Of a DNA stretch of 51,618 bases, positions 1-51,618 are shown piece after piece. The DNA is from Planctomycetota bacterium (GTDB lineage Bacteria; Planctomycetota; Phycisphaerae; Sedimentisphaerales; Anaerohalosphaeraceae), in contig VGXU01000012.1 of NCBI GenBank assembly GCA_016873215.1, positions 1 through 51,618 on the forward strand. The letters are read 5' to 3'. A model generated the notes under the pieces. It did no database searches, had not been told where the DNA came from, and saw nothing but the letters and a program-made list of their open reading frames with translations. Position 1 is the stretch's first letter, and each line of letters begins with the position of its first letter. The translations under genes were made by a program, and so were the position numbers.

Positions 1-49
1 CTTTCAGTATCGCAATAATCCGATCTTCTTTGACCCGCTTACCTCGCAT
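1..49 (-). CDS. IS3-type transposase OrfA, N-terminal 16 codons only (partial)
   Basis: The minus strand from 49 reads ATG and then MRGKRVKEDRIIAILK, running off the window. This resembles the start of the helix-turn-helix OrfA of IS3-family transposases, where a basic stretch is followed by E-x-x-I-I-x-I-L-K. AGGAGA lies 6 bases before the ATG. Only the first part of the DNA-binding domain is visible, so the family is likely but the exact group cannot be named. Confidence 0.65.
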   Translation of the reverse strand, partial: MRGKRVKEDRIIAILK

Positions 50-127
50 AATAAATCTCCTGTTTCATAGAGTTCTATCATGCCGGTACTCCAATTGCAA
101 TTGGTACTGTTTTTGGGGGGAAGGTCA
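1..127 (-). mobile_element. End of an IS3-family insertion sequence, cut by the window edge
   Basis: On the minus strand, a good ribosome site and the start of a transposase OrfA lie at 1-61. The outer part (about 103-127) reads on minus TGACCTTCC followed by C and A runs, which looks like an IS3-type terminal repeat beginning with TG. The boundary at 127 is inferred from that TG end; the other end and the target duplication are outside the window. The element sits 34 bases beyond the stop of the glycosyltransferase gene, so it did not break that gene. Confidence 0.62.
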
Positions 128-161
128 AGACAACTGGATGTTGTGGAAAATCAAATGACAG

Positions 162-902
162 CTACGTCATTTTTTTCTCGAATATCGGGAATCGGCACAG
201 ACCCATTCTTTGCAGCAGGAATTTGCCCATCACTGAAAGAGTCAGCAGGCCGTATTCCAGACTTCTGTAAAAGTTAATGCTTGACGCCTCGGCAAAATAC
301 CGTGTGGGGATGGGAATATCGCCAAGACGAAAGCCGTGCCAGACTACCTGAGCCAGAAATTCCGTATCAAACACAAAGTCATTGGAGTTTTTGTGATAGG
401 CGATGGTTTCCAGAACTTTACGATGATAAACGCGAAAGCCGGTATGAAAATCGCCCGAATTTTGCCCCAATACGATATTTTCCACTATCGTCAGAAAACG
501 GTTGGAAAGGTATTTATAGATCGGCATCCCGTTTTCGAGCGTTTCTTTGCGCGTACGGATGCGCGAGCCAAGGACAACATCGCAAATCCCCGTCTGGATA
601 AATCCGACGGCAAAGGGGATGATCCGCGGGTCGTACTGGTAATCAGGGTGCAGCATTACGATAATGTCGGCGCCGTGCCGCATAGCCTCATCATAACAGG
701 TTTTCTGATTGCCGCCGTAGCCGAGGTTCTTTTCGTGCTGGAGGACGGTAATGCCGAGGCGTTTTGCGATTTCCACCGTATGGTCTTTACTTTCGTCGTC
801 GGTCAGGATGACTTCATCAACACTGCCGGCGGGAATGTCACGAAAGGTTTTTTCGAGCGTGCTCTCTGCGTTATACGCAGGCATTACCACGATGACTTTC
901 AT
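162..902 (-). CDS. Family 2 glycosyltransferase (dolichyl-phosphate mannosyltransferase-like)
   Basis: A 246-residue GT-A glycosyltransferase. The N-terminus shows the nucleotide-sugar fold: [17 protein letters not shown], then [15 protein letters not shown] with acidic residues that bind the nucleotide, and a later HPDYQYDP segment where the metal-binding acidic motif is expected. [16 protein letters not shown] is typical of the DPM1/GtrB-like branch, which moves a sugar to a lipid carrier at the inner face of the membrane. It ends with a cytosolic helix and has no long C-terminal membrane domain, unlike GtrB. Start ATG 902 has GGAAAAT upstream and lies 13 bases after the M48 protease stop, so it may be the last gene of that operon. 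Donor and acceptor cannot be told from sequence. Confidence 0.88.
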
Positions 903-915
903 AGGATGATTTTCC

Positions 916-2145
916 TTATTTTCCTGCTTCGGTATTCAGCGGGTGAATCCGCTTGCATCGCGGACACATCACTTTGTCGGATTTTAAGTTCGGGGGCAGT
1001 TTGAGTTTAACGCCGCACGGACAGGCGATCATCGCAAATCCCTGCGTCTGGCGAATGAAATCGCCGATGCGGATTCGCTGTTGAGAGTTGGCCTGGGCCG
1101 AGGGGACAGCCTGCGCGGCAGGCTGAGAGGAAGCAGGGCGGGTCTGCACCGTTTCGGTTTCCTGTAAAGCCGAGGCCGGGATAATGCCGGTATGCCCGGT
1201 AACGTTTTGGTAAGCGCTGTCGTAGTCCTTATATGCCGAGCCATACGTCATTTTCCGCAAAACCTCAATCCGTTCCTTAATCGGCGGATGGGTGCTGAAT
1301 AAATTCGCGTGGCCGTTGCGAAACGGGTTGGCAATATACATGGGCGCTGTCACTTGGTTGGCCGTGGCCACCGATATTTTCGACCCCGCGATTTTTTCCA
1401 GCGCGCTGGCCAGACCTTCCGGGTATCGTGTTAATCGCACCGCCCCCGCGTCGGCCAGGTATTCGCGTTTTCGGGACAGGGCGAAGTATAGTATCTGGGC
1501 CATCAGCGGCGCCAGGATGGCAGCAATCAGCGCAATCAGGATAACAAGTCCCTGTCCGCCGCCTTCGCCTCGTCCGGAATAGCGTCTGCGGGAGCCGCCG
1601 CCGTAAAGAGAGCCTCGCAGAAAAATATTGGACAGCAGCACGATAGACCCCAGCATAATGCCCGCCAGCGTCACAAATAAAATATCCCGATGGATAATGT
1701 GGCTGACCTCGTGCGCGATAACACCCTGCAATTCATCACGATTGAGTTTGGAAAGCAGACCTTCTGTCACGGCTACCGCGGCATGTTCAGGGCTGCGTCC
1801 CGTGGCAAAGGCGTTGGGCGATGCGTCGGGAATGATATATATTTTCGGCATCGCCGGAAGACCGGCGGCGATTTTCATCTCTTCGACGACATTGAACAGC
1901 ATCGGGTGTACTTCAGGCGTCACTTCCACGGCACCGCTGGAAGCCAGCAAAATCTGGTCGCCTGAAGAAAAACTGACGAGGGTTAATATCAGCCAGACTG
2001 CCAGCGCAATCAGCAGGCCGGGACCTGCGCCCTGTGGTCCCATCCATGTGTAGCCGATGATGGCGCCCAGCGTCAGCAAAACCGACGCCATGCTGAACAA
2101 AAGCAGAACGGAATTGCGTTTATTGACTCGTATCAGTTCCCACAT
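916..2145 (-). CDS. M48 family membrane metalloprotease (HtpX-like) with C-terminal zinc ribbon
   Basis: A 409-residue zinc protease. Two membrane helices lie at about residues 12-33 and 42-60. The catalytic HEVSH is at 145-149, with the third zinc ligand in [10 protein letters not shown] about 80 residues later; between them are another hydrophobic stretch and a Gly/Arg-rich loop. The Ste24/HtpX pattern ([18 protein letters not shown]) is clear. A linker rich in Ala, Gln and Ser leads to a final [10 protein letters not shown]...CPRCKR zinc ribbon, not part of standard HtpX. HtpX proteases degrade misfolded membrane proteins. The gene follows lemA by 31 bases, and LemA/M48 pairs recur in many bacteria. 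No Shine-Dalgarno sequence precedes ATG 2145, so it may depend on translation of lemA. Confidence 0.9.
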
Positions 2146-2176
2146 CGTCAGAAAAATCCGAAACTCGAATTTAAAA

Positions 2177-2746
2177 TTAGAATTTCACCTGCGGCACGGC
2201 CCGTTCAGCCTCATTGCCGACTTCGAAGTAATCCCGCTTGGTGAAACTGAATACCCCCGCGACGATATTGCTGGGGAACATCTGTATCCGGTTGTTGTAG
2301 CCCATCGCCGCATCATTATAGGCCTGCCGGGCGAAGGAGATTTTGTTTTCCGTGCTGGTTAGCGTTTCCTGCAGCGACAGAAAATTCTGGTTGGCCTTGA
2401 GGTCTGGATAGTTTTCCACGACCAGCATAAATTTGCTCAGCGCTTCGGTCAGTGCGCCTTCCGCTTTGGAAGCTTCCGCGACATTTTTCGCGCCCATCGC
2501 CTGGCTGCGGGCTTGGGTGATGGCCTCAAACGTCTGGCGTTCATGCTGCATGTAGCCTTTGGCCGTCTCCACCAGATTGGGGATCAGATCGTGCCGGCGT
2601 TTGAGCTGGACGTCAATCTGCGACCATGCATTATCGACTTGGTTGCGGCCGGCCACCAGCGAATTGTAGATGCCGATGACCATCATAACCAGGACGACTG
2701 CCGCCGCCAGTATGACAAGCGTTAAAATACCTAAACTTGCGAACAT
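2177..2746 (-). CDS. lemA: LemA family protein
   Basis: A 189-residue protein with one N-terminal membrane helix (about 5-28, LGILTLVILAAAVVLVMMVI) followed by the LemA signature: YNSLVAGRNQVDNAWSQIDVQLKRRHDLIPNLVETAKGY, then helical segments and a C-terminal MGYNNRIQMFPSNIVAGVF. The length is usual for the family. The soluble part is a helical bundle expected outside the cytoplasmic membrane. Its biochemical role is not settled; it co-occurs with M48 proteases, as here. AAAGGAG is placed well before ATG 2746. The second gene of a three- or four-gene minus-strand operon. Confidence 0.93.
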   Translation of the reverse strand: MFASLGILTLVILAAAVVLVMMVIGIYNSLVAGRNQVDNAWSQIDVQLKRRHDLIPNLVETAKGYMQHERQTFEAITQARSQAMGAKNVAEASKAEGALTEALSKFMLVVENYPDLKANQNFLSLQETLTSTENKISFARQAYNDAAMGYNNRIQMFPSNIVAGVFSFTKRDYFEVGNEAERAVPQVKF

Positions 2747-2777
2747 AGTATAACTCCTTTCTGTTATCCCCCGATTT

Positions 2778-3170
2778 TTAGTCCATGCCGTTAAACATCT
2801 CTTTCAGCAACTGTATAACTTTTGAATTTTGATTCAGCGTTTCCGATTCGAGTACCTGTTTCAATTCGCCCCGGTCAAACCACAGGCCGTGACCGCGTGG
2901 GCAGCGGTCCAGCAATATCGCCTTATCTTTTGGCCCGGCGTAAACTTTTTCCATTGTTTTGCGACAAATAGGGCATCGGCGGCCGGTTTCGGTGCTTTGG
3001 CCGGCGGCAACAAACGAGGCCAGCAAATGCCGGCTTTGCGCCTCGTCGGCCAGCAGGCTTTCCAGCTCTCCCGCATCCAGCCAGATGCCCTCGCATCCGC
3101 TGCAGAAGTCGATTTCGACGTTCTCCAGTTCCGCCGTAATCATCGGATTTTTGCAATTGGCACAATCCAT
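2778..3170 (-). CDS. Tandem TFIIB-type zinc ribbon protein
   Basis: A 130-residue protein made of two zinc ribbons of the zf-TFIIB type. The first is CANC...FCSGCEGIWLDAGELESLL (about 3-40). The second is RCPIC...DRCPRGHGLWFDRGELKQVL (about 65-108). In each, the second knuckle is followed by a G-x-W-x-D-x-G-E-L helix. In the second ribbon the last Cys pair is C-P-R-G-H, so His may be the fourth ligand. Function is unknown; such proteins are often encoded near membrane quality-control genes, which fits the lemA-M48 neighbourhood. It is the first gene of the operon behind the promoter at 3212-3240. Confidence 0.85.
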   Translation of the reverse strand: MDCANCKNPMITAELENVEIDFCSGCEGIWLDAGELESLLADEAQSRHLLASFVAAGQSTETGRRCPICRKTMEKVYAGPKDKAILLDRCPRGHGLWFDRGELKQVLESETLNQNSKVIQLLKEMFNGMD

Positions 3171-3211
3171 AGCCGTTTTTGGAATCCTTTTGAATGCTCT
3201 AAAGGTTAAGT

Positions 3212-3240
3212 ATCGTAGCCTCTTCGGGCGGAATTGTCAA
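3212..3240 (-). promoter_or_regulatory. Sigma-70-type promoter for the zinc ribbon-lemA-M48 operon
   Basis: On the minus strand TTGACA (3235-3240, perfect) is followed after 17 bases by TACGAT (3212-3217, 4 of 6). The predicted start is near 3205, giving a leader of about 35 bases before ATG 3170. Confidence 0.7.
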
Positions 3241-3300
3241 GTATTCCCGGTTGTCGATGTGAGATAGTCAAAGATGCCGTATCCTGCCAAAATTGCGTCC

Positions 3301-3328
3301 TTTACAAAAACGAGAGATTTTGTACAAT
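3301..3328 (+). promoter_or_regulatory. Probable sigma-70-type promoter for valS
   Basis: TTTACA (3301-3306, 5 of 6) and TACAAT (3323-3328, 5 of 6) are 16 bases apart. The predicted start is near 3335. A second -10-like TATAAT at 3360-3365 has no convincing -35 box. An imperfect inverted repeat (AAATCCC at 3331-3337, GGGATTT at 3349-3355) lies just downstream. Confidence 0.5.
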
Positions 3329-3393
3329 ATAAATCCCGGCTTATATCTGGGATTTGTATTATAATTTGGTACAAAACAGACACAGGGATAAAG

Positions 3394-6300
3394 ATGACAC
3401 AGGAACTACCGAAGATTTACAACCCGCAAGGTACGCAGCAGCAGGCTGAGCAGCTCTGGCAGAAAGGGCGGTACTTTCACGCTGATTCCGACAAAGTCGG
3501 GCCGAAAGGCGCCTATACGATAGTCATTCCGCCGCCCAATGTGACGGCGGCGCTGCACCTGGGACATGCCCTGAATAACACACTCCAGGATATTCTTGTG
3601 CGGTTTCATCGGATGCAGGGCTATGCAGCGATGTGGATGCCGGGTACCGACCATGCCGGCATTGCCACGCAGACTGTGGTCGATAAGCGGCTGCGGGCGG
3701 AAAGAAAACCGGCGCTGGCTGATTATAAAGAAATGGAAAAGAACGGGCAGAACGGCCGGTTGCAGTTTATTGCCAAAGTGCAATCATGGAAAGATGAATA
3801 CGAGGCCCGGATTCTTGAACAGCTCAAAAGTATGGGCTGTTCGTGCGACTGGGACCGGACGCGCTTCACGATGGACGAAGTCTGTGCCAAGGCTGTCCGC
3901 GCGGTGTTTTTTAAACTTTTTGCCGACGGGCTGATTTATCGCGGCAAACGATTGGTCAACTGGGATCCGGCTACGCAGACCGTGCTGGCTGACGATGAGG
4001 TCGAACATCAGACCATTAAAGGCTTTTTCTGGTATCTGAAATATCCGCTGGTCGAGCCGGTGGTTATCGACGGGCAGAAAATCGAACATATTATGGTTGC
4101 CACGACACGCCCGGAAACGATGCTGGGTGATACGGCTGTGGCGATGAACCCCGCCGACCCGCGAGCCAAGATTCTTGTGGGTAAAATGGCACGCCTTCCG
4201 ATAGTAGGGCGGCCGATACCCATTATCGCTGATGAACACGTGGTTTTGCCGAATCCCGAAAGCAGCGACGAAAAGGCGAAATTTTCCACCGGCTTTTTGA
4301 AGGTGACGCCCGCCCACGACCCGGACGACTGGCAAATCGGCCAGCGGCATAATCTGCCGGTGATTAACATCATGGCGCCTGATGGTTCCATCAGCGAAAA
4401 ATTCGGCTGGTTAGACTGGGATGTGATTAAAAATCCTGATGTGGAGAATCTCATCGGGATGGATCGTTTCGAGGCCCGCGAGGCGGTGGTGGAATGGTTC
4501 CGAGAGGAAAACCTGCTGGCCGAGATTCGAGATTATTCGCACGAGGTTGGCCACAGCTATCGCAGTCACGTGCCGATAGAGCCGTATCTGTCCGACCAGT
4601 GGTATATCGCGGTTAAAAAGCCAATTGACGCACCGGCGGAAAAATTCGACAGCGAAATCCTGCCCGGCACAGACGTTCCCGCCAATTCGCTGGCGGGAAT
4701 GGCGTTAAAACCGTTGCTGGACGGACGGTTGAAATTTTATCCGGAGCGCTACAGCAAAAATTACCAGACCTGGCTGGAAAACCTGCGAGATTGGCCCATC
4801 AGCCGGCAACTCTGGTGGGGGCATCAGATACCGGTGTGGCATTTTACATTAGAAAATGAAGGTAAGTGTAATGAAGCCATCCAGCAACTAACGGCTTTTA
4901 TGCAGAAATGCGGTTCTACCGGAAAAGTGTGGCCTTACAGAAAAAAGGAAGACCCATATACCGCATACATCTGTCTCGAAAGTGCTCAAGACGATTCAAT
5001 TCTGGATGCTCTTGCAGAATATAGTGTGCAAATTGATAGGTCCTTTCAAGCGTATGCATCAGGAGATAAATTGAAATCAGGTGAGTCTGAACCTGTTCGG
5101 ATAAAAAATAGTGCAAAAGAAGCATTGAATTTTCTTGATCAGTATGTTGTTGATATAATCAGCCGAGACGAAGATGTTCTGGATACGTGGTTTTCATCGG
5201 CGTTGTGGCCGTTCAGCACGATGGGCTGGCCGGAGGATGTGCCGGAACTCAAAAAATTCTATCCGACCAATGTGCTTTGTACGGCCCGCGAAATCATCAC
5301 CCTGTGGGTGTCGCGGATGGTGATGATGGGGCAATACTGTATCGGCGATATTCCATTTGGTGACGTCTATATCCACGCAATGATTCAGGATGGCCAGGGC
5401 CGCAAGATGTCCAAGAGCCTCGGTAACGGCATCGACCCGCTGACGATTATCGAAAGCCACGGCGCTGATGCGATGCGATTCACGCTGGCCAGTATGACCA
5501 CCGATACGCAGGATGTACGGATGCCGGTGGCGGCTTTGACGCTGCCGGACGGCCGCAAAGTCAACAGCTCGCCAAAATTCGACAACGGACGGAATTTCTG
5601 CAACAAATTGTGGAATGCGTCACGTTTTGCGATGATGAATCTGGAAGGCATTGACCCGGCGGCGTTCAACCCGGCCAAAATGGACATCACCGATAAGTGG
5701 ATTCTCTCGCGTCTGGCCGCTGTCGTAAAAGAAGCAACGGCGTCGCTGAAAAATTATAAATTCAACGACCCGATTAACTCGCTGTATAAGTTTTTCTGGA
5801 ACGACTTATGCGACTGGTATCTCGAATGGGCCAAGCCGCGAATGGCCGATGCTGCACAAAAGCCGATTGCGCAAAATGTGCTGGCCTTTGTGCTTGACCA
5901 GACACTGCGGATGCTGCATCCGTTTATCCCGTTTATCACCGAAGGCATCTTTCAAAATCTTAATGCTATTGCGCCCGTTCGGAAGCTGGGGACGCTGGTC
6001 GATGCCGCAGGGGCCGAGTCGATTATGGTCGCCGCCTGGCCTGCGGGGCTGGAACAGTTTATCAATCCGGAAATCGAACGAAAAATTGAAACGATTCAAA
6101 ACATCATCGGCGTAATCCGGGATATTCGCAACAAATACAACATTCACCCGGCCAAGCGGCTGGTCGGTGCCGTCGATGCACCGGCGCAGCGGGTTGCTAT
6201 GCTGAATGAAAATATCAGCCTGATTTGCGACCTGGCGGGGATGGAAAAACTGACGATAGCGGCAGGACAGGAAAAACCCGCCAATACCGCCGCCACTATT

Positions 6301-6537
6301 GTCGAGGATTTGCAGGTCTATATCTATGACGTGGTGGATGTCGAGGCAGAGCGCGAGCGTCTGCAAAAGCAAAAAGAATTTATCGAAAACGGCATTCGTC
6401 CATTGCAGGCGAAATTATCCAACGAGAGTTTTGTCAGCCGGGCCAAGCCCGAAGTCGTCGAACAAAGCCGGCAGAAAATCAAAGAACTGATCGACCAGCT
6501 TGATGCGGTCAATAAGCATCTGTCTGAACTCGGATGA
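3394..6537 (+). CDS. valS: Valyl-tRNA synthetase with an extra AT-rich insertion
   Basis: A class Ia synthetase of 1047 residues that charges tRNA-Val. HLGH (the HIGH motif, in PPNVTAALHLGHALNN) is near residue 53, KMSKSLGNGIDP is the KMSKS loop, and the editing (CP1) domain between them has TTRPETMLGDTAVAM and HDPDDWQIG. The C-terminal anticodon domain ends in the coiled coil usual for ValRS. Between GHQIPVWH and RDEDVLDTWFSS there are about 106 extra residues (484-589, bases 4843-5160) where other ValRS have a short loop or zinc knuckle. I chose ATG 3394 because GGGAT lies before it and MTQELPKIYNP fits the family; an upstream ATG at 3274 would place the promoter inside the gene. DUF151 follows after 18 bases. 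Confidence 0.97.
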   Translation: MTQELPKIYNPQGTQQQAEQLWQKGRYFHADSDKVGPKGAYTIVIPPPNVTAALHLGHALNNTLQDILVRFHRMQGYAAMWMPGTDHAGIATQTVVDKRLRAERKPALADYKEMEKNGQNGRLQFIAKVQSWKDEYEARILEQLKSMGCSCDWDRTRFTMDEVCAKAVRAVFFKLFADGLIYRGKRLVNWDPATQTVLADDEVEHQTIKGFFWYLKYPLVEPVVIDGQKIEHIMVATTRPETMLGDTAVAMNPADPRAKILVGKMARLPIVGRPIPIIADEHVVLPNPESSDEKAKFSTGFLKVTPAHDPDDWQIGQRHNLPVINIMAPDGSISEKFGWLDWDVIKNPDVENLIGMDRFEAREAVVEWFREENLLAEIRDYSHEVGHSYRSHVPIEPYLSDQWYIAVKKPIDAPAEKFDSEILPGTDVPANSLAGMALKPLLDGRLKFYPERYSKNYQTWLENLRDWPISRQLWWGHQIPVWHFTLENEGKCNEAIQQLTAFMQKCGSTGKVWPYRKKEDPYTAYICLESAQDDSILDALAEYSVQIDRSFQAYASGDKLKSGESEPVRIKNSAKEALNFLDQYVVDIISRDEDVLDTWFSSALWPFSTMGWPEDVPELKKFYPTNVLCTAREIITLWVSRMVMMGQYCIGDIPFGDVYIHAMIQDGQGRKMSKSLGNGIDPLTIIESHGADAMRFTLASMTTDTQDVRMPVAALTLPDGRKVNSSPKFDNGRNFCNKLWNASRFAMMNLEGIDPAAFNPAKMDITDKWILSRLAAVVKEATASLKNYKFNDPINSLYKFFWNDLCDWYLEWAKPRMADAAQKPIAQNVLAFVLDQTLRMLHPFIPFITEGIFQNLNAIAPVRKLGTLVDAAGAESIMVAAWPAGLEQFINPEIERKIETIQNIIGVIRDIRNKYNIHPAKRLVGAVDAPAQRVAMLNENISLICDLAGMEKLTIAAGQEKPANTAATIVEDLQVYIYDVVDVEAERERLQKQKEFIENGIRPLQAKLSNESFVSRAKPEVVEQSRQKIKELIDQLDAVNKHLSELG

Positions 6538-6555
6538 AACCCGAAAGGCGTGCGT

Positions 6556-6954
6556 ATGGAAATCACGGTGGAGTTATCGCAAATCCTGATTAATGAGGCG
6601 GCGGACCAGCAGGTGATTGTGCTGAAAGAAACCAATGGCGACCGCAGCTTCCCCATCGTTATCGGGATGTCGGAAATTCTGGCCATCGACCGCCGGCTCA
6701 AAGGCATCGAACTGCCCCGGCCGCTGACCCATGATTTACTGGCCAATACAATAGAACAACTCAGCGGACGCGTCGAAAAAATCGTCATCAATGACCTGAG
6801 AGACCATACCTTTTACGCCGTGATTCATATTCAGCAGGGGAAGAAACGGGTGGAAGTGGACAGCCGTCCGTCGGATGCCATCGGCCTTGCGGCGGGGCTT
6901 AACGTGCCGCTGTTTGTCGAGGAGCGTGTGTTTGATCAGCTTGAGGAGCCATAA
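6556..6954 (+). CDS. DUF151 bifunctional nuclease-domain protein
   Basis: A 132-residue DUF151/bifunctional nuclease family protein. It shows the core LKETNGDRSFPIVIGMSEILAIDRRLKG, then RPLTHDLLANTIEQL, then DLRDHTFYAVIHI and VDSRPSDAIGLAAGLNVPLFVEE, a near-complete family pattern. Members have been reported with DNase and RNase activity in other organisms; the cellular role in bacteria is unclear. ATG 6556 is preferred because GAAAGG ends 7 bases before it; a GTG at 6550 is an alternative start. It follows valS closely, so the two are probably co-transcribed. Its last 56 bases overlap the 3' end of lspA on the other strand. Confidence 0.88.
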   Translation: MEITVELSQILINEAADQQVIVLKETNGDRSFPIVIGMSEILAIDRRLKGIELPRPLTHDLLANTIEQLSGRVEKIVINDLRDHTFYAVIHIQQGKKRVEVDSRPSDAIGLAAGLNVPLFVEERVFDQLEEP

Positions 6955-7477
6955 AATTAGTCAGAATTAACAACCCCACACCGATACACAGTAGGCTATC
7001 GGCGACATTGAATGTCGGCCAGTGGTGATTTCCCACATAGACATCCAGAAAATCCCGCACCAGGCCGTTGTTAAATGCGCGGTCATAGAAGTTGCCGCTG
7101 ATGCCGGCCAGCATACAGCCCATGGCAATTTGCGTAATTCGCCGCTGCACGCCGCCGAAAAGAAAAATCCCGATAGCTGCGACAGACGCGATGCAGGAAA
7201 TACCGACCAGAAACCACCGCTGTCCCTGCGCGATACTGAATGCGGCGCCGGAATTTTCACGCAGAATAAGCTGAAAAAACCCGTCGATAACGACATATTT
7301 CTCATAAGGAACCGTCGGCAGCCACTCAAATATAGCCTTTTTACTCCATAGGTCCAGTGCTGCGCCGCCCATGGCGATAGGCCAGAACAGCAGGTGTCCC
7401 CATAAATCAGGAAGCCTGCGAAACGGATTTCGGCAGGCTTTTTCCTGTATGTTTTTCGATGAAGAGGGTGCGGTCAT
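6899..7477 (-). CDS. lspA: Lipoprotein signal peptidase (signal peptidase II)
   Basis: A 192-residue polytopic inner-membrane aspartic protease that cuts prolipoprotein signal peptides. Family marks are ALDLWSKKAIFEWLP, RENSGAAFSIAQG, and the catalytic aspartates in GISGNFYDRAFNNGLVRDFLDVY and FNVADSLLCIGV. Four hydrophobic segments are visible. The N-terminus (about 20 residues) and the C-terminal tail (QADQTHAPRQ) are longer than average. ATG 7477 overlaps the stop of the preceding TPR gene as ATGA, so the two are translationally coupled. Many lipoproteins are predicted in this window, consistent with need for this enzyme. Confidence 0.94.
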   Translation of the reverse strand: MTAPSSSKNIQEKACRNPFRRLPDLWGHLLFWPIAMGGAALDLWSKKAIFEWLPTVPYEKYVVIDGFFQLILRENSGAAFSIAQGQRWFLVGISCIASVAAIGIFLFGGVQRRITQIAMGCMLAGISGNFYDRAFNNGLVRDFLDVYVGNHHWPTFNVADSLLCIGVGLLILTNFMAPQADQTHAPRQTAAR

Positions 7478-8517
7478 TTCGTATTTGTGTTTGTTTGATA
7501 GCGGTCCATTATTTTCTTCAGCTCCGGCTGGTCGGCTTTCAACTTCAGGGAGAAGTTCCATTGCTCAATCGCCATTGCTTTGAGTTTCTCGTCGTTGTTG
7601 TTTTTCATTGCCGCCAGCATATATGCAACCCCCAGCCCCTTGTGGGCCATCCAGTCCTTGTCGTCGAGCCGGACGGCTTCCTTATAGCTTTCCACGGCCA
7701 AATCGGTTTCTTTCGATTTTAACTGCACAAAACCCATATACTGGTGAGCCACGCCTTTGGTCGGGTCGATTTTGATGGCGTCGGTCAGCAGTTCTCTGGC
7801 CGCATCGTAGCGGCCGGTGCGAAGATAAACCGCAGCCAGCGGAACCATAATATTGGGGTCGTTGCCTTTAAGTTCCATCGCCCGGCGGTATGCATTAATG
7901 GCGTCGTCGTGATTTTTCTGTTCCTTGTAAATATCGCCAAACAGGCATTCCACATCGCCGGAAGACGGATTCAGGCCTTTGGCTTTTTGGGCGTGTTCAA
8001 GAGACGGCTTATAATCTTTCAGTTCATAGTAGCATTGTGCCGCCCCATACTGGGCTTCAAAATGATTGGGGTCCAGGTTGCAGGCGCTGACATAGGCTTT
8101 GACGGCGCGGGCAAATTCCTTCATCGCCTGGCAGACTTTGCCGAGATTAAAAAAGTCTTTAAACGACCAGGGGTCTAATTGGGTCGCCTTTTCGTAGGCG
8201 TCAGCGCTGTGAGGATACTCTTTCTGTTTCTGGTAAATGTCGCCCCGCATCGAGTAAGCCAGGGCGAATTGCGGATCCAGTTCAATCGCCATGTTCAGCT
8301 TTTTGAGCGCTTCCTGATTCTCATTGAGGTCGTTGAGCATCATCGCATCGACATAGAGGCTGACGGCCAGAGCTTTTTGCTCTTCCATCTGCTGGGCGAT
8401 AAGGTCCTGCTCATTTGGCTCAGCGGCGATCCGCTGCGCTCTCCTGCAACCGGCCGTCCCAATGACGATTATGATAGCCAGCATCACCGCGACCCGACGC
8501 ACTTTCATTAAAACCAT
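7474..8517 (-). CDS. TPR-repeat lipoprotein
   Basis: A 347-residue protein with a short signal segment (VAVMLAIIIVIGTAGC); the Cys is a probable lipid site, though Thr at -3 is not ideal. About eight tetratricopeptide repeats follow, such as LNMAIELDPQFALAYSMRGDIY, AYVSACNLDPNHFEAQYGAAQCYY and ELLTDAIKIDPTKGVAHQYMGFV. TPRs bind other proteins; the partner is unknown. ATG 8517 is chosen because AAAGGGA sits 6 bases upstream; ATG 8508 is an in-frame alternative. It is the first gene of an operon with lspA, behind a near-perfect promoter at 8606-8633. Confidence 0.85.
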   Translation of the reverse strand: MVLMKVRRVAVMLAIIIVIGTAGCRRAQRIAAEPNEQDLIAQQMEEQKALAVSLYVDAMMLNDLNENQEALKKLNMAIELDPQFALAYSMRGDIYQKQKEYPHSADAYEKATQLDPWSFKDFFNLGKVCQAMKEFARAVKAYVSACNLDPNHFEAQYGAAQCYYELKDYKPSLEHAQKAKGLNPSSGDVECLFGDIYKEQKNHDDAINAYRRAMELKGNDPNIMVPLAAVYLRTGRYDAARELLTDAIKIDPTKGVAHQYMGFVQLKSKETDLAVESYKEAVRLDDKDWMAHKGLGVAYMLAAMKNNNDEKLKAMAIEQWNFSLKLKADQPELKKIMDRYQTNTNTK

Positions 8518-8605
8518 AATTGTCCCTTTCTTAGACCCCTGAAAACCTGTCTCCAAAAGCCTTGTACAGCAGGTCTTTACTGATTGGCGACAAAATCAGA
8601 CTGTG

Positions 8606-8633
8606 ATTATAGCACAACCCTGACGGGTGTCAA
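8606..8633 (-). promoter_or_regulatory. Near-consensus sigma-70-type promoter for the TPR lipoprotein-lspA operon
   Basis: On the minus strand TTGACA (8628-8633) and TATAAT (8606-8611) are both perfect, with a 16-base spacer. The predicted start is near 8599, which leaves a leader of about 80 bases. Confidence 0.82.
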
Positions 8634-8795
8634 AACTTTTTGAACAAAAACCCGCCGACCCAGCGGAAGCTTTTATCAGTTTTTTCTTTTCAGGGTCCGG
8701 GGAATCAGTTAAACTCTGCCCCGACATTACAACACGGCCTTAAAACCCTCCGTCGAGGGGGGGTGTTGACATAAGAAAGGAAACCGTCAGAGCGA
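8634..8795. other. Intergenic region upstream of lon
   Basis: This stretch separates the minus-strand promoter from lon. It holds a small inverted repeat, CCCTC (8746-8750) and GAGGG (8755-8759). I find no convincing -35/-10 pair for lon: a TTGACA-like box at 8765 has no -10 at the right distance. An AAGGA at 8777-8781 is the only ribosome-site candidate and is far from ATG 8796, so the lon start may be one of the next ATGs (8805 or 8832). Confidence 0.4.
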
Positions 8796-11180
8796 ATGCG
8801 ACTAATGGAAGTAATAAACCTCGAAAGTGCGATGGAAACGCAAAATCACATCAATCATCAGGAACAAGAATTCCGCCTGCCGGAAGTCATCGGTATTCTG
8901 CCCATTCGCAGCGCCGTAGCGTACCCGGGAACGGTAATGCCCCTGGCAGTGGGGCGGGAACGCAGTAAGCGTCTGATTGACAACATCGAACCCCAAAAGA
9001 CCATTTTTGGCCTTGTAGCTCAGAAAAAGCCGGACACCGACGACCCCGGCCCGGATGATTTGTATCGTGTCGGCACCGCCGCATCGGTGCTGAAAATCAT
9101 CCGTATGCCGCAGGGGTCACTGAATATCATTGTCCACGGCATTCTCCGGTTTCGGGTTGTGGAGTTTATAAAGGAGCAGCCATATCTTCAGGCCCGCGTT
9201 CAGATAATTCCGGTGCAAACACGGATGAACAAGAAGATGAAGGCCCTGCTGGTCAGCGTTCGCAATACCGCGGCACGAGTGATTTCGCTAAGCCCCAATA
9301 TCCCGGAAGAAGCGGCGATGCTGCTGGAAAATATCGAGGACCCGTCGGCCATGGCTGATTTTCTGGCCGCGACGCTCAATATCCCCATCCCCGAAAAACA
9401 GGCTCTGCTGGAAGAACCCGATGCGGGCAAACGGCTCGCAAGAATTTCCGTCTCGCTGGCTAATCAACTCGAGGTGCTGGAGTTGAGCCATAAAATCCAG
9501 GGGCAGGTGCGAGACTCCATCGAGAAAGGCCAGCGGGAATATTATCTGCAGGAAGAGCTTAAAGCCATCCAGGCCGAACTGGGACAGGATGACCGCAAGA
9601 CCGAAGAAGTCAAGGAACTGAAAGACAAAATTCATAAAGCCCGGATGCCCAAAGCCGTTGAACATGAGGCCCTTCGGGAATTGGACAGGCTTGGCAAGAC
9701 GCCGCAGGCCTCGCCGGAGTACGGCGTGGTCAGGACGTATCTGGACTGGGTGTGCGAACTGCCTTGGGCGATTGAGACAAAAGATATCCTCGATATTCGC
9801 CGGGCCAGACGTATTCTCAATCAGGATCATTACGGCTTGGAAAAAATAAAACGGAGAATTCTCGAATTTCTGGCTGTGCGGAAACTCAACCCCACTGGCA
9901 AAAGCCCAATTTTATGTTTCGCGGGGCCGCCGGGAGTGGGCAAAACCAGCCTCGGTCGATCTATCGCTCGGGCGATGGGACGGAAATTTGTCCGCATTTC
10001 ACTGGGTGGAATCCGCGATGAGGCCGATATCCGCGGCCACCGGAGAACTTATATCGGCGCTCTTCCCGGCAGAATTCTGCAGGAACTCCGCAAATGCGGC
10101 TCGAAAAATCCGGTCTTTATGCTGGATGAACTCGACAAAATCGGACAGGACTTTCGCGGCGACCCGTCGTCGGCGCTTCTGGAAGTGCTGGACCCCCAGC
10201 AGAACAATACTTTTTCCGACCACTATCTTGACCAGCCGTTCGATTTGTCGGAAACGCTGTTTATCGGTACGGCCAATTATATGGAACCCGTACCGCCGGC
10301 GCTGACCGACCGGATGGAAGTGATCGAACTGGCCGGCTATACCAAGCAGGAAAAACTGCATATCGCTCAAAAATATCTTATCCCGCGGCAGATGAAAGAG
10401 CACGGCCTACGAAGAACGCAATTTACGCTTTCAATGAAAACCGTCGGAATCATTATCGACAGTTATACCCGTGAGGCGGGGGTGCGGAATCTCGAACGAA
10501 CTATCGCGTCGGTCTGCCGAAATATTGCGGCAAAAATTGCCGAAGGCAAGGGACGCCGGTTTACGGTATTGCCGAATCAATTGGCCGATATTTTGGGCCC
10601 GACGAAATTTGAGTCGGAAATCGCGCAGCGAACGGCGACGCCGGGCGTCGTGACGGGGCTGGCTTATACGCCCACCGGCGGAGAAATTCTGTTTGTGGAA
10701 ACGGCCAAAATGCCGGGCAAGGGGACACTGCAATTGACCGGACAGATTGGTGAGGTAATGAAAGAAAGTGCGCAAGCGGCATTCTCAGTCGTTAAATCCA
10801 ACGCCCAAAAACTCGGTATCACTGCCAAAGACTTGCCGAAGTATGACTATCATATCCACGTCCCCGCAGGCGCGATTCCCAAAGATGGTCCCAGCGCAGG
10901 CGTTGCGATGTTCACGTCATTAGTCTCGCTGATGCTGAATAAGCCTGTCCGGCCGGATGTGGCAATGACCGGCGAAATCACGCTCAAGGGGCTGGTGCTG
11001 CCTATCGGCGGATTAAAGGAAAAAATTCTCGCTGCCAAACAGGCCGGCATTAAAACAGTCATCCTGCCAAGACGCAATCAAAAAGATATGGTGGAAGTCC
11101 CCAAAGAAGCCAAGCGTAGAATGCAGTTTGTTTTCGTCGCCCGCGCCGAAGATGTCCTCAAAACCGTATTGCAGGATTAA
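8796..11180 (+). CDS. lon: ATP-dependent protease Lon
   Basis: A 794-residue LonA protease, close to the usual length. In order: the N-terminal substrate domain (LPEVIGILPIRSAVAYPGTVMPL onward), a helical linker with SIEKGQREYYLQEELKAIQAELG, the AAA+ module with Walker A GPPGVGKTS and Walker B VFMLDELDK, and the protease domain. The catalytic dyad is Ser700 (KDGPSAGVAM) and Lys743 (GGLKEKIL), 43 residues apart as in E. coli Lon. It degrades damaged and regulatory proteins in the cytosol. It is followed by a 404-base gap with a probable terminator at 11279. Confidence 0.97.
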   Translation: MRLMEVINLESAMETQNHINHQEQEFRLPEVIGILPIRSAVAYPGTVMPLAVGRERSKRLIDNIEPQKTIFGLVAQKKPDTDDPGPDDLYRVGTAASVLKIIRMPQGSLNIIVHGILRFRVVEFIKEQPYLQARVQIIPVQTRMNKKMKALLVSVRNTAARVISLSPNIPEEAAMLLENIEDPSAMADFLAATLNIPIPEKQALLEEPDAGKRLARISVSLANQLEVLELSHKIQGQVRDSIEKGQREYYLQEELKAIQAELGQDDRKTEEVKELKDKIHKARMPKAVEHEALRELDRLGKTPQASPEYGVVRTYLDWVCELPWAIETKDILDIRRARRILNQDHYGLEKIKRRILEFLAVRKLNPTGKSPILCFAGPPGVGKTSLGRSIARAMGRKFVRISLGGIRDEADIRGHRRTYIGALPGRILQELRKCGSKNPVFMLDELDKIGQDFRGDPSSALLEVLDPQQNNTFSDHYLDQPFDLSETLFIGTANYMEPVPPALTDRMEVIELAGYTKQEKLHIAQKYLIPRQMKEHGLRRTQFTLSMKTVGIIIDSYTREAGVRNLERTIASVCRNIAAKIAEGKGRRFTVLPNQLADILGPTKFESEIAQRTATPGVVTGLAYTPTGGEILFVETAKMPGKGTLQLTGQIGEVMKESAQAAFSVVKSNAQKLGITAKDLPKYDYHIHVPAGAIPKDGPSAGVAMFTSLVSLMLNKPVRPDVAMTGEITLKGLVLPIGGLKEKILAAKQAGIKTVILPRRNQKDMVEVPKEAKRRMQFVFVARAEDVLKTVLQD

Positions 11181-11278
11181 ACGCGGGTTTATTGCGGATG
11201 GCGGCTCAATAATGAACATCTTTTCTCCGGCTTGTTCGGTAGGTCGCGGTGAAAATTATAGGACCTTAATATTTAATA

Positions 11279-11316
11279 ATATGAGGCAAAACGGCTTTAC
11301 CTCATATGTATTTTTT
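11279..11316 (+). terminator. Possible Rho-independent terminator after lon
   Basis: An 8-bp perfect stem, ATATGAGG (11279-11286) and CCTCATAT (11300-11307), with a 13-base loop, is followed by GTA and then six T. The stem is AT-rich, so strength is uncertain. Confidence 0.5.
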
Positions 11317-11584
11317 GTTTCATTTTTTTCTCTGAAATGGTGTTTCTTTACAATATCAATACAAGAATTTTTTTTTGTCATGAAAAAGCTTTTTTATAGG
11401 TGTTTGTTTTCTGACGGACACCCCCTGCGCCGGCCTGTTTCGGTTGTCGGGAATCCATACATTCTTTTCATCGTATATCCTTAAATCACCCCGCTTTTCT
11501 GTCGATACAGAGACAGCACTATGGCTGTGATATCCTACAATATGCAAAGCCAGATAAAAATAAGACCTGTAGAAAGGAAAAAAC
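11317..11584. other. AT-rich intergenic region before the histidine kinase
   Basis: The region contains several T runs and a short CTGTC/GACAG inverted repeat near 11500-11516. I see no open reading frame with a ribosome site and no clear -35/-10 pair. AAAGGA before GTG 11585 is the kinase ribosome site. Confidence 0.4.
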
Positions 11585-13357
11585 GTGGCCAGAATAGCTG
11601 AAATCATAAAAGACATTCCTGTGGTATATGGCCAATGTGATGTGGTGGTTGACAGTGAGACGTCCGTACAGGAAGTTTTTCATCAGATGGTTTCACAAGG
11701 GGCCGAAACCGTCGGGGTGCGGACGGACGAGTCTGATCAGCCGATTTTACTAAATCGTGATCAGCTTTTACGAGCGCTGGCCGACGATGTCGAAGGATTG
11801 CAGGAGATGCTCAACCGGATACAAAAAGAAGTGACTGAAAGTGCCGATGAGCGAATTAATTTACTGCAGCAAACAACCGCTCCCGTGGTTGTCGCTACCG
11901 CTCAGAAATTCGAGCAGGCGCTCAAGGTCATGATGGAGGGATTGATTATTCTGGATACGCGGGGCCGAATCGAATTAGCCAACCCGGCTGCACGGGAAAT
12001 GCTCGGTTTGGAAAAACAAGCTGATCTCGAAACCGTCGGACAAATACTGGACCAGCTTGGTTTTCGCGCCCTGATGACGTTCTCCGGCCAGTCCGCCGGT
12101 CAAACGAACGGACAATTCCGAATCAAATCCGGTTCAGCTTCTCTGCTGGATGTTCGCTGGTCGGTGCTCAACAGTGACTGGGGACAAATGCTCGGCTGGG
12201 TGCTGACGATAAGAAACATAACCAACGAAGTAGCCGCAGAGGCCACCAAGTCGGAATTTATCGCTGCCATCTCGCACGAACTGCGTACGCCGCTGACAGG
12301 CATTCAGAATTCCGTATCCAATATCATGGCCGGCGTCACAGGCAAAATTAACGACAAGACCCGACAATACCTCGAGATGATGGACAACGATTGCCATCGT
12401 TTCGCAGATTTAATTAATGACTTGTTGGACATTGCCAAACTGGAAGCGGGCAATATGCCTATTACCCAGAAGGTAATGAGCATGGGCTCGCTGGTACAGA
12501 ATGTGTCGCAGGAATTCGAAGAAACTGCAAAATCGGCCGGCATCACCCTGACTTGTGAGGTCGAGACGGATGTTTGTCCGGTTTATGCGGATGTCAAACG
12601 CATTCGGCAGGTGTTGACAAATCTGCTGCGAAACGCCATTCAATATACGCCCGTCGGCGGCGCCGTCACGATAAGCGTTCACGACCGCGGGTCGGATATC
12701 GTGACCGAGGTAGCCGATACCGGTGTGGGCATTTCCTTGGAGTTGCAAAAACAGATATTTACCAAGTTTTATCAGGTTGCCCGCCAGGCCGGCCCTGGCT
12801 CCAAAGGCAGCGGACTGGGATTGGCGATTTGCAAAGGAATCATTGCCGTCCATGGCGGAACCCTGTGGCTCGAAAGCCAGTCGGAACACGGAAGTCGCTT
12901 CTTCTTTTCACTGCCCAAAATCGACGTGAGCCGGATTCTGCAAAGGCATATTGATATAGTTATCGCCGCCAATCAGCAGCGACATTTTCGAATGGGAATA
13001 CTGCTGGTTACGTTCGAGATGAGTGAAAAAAGCGATGTCCCTCTGCGGCAGGCCGCGGGAAAAATCATCGCGGAACTGCTGACACAGAGCCGATTTTTCA
13101 TGGCCAGCGATATGGATATCGCTTTACAGACGGGTGACAACGAAATGGTGTTTATTATCAATGACTGTGGCCGACAGACCTTCGAGTCCGTCCGGCATAA
13201 AATTGAGATGAATTTACTGAATTTTGTGAAAAAACACTTTATCGGTATCCCGATTGTGCCGATGCTCGGAATGAGCCTGTGGCCTCAAGATGGCGCGGAC
13301 AAAAACGGGTTGGAAACAGCGGCCAGAAAGGGGCTGGCGCCGCTGCTTGCCGGATAA
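11585..13357 (+). CDS. Sensor histidine kinase with PAS and a degenerate GGDEF-like C-terminal domain
   Basis: A 590-residue kinase without membrane helices, so cytosolic. Residues about 10-65 look like half of a CBS pair (VVDSETSVQEVFHQMV...LLNRDQLLRAL). A PAS domain (about 118-215: VMMEGLIILDTRGRIELANPA) follows, then HisKA with phospho-acceptor His231 in SHELRTPLTG, then the ATPase domain with N box NLLRNAIQYTP, DTGVGIS and GSGLGLAICKG. After it, about 465-590 resemble a GGDEF fold with the active motif lost: TGDNEM stands where GGDEF should be (516-521), and GMSLWPQDGADKNGLETAARKGL matches the conserved end of GGDEF domains. GTG 11585 follows AAAGGA. The response regulator is 32 bases downstream, so the two form a pair. 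Confidence 0.9.
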   Translation: MARIAEIIKDIPVVYGQCDVVVDSETSVQEVFHQMVSQGAETVGVRTDESDQPILLNRDQLLRALADDVEGLQEMLNRIQKEVTESADERINLLQQTTAPVVVATAQKFEQALKVMMEGLIILDTRGRIELANPAAREMLGLEKQADLETVGQILDQLGFRALMTFSGQSAGQTNGQFRIKSGSASLLDVRWSVLNSDWGQMLGWVLTIRNITNEVAAEATKSEFIAAISHELRTPLTGIQNSVSNIMAGVTGKINDKTRQYLEMMDNDCHRFADLINDLLDIAKLEAGNMPITQKVMSMGSLVQNVSQEFEETAKSAGITLTCEVETDVCPVYADVKRIRQVLTNLLRNAIQYTPVGGAVTISVHDRGSDIVTEVADTGVGISLELQKQIFTKFYQVARQAGPGSKGSGLGLAICKGIIAVHGGTLWLESQSEHGSRFFFSLPKIDVSRILQRHIDIVIAANQQRHFRMGILLVTFEMSEKSDVPLRQAAGKIIAELLTQSRFFMASDMDIALQTGDNEMVFIINDCGRQTFESVRHKIEMNLLNFVKKHFIGIPIVPMLGMSLWPQDGADKNGLETAARKGLAPLLAG

Positions 13358-13389
13358 AGAACCCCACTGTTCCCGATGGAGATGGCAAT

Positions 13390-13818
13390 ATGTTCGATTT
13401 TTTCGGACTCAAGAAAAAAACGCAGAAAACAAAAATTCTGGTTGTGGACGATGAACCCAATATTGTCCAGACACTCAAAGACCGGCTGGAAATGAACGAT
13501 TTCCAGGTAACGACTGCTCACAACGGCAGTGACGGGCTGAAAGTCGCGGCGGAGGAAAAACCCGACGTGATTTTATTGGACGTTATTATGCCAGTGATGA
13601 ATGGTCTGGAGATGCTGGAGCTGCTTCGCAAACAGCCATGGGGAATGGATCCGTCGGTGATTATGCTCACCGCCCGAAGCCAGACGCAGGATATCGCCAG
13701 GGCCAACATATGCGGCATCGATGACTACATCGTTAAACCATTCGATTTGAGCGAGCTGCTGGAAAAAATTGAAGCTATCCTCGAACAGCGAAAAACCTTG
13801 ACTAAAGCGTCCGTTTAA
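13390..13818 (+). CDS. Single-domain response regulator
   Basis: A 142-residue receiver (CheY-like) domain with no output domain. The acidic pair is Asp20-Asp21 (LVVDDEPN), the phospho-acceptor is Asp64 (ILLDVIMPVMNG), the switch Thr lies in VIMLTARSQ, and Lys116 is in IVKPFDLSELL. A short N-terminal MFDFFGLKKKTQKTK precedes the fold. ATG 13390 has GGAGA upstream; longer in-frame starts lie inside the kinase gene. It is the probable partner of the upstream kinase and may pass phosphate to another protein. A strong terminator follows the stop. Confidence 0.93.
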   Translation: MFDFFGLKKKTQKTKILVVDDEPNIVQTLKDRLEMNDFQVTTAHNGSDGLKVAAEEKPDVILLDVIMPVMNGLEMLELLRKQPWGMDPSVIMLTARSQTQDIARANICGIDDYIVKPFDLSELLEKIEAILEQRKTLTKASV

Positions 13819-13848
13819 AATGGATTGATTCCGAACAGACCTCTGTCG

Positions 13849-13884
13849 GCCCGGTCCGCTTTGTGCGGGACGGGCTGTTTTTTT
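13849..13884 (+). terminator. Rho-independent terminator after the two-component genes
   Basis: A GC-rich hairpin (GCCCGGTCCGC at 13849-13859, GCGGGACGGGC at 13865-13875, one internal mismatch region) is followed by TG and seven T. It overlaps the stop codon of the convergent gene by 2 bases. Confidence 0.85.
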
Positions 13885-14452
13885 AATGTGCAATATTCCA
13901 GTTTGTCCGTTCATTATTGACCGATTCGATTTCAGCGGAGATAATAGTCCAGCGGTTGTTTTCCTTCTGAAAATGCACACTCATCTCAACAAAGAATAAA
14001 CCGCCTGCGGCAATCGCGGATTTCTGGGGGTCTAAAAAAATAGTCATGGCAAGAGCAGCCTTCGCGGTGGGGGGAGAAATCTGAAACGTCAGCGACCGAA
14101 AACGAATTCTGGAAATCCCGGCTGTTTTCAGGATTCTTTTGGCGTCGTTCAAAAAAGCGGACTTGCTGGAGTGTCCGCTGTCCTGATAATGTTCGGAAAT
14201 ACACGGCTCAATCGGGCGGGCCTCGCCGGCGACCGCGGCTTTTCTGCACGTATCAATCAGCCCGCGAATCTGTTCATAATCCGTCTTTACCGCATAATCC
14301 AGGCTTAATGCGCCTGCCATAATTACGATGCCGGCCAAAATCAGCCAAAGGCCTTTTCTGGGCGACAGATTATTGCGAATCCAGCTTCCGCTTGCGAGAA
14401 TTACAATACCGATGATTAACAGCAGCCACGGGGTTTCAAACGGATTAAACAT
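13883..14452 (-). CDS. Small membrane protein with an extracytoplasmic NTF2-like domain, unknown function
   Basis: A 189-residue protein that I do not recognise. Two hydrophobic helices lie at about 8-24 (PWLLLIIGIVILASGSW) and 33-52 (KGLWLILAGIVIMAGALSL). The remaining 135 residues alternate helices and strands (TCRKAAVAGEARPIEPCISEHY..., then FRSLTFQISPPTAKAALAMTIFL, FFVEMSVHFQKENNRWTIISAEIE), a pattern like NTF2/SnoaL-type cone domains, where a small ligand or partner binds. This is inferred from shape only. GGGAG lies before ATG 14452, and surE ends 22 bases upstream, so the two are probably one operon. Confidence 0.7.
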   Translation of the reverse strand: MFNPFETPWLLLIIGIVILASGSWIRNNLSPRKGLWLILAGIVIMAGALSLDYAVKTDYEQIRGLIDTCRKAAVAGEARPIEPCISEHYQDSGHSSKSAFLNDAKRILKTAGISRIRFRSLTFQISPPTAKAALAMTIFLDPQKSAIAAGGLFFVEMSVHFQKENNRWTIISAEIESVNNERTNWNIAH

Positions 14453-14474
14453 AACCGCTCCCTGTTTCCAACTA

Positions 14475-15236
14475 TTATTTCAATTGAATCTTTTTTTCTT
14501 TAAGCCGCTCGTTGCCTGTCGGTGCGGTTAAATCCAGCCGAAGAGACGTCAGCGTAATGTATCCCGCCGTCAGCGCCGTTGTATCCGTCCAGTGAGTTTC
14601 GCTGTGTTTGTCTCTGTGACTGCCGCCGGCCAGCCGATACACCGCATGGCCCTCTTTCTGCTCGAGTATTTCGTAGGATTCATCAAAACCGCTGGTCGAT
14701 TGTTCGACGACCTTAACGCCCCGCGGCGTACCTTTCGACATTTGCGGAATATTAAGACTCACGACCTGTCGGGGTTCGATGGGCAGAATTTGCTCAATGA
14801 CCCGCAGCGCCCAGCCAGCGGCCGCCTCGGCGTTCCACGGTTCCTCCATCGCGGCGCTGACGGCGATGGCCGGCAGATTGTAAAACGCCGCTTCAATCGC
14901 CCCCGCCACCGTCCCCGAATAAAAAACATTGATGCCGACGTTGGCGCCGTAATTGAGACCCGAAATCACCAGGTCAACCGGGTCGTCAGCCGCAATCTGA
15001 TTGACCGCCAGCTTGACACAATCGGCGGGGGAGCCATCGACGCTGAATCCGGTGAATTGACCTTCGATTTGCAGCTTCCGGCAGGTCAGTTCACGCAGCG
15101 AGATACTGTGGCCCGCGCCGGACTGAACATTGGAGGGAGCCACGACCGTCACCCGTCCGAGAGTCAGCAGGCGTTTATACATCGCAGCCAGGCCCACGGC
15201 AAAAATCCCATCGTCATTGGTTAAGAGAATATGCAT
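14475..15236 (-). CDS. surE: 5'/3'-nucleotidase SurE
   Basis: A 253-residue metal-dependent phosphatase that removes phosphate from nucleoside monophosphates. The N-terminus MHILLTNDDGI carries the metal-binding Asp pair; APSNVQSGAGHSIS, GSPADCVKLAV and SGLNYGANVGINVFYSGTVAGA are family signatures. An in-frame ATG at 15269 lies upstream of the predicted transcription start, so ATG 15236 is chosen. The Shine-Dalgarno sequence is weak. The gene is divergent from nnrE, and the two promoters touch. Confidence 0.95.
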   Translation of the reverse strand: MHILLTNDDGIFAVGLAAMYKRLLTLGRVTVVAPSNVQSGAGHSISLRELTCRKLQIEGQFTGFSVDGSPADCVKLAVNQIAADDPVDLVISGLNYGANVGINVFYSGTVAGAIEAAFYNLPAIAVSAAMEEPWNAEAAAGWALRVIEQILPIEPRQVVSLNIPQMSKGTPRGVKVVEQSTSGFDESYEILEQKEGHAVYRLAGGSHRDKHSETHWTDTTALTAGYITLTSLRLDLTAPTGNERLKEKKIQLK

Positions 15237-15271
15237 ACGGCAAAAGCATCCAATTATTTCACTTTTCACTC

Positions 15272-15300
15272 ACTGTACCGTCGGTGCGGCCGAAAGTCAA
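15272..15300 (-). promoter_or_regulatory. Sigma-70-type promoter for surE
   Basis: On the minus strand TTGACT (15295-15300) is followed after 17 bases by TACAGT (15272-15277). The predicted start is near 15265, about 29 bases before ATG 15236. Its -35 box directly abuts that of nnrE. Confidence 0.62.
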
Positions 15301-15329
15301 TTGACCGTTTTGGCGGGACAGGCTATAAT
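15301..15329 (+). promoter_or_regulatory. Sigma-70-type promoter for nnrE, predicted leaderless
   Basis: TTGACC (15301-15306) and a perfect TATAAT (15324-15329) are 17 bases apart. The expected start, 7 bases past the -10, falls at 15336-15337, on the ATG itself. No Shine-Dalgarno sequence is present. Confidence 0.78.
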
Positions 15330-15336
15330 CGGTGTT

Positions 15337-16065
15337 ATGAAATCATGGGAACTGTTTAATAGTCAAAAACACGCGGTTCTGACCCGCCGGCAAGTGCGGG
15401 ATTATGACGCATGGGCCATCAATGCAATGGGCGTTCCCGGCACGACGCTGATGGAAAACGCCGGCCGCAGTGCCGCCGAAATTGCAATAGAAATGCTGAC
15501 GAGCAAAACCAATCCCGCCGTTTCCATTTTTTGCGGCGCTGGCAACAACGGCGGCGACGGTTTCGTTATCGCCCGCCATCTGGCCAATCACGGCGTCGGT
15601 ACACAAATCATCCTCTGTGCCCCGCGCCGGAGGTTGCAGGGCGAGGCATTAATTAATTTTCAAATCTGTGAAAAAATGGGTATCCCGATGATTGACCTTG
15701 ATATGGTTGAAAACAAAATCCATACGCAGATTCGTGATTTGTGCCGAGGATGTAATCTGATTGTCGATGCGATTTTCGGCACAGGATTCAAAGGTGAATT
15801 ATCCAGCCCCTTTGCGGCCTTAATCAGTTGTCTCAATGCCGCGGGTGTTCCCATCTTGTCGGTAGATATTCCTTCCGGCCTGGATTGCGATAGCGGCGAC
15901 CCTTTGCCGGTGTGTATCGAGGCAACCGCGACGGTCAGCTTCGTCGCCGCCAAGCAGGGATTCTTTATCAACGGACAAATTCACCGTCCCGTCGGCCGGC
16001 TGTATATCGTCTCCATCGGCATTACGGCAAAATCAAATATCAAAAATGAAAAGGCAAAAATATAA
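15337..16065 (+). CDS. nnrE: NAD(P)H-hydrate epimerase (YjeF N-terminal domain)
   Basis: A 242-residue Rossmann-like enzyme that epimerises damaged NAD(P)HX so that the dehydratase can repair it. Marks are LTRRQVRDYDAWAINAMGVPGTTLMENAGRSAAE, then FCGAGNNGGDGFVIARHL for nucleotide binding, then IVDAIFGTGFKGEL and LSVDIPSGLDCDSGDP. The C-terminal dehydratase (NnrD) half found in fused YjeF proteins is absent, so it must be encoded elsewhere. The last 12 or so residues (KSNIKNEKAKI) are coded by simple A-rich sequence that continues into the intergenic region and may not belong to the folded protein. ATG 15337 is chosen for the family start and the promoter position. Confidence 0.92.
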   Translation: MKSWELFNSQKHAVLTRRQVRDYDAWAINAMGVPGTTLMENAGRSAAEIAIEMLTSKTNPAVSIFCGAGNNGGDGFVIARHLANHGVGTQIILCAPRRRLQGEALINFQICEKMGIPMIDLDMVENKIHTQIRDLCRGCNLIVDAIFGTGFKGELSSPFAALISCLNAAGVPILSVDIPSGLDCDSGDPLPVCIEATATVSFVAAKQGFFINGQIHRPVGRLYIVSIGITAKSNIKNEKAKI

Positions 16066-16101
16066 AAGCTTTGCCGATTTTCCCTTTTCCCCTTTTCCTT
16101 T

Positions 16102-18663
16102 TTACTTTGTAGTCAGGTACCACATCGTCCCGTATTTGGCCGACATCTCGATTTTGCCGGCGACAACGGGCACTTCAATTTTCTTTGTGCCGTCGGGATT
16201 CAGGGCGAAGACTTTTATTGCACCTGTCTCTTTCAGGATTTTTGCCAAATCAATCGTTCCCTCGACGGTTTCAATCCGCACCGGCCCTGTACCCCAGTTT
16301 CTCCCTACCGTCTGCCGGTCGGCGGAAAATTGCATCCCTGTATTTTCACATCGTCCGCAGGCGGTAAGAAGGATAGCATCGCTGCGGTCGAGATATTGAT
16401 TATCCAGTGGGGTTACAGTGATTGTGGAAAGAGATGGACCGGATAGTTTGCATAATCCATCGGTTGCCTGAAGCATGTTTGCAGAGTGCCCGGCAATCAC
16501 GATACATTTGGGGGATTGGGCCAGATAACATTTTTCTTGCTGATCAGCAAACCAGGTAATGTCGGAATGCATCAGGGGGCGAATTTCAGCCATCCCGGGT
16601 GAGCGGTTAAAGCTGGCCTCAAGCCGTTTATCAATAGGAATGGGTTTTTCTTTCCAAAATTGATTTTCCGCGATACGCAGTAACTTCCCCTGATACATCA
16701 AGTGATTCAATGCGATATCTTCGATGTCGGAGCCGCAGGCAAAAACCTGGCGGCTTTGAAGCGGGGCAATTCCTTCCTGTCGGAATATCGCCGCCCCGGC
16801 CGGGACAAAACCCCATTTGGCCGGATTGCTATCGATGTCAAAGTAGCTGTTCATAAAATCACGGCCCCAATTGGTGTTGGTGTGCGAGTAGGTATAGAGC
16901 CATACGCCGTCCCAGTCCTGCGACGCGGCAAAGGATGCAATCATCGGCACGCATTCAGCCTGGCTGTCCAGCGGGGCGGGGTGATTGTATTCCGTGACAG
17001 TGAAGGGCTTGCCGGACAGACGCTCCGCCACCAGCTTCATCAGCGTCGATTCTTCCGGATAATCGCTCATCGCCTTCTGTTCTATCAGCCAGTCATTCGG
17101 GTCCCACGATTTACGTGGAAATTGTGGATGCTGCCAATAAGCGTGAGCGTCAATAAAATCCATATCCGACTGCGCGTACAAACCCAGCGGGCCAAAAACA
17201 ATTGTGCCGGTAATCATCGCCTTGCAGCCAAGGTCTTTTTTGAGATAATTGCGCATTGCATCGAAAAATGCCTTTTCCGTCTCGGCCAGAAACATCAGCC
17301 GGTCAAGCTGCCGGGCCTCGGACTCAATCTCACCGAAAACGCGGACCGTACTCTGTTCGATGGATTCATCTTTGCCCGGCCCAAAATCCGCTCCCGGCCG
17401 AAGTGCTATCGCCGCAAGATAAATCGGCACATCATTATTGCCGAACACCACATTGATTCGGGCGTTATCATCGCTGTCGGTTGCGGTAAAAGCCAGCCGC
17501 ACTTGCTTCCATTCCCGCCCCGCTGAAATTATTTTATACAAACCCAGATTCTTCCACGGCGAATTGGCCTGAATGACGCTGATCGTCACAGGGCGCTCCT
17601 TTGCCGCGGTGATTTGAAGTTCGACGGTATAATTCTGGTCTTTGCGAATAGAAAGATTTTGCTGGTTGAGTTGCAGATGCCATTCGGTCCCGTCAATCTG
17701 CACCGGCCGGATACACAGGCACTTTTGTTTCTCAAAGACAGTCGCCGCGATTTCAGCCTTGGCCCTATCGTGCTGTTCCAGTCTCCATTTATCGAGGACA
17801 GTTTTATCAGGCGATACATTTCCAAAATCACTATTGCGCAGCAGATTATCCCCCAAAACGGTGGAACCGGCCGACCAGGCGGCAGTCAGTTTCTCCGTCG
17901 AGCCGTATTTGGCTTTGAGCCAGCGATTATATTTTTCCTGTAAAATACCGGCGTAAAATGGCGGCAGGGCGGGCAATACCCACGGCGCGGACCACATAAA
18001 TAAACTGTTTTCATTGGTGATTTCCACTATCGCAATCGCCGGGTCGTCGGCATAACGCCAGGGACGATACTTGTTTTGATGTTCGAGCAGCCGGCGGGCG
18101 TAAATTTTCTGGGCCTCGATAATCTGCGGCACAAAAAGGCTCACCATCTTGTCATAATTCTCCGGCGGCTCCGGCAGGTTAAGAGTTTTACTGTGTTCTT
18201 TGCCGACGTGAAGATTCAGGTCAACATAAATACCGTGCTGGGCTAATTGGTCGATAAAATAATCCAGCCTGTCGATAGCTTCGGGACAAAGCGTGCTGCC
18301 GTCGGCATCCCAGATGCCGCGGGGCCAGGTGGCGGTATCCATGTGATGCAGACGCACGGCGTTGATTCCAGCCTTCGCTAAGCGTTCGGCAATCTGCTTG
18401 GCGTCGGAGTACGAAGGGAAATTGGCCTCGAATGAAAAATTCACGCCCCACAGCCGGACACGCCCTCTGGAGGAATAAAAGTGATTTTCTTTGACCGAAA
18501 GCCTGTCCTGTTTGGCAAGGGGTGAGTACTGAGATTGGATTTCCGAATTCGGGTCGCACTGGGCCGGAATCACAAATGGAGAGAATTGTCCTTCGGCGGC
18601 GAATAAGGGACAGACAAAAACAACCGCGGTCAAAAACATAATAGTCCGATGAATGAATCTCAT
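16102..18663 (-). CDS. Secreted glycoside hydrolase (GH5-like TIM barrel) with inserted carbohydrate-binding domain
   Basis: An 853-residue exported enzyme. A signal peptide (FIHRTIMFLTAVVFVCPLFAAEG) is followed by a TIM barrel beginning RVRLWGVNFSFEANFP and RLAKAGINAVRLHHMD. The predicted acid/base is Glu218 (EITNENS) and the predicted nucleophile Glu558 (FTVTEYNHP), the clan GH-A layout. Between them, about 274-424, lies a jelly-roll carbohydrate-binding module of CBM4/9 type (LLRNSDFGN...WRLEQHD...YTVELQITA). The C-terminal 250 residues form beta-rich domains. AGGAA precedes ATG 18663. The substrate cannot be read from sequence; a plant or algal polysaccharide is a guess. miaA ends 48 bases upstream on the same strand. 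Confidence 0.82.
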   Translation of the reverse strand: MRFIHRTIMFLTAVVFVCPLFAAEGQFSPFVIPAQCDPNSEIQSQYSPLAKQDRLSVKENHFYSSRGRVRLWGVNFSFEANFPSYSDAKQIAERLAKAGINAVRLHHMDTATWPRGIWDADGSTLCPEAIDRLDYFIDQLAQHGIYVDLNLHVGKEHSKTLNLPEPPENYDKMVSLFVPQIIEAQKIYARRLLEHQNKYRPWRYADDPAIAIVEITNENSLFMWSAPWVLPALPPFYAGILQEKYNRWLKAKYGSTEKLTAAWSAGSTVLGDNLLRNSDFGNVSPDKTVLDKWRLEQHDRAKAEIAATVFEKQKCLCIRPVQIDGTEWHLQLNQQNLSIRKDQNYTVELQITAAKERPVTISVIQANSPWKNLGLYKIISAGREWKQVRLAFTATDSDDNARINVVFGNNDVPIYLAAIALRPGADFGPGKDESIEQSTVRVFGEIESEARQLDRLMFLAETEKAFFDAMRNYLKKDLGCKAMITGTIVFGPLGLYAQSDMDFIDAHAYWQHPQFPRKSWDPNDWLIEQKAMSDYPEESTLMKLVAERLSGKPFTVTEYNHPAPLDSQAECVPMIASFAASQDWDGVWLYTYSHTNTNWGRDFMNSYFDIDSNPAKWGFVPAGAAIFRQEGIAPLQSRQVFACGSDIEDIALNHLMYQGKLLRIAENQFWKEKPIPIDKRLEASFNRSPGMAEIRPLMHSDITWFADQQEKCYLAQSPKCIVIAGHSANMLQATDGLCKLSGPSLSTITVTPLDNQYLDRSDAILLTACGRCENTGMQFSADRQTVGRNWGTGPVRIETVEGTIDLAKILKETGAIKVFALNPDGTKKIEVPVVAGKIEMSAKYGTMWYLTTK

Positions 18664-18711
18664 TGCTGAATTTCCTGTGAATATTTTCCGAGTTTTTAAA
18701 ATTATATCTGT

Positions 18712-19644
18712 CTATTCCGCATTTGACAACAGAGAAATCGTTTCGCCCAGAATAGCTTCGTCTGTAGCCTCTGCGGCAATATCCAGCCAATTCACATTGC
18801 CAAACGTCTTAAACCATGTCCGCTGCGCCTTGGCTAATTTACGTGTGTTGATTTTGATTTTCTCCACCACGTCGTCGAGCGATAATTTCCCTTCCAGATG
18901 TTCAATCATTTCCGCATAGCCGATGGCAACGCGGGCCTGCTGACTCAGAGGTGCGGGTTCAGCCAGCAGTGATTTGACCTCTTCCAAAAGCCCCTGTTCC
19001 ACCATTCGTCTGACGCGCAAATTAATGCGTTTGCTCTCGGTTTCTTTGAGCCGGCGCAGACCAATCACAAACCAATTGTCCGACATCGGGGCCGACCATT
19101 GCCGCTGCAGGTCGGAAATGGGCTTTCCCGTCAATTCATAGACCTCCATCGCGCGAACAATCCGTTTTTCGTCGTTGGGATGGATCCGTCCGCCGGCCTG
19201 CGGGTCAACCGCGGCCAGTCGCTTGTGTAATTCCACAAGTCCGAGAGTTTGAATTTCGGCCTTAAGCCTTTTGCGAATCGCCGGGTCACAGGCCGGGCCT
19301 TCAAACAGCCCGTACAACATCGCCTTGATATACATCGCTGTCCCGCCGCAGGCAATGACGGTTTTCCCGGCGGATTGAATCTTCTGGGCCGCCTGTGACG
19401 TCAATTCCAGAAACCGGTCCACGCTGAACGATTCGCTCGGCTCAACCACATCAAGCAAATGATACGGCACCTGCTTTCGCCGCTCGGCGGACGGCTTGGC
19501 CGTACCGATGTCCATCCGGCGATAGACCTTCATCGAATCCACACTGATAATCTCGGCGTCTAAGCGTTTGGCTAACTCAAAAGCCAGTGTCCCCTTACCC
19601 ACAGCAGTCACGCCCAGAATCAAAATTTTCGATTTTGGTTTCAT
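18712..19644 (-). CDS. miaA: tRNA dimethylallyltransferase MiaA with an altered P-loop
   Basis: A 310-residue enzyme that adds a dimethylallyl group to A37 of tRNAs reading codons that begin with U. DSMKVYRRMDIGTAKPS, VPYHLLDVVEPSESFSV, VIACGGTAMYIKAMLYGLFEG and WFKTFGNVNWLD are family blocks. The P-loop reads GVTAVGKGTLA where MiaA normally has GPTASGKTALA, so the Thr after the Lys is replaced by Gly and a Thr appears one place later. No Shine-Dalgarno sequence precedes ATG 19644. Its substrate, dimethylallyl diphosphate, comes from the MEP pathway begun by dxs nearby. Confidence 0.94.
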   Translation of the reverse strand: MKPKSKILILGVTAVGKGTLAFELAKRLDAEIISVDSMKVYRRMDIGTAKPSAERRKQVPYHLLDVVEPSESFSVDRFLELTSQAAQKIQSAGKTVIACGGTAMYIKAMLYGLFEGPACDPAIRKRLKAEIQTLGLVELHKRLAAVDPQAGGRIHPNDEKRIVRAMEVYELTGKPISDLQRQWSAPMSDNWFVIGLRRLKETESKRINLRVRRMVEQGLLEEVKSLLAEPAPLSQQARVAIGYAEMIEHLEGKLSLDDVVEKIKINTRKLAKAQRTWFKTFGNVNWLDIAAEATDEAILGETISLLSNAE

Positions 19645-19730
19645 TTTATCTGTTATTTACATCCGGACAAAAAAGACCAAAGGTGGAATCAATTTTTCAC
19701 TTTGGGGCTGTCCACAGCCATGAAAGTGGT

Positions 19731-19736
19731 TATAAT
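19731..19736 (+). promoter_or_regulatory. Possible -10 box upstream of ispA
   Basis: A perfect TATAAT lies 52 bases before ATG 19788. The expected -35 position (about 19708-19713, CTGTCC) is a poor match, so this is weak evidence. Confidence 0.35.
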
Positions 19737-19787
19737 ATTACTTTTCGGGAAAAAGTCCAGAATTGTGACGGATTAAGGCGAATTTGG

Positions 19788-20678
19788 ATGCAGCAGGCGG
19801 ATTTTGACACAGAATTGAGCCAAAAGGCGGCGATGACGGAGAAAACACTCCGGCAGATTCTGGCCGACCAGACGGAGATTCCCCCTCGGCTCAAAGAGGC
19901 GATGGAATATATGCTTTTCAGTCCCGGCAAAAAAATCCGCTCGGCCATGGTATTGTGGTGTTGCGAACTGGTTAGCGGGCAAGTCAGTGAAGCGGCGCTG
20001 CTGGCGGCTGCGGCCATTGAAATGGTTCATACCTATTCGCTGATTCACGACGACCTGCCGGCGATGGATAACGACGATTTTCGGCGGGGCCGGCCGAGCT
20101 GCCATAAACAATTCGACGAAGCGACTGCCATCCTGACCGGCGACGCTCTGCTGACACTGGCCTTTGAGATTTTGACCGATGGCGTCGAAAACCCCAAAAT
20201 GGGAGCACGAATGATTCGCTTGCTGGCGCAATCGGCGGGACCGGCAGGGATGATTGCCGGCCAGATGGCGGACTTTATGGCCGAACATACACAGGGAACG
20301 ATGGATTTGCTGCGGCATATCCATATCAATAAAACTGCCCGGATGTTTGCGGCCGCGACCGGCCTGGGAGCGATTGCCGGCGGTGCGAAAGAAAAAGAAC
20401 TTGAAGAATTGCTCCAATACGGCCTCAAAATCGGACTGTGTTTCCAGATTGCCGACGATATTCTCGACGAAACCGCCATAAGTGAACAATTGGGAAAGAC
20501 CGCAGGGAAAGACAAGCAGCAGGGCAAACTGACGTATCCGTCGCTGGTTGGACTTAAAGAGGCGCAAAAAGTTGCCGCTGAATTGACCCGCGAGGCGGTG
20601 GATGCGATTGACCGATTCGGCGGCGAAGCCGATATCCTCCGGCAGGTGGCGCAAAAACTGCTGAATAGAAATAAATGA
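19788..20678 (+). CDS. ispA: Polyprenyl diphosphate synthase (farnesyl/geranylgeranyl type)
   Basis: A 296-residue trans-prenyltransferase that condenses isopentenyl diphosphate with allylic diphosphates. Both Asp-rich motifs are intact: HDDLPAMDNDDFRRGRPSCHK (first) and FQIADDILDE (second), with the FSPGKKIRSAMVL block before them. The extra residues inside the first motif (DDLPAMD) are the bacterial FPP/GGPP type. The final chain length is not certain, so ispA is a conventional name. ATG 19788 has AAGG about 9 bases upstream; a longer in-frame frame to 19587 overlaps miaA and looks non-coding. It begins a plus-strand run with dxs and nadK. Confidence 0.93.
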   Translation: MQQADFDTELSQKAAMTEKTLRQILADQTEIPPRLKEAMEYMLFSPGKKIRSAMVLWCCELVSGQVSEAALLAAAAIEMVHTYSLIHDDLPAMDNDDFRRGRPSCHKQFDEATAILTGDALLTLAFEILTDGVENPKMGARMIRLLAQSAGPAGMIAGQMADFMAEHTQGTMDLLRHIHINKTARMFAAATGLGAIAGGAKEKELEELLQYGLKIGLCFQIADDILDETAISEQLGKTAGKDKQQGKLTYPSLVGLKEAQKVAAELTREAVDAIDRFGGEADILRQVAQKLLNRNK

Positions 20679-20698
20679 TTCTTAGCGAATAATGATGA

Positions 20699-21616
20699 AT
20701 GAAAATATATTGGATACTTATAATCACAGCGGTGATAATGGCGGGATGCGCGACCCAACCTAAGCCGCTGACTTTTTCCGCCATTGCGGATGTGCAGTAC
20801 GCCGACAAAGATACCAAAGACGGACGGTATTATCGTAACAGTCTTGCCGGGCTGGTCTTTTTTGTCCGGCAGTGCAATCAGCAGTATGTGGATTTTGCGA
20901 TTCAACTGGGTGACCTCATCGACGGCTCGGATAACGCCGGCCGGGACCTGGATTATGTCCTGACGGTCTATGACAAAATAAATTGCCCGCATTACCATGT
21001 GCTGGGCAATCATGATTTTGAAGGCATCGGTCGGCGCAAGCTGCTCAAAAGGCTGGAACTGGAACGCGGCTATTATATGTTTGAAAAAAAAGGCGTTCGA
21101 TTTATAGTGCTGGATACGCAGGATATGGCGATACAGGGCGGTTGGCCCAAAGATAGCGCTCCGTATAAGAAGGCCGAAGAAGTGCTCCGGAATCTGACAG
21201 AACAAAAACGGCCGAACGCCCAGCCGTATAACGGCGGCCTCGGCAATAAACAACTTGTCTGGCTGGACGAAGTGCTGGCGGATGCAAAAAAGAAAAATCA
21301 GGATGTGGTTGTATTCGGCCATTTGCGTTTGTGGCCCGATACAGATAAGCACACCGCATGGAACGCCGAAAAAGCACGGGAAATCTTCGAACAACACGGC
21401 TGTGTGCGGGCGTATCTGTGCGGGCATAATCACGCCGGCGGATACGCGCAGCAAAACGGCATCCATTACCTGACGCTGCCCGCCGTCGTCAACGACAGCA
21501 GCGGAAAAACATGGGCGACGCTCCAGGTCTGGCCCGACAGAGTGGAAATAAAAGGGACGGGCAATGTCGAGGATAAAACTCTGATGTTCGAAAATAAATC
21601 GAATCTGAAAAATTAA
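20699..21616 (+). CDS. ADPRM-like metallophosphoesterase lipoprotein
   Basis: A 305-residue calcineurin-like phosphoesterase. Metal-binding blocks are FSAIADVQYAD, QLGDLIDG, LGNHDFEG, VFGHLRLW and CGHNHAGG. The run ADVQYADKDTKDGRYYRNSL resembles Mn-dependent ADP-ribose/CDP-alcohol diphosphatase (ADPRM) more than other branches. The N-terminus KIYWILIITAVIMAGC is a lipoprotein signal with Cys at residue 17, which would put the enzyme outside the cytoplasmic membrane. No clear ribosome site is visible, and it starts 20 bases after ispA. It may salvage nucleotide diphosphate compounds; the substrate is inferred from family resemblance only. Confidence 0.85.
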   Translation: MKIYWILIITAVIMAGCATQPKPLTFSAIADVQYADKDTKDGRYYRNSLAGLVFFVRQCNQQYVDFAIQLGDLIDGSDNAGRDLDYVLTVYDKINCPHYHVLGNHDFEGIGRRKLLKRLELERGYYMFEKKGVRFIVLDTQDMAIQGGWPKDSAPYKKAEEVLRNLTEQKRPNAQPYNGGLGNKQLVWLDEVLADAKKKNQDVVVFGHLRLWPDTDKHTAWNAEKAREIFEQHGCVRAYLCGHNHAGGYAQQNGIHYLTLPAVVNDSSGKTWATLQVWPDRVEIKGTGNVEDKTLMFENKSNLKN

Positions 21617-21670
21617 CAATAGCGTTTGCACCAATGGGAAACGACGAAATTTTTTTAATGACAGAAAAGA

Positions 21671-23596
21671 ATGGATAAAATATTAGATACTATACACGGG
21701 CCGCAGGATTTAAAAAACCTCTCGGCTGAAAAGCTGAATCAGCTTGCCGTCGAAATACGCGAGGCCATTACGCAGTCGGTCAGTCGCACTGGCGGACACT
21801 TAGCCAGCAATCTGGGCATTGTCGAGTTGACCATTGCGCTGCATTGTGTGTTTGAGTTCGACAAAGACAGACTGTTGTGGGATGTGGGCCATCAGTGCTA
21901 TGCGCATAAAATCCTGACCGGTCGCAAGGACCGGTTCGAGCAGCTTCGCCAGGAGGGTGGTCTAAGCGGTTTCCCAAACCCCGCGGAAGGCCCTTACGAT
22001 GTCTTTGCCGTAGGCCACGCCGGCACCTCCATTGCTACGGCGCTGGGAATGGCCCTGGGAACGCAGCAAAAGGGGACGGACGAGAAAATCGTTGCGCTGG
22101 TCGGCGACGCCAGCATTGTTAATGGACTTTCGTTTGAGGCGCTGAATAATCTGGGATTAGTCAAACGGCAGATGCTGGTGGTGCTTAACGACAATTCGAT
22201 GGCGATTGACGTCACACAGGGAGCAATTGCGAAATTCCTCTCCGGTGTTCGTCTCAGCCATACCTACGAAGACATCCGCAAAACTACCACCCGTATCCTC
22301 GACCATCTACCCGTCATTGGACGCAAAATGGAAGGGGCGCTGGAAAATTTCAAAAAGACCCTGCGGATGGCCATTTCACCCAGCCGGTTGTTTGAAAGTC
22401 TGAACATCCCGTATTTTGGACCAGTGGATGGACACGATATTCCCTCGCTGATTCAGTTGTTCAAGGCCTTGAAAGAATTGGATCGCCCGGTGATTCTTCA
22501 TGTCTATACCAAAAAAGGCAAGGGGTTTACGCCTGCCGACGACAACCCGCGAAAATACCACAGCACCGGGCCGTTTGAATTGAACGGCGAAGCAGGCGTC
22601 GCTGCCGCGCCGGGTGAACGTTTCTTCACTGAGGCATTTGGAGACGCTTTGGTGGACCTGGGAACCAGGAACGACAAAGTCATCGCGATTACCGCCGCGA
22701 TGGCCGATGGTACAGGGCTGAATAAATTCCGCAAGGCCTTTCCGAATCGCTGTATCGATGTTGGTATCGCCGAAAGCACTGCGGTGGATATCGCGGCGGG
22801 ACTGGCCAAACAGGGATTGAAACCAATGGTCTGTATTTATTCCACCTTTTTGCAGCGCGGTTTCGACCAGATTTTCCAGGAAGTTGCGCTGCAGAACCTG
22901 CCGGTGGTTTTCTGTATCGACCGTGCCGGCGCTGTTGGCGGAGACGGCCCAACTCATCATGGTTTTCTGGATATCGGTTATATGCGAATGCTGCCGAACA
23001 TGGAAATTCTCTGCCCGGCTGATGAGCCGGACCTCAGGGCGGCACTGGATTACGCCGCTGCGGTAAACAAACCCATCGCCATCCGCTATCCCAAAGACAG
23101 TGTTCATTCGCACGGGCCGCAGCAGCCTCCGGCGACACCGTTTGAAAGCGGTAAAAGTGTTTTTGTCCGGCAGACTTCGGGCGAAATTATCATTGTGGCT
23201 GTTGGCTCCATCTTGAGAGAGGCCTTAAAAGCGGCCGACATTCTCAGACAGGAAGAGATTGAAATCGGGGTTGTTAATGCGCGATTTGCCAAGCCGGCCG
23301 ACGACGCGATTGTGGAATTATTTGCTCAGGATAAAACCGTCATTCTCGCCGAAGACCACGGCTTGGCCTGCGGTTTTGGCTCGGCCGTGCTGGAACAGGC
23401 GGTGCGAAAAGCGCATGCGTCTGATAATATCGTAATGAAGGCGGCTATTGGACGGGCGGTTTTACTGGCCGGGCCGGATAAGTTTATCCCTGCCGCTTGC
23501 AGGGATCGTCAGCTTGATTGGATGGGGCTGACTGCGGCAAAACTCGCCCAGACCGTAAAGAACTTATCCAGAACCAAAATCAGGTCGAAAGAATAA
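21671..23596 (+). CDS. dxs: 1-deoxy-D-xylulose-5-phosphate synthase
   Basis: A 641-residue thiamin diphosphate enzyme that joins pyruvate and glyceraldehyde 3-phosphate, the first step of the MEP isoprenoid pathway. It shows HLASNLGIVELTIALH, DVGHQCYAHKILTGR, the thiamin motif VGDASIVNGLSFEALNN, then IPYFGPVDGHDI and the second half with DRAGAVGGDGPTHHG and a transketolase C-terminal domain. Length is typical. The ribosome site is weak (GAAAAG). An out-of-frame ATG at 21658 opens a six-codon reading frame that overlaps the dxs start and ends at 21678. nadK follows 35 bases downstream. Confidence 0.97.
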   Translation: MDKILDTIHGPQDLKNLSAEKLNQLAVEIREAITQSVSRTGGHLASNLGIVELTIALHCVFEFDKDRLLWDVGHQCYAHKILTGRKDRFEQLRQEGGLSGFPNPAEGPYDVFAVGHAGTSIATALGMALGTQQKGTDEKIVALVGDASIVNGLSFEALNNLGLVKRQMLVVLNDNSMAIDVTQGAIAKFLSGVRLSHTYEDIRKTTTRILDHLPVIGRKMEGALENFKKTLRMAISPSRLFESLNIPYFGPVDGHDIPSLIQLFKALKELDRPVILHVYTKKGKGFTPADDNPRKYHSTGPFELNGEAGVAAAPGERFFTEAFGDALVDLGTRNDKVIAITAAMADGTGLNKFRKAFPNRCIDVGIAESTAVDIAAGLAKQGLKPMVCIYSTFLQRGFDQIFQEVALQNLPVVFCIDRAGAVGGDGPTHHGFLDIGYMRMLPNMEILCPADEPDLRAALDYAAAVNKPIAIRYPKDSVHSHGPQQPPATPFESGKSVFVRQTSGEIIIVAVGSILREALKAADILRQEEIEIGVVNARFAKPADDAIVELFAQDKTVILAEDHGLACGFGSAVLEQAVRKAHASDNIVMKAAIGRAVLLAGPDKFIPAACRDRQLDWMGLTAAKLAQTVKNLSRTKIRSKE

Positions 23597-23631
23597 GAAT
23601 AAGTATCTGCCTGAGACAATACAGGAAAAAT

Positions 23632-24477
23632 ATGTCAAAACCAGAATTAATTTTGTTTGCGGACCCCAGAAGGCCCGAGGCAACCAGGGCAATGGAACAA
23701 TTTTTGCGTTTTGCCAAAGACAAGGCTCAGATACTGGCCAACTGCATGGATGGAAATTGTCAGGTTGAAACGCTGCGGCAGGCGGACTTCGCGGTTGTCT
23801 TCGGCGGTGACGGGACAATTCTGGGCGCGGCAAGACTGCTTTGTGAAAGTGAAGTTCCCGTCATCGGTGTCAATGTCGGCAAGCTGGGCTTCCTGGCGGA
23901 ATTCAGTGTCGAGGAACTGGAAACCCTGTTTGAACGTATCTGTAAAGATAAGTCTCTTGTCGAAAAAAGAATGGTGCTTCGCTGTGAATTATATCGCGGA
24001 CAGAAATCACTTTGGACCGCCAAAGCCGTCAATGACGTGGTCATCTCAGCCGGTACGCCATTTAATATGATAGAATTAAAGATTGAAGTGGACGGTCAGC
24101 CGTTGGCCGGCTGCGTCGGAGATGGTGTAATTTTATCAACACCGACTGGCTCAACGGCATATAATCTTTCGGCGGGCGGCCCCATCCTCGCAGCCGATTT
24201 ATCAGCAATCGTAATTACCCCGGTTTGTCCGCATTCGCTCAGTTTCAGGCCGATTGTCATCGATGCCGCCAGCCGGGTGCAGATTCGTCCGCTGCGGGTT
24301 AACGACCATACGACGTTGCTTCTCGACGGTCATGTCCAGCAGAACCTGGTTCCGGATGACGAAATTGTGGTGGAAAAACATGAAGGCCGGTTTCTTGTGG
24401 TCAACAACCCGACACGAACGCAGTGGGACACGCTGGCCGGTAAATTGAAATGGGCCGAAAGACCCAAATATCGCTGA
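23632..24477 (+). CDS. nadK: NAD kinase
   Basis: A 281-residue ATP-NAD kinase that makes NADP. FADPRRPEATRAMEQFL is the start, FAVVFGGDGTILGAARLL contains the catalytic GGDGT, GVNVGKLGFLAEFSVEE and NDVVISAGTPFNMIELKIEVDG are the middle blocks, and the NAD-binding loop is DGVILSTPTGSTAYNLSAGGPI. ATG 23632 follows AGGA; longer in-frame starts overlap dxs. NADPH is needed by the next MEP enzyme (Dxr) and by reductive steps, so clustering with dxs is sensible. Confidence 0.96.
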   Translation: MSKPELILFADPRRPEATRAMEQFLRFAKDKAQILANCMDGNCQVETLRQADFAVVFGGDGTILGAARLLCESEVPVIGVNVGKLGFLAEFSVEELETLFERICKDKSLVEKRMVLRCELYRGQKSLWTAKAVNDVVISAGTPFNMIELKIEVDGQPLAGCVGDGVILSTPTGSTAYNLSAGGPILAADLSAIVITPVCPHSLSFRPIVIDAASRVQIRPLRVNDHTTLLLDGHVQQNLVPDDEIVVEKHEGRFLVVNNPTRTQWDTLAGKLKWAERPKYR

Positions 24478-24545
24478 TAGAACAGGAAAAATGGAAGAGA
24501 AAAACTGGAAAAATCGGGTAAGTTTCCGACTTCTTAGAGGTGCGT

Positions 24546-26018
24546 ATGAAACAGACAGTATTGGTGATGATAGTTATTTTAGTTGCCGGATATAATAGCG
24601 CCGCGACGGGGAATGCCCCAGCACAGTCCCCCATTAGCTCTCCTACGAAGGTTCCCAGCTCCACGCGCAGCGGTCTGGTGCCGAATCCGTCATCCACATA
24701 TGTATCGGAGGGAAACGCGGTAGTGACCGGCAATGTCGGCGGCGGGCGTCAATTCCGCGGCGTCGTGCCCTATGGCTCCAGCTATTATACTCAAACATCC
24801 TCCTCCAGTTCGGTGGATAACTTCCTGCGCCGCGCGGGAGGAGACCCGGTAACGCAGAATCGTAATCCGGGAATTTATGGGCAGTATTATGACCCCCGAC
24901 GAACGATCGCATCCACGGCGGGCCGGGATATCCAGGGTGCTTTTGTCGCTCCGCTGTCGCCTCTGCGCAGCGGCCCTGATACTTCAATGGCGGTATCTCT
25001 TCCCCAGATTATGAATACACCGTTTGGCATGCAGCAAAGACCGCTATCGTCTCCTCCCAGCGACTTGGCGTTGATTCTCCAGCGACAGATGAAACAAAGC
25101 CAGGCGGACGATATGCTTAGGGCCAGAATAAATGAAAAAAGTATTTTGGACAAAAAAACAATTCAAAATGAAAACAATGACCCCCTGAAACCGGAATTGC
25201 TGCTGCCGCCCCTCGAGCAGAATAAACCGGAAAATGACCTGAAAAACAAACCGGATGAAAAAGAGATTCAGCCCAATCGATATGAACAGATTCGTATCCA
25301 ATTGGCTGACGAATTGAAACAAAAGGAAGAGGAAGCGACTCGTCAAAAAGAGGTTGAGACAAAACAGGACGCTCAAAAGGATGAAATGAAAGGCAGTTTA
25401 GCCGGCGCATCCAGCCCCAAAGGCAGGTATAAAACTTTCGCGAATCTGGCCGAGGCCAAAGCCTTCGAATATATGGCCGCCGCCCAGCAGTTCTTAAAAG
25501 AGGGAAAATTTTACAAAGCCGCAGACAGTTTCGCGCTGGCAGCCGTCTGGCAGCCGGAAAACGCCGAGACGTATATCGGCCAGGTCTGGTCGCTCTTTGC
25601 CGCAGGCGAATATATGAGCAGCGCCTATTATCTCAATCAAATACTCATCCTGAAACCGCAACTGGTCACTCAGAAAATCGACCTGACGGCGATGATGTCC
25701 GACCGGGATACATTTGAGAACCGTATCATTGAAATAACCGCTTGTCAGGAACGCAGCCAAAGCGGAGAACTGGCGTTTCTGGCGGCGTATATGCTCTGGC
25801 AGGATGGAAAAGTTTCAAAAGCTCAGGAGGCGATTGCCAAAGCCAACTCATTAATACCCTATAACCCGGCGGTAAAAATGCTGTCCGACGTCATCGCTCC
25901 CGCGGCGCCTGTGCCCCAAATCCCCTTGGCCCAAAGCGAGGTCAAAGAACCGAATGTATTGTCCGTGTCGGAAAATCCCGGGATTAAGGATACGGCCAAG
26001 GACCCTAATCAGCCGTAA
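24546..26018 (+). CDS. Secreted protein with low-complexity region, coiled coil and TPR-like C-terminus, unknown function
   Basis: A 490-residue protein that I do not recognise. A signal peptide (KQTVLVMIVILVAGYNSAATGNA) is followed by about 150 residues rich in Ser, Gly, Pro and Asn. A charged helical part comes next (LKNKPDEKEIQPNRYEQIRIQLADELKQKEEEATRQKEVE). The last 190 residues form TPR-like helical hairpins (AFEYMAAAQQFLKEGKFYKAADSFALAAVWQPENAETYIGQVW). AGAGG lies 5 bases before ATG 24546. It is probably periplasmic or surface located and may act as a scaffold; that is inference. Confidence 0.75.
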   Translation: MKQTVLVMIVILVAGYNSAATGNAPAQSPISSPTKVPSSTRSGLVPNPSSTYVSEGNAVVTGNVGGGRQFRGVVPYGSSYYTQTSSSSSVDNFLRRAGGDPVTQNRNPGIYGQYYDPRRTIASTAGRDIQGAFVAPLSPLRSGPDTSMAVSLPQIMNTPFGMQQRPLSSPPSDLALILQRQMKQSQADDMLRARINEKSILDKKTIQNENNDPLKPELLLPPLEQNKPENDLKNKPDEKEIQPNRYEQIRIQLADELKQKEEEATRQKEVETKQDAQKDEMKGSLAGASSPKGRYKTFANLAEAKAFEYMAAAQQFLKEGKFYKAADSFALAAVWQPENAETYIGQVWSLFAAGEYMSSAYYLNQILILKPQLVTQKIDLTAMMSDRDTFENRIIEITACQERSQSGELAFLAAYMLWQDGKVSKAQEAIAKANSLIPYNPAVKMLSDVIAPAAPVPQIPLAQSEVKEPNVLSVSENPGIKDTAKDPNQP

Positions 26019-26046
26019 AAATTTTTGATAATCTGATGGAGCAGAG

Positions 26047-28023
26047 GTGATCGCGTTTTCGTCGACACATGGACTGGATGCGGAAAAACTTCTGGGCGAT
26101 GAAGGACTGGTCGCCCGGGCATGGAATAGTTTTGAAAGCCGGCCCCAGCAGTTGGAAATGGCCCGGGTGGTACAGCAGGCCCTGCGGCAGGGGCGGCATC
26201 TGGTCGCCGAAGCGGGAACGGGAGTCGGAAAAAGTTTCGCCTATTTGGCGGGCGCCATCGACCAGGTCCTGCAGAAAAACAGCCCCATCATCATCAGCAC
26301 TTATACTATCAATCTTCAGCAGCAGCTGATTCAAAAAGACATTCCTTTTCTTTCCCGTCTGCTCGAACAGGGATTTACTTGGCGGCCGGCGATGGGACGC
26401 AATCATTATCTCTGCCGTCGTCGACTGGACTATGCGAAGAAACGACAGGCAAGCCTCTTCGATGACGACGGACAGGAATTGACGCGGATTGAGGCGTGGT
26501 CGAAACAGACCGAAGAAGGTGTTTTCAGCGAACTCGAATTTCTTCCGTCTTTCGCGGTGCGTCAGGCCGTCCAGAGCGAACACGGTAATTGTCGCGGACG
26601 CCGCTGTGCGTCGTTTCCGATTTGTTTTTATCAGCGGGCCAGGCGAAACCTCGAATCCGCCGACATCATCGTGGCTAATCACGCCCTATTATTCAGCGAT
26701 CTTGTTATCAAAGCCGAAGGGGCCGCCGGGCTGTTGCCGGACTATACACGCGTCATCATCGACGAGGCCCATAACCTCGAACACGTTGCCGAAGACCAAT
26801 TCGGTATCGAAGTCAGCCAGGCAGGCGTATTGTATTTTCTTGACCGTCTTTACAGTCAGCGCAAAGGCAGAGGACTGCTGGTGTATATCAAAGGTGCGGA
26901 CGATTGTCAGTCGCTGGTTCGATTTTGCAAAACGGCGTCTCAGGTATTTTTTGCGCAGGTGCAAAAGTGGATGGCCGCTCAGGCCGACGCCGCGACGGCC
27001 CGCTGTCCGGCCGGGTTTGTGCCGAATACCCTGAACGCGCCTCTCCACAAACTTCGTTTGGCTTTAGCTAAACTGGCCAAAACGACCGAAGACGCCGACG
27101 AGAAACACGAACTCCAGCAATTCGCCCAGCGATGTCAGGCGATGGAACAGGAGTTGACGGAATTTATGACGCAGTCGAAGGAAGGGTTTGTCTATTGGGT
27201 CGAGCAGGAGCAAAACCGCAACGGCCGCCTAATGCTGCGAAGCGCACCCATTGACGCTGCCCCGTATATCCGGGCGGTTTTATTTGATAACTGCGACTCG
27301 GCGGTGCTGACCAGCGCAACGCTTAGTTGCGGACCGCAGGAAGACGGCTTCGGATATTTTGCCTCGCGGGTGGGGCTGGATGAATATCTCTCGCTCAAGG
27401 CGGGTTCGCCCTTTGATTACCAGAGACAGGTCACGCTTTACATTCAGGCTGATATGCCCGACCCTAACGATAAAACATTTGCCGAACGAGCTGTCGATGC
27501 AATCCGCAAATACCTGCTCAAAAGCGACGGACGCGCGTTTGTGCTGTTCACCAGCTTCCAGATGCTGCGGGCCGTCAGCGACCGCCTGCGTCCGTGGATG
27601 CAGGAGCAGAATATGCAAATGCTCGTGCAGGGCGAAGGCCTCGATCGCGTCCGGCTTCTCGATATGTTTAAACAGGATATGCGCAGCGTCCTGTTCGGAA
27701 CCGACAGTTTCTGGCAGGGCGTGGACGTGCCGGGCGAAAGTCTTTCCAATGTCATTCTCGTCCGGCTGCCCTTCGCCGTCCCCAGCCATCCCCTCATCGA
27801 AGGACGCATCGAGGCCCTGAAAGCGAAAGGCGAAAATCCGTTCTATGCGTACCAGCTTCCCATGGCGATTATCAAGTTCAAGCAGGGCTTCGGCAGACTC
27901 ATTCGCAATAAAACCGATATGGGAATAGTCGTCGTTCTCGACAGCCGCATCGTGACAAAATCCTACGGCAGATTGTTTCTGGATGCCATTCCGCGCTGCA
28001 GCGTCGAAATCGTGAAAGAATGA
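26047..28023 (+). CDS. DinG-type ATP-dependent helicase with iron-sulfur cluster
   Basis: A 658-residue superfamily 2 (XPD/DinG) helicase that unwinds DNA 5' to 3'. Walker A is AEAGTGVGKSFAYL, and the DEAH box is VIIDEAHNLEHVAEDQ. Four cysteines that can hold a 4Fe-4S cluster lie between them (one in HYLCRRR, then GNCRGRRCASFPIC). The C-terminal half has LFTSFQMLRAVSDRL, LFGTDSFWQGVDVPGE and motif VI QGFGRLIRNKTDMG. There is no N-terminal exonuclease domain. The start is GTG 26047, with GGAGCAGAG just before it. The gene is 28 bases after its neighbour and may be the end of that operon. Confidence 0.92.
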   Translation: MIAFSSTHGLDAEKLLGDEGLVARAWNSFESRPQQLEMARVVQQALRQGRHLVAEAGTGVGKSFAYLAGAIDQVLQKNSPIIISTYTINLQQQLIQKDIPFLSRLLEQGFTWRPAMGRNHYLCRRRLDYAKKRQASLFDDDGQELTRIEAWSKQTEEGVFSELEFLPSFAVRQAVQSEHGNCRGRRCASFPICFYQRARRNLESADIIVANHALLFSDLVIKAEGAAGLLPDYTRVIIDEAHNLEHVAEDQFGIEVSQAGVLYFLDRLYSQRKGRGLLVYIKGADDCQSLVRFCKTASQVFFAQVQKWMAAQADAATARCPAGFVPNTLNAPLHKLRLALAKLAKTTEDADEKHELQQFAQRCQAMEQELTEFMTQSKEGFVYWVEQEQNRNGRLMLRSAPIDAAPYIRAVLFDNCDSAVLTSATLSCGPQEDGFGYFASRVGLDEYLSLKAGSPFDYQRQVTLYIQADMPDPNDKTFAERAVDAIRKYLLKSDGRAFVLFTSFQMLRAVSDRLRPWMQEQNMQMLVQGEGLDRVRLLDMFKQDMRSVLFGTDSFWQGVDVPGESLSNVILVRLPFAVPSHPLIEGRIEALKAKGENPFYAYQLPMAIIKFKQGFGRLIRNKTDMGIVVVLDSRIVTKSYGRLFLDAIPRCSVEIVKE

Positions 28024-28202
28024 TCCGGTCTTCCAAGTGTCAGCCGCACTAAAATTATCAAATTTTGAAGCCAATTAAATAAATTCGAAACCTCCAGTGA
28101 AATACATCCCTTCTTCTGGATTCTGCCGCATATTCTTTGGCCTATGTAAATTTGTAGTTCAACGATATAAATGAATAACTCTGGATATCAATAAGTAATC
28201 CA

Positions 28203-28230
28203 TTGAATCCAGGCAAAAATGTGATATACT
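28203..28230 (+). promoter_or_regulatory. Promoter for the hemA operon, predicted leaderless
   Basis: TTGAAT (28203-28208) and TATACT (28225-28230) are 16 bases apart. The expected start, 7 bases on, is at about 28237, two bases before ATG 28239. There is no Shine-Dalgarno sequence. Confidence 0.6.
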
Positions 28231-28238
28231 GGCCGCTT

Positions 28239-29519
28239 ATGCGGTTGATATGCTTCAGTGTAAATTTTCATACGGCTCCTTTGGAGGCGCGGGAAACGGT
28301 TTGTCTGGACGATTCCCAGCAGCGGGCGGTGTTAAACCATCTCAAGTCCACAGATAATACCATTGAAGCGATAGTATTATGCACCTGCAACCGGACGGAA
28401 ATTTATCTGAATTATCCCGACAGCATCAATCCGCAAATTCTCGTCGAAAGAGCTTTGTTCGATATCGCCCCTGCAATGCTGATTGTGTGGCGGCAATATT
28501 GTCAGGTCTCGGAAGATATTGCTGCGGTGGAACATTTATTTTGTGTTGCGGCGGGGCTGGAATCCCAGATGCTCGGCGAAAACCAGATTGTCCGCCAGCT
28601 TAAAGATGCCTACTCACTATCTGTCGATTGCGGTACAATCCGGTTTTTCTTCCATAAACTCCTGCATGCGGCGTTTCGTGTTTCCAAAGCCGTTCGCCAG
28701 ACAACCAAAGTCACCTCTGGCGCGGTATCGCTGACCTTGGCCGCGATTGAAGCGATACGGGAAAAGGTGAACCTGTCTGAAGCGAATGTCCTCATGGTCG
28801 GTGCCGGCGAAAATGCGGCCCTGGTGGCAAAATACCTCCAAAAAGAAAACGTCGCAAAATTGACTGTCGCCAGCCGTACGTTTCAATCGGCCAAAGCTCT
28901 GGCGGACCAACTGAAAAATGCCTGCGCAACACCTCTCAAGCAAATTCCGGAATTTCTGCTCGATGCGGATGTTGTGATTTTTTCAACGGCAAGCCCCACG
29001 CCGATTTTGACGGCCTCTCAGGCTGGATACTATCTTTCTCAGCGGAAAAAACAAATTTTAATCATCGATCTGGCTGTGCCGCGGGATGTCGAACCGCAGG
29101 TGGGCAAACTGACGAATGTGGAATTGATGAATATCGAACAGCTCAGCGAACAGGTCGAACGAAATCGCGCCGCCCGTGCCGTTTGGATTGAACCGGCACG
29201 GAAAATTATCGCACAACACACCGCACAGTTCGCCAAATGGCTCGATTCTCTTGATACCGCCGTGGCGATTACGCAGTTGACGGATGAAATTCTGTCCGAG
29301 GCGCAGCGCTACGCCGGACGCTATCGCCGGTATTTTGCGAAAAAGGACCAGCAGCGGCTCGAACAATTCGCCCGGGGCCTGGCGCGGAAATTAATACACC
29401 GTCCGATTCAATATCTCAAAGAAACAGGCGCCGGCGGACTGGACGCCGACAAGGTTCAGGCCGCTCAATTAGTCGGCAAATTGTTTCTGTCTTCTGCTGA
29501 CGAAAAGGAAAAACAATGA
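28239..29519 (+). CDS. hemA: Glutamyl-tRNA reductase
   Basis: A 426-residue enzyme that reduces glutamyl-tRNA to glutamate-1-semialdehyde, the committed step of C5 tetrapyrrole synthesis. MRLICFSVNFHTAPLEARE is the classic start. VLCTCNRTEIY holds the active-site Cys, and AAGLESQMLGENQIVRQLKDAY and the Rossmann block VLMVGAGENAALVAKYL are clear. The C-terminus is the helical dimerisation domain. ATG 28239 is chosen over an in-frame TTG at 28203, which lies inside the -35 box. Its stop overlaps the start of hemC by four bases. Confidence 0.96.
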   Translation: MRLICFSVNFHTAPLEARETVCLDDSQQRAVLNHLKSTDNTIEAIVLCTCNRTEIYLNYPDSINPQILVERALFDIAPAMLIVWRQYCQVSEDIAAVEHLFCVAAGLESQMLGENQIVRQLKDAYSLSVDCGTIRFFFHKLLHAAFRVSKAVRQTTKVTSGAVSLTLAAIEAIREKVNLSEANVLMVGAGENAALVAKYLQKENVAKLTVASRTFQSAKALADQLKNACATPLKQIPEFLLDADVVIFSTASPTPILTASQAGYYLSQRKKQILIIDLAVPRDVEPQVGKLTNVELMNIEQLSEQVERNRAARAVWIEPARKIIAQHTAQFAKWLDSLDTAVAITQLTDEILSEAQRYAGRYRRYFAKKDQQRLEQFARGLARKLIHRPIQYLKETGAGGLDADKVQAAQLVGKLFLSSADEKEKQ

Positions 29520-30433
29520 AGGCCTTGCGGATCGCTACGCGAGGTTCAGTCCTGGCTTTGGTGCAGACGAAGCACGTAATACGAATGCTCAAGGAAAAAC
29601 ACCCCGACCTGAAAATAGAAATTAACCCTGTCGCCACCGCGGGCGACCAGAATACCGACGAACCCCTGTGGAAGCTGGAAGGCGTGGGATTTTTTACGAC
29701 GCAAATTGAAAAGACGCTGCTGGAAAAAAGGGCTGATATCGCCGTTCACAGTTTCAAAGACCTGCCGACGGCACAAACGCCGGGTCTGACCGTTACCGCC
29801 GTTCCTATGCGTGAAAACCCCGCCGATGTGCTGGTCTGCAATCAGAAAATTTCATCGCTGGCGGATATCCCCGCCGGTGCCGTCATCGGCACATCCAGTC
29901 TCCGGCGGCAGGCACAACTGCTGCGCCTTCGCCCCGACTTAATAACCGCGCCGCTGCGAGGCAATGTCAATACGCGCCTGCGAAAACTGGACGAGAAACA
30001 ATATGATATTCTCATCATGGCCGCCGCCGGACTGATTCGTCTTGGATTGCAGGAACAAATTTCACTGTGGCTCAATCCTGTCGAATTTCTGCCCGCACCC
30101 GCGCAGGGAGCATTGGCCGTGCAGACCCGTGCCGACGATAAAAATACAATCGAACTGGTCGGCACAATAAACGATGCGCAGACACGACGAATCGTTTCTG
30201 CCGAACGGCAGGTCTTGCGACGGCTGCATCCCGGCTGTCACGCTCCCGTCGGCGCCTTCGCCCAAAAGCAGGGCGAGGCAATTCATATTTCCGCTTTTGC
30301 CTCGAAACCCGATGGAAGCGAATTTCTGCGAAAAGAAATACAAGGGCCGTTCCAGCAGGCCGAAAAATGGGCGGACGAGATTGCTGAACAAATGATCGCT
30401 GCGGGCGCAAAGCGAATTCTCGAAGGAACGTAA
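29516..30433 (+). CDS. hemC: Porphobilinogen deaminase (hydroxymethylbilane synthase)
   Basis: A 305-residue enzyme that polymerises four porphobilinogens into hydroxymethylbilane. RIATRGSVLALVQTKHV, DIAVHSFKDLPT, GTSSLRRQAQLLRLRPDL and RGNVNTRLRKLDE are family blocks. The cofactor-carrying Cys lies in RLHPGCHAPVGAF. AAGGA is six bases before ATG 29516, inside the end of hemA, so the two are coupled. hemB, which makes its substrate, is not in the window. Confidence 0.97.
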   Translation: MKALRIATRGSVLALVQTKHVIRMLKEKHPDLKIEINPVATAGDQNTDEPLWKLEGVGFFTTQIEKTLLEKRADIAVHSFKDLPTAQTPGLTVTAVPMRENPADVLVCNQKISSLADIPAGAVIGTSSLRRQAQLLRLRPDLITAPLRGNVNTRLRKLDEKQYDILIMAAAGLIRLGLQEQISLWLNPVEFLPAPAQGALAVQTRADDKNTIELVGTINDAQTRRIVSAERQVLRRLHPGCHAPVGAFAQKQGEAIHISAFASKPDGSEFLRKEIQGPFQQAEKWADEIAEQMIAAGAKRILEGT

Positions 30434-30436
30434 AAA

Positions 30437-31957
30437 ATGAAAAAGCCGTTTGTCTATCTCGTCGGCGCCGGCCCCGGCGATGCCGAATTGATAACCCTCA
30501 AAGGTCTGCGTTGCCTGTCCGAAGCCGAATGTGTCATTTACGACGGCCTGGTCAATCCGTCGCTTCTGGATTACGCGCCGCCCGCCGCCGAAAAAATAGC
30601 GGTTGCCAAACGCGGCGGACGGGACAGTATCCCGCAGGAGCAGATTAACGACCTGCTGATACATCACGCGATGCTGGGCAAAACGGTGGTGCGTCTTAAA
30701 GGTGGTGACCCGACGATATTCGCCCGCGCCTCCGAAGAAGTCCGAACACTGCAGAAGGCGGGAATCGGCTTCGAGATTGTGCCGGGAATTACAGCAGGTG
30801 TTGCCGCCGCCGAATACACCGGCATCTTCCTGACAGACCGCGACATCAGTTCACAAGTGCTTTTCGTCACCGGCCACCCCGCGGCCGACAAAGATTTCGA
30901 AGATATCGACTGGGACTTTGCAGCCCGCTTCAGAGGCTCATTGGTTCTGTATATGGCGATGGGCAGTCTGGACAAAATCGCCCGCCGTCTTATCTCGGCC
31001 GGCAAATTCCCTGATACGCCCGCAGTTGTGATTCAAAATGCCACACTGCCCGACCAGAAATTCGCCAAAGGAACTCTTGAAAATATCGCCGGTGTATGTG
31101 AAAGCCAAAATATTTCTGCCCCTGCCGTTGTGATTCTCGGCAAAGCCGCTCAATCCGACCCCGCCGGTCAGTGGTTTATGAAAAAACCGCTCTTCGGCAA
31201 AACCATCGTTATCACACGCGATATAATCGGAAACCTCCGGCTCGAACAACTGCTTTTGCGACAAGCTGCCAATGTTATCAATTTCCCTTGCATCGAATTA
31301 CAGGGCCCAATCGAAAGCTCGCCTCTCAAACACGCCATCCGCGACCTTGGCGATTATGACTGGATTGTCTTTACCAGTTCTCACGGCGTTGAGTTTATGT
31401 TCCAGTCGCTCCAGAAAGCCGGCAAAGACAGCCGCGCCTTCGGCTCAGCCAAAATCGCCTGCATCGGCGACCGTACCGCAGAGGCGTTATCGCAGTATGG
31501 TCTCTGCGCTGATTTTGTGCCGACAAAATTCACCGCCCAATCGCTGGCCGAAGAACTTGCCGCCCAATATGACCTGCGGCGAAAAAATATCCTTCTCCTC
31601 CGCTCGGCCATCGCCTCAAACGAACTGGCCGACAACCTGCGCCAAAAAAACGCGGCCATTGAAGACATCCGGATTTATACAGCCGTTCCCCTGACACAGG
31701 ACGAAGCAAAAAAACAAGAGCTTGTGGACCTGATTCAAACCGGCCGCGTCGATTGGATTACCTTTACAAGCTCTTCGACAGTGGACGGCTTTTTGCAAAA
31801 CGTGGACATAGAAATTATCAGGCAGGCGAATGTCAAACTTGCCTCCATCGGCCCCGAAACCACTAAAAAACTCGAATCCCTCGGCCTCAACGCGGGCTTG
31901 GAAGCGGCCCCTCACACCGCCGAAGGATTAGCCGAAACTCTAAGAACTACGAACTAA
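30437..31957 (+). CDS. cobA-hemD: Fused uroporphyrinogen-III methyltransferase / uroporphyrinogen-III synthase
   Basis: A 506-residue fusion. The first 245 residues are an SAM-dependent methyltransferase (CobA/SUMT): VYLVGAGPGDAELITLKGLRCL, VRLKGGDPTIFARASEEV, EIVPGITAGVAAAEYTGI and VLYMAMGSLDKIARRL. From about 250 on is HemD, a cyclising synthase with low sequence conservation but the usual DYDWIVFTSSHGVEFMF and DWITFTSSSTVDGFL. It turns hydroxymethylbilane into uroporphyrinogen III and methylates it to precorrin-2, the branch toward siroheme. AAGGA lies inside hemC, three bases separate the genes. The last codons are in a 14-bp tandem repeat. Confidence 0.95.
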   Translation: MKKPFVYLVGAGPGDAELITLKGLRCLSEAECVIYDGLVNPSLLDYAPPAAEKIAVAKRGGRDSIPQEQINDLLIHHAMLGKTVVRLKGGDPTIFARASEEVRTLQKAGIGFEIVPGITAGVAAAEYTGIFLTDRDISSQVLFVTGHPAADKDFEDIDWDFAARFRGSLVLYMAMGSLDKIARRLISAGKFPDTPAVVIQNATLPDQKFAKGTLENIAGVCESQNISAPAVVILGKAAQSDPAGQWFMKKPLFGKTIVITRDIIGNLRLEQLLLRQAANVINFPCIELQGPIESSPLKHAIRDLGDYDWIVFTSSHGVEFMFQSLQKAGKDSRAFGSAKIACIGDRTAEALSQYGLCADFVPTKFTAQSLAEELAAQYDLRRKNILLLRSAIASNELADNLRQKNAAIEDIRIYTAVPLTQDEAKKQELVDLIQTGRVDWITFTSSSTVDGFLQNVDIEIIRQANVKLASIGPETTKKLESLGLNAGLEAAPHTAEGLAETLRTTN

Positions 31958-31968
31958 GAACTACGAAC
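31941..31968. repeat. 14-bp tandem repeat, two copies
   Basis: The unit TAAGAACTACGAAC occurs twice in a row. The repeat runs from the last codons of cobA-hemD through its stop into the spacer, and leaves no ribosome site before ahbC. Confidence 0.9.
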
Positions 31969-31972
31969 TTTA

Positions 31973-33118
31973 ATGATCAATATCTCCAAACTCTATTGCG
32001 ACAAATCAGGGGCGTCAGACGAGCTTCGCTATCCGCCGCAGCGAGGCCTCAAACCCATCGTCGTCTTCAACTGCACCGCCCGCTGCAATCTCCGCTGTGT
32101 CCATTGCTACAGCGATTCCGATTGTGCCGTCGGCACAAACGAATTAACCACCCCGCAGGCCCAAAGTTTTATCCGGCAGGTCGCCGAATACGCCTGCCCC
32201 GTTCTGCTCTTTAGCGGCGGCGAACCCTTATTGCGGGATGATATTTTTGAATTGATGACCCTCGCCCGCAAGCTGAATCTGCGTATCGTGCTGTCCACAA
32301 ACGGCACGCTGATAACCAAAAACATCGCCAAACGCCTCTACGATATCGGCCTGTCGTATGCGGGCATTTCACTCGACGGTCCAAAGGAAATCCACGACCA
32401 ATTTCGTGGACAAGAAGGCTGTTTTGACGCGGCAATGAAAGGCATTGAAACCTGCCTGCTGGCCGGTCTTCGCACGGGAATCCGCTGTACCATCAGCCGC
32501 CAAAATATCGAATCCGTCGGCGACATCTTCGACATCGCTGAGCAAAATGGTGTCCGCCGGCTTTGTTTCTACCACCTCATCCGCACCGGCCGGGCCGCCG
32601 CCGCCGACGTCCATCCCGCCGCTCCGCACCAAGTACGCGATGCCATGGACGAAATCATCTCCCGTACCGCCGAAAGCGTCTATCGCCATTGTACCGAAGA
32701 AGTGCTCACCGTGGGCAATCACGCCGATGGTCCGTATCTGCTGTTGCGAATGCATCGGGAACATCATCACCAGTACGACACAGCCAAAGAACTTTTGCTT
32801 CGTGCCGCCGGCAACCGCACCGGCCAGAATATCGCCGCCGTCTCCTGGGATGGTTCCGTCCACCCCGACCAGTTCTGGCGAAATTATTCGCTCGGCAATG
32901 TCCTCGATAAATCCTTCGGCCAAATCTGGGACAACGTAGCCGACCCCGTATTAAAAATTCTCCGTGACAAAGATACGTACAAAGCCGCCCGCTGCGCCCG
33001 ATGTAAGTGGTTCGACCTCTGCAAAGGCAATTTCCGCTGCCCCTCCGGTGCCGGCGATGTTTCCGACTGGTTCAACGAACCCGCCTGCTATTTAACCGAC
33101 GATGAAATTACGTTATAA
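31973..33118 (+). CDS. ahbC: AhbC-like radical SAM enzyme of the siroheme-dependent haem pathway
   Basis: A 381-residue radical SAM protein. The start INISKLYC...SDELRYPP and FNCTARCNLRCVHCYSDSD (the CxxxCxxC cluster) match AhbC, which converts 12,18-didecarboxysiroheme to Fe-coproporphyrin III by removing two acetate groups. LLFSGGEPLLRDDI is the SAM-binding GGE motif. The C-terminal Cys group (CARCKWFDLCKGNFRCP...PACYLTDDEI) is the SPASM-like auxiliary cluster site of AhbC and AhbD; the N-terminus favours AhbC. Context agrees: it follows the enzymes that lead to precorrin-2. No ribosome site precedes ATG 31973, 15 bases after the cobA-hemD stop. Confidence 0.85.
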   Translation: MINISKLYCDKSGASDELRYPPQRGLKPIVVFNCTARCNLRCVHCYSDSDCAVGTNELTTPQAQSFIRQVAEYACPVLLFSGGEPLLRDDIFELMTLARKLNLRIVLSTNGTLITKNIAKRLYDIGLSYAGISLDGPKEIHDQFRGQEGCFDAAMKGIETCLLAGLRTGIRCTISRQNIESVGDIFDIAEQNGVRRLCFYHLIRTGRAAAADVHPAAPHQVRDAMDEIISRTAESVYRHCTEEVLTVGNHADGPYLLLRMHREHHHQYDTAKELLLRAAGNRTGQNIAAVSWDGSVHPDQFWRNYSLGNVLDKSFGQIWDNVADPVLKILRDKDTYKAARCARCKWFDLCKGNFRCPSGAGDVSDWFNEPACYLTDDEITL

Positions 33119-33323
33119 CGCAGCTTAAGCATCTTGCTTGAGAATATTCACAATGGGTGGCACCTACAATCGCAGCTTGTGGGTGACCCATCATTCCGAC
33201 CCTGAGCTTGCCGAAGGGGAAGAATTCCTATCGACTATTTACTTCTTCTCCCGGCCCGTGGAACAAATTGACAACCTTAGTAATCGCCTTTCTTTGTCTT
33301 TAATGGACGGGCGAAAAAGATAT
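33119..33323. repeat. Intergenic cluster of short palindromic repeats
   Basis: No convincing gene lies here. Three hairpin-forming elements follow each other: one at 33124-33142 (8-bp stem, 3-base loop), ATGGGT (33153-33158) with ACCCAT (33186-33191), and CCCTGAGCTTGCCGAAGGG (33200-33218). The last resembles a REP-type palindrome common in many bacterial genomes. A 78-codon frame across this region has no ribosome site. Confidence 0.6.
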
Positions 33324-33352
33324 TTGCCTGCCGGGGCTGATTGTGATATATT
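33324..33352 (+). promoter_or_regulatory. Possible promoter for nifJ
   Basis: TTGCCT (33324-33329) and TATATT (33347-33352) are 17 bases apart. The predicted start is near 33359, which gives a leader of about 90 bases. Confidence 0.4.
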
Positions 33353-33447
33353 TACTCATCTTTCGTACACTTGAATATCCAGTCGGGTACACGCCGGAAT
33401 GGATGTCATCGTAGGTCTTTTTTGTTAATTTTTAAACGGAGTAATTT

Positions 33448-36400
33448 ATGAAGCGAAAAATGGTAATGATTGACGGCAACCAGGCCGCGGCGCATGTCGC
33501 GCATGCCACCAACGAAGTCATCGCAATTTATCCTATTACCCCCAGTTCGCCGATGGGCGAAATTTCGGACGCTAAAACCGCGGCCAATCAGCCCAACATC
33601 TGGGGCACGATTCCTTCTGTGACGGAAATGCAGTCCGAAGGCGGCGCCGCCGGCGCGGTGCACGGCGCGCTGTCCAGCGGGGCGCTGACCACCACTTTCA
33701 CCGCCTCACAGGGTTTGTTGCTGATGATTCCAAATATGTACAAAATCGCCGGTGAATTGCAGCCGACGGTCTTTCACGTCTCAGCCCGGTCGCTGGCCTG
33801 TCAGGCCCTCAGCATCTTCGGCGACCATTCCGATGTGATGGCCTGCCGCCAGACCGGCTACGCGATGCTGGCTTCGACGAATGTGCAGGAAGTAATGGAT
33901 TTCGCATTGATTGCCCAGCAGGCCACGCTGGCTTCCCGTGTGCCGTTTCTGCATTTCTTTGACGGCTTCCGTACCAGTCACGAAGTGCAGAAAGTGGAGG
34001 AACTAACCTATGATGATATGCGGGCGATCATTGACGATAAATATGTCGCCTCACACAAAGCTCGCGCGTTGTCGCCCGACCGTCCGATGATGAGCGGCAC
34101 CGCACAAAATCCGGACGTCTATTTCCAGGGCCGCGAGACAGTCAACAAGTTTTATCTGGCCGTGCCGAAAATTGTCGAAGAGACGATGAACAAATTCGCC
34201 CAGGTTGCTGGGCGCCAATACAAGCTGTTCGATTATTTCGGTGCTCCCGATGCCGAAAAGGTTATCGTGATTATGTGCTCCGGCGCAGAAACCATCCGCG
34301 AAACCGTGGATTATCTTGTCGGTCAGGGTCAAAAGGTCGGTGTCATCGTCGTCCGTCTCTTTCGGCCGTTCAGCAATGAGCATCTGGCAATGGCACTGCC
34401 GAAAACCGTCAAGAAAATCGCCGTTCTCGACCGTACCAAAGAACCCGGCTCCATCGGCGAACCGCTGTATGTGGATATTCGCACTGCCCTCGGCGAACTG
34501 ATGAGCGAAGGCAAAATCAAACTGGATAAGTACCCCGTGGTCGTCGGTGGACGCTATGGTCTGGGCAGTAAGGAATTCACGCCGCCTATGGTCAAGGCCG
34601 TCTTTGATAATCTTGACCAGGCTAAGCCGAAAAATCATTTCACCGTCGGCATCAACGACGATGTCTGCGGCACCAGCCTCAAAGTGGACGAATCCTTCGA
34701 TACCGGCCAGAAAGCCTATTCGGCGATGTTCTTCGGTCTCGGTTCCGACGGCACCGTCGGCGCCAACAAAAACAGCATCAAAATCATCGGCGACGCAACC
34801 AATAACTACTGCCAGGGCTATTTTGTCTATGACTCCAAGAAAGCCGGTTCTATCACCGTGTCTCACCTGCGATTTGGCGGAGACCCCATTCGCAGTCCCT
34901 ATCTGGTGGACAAGGCCGATTTCGTCGCCTGCCACAATCCGAGCTTTCTTGAAAAATACGATATGCTGTCCAATGTCAAAACCGGCGGCACATTTCTCCT
35001 GACCAGTATTCATGGCCCCGACGAAGTCTGGGATACGCTGCCGGCCGAAGTGCAGAAACAGATGATCAACAAAAAACTGAAATTCTATGTCATTGATGCA
35101 ATCCGTATCGCAGAGGAACTGGGCCTCGGCGCCCGCATCAACGTGATTATGCAGACGGCGTTCTTCAAAATCAGCGGTGTTATCGACCCCCAAATCGCTG
35201 TCGATGCCATCAAGAACGCCATCAAGAAAACATACGGCAAAAAAGGCGACAATGTCGTGAAGATGAACAATGATGCTGTCGATGCCGCGCTCAATAAAAT
35301 CAGCGAGGTCAAAGTGCCGGGCAAAGTCACCAGCAAAACACATATCGCTTCGGCGATTCCGGATGATGCTCCGCAGTTTGTCAAAGAGGTCACCGCCGAA
35401 ATTCTGGCCGGTCGCGGCGACAAAATACCCGTCAGCAAAATGCCCGTGGATGGCAAATTCCCCACCGCGACAACCAAATATGAAAAACGTAATATCGCGG
35501 TGCATATTCCCGTATGGGAACCGTCGCTGTGTATCCAGTGCGGACGTTGTTCGCTGGTTTGCCCCCACGCTGCCATTCGCATCAAAGACTACGATCCCAA
35601 ATACGCCGAAAAAGCTCCGAAGACATTTAAATGTGCCGAGGCCAAGGGCAAAGAGTTTGCCGGGATGAAATTCACCGTTCAGGTTGCCCCGGAAGACTGC
35701 ACCGGCTGCGAAGCCTGCGTATTGAATTGCCCCGTCGAAGAAAAAGACGCCAACAAGCAGCCCACCGGACGCAAGGCCATCAATATGGCTCTTCAGGAGC
35801 CGTTGCGGATGCAGGAACGCGAAAACTTCAATTACTTCCTGTCGATTCCGGATACCGACCCGGCCAAGTTCAAACTTAACTCCGTCAAAGGCAGCCAGCT
35901 TGTCCCCGCGCTGTTTGAATTTTCCGGCGCCTGTGCAGGCTGCGGCGAAACCGCAAATGTAAAACTGCTCAGCCAGTTGTTCGGCGACAGGGCGATGATC
36001 GCCAACGCCACAGGCTGCTCGTCCATTTACGGCGGCAACCTGCCGACAACACCGTATGCCAAACGCTTTGATGGACGCGGCCCGACCTGGTCCAACAGTC
36101 TGTTTGAGGATAACGCCGAGTACGGTATGGGCATGCGGCTGGCGGTCAATAAATTCAAAGCCTTTGCCCTTGAATTGGTGGACAAGGTTGCCGCCGCCGG
36201 TTGCGTCGATAAGGCTCTCGCCGAAGAAATCAAAGCGGCAATGCTGGCGCAGACCGAGCAGGCCGGCATTGAGGCCCAGCGGGCACGTGTTGCAAAACTC
36301 AAAACCGCATGCCAAAAGAGCGACTGCAAAGATTGCAAACAGCTTTTAACTGTGGCCGATTATCTCGTCGAAAAGAGCGTCTGGATTCTCGGTGGCGACG

Positions 36401-37014
36401 GCTGGGCATACGACATCGGCTACGGCGGTCTGGACCACGTATTAGCCAGCGGTGAAAACATCAATGTGCTGGTGCTGGATACCGAAGTTTATTCCAATAC
36501 CGGAGGCCAGATGTCCAAGTCCACCCCGCGCGGCGCCGTCGCTCAATTTGCCGCCGGCGGTAAACGAATGCCCAAGAAAGATATGGGGATGATTGCAATG
36601 ACCTACGGCGGAATTTATGTCGCCTCCATTGCCATCGGCGCCGACCCCAACCAGGCGGTCAAGGCCTTTGTCGAGGCCGAAAGTTATAAAGGCCCGTCGC
36701 TGATTTTGTCGTACTGCCATTGTATCGCCCACGGAATTGATATGTCCGCCGGCTATAATGAGCAGAAAAGGGCGGTCGCCAGCGGACACTGGCCGTTATA
36801 TCGGTTCGACCCCCGCCTGGCCGCCGAAGGCAAAAATCCGCTGCAATTGGATTCCAAAGACCCGACGATGGATTTCGCCGAATATGCCTATGGCGAAAAC
36901 CGCTATCGAACACTCAAACAGTCCCAACCGGATGTCGCAGCACCCCTGATGGAAAATGCCCGACAGGACGCATTAAGGCGGTTATCAACACTGAAAAAGC
37001 TGGCGCAGATGTAA
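33448..37014 (+). CDS. nifJ: Pyruvate:ferredoxin (flavodoxin) oxidoreductase, single chain
   Basis: A 1188-residue PFOR that oxidises pyruvate to acetyl-CoA and CO2 with a ferredoxin as acceptor, a mark of anaerobic metabolism. All parts are in one chain: the pyrimidine-binding domain (AIYPITPSSPMGEISD), the gamma domain (about 415-600: GLGSDGTVGANKNSIKIIG), two 4Fe-4S sites (CIQCGRCSLVCP near 694 and CTGCEACVLNCP near 751), then the thiamin domain with CAGCGETANVKLLSQLFGD, GGDGWAYDIGYGGLDHVL and TEVYSNTGGQMSKSTPRGA. A fourth Cys pair in KSDCKDCKQLL is typical. GGAG lies before ATG 33448. It has its own terminator and is probably monocistronic. Confidence 0.98.
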   Translation: MKRKMVMIDGNQAAAHVAHATNEVIAIYPITPSSPMGEISDAKTAANQPNIWGTIPSVTEMQSEGGAAGAVHGALSSGALTTTFTASQGLLLMIPNMYKIAGELQPTVFHVSARSLACQALSIFGDHSDVMACRQTGYAMLASTNVQEVMDFALIAQQATLASRVPFLHFFDGFRTSHEVQKVEELTYDDMRAIIDDKYVASHKARALSPDRPMMSGTAQNPDVYFQGRETVNKFYLAVPKIVEETMNKFAQVAGRQYKLFDYFGAPDAEKVIVIMCSGAETIRETVDYLVGQGQKVGVIVVRLFRPFSNEHLAMALPKTVKKIAVLDRTKEPGSIGEPLYVDIRTALGELMSEGKIKLDKYPVVVGGRYGLGSKEFTPPMVKAVFDNLDQAKPKNHFTVGINDDVCGTSLKVDESFDTGQKAYSAMFFGLGSDGTVGANKNSIKIIGDATNNYCQGYFVYDSKKAGSITVSHLRFGGDPIRSPYLVDKADFVACHNPSFLEKYDMLSNVKTGGTFLLTSIHGPDEVWDTLPAEVQKQMINKKLKFYVIDAIRIAEELGLGARINVIMQTAFFKISGVIDPQIAVDAIKNAIKKTYGKKGDNVVKMNNDAVDAALNKISEVKVPGKVTSKTHIASAIPDDAPQFVKEVTAEILAGRGDKIPVSKMPVDGKFPTATTKYEKRNIAVHIPVWEPSLCIQCGRCSLVCPHAAIRIKDYDPKYAEKAPKTFKCAEAKGKEFAGMKFTVQVAPEDCTGCEACVLNCPVEEKDANKQPTGRKAINMALQEPLRMQERENFNYFLSIPDTDPAKFKLNSVKGSQLVPALFEFSGACAGCGETANVKLLSQLFGDRAMIANATGCSSIYGGNLPTTPYAKRFDGRGPTWSNSLFEDNAEYGMGMRLAVNKFKAFALELVDKVAAAGCVDKALAEEIKAAMLAQTEQAGIEAQRARVAKLKTACQKSDCKDCKQLLTVADYLVEKSVWILGGDGWAYDIGYGGLDHVLASGENINVLVLDTEVYSNTGGQMSKSTPRGAVAQFAAGGKRMPKKDMGMIAMTYGGIYVASIAIGADPNQAVKAFVEAESYKGPSLILSYCHCIAHGIDMSAGYNEQKRAVASGHWPLYRFDPRLAAEGKNPLQLDSKDPTMDFAEYAYGENRYRTLKQSQPDVAAPLMENARQDALRRLSTLKKLAQM

Positions 37015-37031
37015 AAACAAGTTGCATTTTT

Positions 37032-37074
37032 CAGGCCCTGTGATATATATATAAGACATCACAGGGCCTGTTTT
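37032..37074 (+). terminator. Rho-independent terminator after nifJ
   Basis: A perfect 13-bp stem, CAGGCCCTGTGAT (37032-37044) and ATCACAGGGCCTG (37058-37070), with a 13-base AT-rich loop, is followed by TTTT. Confidence 0.9.
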
Positions 37075-37119
37075 AATATGAGGTATTTACAATTCAATCT
37101 TAATAGTGGGGTACGTATT

Positions 37120-37800
37120 ATGATTCAGTTTTACAAATATGTTATACTGGGGGGCGTTCTTTGCGGGTCTTTGGCCTGCGCTCCGTCAAAAACGAATCGG
37201 GAACTATCGGAAGTCTCCTGTTGCGGGCCGCAAATCAACGGCGTTTGTCTGGCATATTACTCCGACCATGCCGGCTCGACGTATATCACCCGCCAGATGC
37301 ATGAATTCTGTCCATGCAGCCGAAGCTTGCAAATTCAGGCTCAGGAACCCGGGGGGCAATGGCTCTGGCAACTGCGTGATGACGCCTTTTCAACAGTCAG
37401 TCCGAATAAAAGCTCGCCCCAAAACCACCTTTACGACAGGACTCTGTTGCTGGCTGTGTTTTATAGTATGGCCTCCGTGACAGAATTGCTTCCTCTTGCT
37501 GCCAATCCGTCGGAGGAACCCATTAAACTGGAAGGGCAGTGGTATATTCCTTTTATTCACCGTACGGCAAGTGGCGCAACAGTGACTTTACTCCAGTCAA
37601 GAGACACAAAGAAGTGTGACCTCGTAAAAATTCAAGACAATAAAACTACATTATTGGCTCGAAGTTATAATTTCCAATTTAATGAAACGCTGAAAAAGAA
37701 CATTCCACGGACAATAGATGTATTTAATATCACCGATGGTTTGTCGGCCAAAAAAATCGTTCTTCAGCTACAATATGTCCAGATAGAACCCCGAAATTAA
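37120..37800 (+). CDS. Cys-rich exported protein, unknown function
   Basis: A 226-residue protein that I do not recognise. The N-terminus IQFYKYVILGGVLCGSLACAPS is a signal peptide; the Cys in SLAC could be lipid-modified, but the -3 position is not ideal. The first part of the mature protein is Cys-rich (VSCCGPQINGVC, then EFCPCSRSL), suggesting disulfides or metal binding. The rest is a mixed alpha-beta domain. The start is taken at ATG 37120 because the signal peptide begins there; an ATG at 37078 adds 14 residues next to the nifJ terminator. The ribosome site is weak. It may not belong to the polysaccharide operon, as 300 bases separate them. Confidence 0.65.
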   Translation: MIQFYKYVILGGVLCGSLACAPSKTNRELSEVSCCGPQINGVCLAYYSDHAGSTYITRQMHEFCPCSRSLQIQAQEPGGQWLWQLRDDAFSTVSPNKSSPQNHLYDRTLLLAVFYSMASVTELLPLAANPSEEPIKLEGQWYIPFIHRTASGATVTLLQSRDTKKCDLVKIQDNKTTLLARSYNFQFNETLKKNIPRTIDVFNITDGLSAKKIVLQLQYVQIEPRN

Positions 37801-38103
37801 GCGTAAATGAGATTTTCTAATTTGTTTTTGGACATTTTATCGCTCTTTTTGTTGAAAAACCTTGTTAAAAGCCGAAAAACAGGATAAAAGGTGGAAAATA
37901 TAATTTTAGTAATAAGCGGGCTTTAGGCTCAAATTACAATTAAGGGATAGAACCCGCAAACCGATAAAAAAAGATAGGTATTCAAAAGACGGATCGGTTG
38001 AATATAGTCTTTGTTCGTCGCAACAGGCAGACATGCGAAAAAGATATCAGGAGCAAGGCGATGCGTCTTTTTATAAACAATAATGCAAGGATATAGAAAA
38101 GTG
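37801..38103. other. Leader region of the polysaccharide operon
   Basis: An AT-rich stretch of about 300 bases with no gene. It has a TATAAT at 37899-37904 without a good -35 box, a separated GCGGG/CCCGC inverted repeat (about 37916-37956), and a 7-bp palindrome TATTCAA (37979-37985) and TTGAATA (37998-38004). I found no sigma-54-type site and no riboswitch that I can name. An ATG at 38083 starts 7 codons ahead of the chosen gene start. Confidence 0.45.
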
Positions 38104-39768
38104 ATGGCTAAAAAAACTTTCTTTACAATGGTCTTGGGATGCGGGCTTGTATTTTTACCCGGCTGTTGGAACGATATTACTGATCCGACACAAATCGGAC
38201 GTTTTGAGCCGACGCCGACGGTGAGTGTTATTCTTGAATCTCTTGGAGTCGCCGATGAACCGAGCCCTACTTACGAAGGAGCAGAAGACCCCCGTCCGGC
38301 GGATTTGGTGGATATCGATACGGATTATGTTTTCGGTTCCGGCGATGTGGTTCGAATCAGCATCTTCGAGTTGTATCAGGCCGGCCAGATATTTGCCAAT
38401 GATTATGTTGTTACAGAAACGGGGCGTATTTCAATTCCTGATGTAGGCCAGGTTCAGGCCGCAGGGCTTACGGAAAGTCAGCTTGAGCAGCAGATTCGGG
38501 ACATTGTGTCGCCTTCGATTCTGAAAAATCCAGCAGTCACGGTGAGTCTGTTTTCCTCTCAGTCTCGTTATTTTTCTATAGTCGGCCAGGGAATCGGACA
38601 GGCTTCACGTTTTCCGATTCCGCGATACACATTTCGGTTGACTGACGCCATCGCTTTGGCCCAGGGGGTTGCAGAATTCAACGTCAGCCATATTTATGTT
38701 TCTCGCGACGTTCCGGAAATGCAGGCTGTCGCCGAGTCGGCTCAGCAAGCCGCTGAAACAAAAACCTCTCCCGATATCCAGTCGCCGCCAATCGAACTGC
38801 GTCCGGTCTCACCCACACCTCCCAGTCCCGAAGATGAAATGATGGAAATTATTGCGCCGACGGTAGCCAAAAAGCAAAGCGGGATTCTGATTACTTCCGC
38901 AGAGATGGCCGGACGTCAGGAATTAGAAAATTTGGCTGCGCCGGAAGGTGTGACGCCAGAACCGCCCTCACTGACAAAACCAGTCACAGACCAAAATCCG
39001 CTGCCGCCGACTCAGCCGCAGTCTGAACAGGTTCAGTGGGTTTTTGAAGACGGCAAGTGGAAGCCGGTACGCGCCGGGGACGCCGAAACGCGGGTTCTGC
39101 AGGAACCCACAGTACCGGTATCTCAACAACAGGGACTTTTGCCAAATCAGCCGGCGCAGCAATACCAGCCGGCACAACGATATCAGCCGGCACAACAACC
39201 AGAAGCCGCCCCGCGTGGATTTGGTTTGGAATCTCTCGGAACGCGCGGCAAGGTGACTCGTGTAATTCAAATCCCGCGGGACAGATTACTGGCTGGCGAC
39301 CCCAAGTATAACATCGTTATTCGTCCTGGCGACCGGATTACTGTGCCGGTGGATATTGTAGGTGAATTCTGGATTCTGGGCAACCTCAACCAGCAGGGGG
39401 CGATTACGCTTACAGGAAGACCAATTACGTTAAAAATGGCGATCGCGTCAGCGGGAGGTTTAGGACCGTTGGCTATACCGCAAAAAGTGGAAGTCGTCCG
39501 CAGAATCGGCAAAAACAAAGCCGGCCTGGTACAGGAGGAAACCGTCATGGTGGACCTGAACAAAATCGCCAAAGGATTACAGCCGGACTTTTTCATCAAA
39601 CCATACGATTTAATCAACGTCGGGACGACCGGCACCAGTCGATGGCTGTTGGGACTGCGGCAGGCCTTTCGTGCTACCTACGGATTTGGGTTTATCTATG
39701 ACAGGAACTTTAATGGGCAGAGTTTTGGTGATGACCCGTTGCCCAGGAATTTTGGTGATATTTTTTAA
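38104..39768 (+). CDS. Wza-like polysaccharide export lipoprotein with a long Pro/Gln linker
   Basis: A 554-residue outer-membrane export protein. The signal ends at VFLPGC, a probable lipid site. About 85-165 is the Poly_export domain (YVFGSGDVVRISIFE...GRISIPDVGQVQAAGLTESQLEQQI). An SLBB domain follows (RYFSIVGQGIGQASRFPIPR...TDAIALAQGVAEF). Then comes a linker of about 180 residues rich in Pro, Gln and Glu, with repeated QPAQ units near 39160-39200. A second beta-grasp SLBB domain closes it (EFWILGNLNQQGAITLTGRPITLKMAIASAGG). AAGGA lies about 13 bases before ATG 38104 and 10 before a GTG at 38101; ATG 38083 has none. It heads an operon with exosortase genes, so it exports an exopolysaccharide. 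Confidence 0.88.
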   Translation: MAKKTFFTMVLGCGLVFLPGCWNDITDPTQIGRFEPTPTVSVILESLGVADEPSPTYEGAEDPRPADLVDIDTDYVFGSGDVVRISIFELYQAGQIFANDYVVTETGRISIPDVGQVQAAGLTESQLEQQIRDIVSPSILKNPAVTVSLFSSQSRYFSIVGQGIGQASRFPIPRYTFRLTDAIALAQGVAEFNVSHIYVSRDVPEMQAVAESAQQAAETKTSPDIQSPPIELRPVSPTPPSPEDEMMEIIAPTVAKKQSGILITSAEMAGRQELENLAAPEGVTPEPPSLTKPVTDQNPLPPTQPQSEQVQWVFEDGKWKPVRAGDAETRVLQEPTVPVSQQQGLLPNQPAQQYQPAQRYQPAQQPEAAPRGFGLESLGTRGKVTRVIQIPRDRLLAGDPKYNIVIRPGDRITVPVDIVGEFWILGNLNQQGAITLTGRPITLKMAIASAGGLGPLAIPQKVEVVRRIGKNKAGLVQEETVMVDLNKIAKGLQPDFFIKPYDLINVGTTGTSRWLLGLRQAFRATYGFGFIYDRNFNGQSFGDDPLPRNFGDIF

Positions 39769-39779
39769 TTCCGAAATCT

Positions 39780-40763
39780 ATGAACCCGACGCTTTCCACG
39801 CAAACTCAGTCGCTTTCCGCCGACATACCCCGCGAATTCCGCTGGGCTGATGTGTCGTCAATGGTATGGATGCAGATTGCCATTGTGGCGGCATTGTTTG
39901 TCTGGTTTTTTGGGTATGATTTATGGGGCATGGTCCACCGCTGGTCCACCGATGCAAGCTGGTCTCATGGCTTTTTAATCCCTTTGTTCAGTCTGTATTT
40001 TCTGAATCAGAAAAAAGAGCAGATTCTTAGTCAGCAAATCCGTCCCAACTGGACTGTCGGGCTTTCTTTGCTTGTCCTGTGTTTGGTATTGTACCCGCTC
40101 AATATCGTTCAGTTTAAGTTCGGTTATGGTCGTCCTATTTTGATGATAGCGACGCTGATAGCGATGATATTTTTTCTGGGTGGATGGAATTTACTGCGAT
40201 ATACATGGTTGCCGGCGGGGTTTTTGTTTTTTTCCATTCCTTTGCCGGAACGGTTATATGCTCAAATTACCATCCCGCTTCGAATGTTGGCCGCAGAAGC
40301 TTCCGCGGTAATTTTGAATGTCATTCCTGAGTTAAAGGCCACGGTCAGCGGGGTTGTCATTGATGTCGTCTATAAAGGAAGTCCTCTTGTTCCGGGACTG
40401 GACGTTGCTGAAGCGTGCAGCGGAATGCGGCTGCTGATGGCGTTTGTGGCGCTGGGGGTGGCGATGGCTTATCTGCACGACAGGCCGATCTGGCAAAGAC
40501 TGATACTGCTGGCCAGCACCCTGCCTATCGCGATTTTATGCAATGTTGTCCGTGTTACCGTCACGGGGCTGATTTATGTTCTCTGGGATCCGAGGTACGC
40601 CCAGGGTATTTATCACGACCTGCTGGGGCTTCTGATGCTGCCTTTGGCCTTTGGACTTTATGGGTTTCTGGCTTGGCTGATGGGGAATCTTTATGTGGAA
40701 GAAGAGGCTGTCGTACCGCAGGTTATTATTCGCAGAAATTTATCGCAGGAGGGAAAAAAATGA
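39780..40763 (+). CDS. Exosortase (EpsH/Xrt family)
   Basis: A 327-residue polytopic membrane transpeptidase with about eight hydrophobic segments. The catalytic Cys213 (AEACSGMRLLMAFVALG), Arg258 (CNVVRVTVTG) and His279 (YHDLLGLLMLPLAF) are in the fixed order of exosortases. Such enzymes cut C-terminal sorting tags (PEP-CTERM or similar) of exported proteins. No PEP-CTERM protein is in the window. The gene starts 11 bases after the export gene and its stop overlaps the epsI start as ATGA. The Xrt subtype cannot be assigned by eye. Confidence 0.93.
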   Translation: MNPTLSTQTQSLSADIPREFRWADVSSMVWMQIAIVAALFVWFFGYDLWGMVHRWSTDASWSHGFLIPLFSLYFLNQKKEQILSQQIRPNWTVGLSLLVLCLVLYPLNIVQFKFGYGRPILMIATLIAMIFFLGGWNLLRYTWLPAGFLFFSIPLPERLYAQITIPLRMLAAEASAVILNVIPELKATVSGVVIDVVYKGSPLVPGLDVAEACSGMRLLMAFVALGVAMAYLHDRPIWQRLILLASTLPIAILCNVVRVTVTGLIYVLWDPRYAQGIYHDLLGLLMLPLAFGLYGFLAWLMGNLYVEEEAVVPQVIIRRNLSQEGKK

Positions 40764-41539
40764 AAAAGCTTCATGCTTTTCAGCCTGCGTTTGTTGTTTG
40801 TGCGATTTTGCTGGCGGTTTCTGCGGGCACCAAGTCAGTGGTGATTCAAGCCCTCGGTGTCCAGTTAACCAAGCTGCCGATTCCATTAAAAAAGCCGCTG
40901 GACCAAATGGACGACAAAAAACTGGTTTCGTATGAAGTTCGCGAAAAACAGACTATTGCAAATCGAGATATTTTGGAAAGTCTCGGCACGGAACAATATT
41001 TGCAATGGACGCTCGAAGACAAGGACGCTGCCGCCGAAAGCCCGACACGGTACTGTTCTTTATTTATTACCTATTATACAGGGAACCCGGATATGGTTCC
41101 GCACGTGCCGGACGAATGTTATGTCGGAGGGGGAAATACACGACTCAAAGGCGAAACGTTGACGGTGGAAGTGCCGTGGCCCGGCCGCGAAAAACCAGTC
41201 TCTGTCGCGATGCAGCAGGTATGGTTTGGTCGAAAGACACAAAGCATATTGGATACAGAAAACCAGTTCTCCGTCCAGTATTTTTTTAAGGCCAACGATA
41301 AATTCTGCGGCAGTCGCACGGAAACAAGGGCGGTGCTGGGAAAAAACTTCTACAGCAAATATTCCTACTTCGCAAAAGTAGAATGGAAATTTTTTGGAAC
41401 AGGCTATGCGGGTTTGATTTATCCGACCCGGGAACAAACCCTCGAGGCCAGCCGGAAACTGCTCTCAGCCGTGCTGCCCATACTGGAAGAAGATCACTGG
41501 CCTGACTGGAAAACCGCAAATCAGAAGACTGGAAACTAA
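40760..41539 (+). CDS. EpsI-type exosortase-associated protein
   Basis: A 259-residue protein with an N-terminal membrane anchor (FQPAFVVCAILLAVSAGTKSVV) and a mostly beta-stranded part outside the membrane. HVPDECYVGGGN resembles the conserved Cys motif of EpsI-family proteins, which sit beside or are fused to exosortases. ATG 40760 overlaps the exosortase stop, with GGAGGG upstream, so translation is coupled. Its function in the sorting pathway is unknown; the Cys may be catalytic. Confidence 0.85.
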   Translation: MKKLHAFQPAFVVCAILLAVSAGTKSVVIQALGVQLTKLPIPLKKPLDQMDDKKLVSYEVREKQTIANRDILESLGTEQYLQWTLEDKDAAAESPTRYCSLFITYYTGNPDMVPHVPDECYVGGGNTRLKGETLTVEVPWPGREKPVSVAMQQVWFGRKTQSILDTENQFSVQYFFKANDKFCGSRTETRAVLGKNFYSKYSYFAKVEWKFFGTGYAGLIYPTREQTLEASRKLLSAVLPILEEDHWPDWKTANQKTGN

Positions 41540-41565
41540 GACATTTTTAACAGGAATCAGGTAGT

Positions 41566-44500
41566 ATGGCGAAAAAATTAAACAGGAAATTGGTATATGT
41601 CGTTATCGCTGTCGGAGGATTTTTTTTCATCATTGTGGCAATTTTCGGGTTTAACTGGCTGAAAAGAAAAAATCCGCACTATTGTCTGGAGAAGGCCCAT
41701 CAGGCGGTCGCCAGCAGCGATTTCGTGACTGCAGAGCAATATTATCTCAGAGCTTATGGGCGAACTGAACTGGACAAAGACAAGATCGATATCTTGTTTG
41801 AGATGGCGCAATTTCATTTAACCGTCGGCCCCAAACATGAACCCAACTGGCGAAATGCGATTCAATGCTGGAATACGGTTCTGAATATTAACCCTCAGCA
41901 TATTGAAGCCCGCCGAAAACTTCTGGATTATTTCTACCAGGCCGCGGACAGCGGAAATAGCGGGCTTTGGAAACAAGTGGACGAGCATGCCACAAAACTT
42001 CTGGAGGTTTTTGAACAGACCAAAGAACAGCCGGTTCGTGAGGTATTGATGGCCGCCGCGAGGGCTTCTTATGAAATCGCTCTCCAGGGCAGCGAAACGT
42101 ATCGTCAGGAACGAGCCGAACGGGCGGCAAAATTACTTGAACAACTGAAAAAACTCGCTCCGGATGACGTGGAAGTTTATGAATATATGGCACAGGTTGC
42201 GTTGCTGAAGGGGGAACTGGATGAGGCAAAGGGAGTAAAAGACGCCCGAAGTACTGCTCAGAAAAACGCTCAGACAATTCTGCAGCAGGCGATTCAAAAT
42301 GTGGCGGATAAAGGGAAAGCCAGTGCTTATCTGGCGCAGTTTGAATTGCGTCAGGTGCAGGCGGACCCCAATACGTTGCCGCTATTTCGCAAAAAAGTGG
42401 AAGATTTAACTCAGACGTATCCGAAATCGGACCAGTTATTTTCTGTTTTGTCGGCCAGCTATGAATTGCACGGGACAATCGACCGCAGAAAGGAACTGGA
42501 ACTGGCTGTACAAAACGCAGAAAAGGCGCAGGAAGCAGCCGGAGGTCAAAATGTGATGTATGCGATCCGCACGGCGTCACTGCTGTACCGGATAGGATCG
42601 CTTTACGAAGAAAAAGAACCCACGGAACGCGCCATAAAAATCGCAGAAACCGCTTTAACGTTTCCCGATGCGACTATTCTGCGGGGACCGAAAGAATCGG
42701 CCGCAAGACAAAACCGTTTCATGCTTCAATCTTTCCTGGCCCGTTGTTTTGTAGACCAGGCTGTTATGGCAAGAAAGGCTAACGATGAAAAGACCGCCAA
42801 GTTATTTTATGATCTGGTGAATAAGGCGGTGGAAGAAATTACTCAGCTTGTCGGCGGAAGTACCACGTTGATTGCCCGGCAGTGGCAGGGGATGCTGGCT
42901 TTGGCGGAGAACAATGAAAAACAGGCCTTCCGGCTTTTGTACAAAGTCTATGAGGAAATGAAAGCTCTCGATAAGACGGGTGAGATGTCCTCAATCGACG
43001 CATATTTATGCTATACACTTTCACGTCTGGCTGCGACTCAGGGGTCATTGGGAATGCAGAGGGAATTTCTTGAAAAGGCATTATACAACCGTAACAGTAT
43101 CGCGCCGGAAAAACCCTCGGCGATTCTTGACTACGTGAACATCATGCTGAATCTTCAGGCCGGAAGCCGTGTGGTGGAAATCTTGGATTCTTATATTCGA
43201 GTATATGGTGAAAGTACGCGGGTTCGGTTGATGCGGATACAGGCGAATCTTCAGGCCGCACAGTTTGAAGAGGCGGGAAATCAGCTCAGCAAGATGGATT
43301 CGAGCAATCCTGAGGTGGCCCAGACTCGACTCTTGTTGGCAAATCTGCAATTGAATCGTTTGTTGGGCAGACAAGCTCTCGAAAAAAGGGACTTTTCCGC
43401 GGAGGAACAGAAGAAAATTTCGCAACTTCGTGTTGAACAGGATCAACTGCTTAACGAATTAATGCAGAAAAAGCCGGACATGGTCGATTCCCAGATTCTC
43501 GTTTCAGTCTGTCGTGAACGAATTGTCGAAGGTAAATTGGAAGAAGCGCGAAAATTAATTTCCCCCTTTGCGGCCTCGCAGAAGGAAAACGTGAACGTCC
43601 AATTATTGAAACTGCAATTGGATGAGCCGGATCCGAATGCTATTTCTCCGGCGCGACAGCAGGAACTTACGGAAACGGTTCTGCGGCAGATTAAAGACCC
43701 TGTTCGACAGGCATTGTTGCTGGGGCAGCATTACCGTGCTCTCGGCAAAGTCGAGCAAGCCAAAGAGCTCTACGAAAAGGCGTACCAGCAATCTTCGGAT
43801 AGCGTCGAGATCGCCAGCGACTATTTTAGTTTTCTGCTGGAACAGAAAAAGATTCTGCTCGCGGAAGAAATATTTGCCAAAATCCGCAATCAAAATCCGG
43901 ATGGTCATGAAGGCAATCTGTTTTTGGCGCAACTGGAAATTGCCAGGGAAAATTATCCCGCGGCTCTACGACGTCTGGATGAATGTATATCGCTCCGGCC
44001 CGGTTCGTCAGCGGCAATGATGCTGAAAAGTCAGGTCTATCTTCTCCAGAAGAATTATGGTTCAGCGGTGGAAAATGCCCGGTTGGCATTTCAAGTTGAC
44101 CCGCAGAATGGCATGGCGGCTCGTATGTTGGCCCTTACGATCTATGAACGAAACCGTAATCTGAGCGCCGCCGCCACCCCCGAACAAACAACCGAACTGG
44201 AGAAAGCTATCGGTATCGCTATGTTTCTTAATCCCGCCGATTGGCGATTGCAGGGCGTGTACGCCGAGGCGATCGAAGAAAAGGATCCGCAACGGGCTCT
44301 TGCAATGCGGCAGGCATTACTCAAGGGATTGCCCAACACAAGCAATGCTTTGATGCTGGGTAATATGGCGATACGTATGGCGCGGACGGAAAAGGACTCT
44401 GCTAAACAAAACGCGTTTATAGAGATCGCGGGCAATGCTTATCAGCAGGCGTACCAGATGGAACCTTCCAACAGAGAAGTACAGAACGCTTATATCGAAT

Positions 44501-46287
44501 ACCTGCGAGCCACCCGACAGCGGCAAAAAGCGACGGAGTTATTTGCCAAAGACGAAAGTGCCCTGTGGCGTTTTTATCTCAGCGATGGACAATATACTCA
44601 GGCTGCTGAGATTATCGAGAAACTTCTTGCCAAAAACGAGAATGATATCGAACTTTCCCAGGCATTAGTGGAAGCTTATAAGGGATTAGAGCAGTGGGAA
44701 AAGATGAAAGCTCCTCTGGGGCTGTTGGGTCGGCAGAAACTTACCGCGGATCAGGAAATATGGCTGATTCAAAAATATTTAGACACCGGCGACAATGAAG
44801 AGGCGGAAAAACGGTTGGCCAGTTTTCAAGAGCGCTATCCCGTCGATGACCGCGGACAAATGCTTGCGGCGTGGTTGAATATGTACCAGGGAAATATGGA
44901 GAAAGCCATTGAATTGGTACAGAAATATCTGGAGAAAGATACTCGTGCCCCGGCGGGGTGGAGATTGAAAGGTCGTATCCATCGACTCATGGATCAGCCG
45001 CAACAGGCCATTGATGCACTGCAGCGAAGCAAATCGGTTTTCTCCGACCCGATGGTTCGGATAGAACTGTCGACGATTTATAACCAAATGGGTCAGATAG
45101 AAGCCGCTATTGGAGAACTGGTCGGTGGTCTGAATGAACCACAGGTCCCGCCGCAAATGTTGCAGATGCTGGAATCATTGTATGTTCATCACCAACGAGT
45201 TAATGAACTGGCTCAATTCTATCAGCAGATGATTGGAAAATATCCAAACTCACTGTTTTGGTACACCAAAGCCGGTTTATTTCTCTTCGGACAGAAAAAT
45301 TATTCTGATGCCCTGACCCTGCTGGAAAAGGCATGGAATCTGAGCCGGCAGGGAGGATCTCCTGGCGACCACACGGCTCTGAATAATTACTTAAAGACTT
45401 TAATCGAAGCGCAACAAATGGAAAAAGCTTTGGCTGTGGCCGCGGGACTTATCGACACGCCGCTGGCTCCCGTGGCATATTGTAATATAGCCACAGTCCA
45501 GGCCAAACAGGGGCAGAACGACAAGGCTATCGAATCTTTTTCCAAGGCGATTGATAAAGCATCCGGAAAGTCATCCATGATATTGGGAACGCTTACGATG
45601 ATGGGGCGTGTTCTGGGTACGGAATTCGTGGAAAAATGGTGTAATCAGAAACTGGCGACGGACTCTAAATACATGCCGGCGCATATTATGCTGGCGGATA
45701 TCGAAGAACAGAGAGGCGCTTACAACAAAGCGATGGCGCATGTTGTCCAGTGTCTTGAGCAGGTGCCGGAAAATAGTCCGGACTGGATGGAATTTTCCAA
45801 TCGGAAAGCAATGCTTTTATTGGCGGCTTATTCCAAAACCGCCGATACGGGTTATTTTGAACAAGCGGTCCAGCAGTTGGAGGCCAATCTTAAAATGCAG
45901 CCGAATAACGCAACGATGATGAATAATCTGGCGTACCTGTTTGCGGATAATAACGTTCAAATTAACAAGGCTGTCGACTATTCACGTCGGGCTTTTCAGG
46001 TATCCCCGGCTGATCCTGTCTTTCTCGACACCCATGCTTACGCGCTCTGCAGAACAGGAGAGTTTGCACAGGCCGAACGATATTTGCGTCGGGCGATTCA
46101 GTTGTGTGAACGAGGCAATACTCCGGCAACGTGGGATATCTATAAACATCTGGGAATGGCTTTACAGGGGCAGAAGAAGAATAAGGAAGCCCGTACCGCT
46201 TTTGAGAAGGCTCTCGAACTGGGTAAAGAACTTCCTGAAAAAGAAAAAATTGCCTTGGAACAAATGATACGGGATTTAAAGCCATAA
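41566..46287 (+). CDS. Very large membrane-anchored TPR protein of the polysaccharide/exosortase operon
   Basis: A 1573-residue protein. One membrane helix lies near the start (KLVYVVIAVGGFFFIIVAIFGFNWL), with the rest probably in the periplasm. Nearly all of the remaining length is TPR and TPR-like helical hairpins, for instance AEQYYLRAYGRTELDKDKIDILFEMAQFHL, KAIESFSKAIDKASGK, PNNATMMNNLAYLFADNNVQINKAVDYSRRAFQVSPADPVFLDTHAYALCRTG near the C-terminus. Long TPR proteins (PrsT-like) recur in PEP-CTERM/exosortase loci; this one is longer than most. Its helices could form a scaffold linking inner and outer membrane parts of the export machine. It begins 26 bases after epsI and ends 25 before the tyrosine kinase. 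Confidence 0.85.
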   Translation: MAKKLNRKLVYVVIAVGGFFFIIVAIFGFNWLKRKNPHYCLEKAHQAVASSDFVTAEQYYLRAYGRTELDKDKIDILFEMAQFHLTVGPKHEPNWRNAIQCWNTVLNINPQHIEARRKLLDYFYQAADSGNSGLWKQVDEHATKLLEVFEQTKEQPVREVLMAAARASYEIALQGSETYRQERAERAAKLLEQLKKLAPDDVEVYEYMAQVALLKGELDEAKGVKDARSTAQKNAQTILQQAIQNVADKGKASAYLAQFELRQVQADPNTLPLFRKKVEDLTQTYPKSDQLFSVLSASYELHGTIDRRKELELAVQNAEKAQEAAGGQNVMYAIRTASLLYRIGSLYEEKEPTERAIKIAETALTFPDATILRGPKESAARQNRFMLQSFLARCFVDQAVMARKANDEKTAKLFYDLVNKAVEEITQLVGGSTTLIARQWQGMLALAENNEKQAFRLLYKVYEEMKALDKTGEMSSIDAYLCYTLSRLAATQGSLGMQREFLEKALYNRNSIAPEKPSAILDYVNIMLNLQAGSRVVEILDSYIRVYGESTRVRLMRIQANLQAAQFEEAGNQLSKMDSSNPEVAQTRLLLANLQLNRLLGRQALEKRDFSAEEQKKISQLRVEQDQLLNELMQKKPDMVDSQILVSVCRERIVEGKLEEARKLISPFAASQKENVNVQLLKLQLDEPDPNAISPARQQELTETVLRQIKDPVRQALLLGQHYRALGKVEQAKELYEKAYQQSSDSVEIASDYFSFLLEQKKILLAEEIFAKIRNQNPDGHEGNLFLAQLEIARENYPAALRRLDECISLRPGSSAAMMLKSQVYLLQKNYGSAVENARLAFQVDPQNGMAARMLALTIYERNRNLSAAATPEQTTELEKAIGIAMFLNPADWRLQGVYAEAIEEKDPQRALAMRQALLKGLPNTSNALMLGNMAIRMARTEKDSAKQNAFIEIAGNAYQQAYQMEPSNREVQNAYIEYLRATRQRQKATELFAKDESALWRFYLSDGQYTQAAEIIEKLLAKNENDIELSQALVEAYKGLEQWEKMKAPLGLLGRQKLTADQEIWLIQKYLDTGDNEEAEKRLASFQERYPVDDRGQMLAAWLNMYQGNMEKAIELVQKYLEKDTRAPAGWRLKGRIHRLMDQPQQAIDALQRSKSVFSDPMVRIELSTIYNQMGQIEAAIGELVGGLNEPQVPPQMLQMLESLYVHHQRVNELAQFYQQMIGKYPNSLFWYTKAGLFLFGQKNYSDALTLLEKAWNLSRQGGSPGDHTALNNYLKTLIEAQQMEKALAVAAGLIDTPLAPVAYCNIATVQAKQGQNDKAIESFSKAIDKASGKSSMILGTLTMMGRVLGTEFVEKWCNQKLATDSKYMPAHIMLADIEEQRGAYNKAMAHVVQCLEQVPENSPDWMEFSNRKAMLLLAAYSKTADTGYFEQAVQQLEANLKMQPNNATMMNNLAYLFADNNVQINKAVDYSRRAFQVSPADPVFLDTHAYALCRTGEFAQAERYLRRAIQLCERGNTPATWDIYKHLGMALQGQKKNKEARTAFEKALELGKELPEKEKIALEQMIRDLKP

Positions 46288-46312
46288 TCTTAATCAGATC
46301 AGGAGCAGATGT

Positions 46313-48601
46313 ATGAATCAAAATATACAACGTGCAGTTGGATCCTTAGTAAATCCTCCGTCCAGCCGGCCGGCTTTGGCAACTCAGCAGGCTGGAGTTC
46401 CAGACATGATGACCCCCAGGGAAATCGCGGGGATTCTTCGCCGGCATGTATGGATGATTCTGCTGTGCACGGTTATCGGCGCGATAGGAGGAACAGGAGG
46501 ATTTTTCCTGTTGCAGCGGTATTATCCCCGGTACACAGCGAGAGCGGCGATAGAGGTTCTGCCGTTGGAAAAAGGAGACCCTTGGGCTTTTAATATCGGT
46601 CAGCCTCAGAAAGACACCTATTACCAAATCCGTTTTTCTAAGGCGGCGATGCTTAAACAGCAGGCTTCACTGCAGGAGTTGATCCGCCAGGATGAAATTC
46701 GTCAGACAGACTGGTTCAAACAATTTGCCAAAACCGATGCTCAGGGAAATATCATCGGCGATTTGGACAAGGCCACTAAAGATGCAATTGACGACCTTAT
46801 CAAAAACCTTGGCGCCACAGCTCCGCGGGATTATACGTTTATCGAAATCTCGATGACTTGCGGCAGTGCAGCAGAGTCGGCTAAAATCACGAATAAAATG
46901 GTCGAACTTTTTACGACAAGTCAACTCGAACAAGCCCGAGGATTCCTTCGGACTCAACTGGCTGAACAGACGCGTCAGCGAAATGAGATTAACACAAGAC
47001 TGGGTCAAATTGAAACAACGCAGGCCAATATACGGGGGGCAACTCGTTATGCCCGTCTGAATTTGACGCAAAATACAAATTTTCGCGATTATATGGATGA
47101 TAAAATCGCCGACATTGAAAGAAGTTTCAGTAACCTTGAGAGCGATAGAGCGAACCTCGAAATACAAATTGAAACATTGAAAAAACGCGCTTCCAGCGAG
47201 CAGTTTGACGAAGTCATTAACGAACAAGTGGAGCAGGATGCGATTGCCCGCCAGCTTCGCGCCAACATCGCCGCCACCGAACCGGTTTTGGCGGAACGGT
47301 TGACCCGCTTTGGTGAGGACCATCGGTCGGTCCGTGAAATTCGGGATTCACTCAAACAAATGCGGGAAGAATTCGAGAAACGTCAGGCGTATATCGGCGA
47401 TGTTGTTCGTAAATCCAGATACCAGCAAGCCCAGGACGAAATGGCTGCTATGGCCCAGCAGTTAGAGACGGTAACCAAACAGTTACAGGCCGCTCGTGCA
47501 GAATACAAAGCAGTGGACCAGATTCGCTCGGAATACGATATATATGAAAAAAAGAGGGAAGAAGAACAGGCATTGTTAACGCAAATCACGGGGTATATCG
47601 AAAAATTAAACGCTCAATATCAGGACCCGCTGATCAGCAAGCTTCAGTCTTTAGGACCGGCGCCGATACCTTTAGAAATGAGTTTCCCTCGGCTCATATT
47701 ATTTCTGCCGGGCGGTACCATTTTAGGATTGCTGGCGGGTCTGGGGCTTGCTTTTGCAGTTGAGCTTTTAAACGACCTGTTGCGGACGCCCAGCGATATT
47801 AAGCGGCATTTGCGGGTGCCTATGCTCGGCGCCATTTGCCACGCAGATGACGACAGCGATATTGAAGGCGTTGATCTGTCGCATGTGGTTCGCCAGGCGC
47901 CCCATTCCATTATGAGTGAAGGCTATCGCCAGTTGCGAACCAATCTAAAATTGTCTGGGCCGGGCGGAGCGGAACACAAAACCCTGCTGGTGACCAGCCC
48001 CGCAGCCGGCGACGGCAAAACCTCGGTGGCGGTTAATCTGGCGGCAGCAATGCTCCATGAAAACAAGCGGGCCCTTCTCATCGACGCCAATTTCCGCAGG
48101 CCTTCTTCGGGACGTCTGTTCCCGCGCACCGAAGCCAATGGCTCCATATCGGAACATGCGGATTTCGGTTTAAGTAATTTTCTGATGGGACAGTGCGGCG
48201 ACGAAAAAGAAATTATTCGGCCCAGTGGTATCGAGGGCATGGATATTATTGACAGCGGTCCCTTGCCGGTCAATCCGGGAGAACTGTTCGACGACCTGCG
48301 AATGAAGCAGCTTCTGGATCGCTGCAAAGAAGCCTACGAATATGTTATCATTGACGGACCTGCTCTGCTGGTTAACGATGCCAAAATATTGGCCTCACAT
48401 GCCGACGGCACGCTGGTTGTCTTCAATGCCGCCGAGACGCATCGTGGAACCGCACAGCGAATTTTGCGGGAATTGCAGAGCGTCCACGCAAACACGGTCG
48501 GGACGGTACTGATGGGTGTCAAGAGTCGCAAAGGCGGCTATTTCCATGAGGTCTATCGCTCCTATCATGAATATCAGCGGGTTCCTGTGAATCAGGCGTA
48601 A
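46313..48601 (+). CDS. Wzz-type chain-length regulator fused to a bacterial tyrosine kinase (BY-kinase)
   Basis: A 762-residue inner-membrane protein. A Wzz domain lies between two membrane helices (about 44-65 and 462-485), with long coiled coils in the periplasm. The cytosolic kinase has Walker A SPAAGDGKTSVAVNLAAA (near 560-575), Walker A' RALLIDANFRRP and Walker B YVIIDGPALLVND. The C-terminus has a tyrosine cluster (GGYFHEVYRSYHEYQ, four Tyr), the usual site of autophosphorylation. Phosphorylation of this tail sets polymer length and export. AGGAG is nine bases before ATG 46313. Together with the Wza-like gene it forms the core of a Wzy-dependent export system; no wzx or wzy is in the window. 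Confidence 0.93.
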   Translation: MNQNIQRAVGSLVNPPSSRPALATQQAGVPDMMTPREIAGILRRHVWMILLCTVIGAIGGTGGFFLLQRYYPRYTARAAIEVLPLEKGDPWAFNIGQPQKDTYYQIRFSKAAMLKQQASLQELIRQDEIRQTDWFKQFAKTDAQGNIIGDLDKATKDAIDDLIKNLGATAPRDYTFIEISMTCGSAAESAKITNKMVELFTTSQLEQARGFLRTQLAEQTRQRNEINTRLGQIETTQANIRGATRYARLNLTQNTNFRDYMDDKIADIERSFSNLESDRANLEIQIETLKKRASSEQFDEVINEQVEQDAIARQLRANIAATEPVLAERLTRFGEDHRSVREIRDSLKQMREEFEKRQAYIGDVVRKSRYQQAQDEMAAMAQQLETVTKQLQAARAEYKAVDQIRSEYDIYEKKREEEQALLTQITGYIEKLNAQYQDPLISKLQSLGPAPIPLEMSFPRLILFLPGGTILGLLAGLGLAFAVELLNDLLRTPSDIKRHLRVPMLGAICHADDDSDIEGVDLSHVVRQAPHSIMSEGYRQLRTNLKLSGPGGAEHKTLLVTSPAAGDGKTSVAVNLAAAMLHENKRALLIDANFRRPSSGRLFPRTEANGSISEHADFGLSNFLMGQCGDEKEIIRPSGIEGMDIIDSGPLPVNPGELFDDLRMKQLLDRCKEAYEYVIIDGPALLVNDAKILASHADGTLVVFNAAETHRGTAQRILRELQSVHANTVGTVLMGVKSRKGGYFHEVYRSYHEYQRVPVNQA

Positions 48602-48638
48602 ACGACAACGGTTCTTTGAATAATAATGGAGAGGGATT

Positions 48639-49577
48639 ATGGAACGATTTCTCATCACCGGTGGAGCCGGGTTTATCGGTTCCAATCTGTGCCGGAAGCT
48701 CGTCAAGGAAGGCTGTTTTGTCCGTGTGATTGACAATCTCATTACGGGCAAACTCAGCAATCTCGCCGGCCTGATGGATAAGATTGATTTCGTGCAGGCG
48801 GATATGGGCGACCCGGCTGTCGCATGCACCGCGATGAAAAATATCGATGTGGTGCTGCATCAGGGAGCCGTACCCTCCGTTCCCCGCAGCGTCGACGACC
48901 CGCTGACAACCCATAAACACTGTGTCGATGCCACGTTCACATTATTAATGGCGGCGCGGGACGCCGGCGTCAAACGGTTTGTCTATGCCGCCAGTTCTTC
49001 CGCCTACGGCGATACACCGACACTGCCGAAGGTCGAAAATATGCTGACTAATCCGCTGTCGCCTTACGCCGTCGCAAAATTGGTAGGGGAGTATTACTGC
49101 AGCGTTTTCGCCAAAGTCTATGGACTCCAGACCATTTCGCTGCGTTATTTCAATGTGTTCGGCCCGTATCAGGACCCCGCCAGCCAATATGCCGCTGCCA
49201 TCCCGGCCTTCGTGACCAAAATCATTAAGAACGAACCCCCGACGGTGTACGGCGACGGCGAACAATCCCGCGATTTTACCTATATCGATAATGTGGTTCA
49301 CGCCAATCTGTCAGCCGCCCGCGCCGCCAAACTCAGCGGCGAAGTGGTCAATATCGCCTGCGGCCAGCGCATTACGGTCAATGAAATTATCCGGCTGATT
49401 AACAAAATCCTCGGCAAATCCGTCCAGCCGAAATACGAACCCTCGCGGCCGGGCGACGTCAAACACTCGCTGGCCTCGATTGAACTGGCCAAAAAGGTCA
49501 TCGGCTATAAGCCGGTTATCTCGTTCGGCGACGGCCTTGAACGGGCCATCGCGTGGTATCGCGAAAATCTCGTATAA
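48639..49577 (+). CDS. UDP-sugar 4-epimerase (WbpP-like SDR)
   Basis: A 312-residue NAD-dependent short-chain dehydrogenase/epimerase. The Rossmann motif GGAGFIGSNLCRKL, the active-site SPYAVAK, and the blocks AASSSAYGD, RYFNVFGPYQDP and YGDGEQSRDFTYIDNV resemble WbpP (UDP-GlcNAc 4-epimerase) more than GalE. It would supply an N-acetylated sugar nucleotide, such as UDP-GalNAc, for the polysaccharide. The substrate is inferred. GGAGAGG lies before ATG 48639, 37 bases after the tyrosine kinase gene. Confidence 0.9.
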   Translation: MERFLITGGAGFIGSNLCRKLVKEGCFVRVIDNLITGKLSNLAGLMDKIDFVQADMGDPAVACTAMKNIDVVLHQGAVPSVPRSVDDPLTTHKHCVDATFTLLMAARDAGVKRFVYAASSSAYGDTPTLPKVENMLTNPLSPYAVAKLVGEYYCSVFAKVYGLQTISLRYFNVFGPYQDPASQYAAAIPAFVTKIIKNEPPTVYGDGEQSRDFTYIDNVVHANLSAARAAKLSGEVVNIACGQRITVNEIIRLINKILGKSVQPKYEPSRPGDVKHSLASIELAKKVIGYKPVISFGDGLERAIAWYRENLV

Positions 49578-49588
49578 CATTCATGTAG

Positions 49589-49608
49589 CACAGCCGCCCT
49601 CGGCTGTG
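49589..49608. repeat. REP-like palindrome
   Basis: CACAGCCG (49589-49596) and CGGCTGTG (49601-49608) form a perfect 8-bp stem with loop CCCT. It lies between the epimerase and the diguanylate cyclase. Similar elements are known as dispersed repeats in planctomycete genomes; without a T run it is not a standard terminator. Confidence 0.7.
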
Positions 49609-49635
49609 GAATGCTTTCCGGTAAAAGAGGGAACA

Positions 49636-50670
49636 ATGCCATTATCCGGGTTAAATTCCGTTCGGCGTATTCTGGCGCTCCTGCCGGAATCAAACGTCCT
49701 TGCCAACTGGGCGTCGCAGGCCGGGGCACAGATACAATTCTGCCAAACTACCGCCGATCTGCTCTCGCTGGCCGCCGCCGGCGGCGATGACTTGATTTTC
49801 CTTCACCTGCGCCGGATTAGGGAACGCATCGACCATACCCTTCAGTCGCTTCGCCAGGCCAACCCGGCGGGCCGTATTATCCTGCTTTGCTCGATGGCCG
49901 AGGAACCGCTGGCCATCCGGCTGACACAAAGTGCCGCCGCCGGCAAATCGGCCGACGATTATTTTATTTATCCGGGCGGTTTTACCGAATGGATTCACGG
50001 CTGGGTGGCACAGCAAAAAAATACATTGTTCCCCACGCTGGCCGAACCGACCGAGGCCCTGCGGCATCTCGAAAAACTGGCCACCGAAGACGACCTGACC
50101 GGCCTGAAAAATCGCCGCTATATCCGCCAATTTCTTCGCCAAATCCTCGACTATGCCCATAAAGACCAGTTTCACGTCACCATCCTGCTGTTCGATATCG
50201 ACAATTTCAAGCAGTATAACGACCTCTACGGCCATACCATCGGCGACGAAGTCCTCCGGCAGGTCGGCGAAGTGATGAAACGCTGCTGCCGGGCACACGA
50301 CGTCGTCGCCCGCATCGGCGGCGATGAATACGCCGTGGTCTTTTGGGATTTGCCTTCGGCGGGCCTGGAAGCGTCGGCCTCCGCCGAACGCCGCAAGGCC
50401 GTCAGCGGACATCCGCGGGAGCCGCTGTTTATGGCCCAGCGATTTTGCCGGCAGTTGCGTCAGGCGAAGCCGCCTTCACTCGGCGACTCCGGCAAGGGAA
50501 GCCTGACCATCAGCGGCGGGCTGGCGTCGTTTCCCGACGACGGCGACAATGAAACCCGGCTGTGGGAACAGGCCGACCATGCCATGCTGCGGGCCAAGCA
50601 ATCCGGCAAGAACAAAATCCTCATCGTCGGCAAATCCGCCGACGCCCCCAATTCCCCGCCAATTTCTTAG
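49636..50670 (+). CDS. Diguanylate cyclase (GGDEF domain, GGDEY) with receiver-like N-terminus
   Basis: A 344-residue enzyme that makes cyclic di-GMP from two GTP. The N-terminal 125 residues look like a receiver fold without the usual phosphorylation pocket (RRILALLPESNVLANWASQ...DDLIFLHLRRI...RIILLCSMAEEPLAI). The GGDEF domain begins DDLTGLKNRRYIRQFL, has FDIDNFKQYNDLYGH, and the active motif GGDEY at 228-232. RAHD five residues before it is a product-inhibition site (RxxD). GGLASFPDDGDNE and AMLRAKQSGKNK close the domain. AGAGGG precedes ATG 49636. As last gene of the polysaccharide cluster it could tune export through c-di-GMP; a palindrome separates it from the epimerase, so it may also be transcribed alone. 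Confidence 0.93.
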   Translation: MPLSGLNSVRRILALLPESNVLANWASQAGAQIQFCQTTADLLSLAAAGGDDLIFLHLRRIRERIDHTLQSLRQANPAGRIILLCSMAEEPLAIRLTQSAAAGKSADDYFIYPGGFTEWIHGWVAQQKNTLFPTLAEPTEALRHLEKLATEDDLTGLKNRRYIRQFLRQILDYAHKDQFHVTILLFDIDNFKQYNDLYGHTIGDEVLRQVGEVMKRCCRAHDVVARIGGDEYAVVFWDLPSAGLEASASAERRKAVSGHPREPLFMAQRFCRQLRQAKPPSLGDSGKGSLTISGGLASFPDDGDNETRLWEQADHAMLRAKQSGKNKILIVGKSADAPNSPPIS

Positions 50671-51386
50671 CGTCCAGCGTACTGGAAAAGTTATCCACAA
50701 ATGGGTTCGTTTCGTTTTTTTGGGTTGTTTTTTGACCTCCATTTCTGCGATTTTGATATTGATAACGCCTATTTGGTCGTAAAAAAATTGGGTTCGTTTT
50801 TGGAACAGACGGAACCACAGATTTCGCAGATTGCACAGATTATTTTTTTGACAGGATTTACAGGATTTAGATTTTTTATTTTTCTGACGACATGGATTCC
50901 CGCCTTCCGTCTTCGCTTCGCTACGACGCGACAAGTTGGGTTCGTTTGGGTTAAAATTGGGTTTAGAGGCGTATTTTGTGATCATTTTTGCTCACTTTTT
51001 GGCTTTAAATTGGCTTTTTTGTTCATTTTTTTGGGTTTAATTGGCTTTTTTTAAAGCCAAGAGTCCAGAGACCAGAGAAATAAAAAGAAGTCAGAAGTCG
51101 GGAGTCAGGAGCCAGAATAAGGAGTCGGCGGAGCCGACAGCCAAAATGAACAGATTTCTCACCCGCAAGGGGTTCGAAATGACGGACCTCTTGCTTTGCC
51201 AACGTTTTTAACAACATAATGTCCATGCTCCTTTCCGGAGCGGAAAAACCGCCCTCTATGATTACCGGGGACTTGCATATCCGTGTCGAAAATTCGTGAT
51301 TTTTGCAGGACGGGAAAGCTGTAAGTCTTTATGTGGAATGGAGTTAAAAATTTATGGAGTTTCTAAGGATAGCAGGATAGTGCAAT

Positions 51387-51420
51387 CGCAATACGTTTTA
51401 TCTGGATAAAACGTATTGCG
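51387..51420. repeat. Perfect 15-bp inverted repeat
   Basis: CGCAATACGTTTTAT (51387-51401) and its exact reverse complement (51406-51420) are separated by CTGG. No T run follows, so it is not a typical terminator. Confidence 0.85.
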
Positions 51421-51580
51421 AATTGAGAATGCAGAATTTAGATTTGAGAAATCAAAGGTGTAAACCACGAAAGACACGGATTAACACGGATTGATCAGCG
51501 ACAATCAATCTTGCCTTCCCCGTTGCCTCAACTTAAAATGTTACTATAAGTGTTGCAGTTAATCATGTCAATTCTTGGGA

Positions 51581-51618
51581 TGGCCCCATGGGGCCAAAAT
51601 ACCCGACACATTGGACCG
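51581..51618. mobile_element. Possible end of a mobile element at the right edge
   Basis: TGGCCCCATGGGGCCA (51581-51596) is a perfect 16-bp palindrome, followed by AAATACCCGACACATTGGA. This looks like the terminal region of an IS21-type element, which carries repeated CCGACACATT-like sites, but the rest lies beyond the window. Confidence 0.3.

Follow-up and report, generated by a model that had tools for sequence, protein, structure and literature searches.

The window, that is, the whole 51,618-nucleotide stretch of DNA that was analyzed, contains seven genes, running from wza to a diguanylate cyclase (DGC) gene, all open, collinear and on the forward strand, with successive intergenic gaps of 11, −4, 26, 25, 37 and 58 nt. 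They are predicted to encode a Wza-like polysaccharide export outer-membrane lipoprotein (38104..39768; PF02563, PF22461), an exosortase of an unnamed subfamily (39780..40763; PF09721, TIGR02602), a remote EpsI-like protein with one N-terminal membrane helix (40760..41539), a membrane-anchored, PrsT-like TPR protein of 1573 aa (41566..46287), a Wzc-type protein combining Wzz with a bacterial tyrosine kinase (46313..48601; PF02706, TIGR01007), an NAD-dependent sugar-nucleotide epimerase (48639..49577) and a DGC with a pseudo-receiver and a GGDEF domain (49636..50670). Both the coordinates and the family searches confirm what the first-pass annotation had described, seven genes in one direction with short gaps. 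That annotation had also listed a PEP-CTERM substrate, a flippase, a polymerase and a glycosyltransferase as missing from the operon, and indeed no PEP-CTERM, Wzx, Wzy or glycosyltransferase gene was found within it; matches to the tag, to Wzy_C and to glycosyltransferases all lie on other contigs. Upstream, also on the forward strand, lies a gene for a small lipoprotein-like protein (37120..37800) with an LAC lipobox, no Pfam match and no family assignment. Roughly half of the loci from relatives have it in the same upstream position, and it is probably a neighbor rather than part of the core. Promoter-like sites are only mildly more frequent than in shuffled sequences, and terminator-like sites show no excess over them.

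The Wza-like protein matches Poly_export (E 3e-19) and SLBB_2, and its lipobox (G27-C28) is invariant in orthologs. An alternative start for this ORF lies at 38083. Between the two SLBB halves sits an insert of ∼190 aa, which ranges from 126 to 412 aa in orthologs; the C-terminus is unusual and conserved. The Wzc-type protein passes the eps_fam model (TIGR01007; 126 bits versus a cut-off of 108) and matches Wzz (E 1e-6). Its kinase residues are conserved, as is a C-terminal Tyr cluster, with 2–6 Tyr in the last 35 residues in 38/38 sequences. Known Wza/Wzc systems for capsule and exopolysaccharide export share these features, namely a Poly_export/SLBB outer-membrane lipoprotein and a Wzz-containing BY-kinase with a C-terminal Tyr cluster. 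The operon differs from such systems in the long insert of the SLBB region, in the presence of exosortase, EpsI and giant TPR genes between wza and wzc, and in having no Wzx, Wzy or glycosyltransferase genes nearby. Wza and Wzc families are glycan exporters, and the operon's own pair presumably exports a glycan as well. The giant protein contains TPR repeats and scores below the cut-off of the PrsT model (TIGR02917; E 4e-49, 167 bits versus 312); it probably acts as a periplasmic partner.

The exosortase matches Exosortase_EpsH (PF09721; E 8e-56, 189.6 bits versus a cut-off of 25.7) and passes TIGR02602 (129 bits versus 105.6), and residues C213, R258 and H279 are invariant among 33 aligned sequences. 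Membership in a named Xrt subfamily was ruled out, as all named NCBIfam models scored below cut-off: XrtW (147 bits versus 425), XrtD (145 versus 400), XrtA (143 versus 208), XrtV (108 versus 313) and XrtB (73 versus 275). A genome-wide search identified this enzyme as the single exosortase of the window's genome (2.69 Mb, 99.9% complete); a weak match on contig C24, considered as a second exosortase, is a Wzy_C protein. The same genome encodes 22 PEP-CTERM proteins above the Pfam cut-off. Genome-wide searches place none of these genes in the window, bearing out the earlier proposal that substrates are encoded elsewhere. Most of the proteins have N-terminal signal peptides, and their tails are of the canonical PEP-helix-basic kind, e.g. 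VPEPATMGLLALGGLTLLRRRRR; several of the genes lie in tandem clusters on contigs C2 and C6. PEP-CTERM tags are present in 59/59 genomes of the order Sedimentisphaerales and in 0/14 control genomes. Genome content, with its single exosortase, suggests that the enzyme pairs with these proteins, whose tags it would then cleave. In Nostoc punctiforme, deletion of the single exosortase altered the PEP-CTERM exoproteome, and surface attachment to polysaccharide changed as well (PMC12188702), a result that supports a general sorting role for exosortases.

The start of the EpsI-like gene, at 40760, overlaps the exosortase stop codon (ATGA, 40760–40763); an ORF from 40415 was dismissed as a mechanical extension. 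At E 1e-3, the protein has no family match. Its score against DUF3485 is marginal (E 0.09, 12.9 bits versus a cut-off of 26.1), and the EpsI cut-off (TIGR02914/DUF3485) is not reached. Among 36 orthologous sequences, 17 match DUF3485 (best 3e-7) and 12 match EpsI_fam (TIGR02914; best E 2e-4), and H115, P117 and C120 are invariant. A profile built from the orthologs also detects homologs elsewhere in the class, in other orders; across a spread of 392 planctomycete genomes its matches are almost restricted to this class, which holds 40 of the 46 matching genomes. When loci outside the order were opened, the EpsI-like region was found fused to the C-terminus of an exosortase in three cases and directly following one in another. 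Together, the matches of the orthologs and the fusion or adjacency to exosortases in relatives argue that the protein is a remote EpsI.

An AlphaFold2 model of the EpsI-like protein, made from 36 sequences, has a pLDDT of 91.6. Foldseek returned nothing from the PDB below E 0.08, ruling out a clear homolog there. Upon realignment, SciW, Mog1, EagT6, PA94, LpqN and PsbP topped the list at Z 5.5–7.3 (SciW was best, with Z 7.3 and 3.9 Å over 129 residues), values below 8 that may mean only a common arrangement. We take these to be Mog1/PsbP-like proteins. Several top rows thus share this fold, which may serve as a lead for the EpsI-like protein, the likeness being one of fold alone at just 4–11% identity. 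The entry titles of SciW and EagT6 describe binding to N-terminal or transmembrane segments of effectors, which hints, by analogy, at a possible role of EpsI in holding tagged proteins by the tail. Like the TPR protein, the EpsI-like protein probably serves as a periplasmic partner.

Across the order, 58/59 genomes contain some exosortase match and 57/59 an ortholog of the window's exosortase (at least 46% identity over the aligned part). The genomes lacking an ortholog are G019, which is 73% complete and has no match, and G021, which has only another type. We compared 40 loci around exosortase orthologs, drawn from seven families of the order. Each of the 40 has homologs of Wza, the exosortase, the EpsI-like protein and the TPR protein in an unchanged order; the Wzc-type kinase is present in 37, which are all those whose contig extends to the kinase position. 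Hence, every locus long enough keeps the order of the five-gene core. A scan of a genome collection recovered the same order, where contigs reach, in 80 named loci, mostly planctomycete, with several called Sedimentisphaerales. It is likely that this five-gene block represents an order-wide surface-assembly operon of Sedimentisphaerales.

The remaining two genes are less constant. The epimerase (PF01370, E 3e-59) lies downstream of the kinase in 17/40 loci and is a variable accessory rather than a core component. The DGC matches GGDEF (PF00990, E 9e-40), with an intact motif (GGDEY) and an RxxD I-site, and model comparison shows that its fold matches the receiver-GGDEF cyclases WspR (3bre), PleD and DgcR over the full length. 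It differs from these cyclases in two respects. An insertion of 20–35 residues follows GGDEF at a position conserved among DGC orthologs, and the domain corresponding to the receiver is a pseudo-receiver; aligned orthologs lack the acidic pocket, the acceptor Asp and the Lys, so phosphorylation appears unlikely.

Most genomes of the order have a DGC ortholog (46 at E <1e-70, plus G029, where the gene is cut by a contig end). In about nine of these ∼47 genomes (G000, G001, G003, G015, G026, G027, G029, G031 and G034), it adjoins the operon. Linkage is likely in G002 and G022 as well, where contig ends break it. Counted by locus, the DGC is next to the operon in 4/40 long loci and 6/80 named loci, a distribution among relatives that rules it out as a core component. 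Outside the window's genus, the DGC gene often follows a gene of ∼166 aa that overlaps or abuts it; this gene has no Pfam family and is absent from the window. Could the DGC nonetheless be a dedicated, built-in regulator of the operon? It is transcribed in the same direction after a gap of just 58 nt, linkage recurs in genera g1, g2, g13 and g14 (in g14 the DGC comes after wzc, behind the coupled 166-aa gene), and four PilZ-domain proteins in the window's genome could read c-di-GMP. On the other hand, the ortholog lies elsewhere in most genomes that have one (in G008, a single contig, it is ∼2.2 Mb from the operon), and one genus holds both linked (G003, G027) and unlinked (G018, G025) genomes. 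We consider such a dedicated role unlikely, and because the gene is mostly unlinked, with mixed linkage inside one genus, its earlier description as a ‘built-in’ c-di-GMP enzyme is unsupported. A lineage-limited regulatory link is possible, through which c-di-GMP would regulate the operon.

Glycan-related genes are found at other loci of the window's genome. A Wzx-type flippase gene lies beside two glycosyltransferase genes on contig C18, and the gene for the Wzy_C protein on C24 adjoins one for a WecA-type transferase. In all, there are more than ten glycosyltransferases, 14 matches to PF00534 and four PF00953 proteins; these four presumably include MraY. The initiating transferase PF02397 is missing from this genome, and hence a glycan, if any, must start from a WecA-type enzyme. 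PF02397 occurs in 52/59 genomes of the order; relatives at least 90% complete that lack it are G003 and G029. Part of this occurrence is accounted for by a second exosortase operon in relatives. There, the exosortase is a fusion protein of 630–670 aa that also includes a nucleotidyltransferase-like domain and a left-handed beta-helix. Next come genes for a Wzc-like kinase and for a PF02397 protein of ∼550 aa, which likewise has a left-handed helix. In 27 loci, from 26 genomes, a distance of 3.8–6.4 kb separates the exosortase gene from the PF02397 gene. Both the second, fused exosortase and its PF02397 partner are missing from the window's genome, and thus the core operon can exist without this glycan-making operon. 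The first-pass view, in which the operon is a core for export and sorting whose protein and sugar cargo is encoded elsewhere, holds for the proteins, with their 22 tags, and probably also for the sugars, with their dispersed genes.

Gene content, conserved order, catalytic residues, tagged proteins and dispersed glycan genes are observed directly. The explanation we favor, and believe to be probable, is that the operon forms a core for sorting and glycan export that serves dispersed genes in surface assembly. Secreted proteins with a C-terminal VPEP-helix-RRK tag would halt in the inner membrane, where the Cys-Arg-His site of the exosortase would remove the tag and probably hand the protein on, with the EpsI-like and giant TPR proteins as partners of the exosortase in the periplasm. 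An envelope-spanning complex of the Wzc-type kinase and the Wza-like lipoprotein would export a glycan whose synthesis depends on the Wzx, Wzy, WecA-type and glycosyltransferase genes scattered over other loci, and the sorted proteins would reach the surface in association with this glycan. In some lineages the epimerase would supply a sugar, and in a few the DGC may tune the system. One caveat is that the epimerase is the sole glycan gene linked to the operon. Also counting against this explanation, PF02397 is missing, the TPR and EpsI-like proteins fall below family cut-offs, and the pairing of exosortase and tags comes from genome content.

Alternatively, the Wza- and Wzc-like parts might move tagged proteins only, with no polysaccharide cargo and no need for sugar synthesis. 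No glycosyltransferase gene lies between the core genes in the compared loci, the core persists in good genomes lacking PF02397 (the window's own, G003 and G029), and Wza has its long insert at a conserved position and its unusual conserved C-terminus, all of which would fit such a scheme. But the established role of both families in glycan export, the WecA-type, Wzx and Wzy genes of the genome, and the prevalence of PF02397 in the order speak against protein-only cargo, and we regard it as quite unlikely. We judge as very unlikely a machine for protein export to the surface with no dedicated polysaccharide, in which a Wza/Wzc-type conduit would carry PEP-CTERM proteins already processed by the exosortase and the EpsI-like protein, with its Mog1/PsbP-like fold, would hold the tagged tail in the periplasm. 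The persistence of the core without the second exosortase operon and without PF02397 fits such a conduit. Conversely, the operon could serve a glycan only, with the exosortase acting on another class of substrate, in keeping with the absence of operon-linked PEP-CTERM genes from the window's genome. This seems highly improbable, given that the genome, 99.9% complete and holding 22 tags, encodes no other exosortase, and that exosortase and tags co-occur across the order.

Under the favored explanation of combined sorting and glycan export, the parts and logic are those of the PEP-CTERM/EpsH/EpsI/PrsT system linked to exopolysaccharide loci, described in 2006 by Haft et al. (PMC1569441). Both include an exosortase with invariant Cys, Arg and His, an adjoining EpsI, a TPR protein, polysaccharide-export genes and many tagged proteins encoded elsewhere. 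Unlike the 2006 system, the operon has an exosortase outside the named Xrt subfamilies, EpsI- and PrsT-like proteins below cut-offs, no glycosyltransferases in the locus and order-wide conservation. In the open-access literature searched, we found no paper on this operon or on exosortases in Sedimentisphaerales. The initial judgment that the system is ‘not fully described’ is therefore apt for this variant, but not for the system itself, known since 2006 (PMC1569441).

What is new is the compact arrangement kept across an order, an unnamed exosortase subfamily, an EpsI-like partner outside current models, and the predicted fold of that partner. EpsI-like partners do exist in planctomycetes; the 2006 table lists R. 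baltica (Rhodopirellula baltica) with EpsH and with no entry for EpsI or PrsT (PMC1569441). A confident predicted fold is now available for the EpsI-like family. The glycan-making genes vary while the core stays. The exosortase, EpsI, giant TPR and Wza/Wzc genes, kept together in seven families, offer a minimal set for testing the passage of PEP-CTERM proteins through the outer membrane once the exosortase has processed them.

In relatives of this organism within the Sedimentisphaerales, a second type of exosortase carries an N-terminal nucleotidyltransferase-like domain (PF00483) and a left-handed beta-helix, fused into a single protein of about 630–670 residues. This architecture was seen in 13 of the 13 loci inspected (L228 and L239–L250, all fetched from relatives), and the fused gene is absent from the window. 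In the one fused sequence that we read closely, the catalytic GGxGTR motif of the PF00483 domain is degenerate. A literature search found no paper on an exosortase–nucleotidyltransferase fusion. Immediately downstream of the fused gene in these loci lie a Wzc-like kinase and then a left-handed-helix PF02397 transferase.

Upstream of the exosortase operon, the window contains a run of consecutive heme biosynthesis genes (28203–31957), made up of hemA, hemC and one encoding a methylase–HemD fusion, as well as genes for a pyruvate:ferredoxin oxidoreductase (33448–37014) and a small lipoprotein-like protein (37120–37800). The latter two are also found upstream of the operon in many relatives. Many relatives encode a protein of ∼166 residues directly 5′ of the diguanylate cyclase gene, often overlapping it (e.g. 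L226:5309–5809, L232:3217–3717 and L102:896–1366, in each locus's own coordinates). This protein matched no Pfam family, and its gene is not present at the corresponding place in the window. The region 3′ of the cyclase gene contains an inverted repeat, TCGCAATACGTTTTATC (51386–51421), whose 17-bp arms pair perfectly around a loop of 2 nt; among the fetched loci, it occurs as a single copy, that of the window itself.
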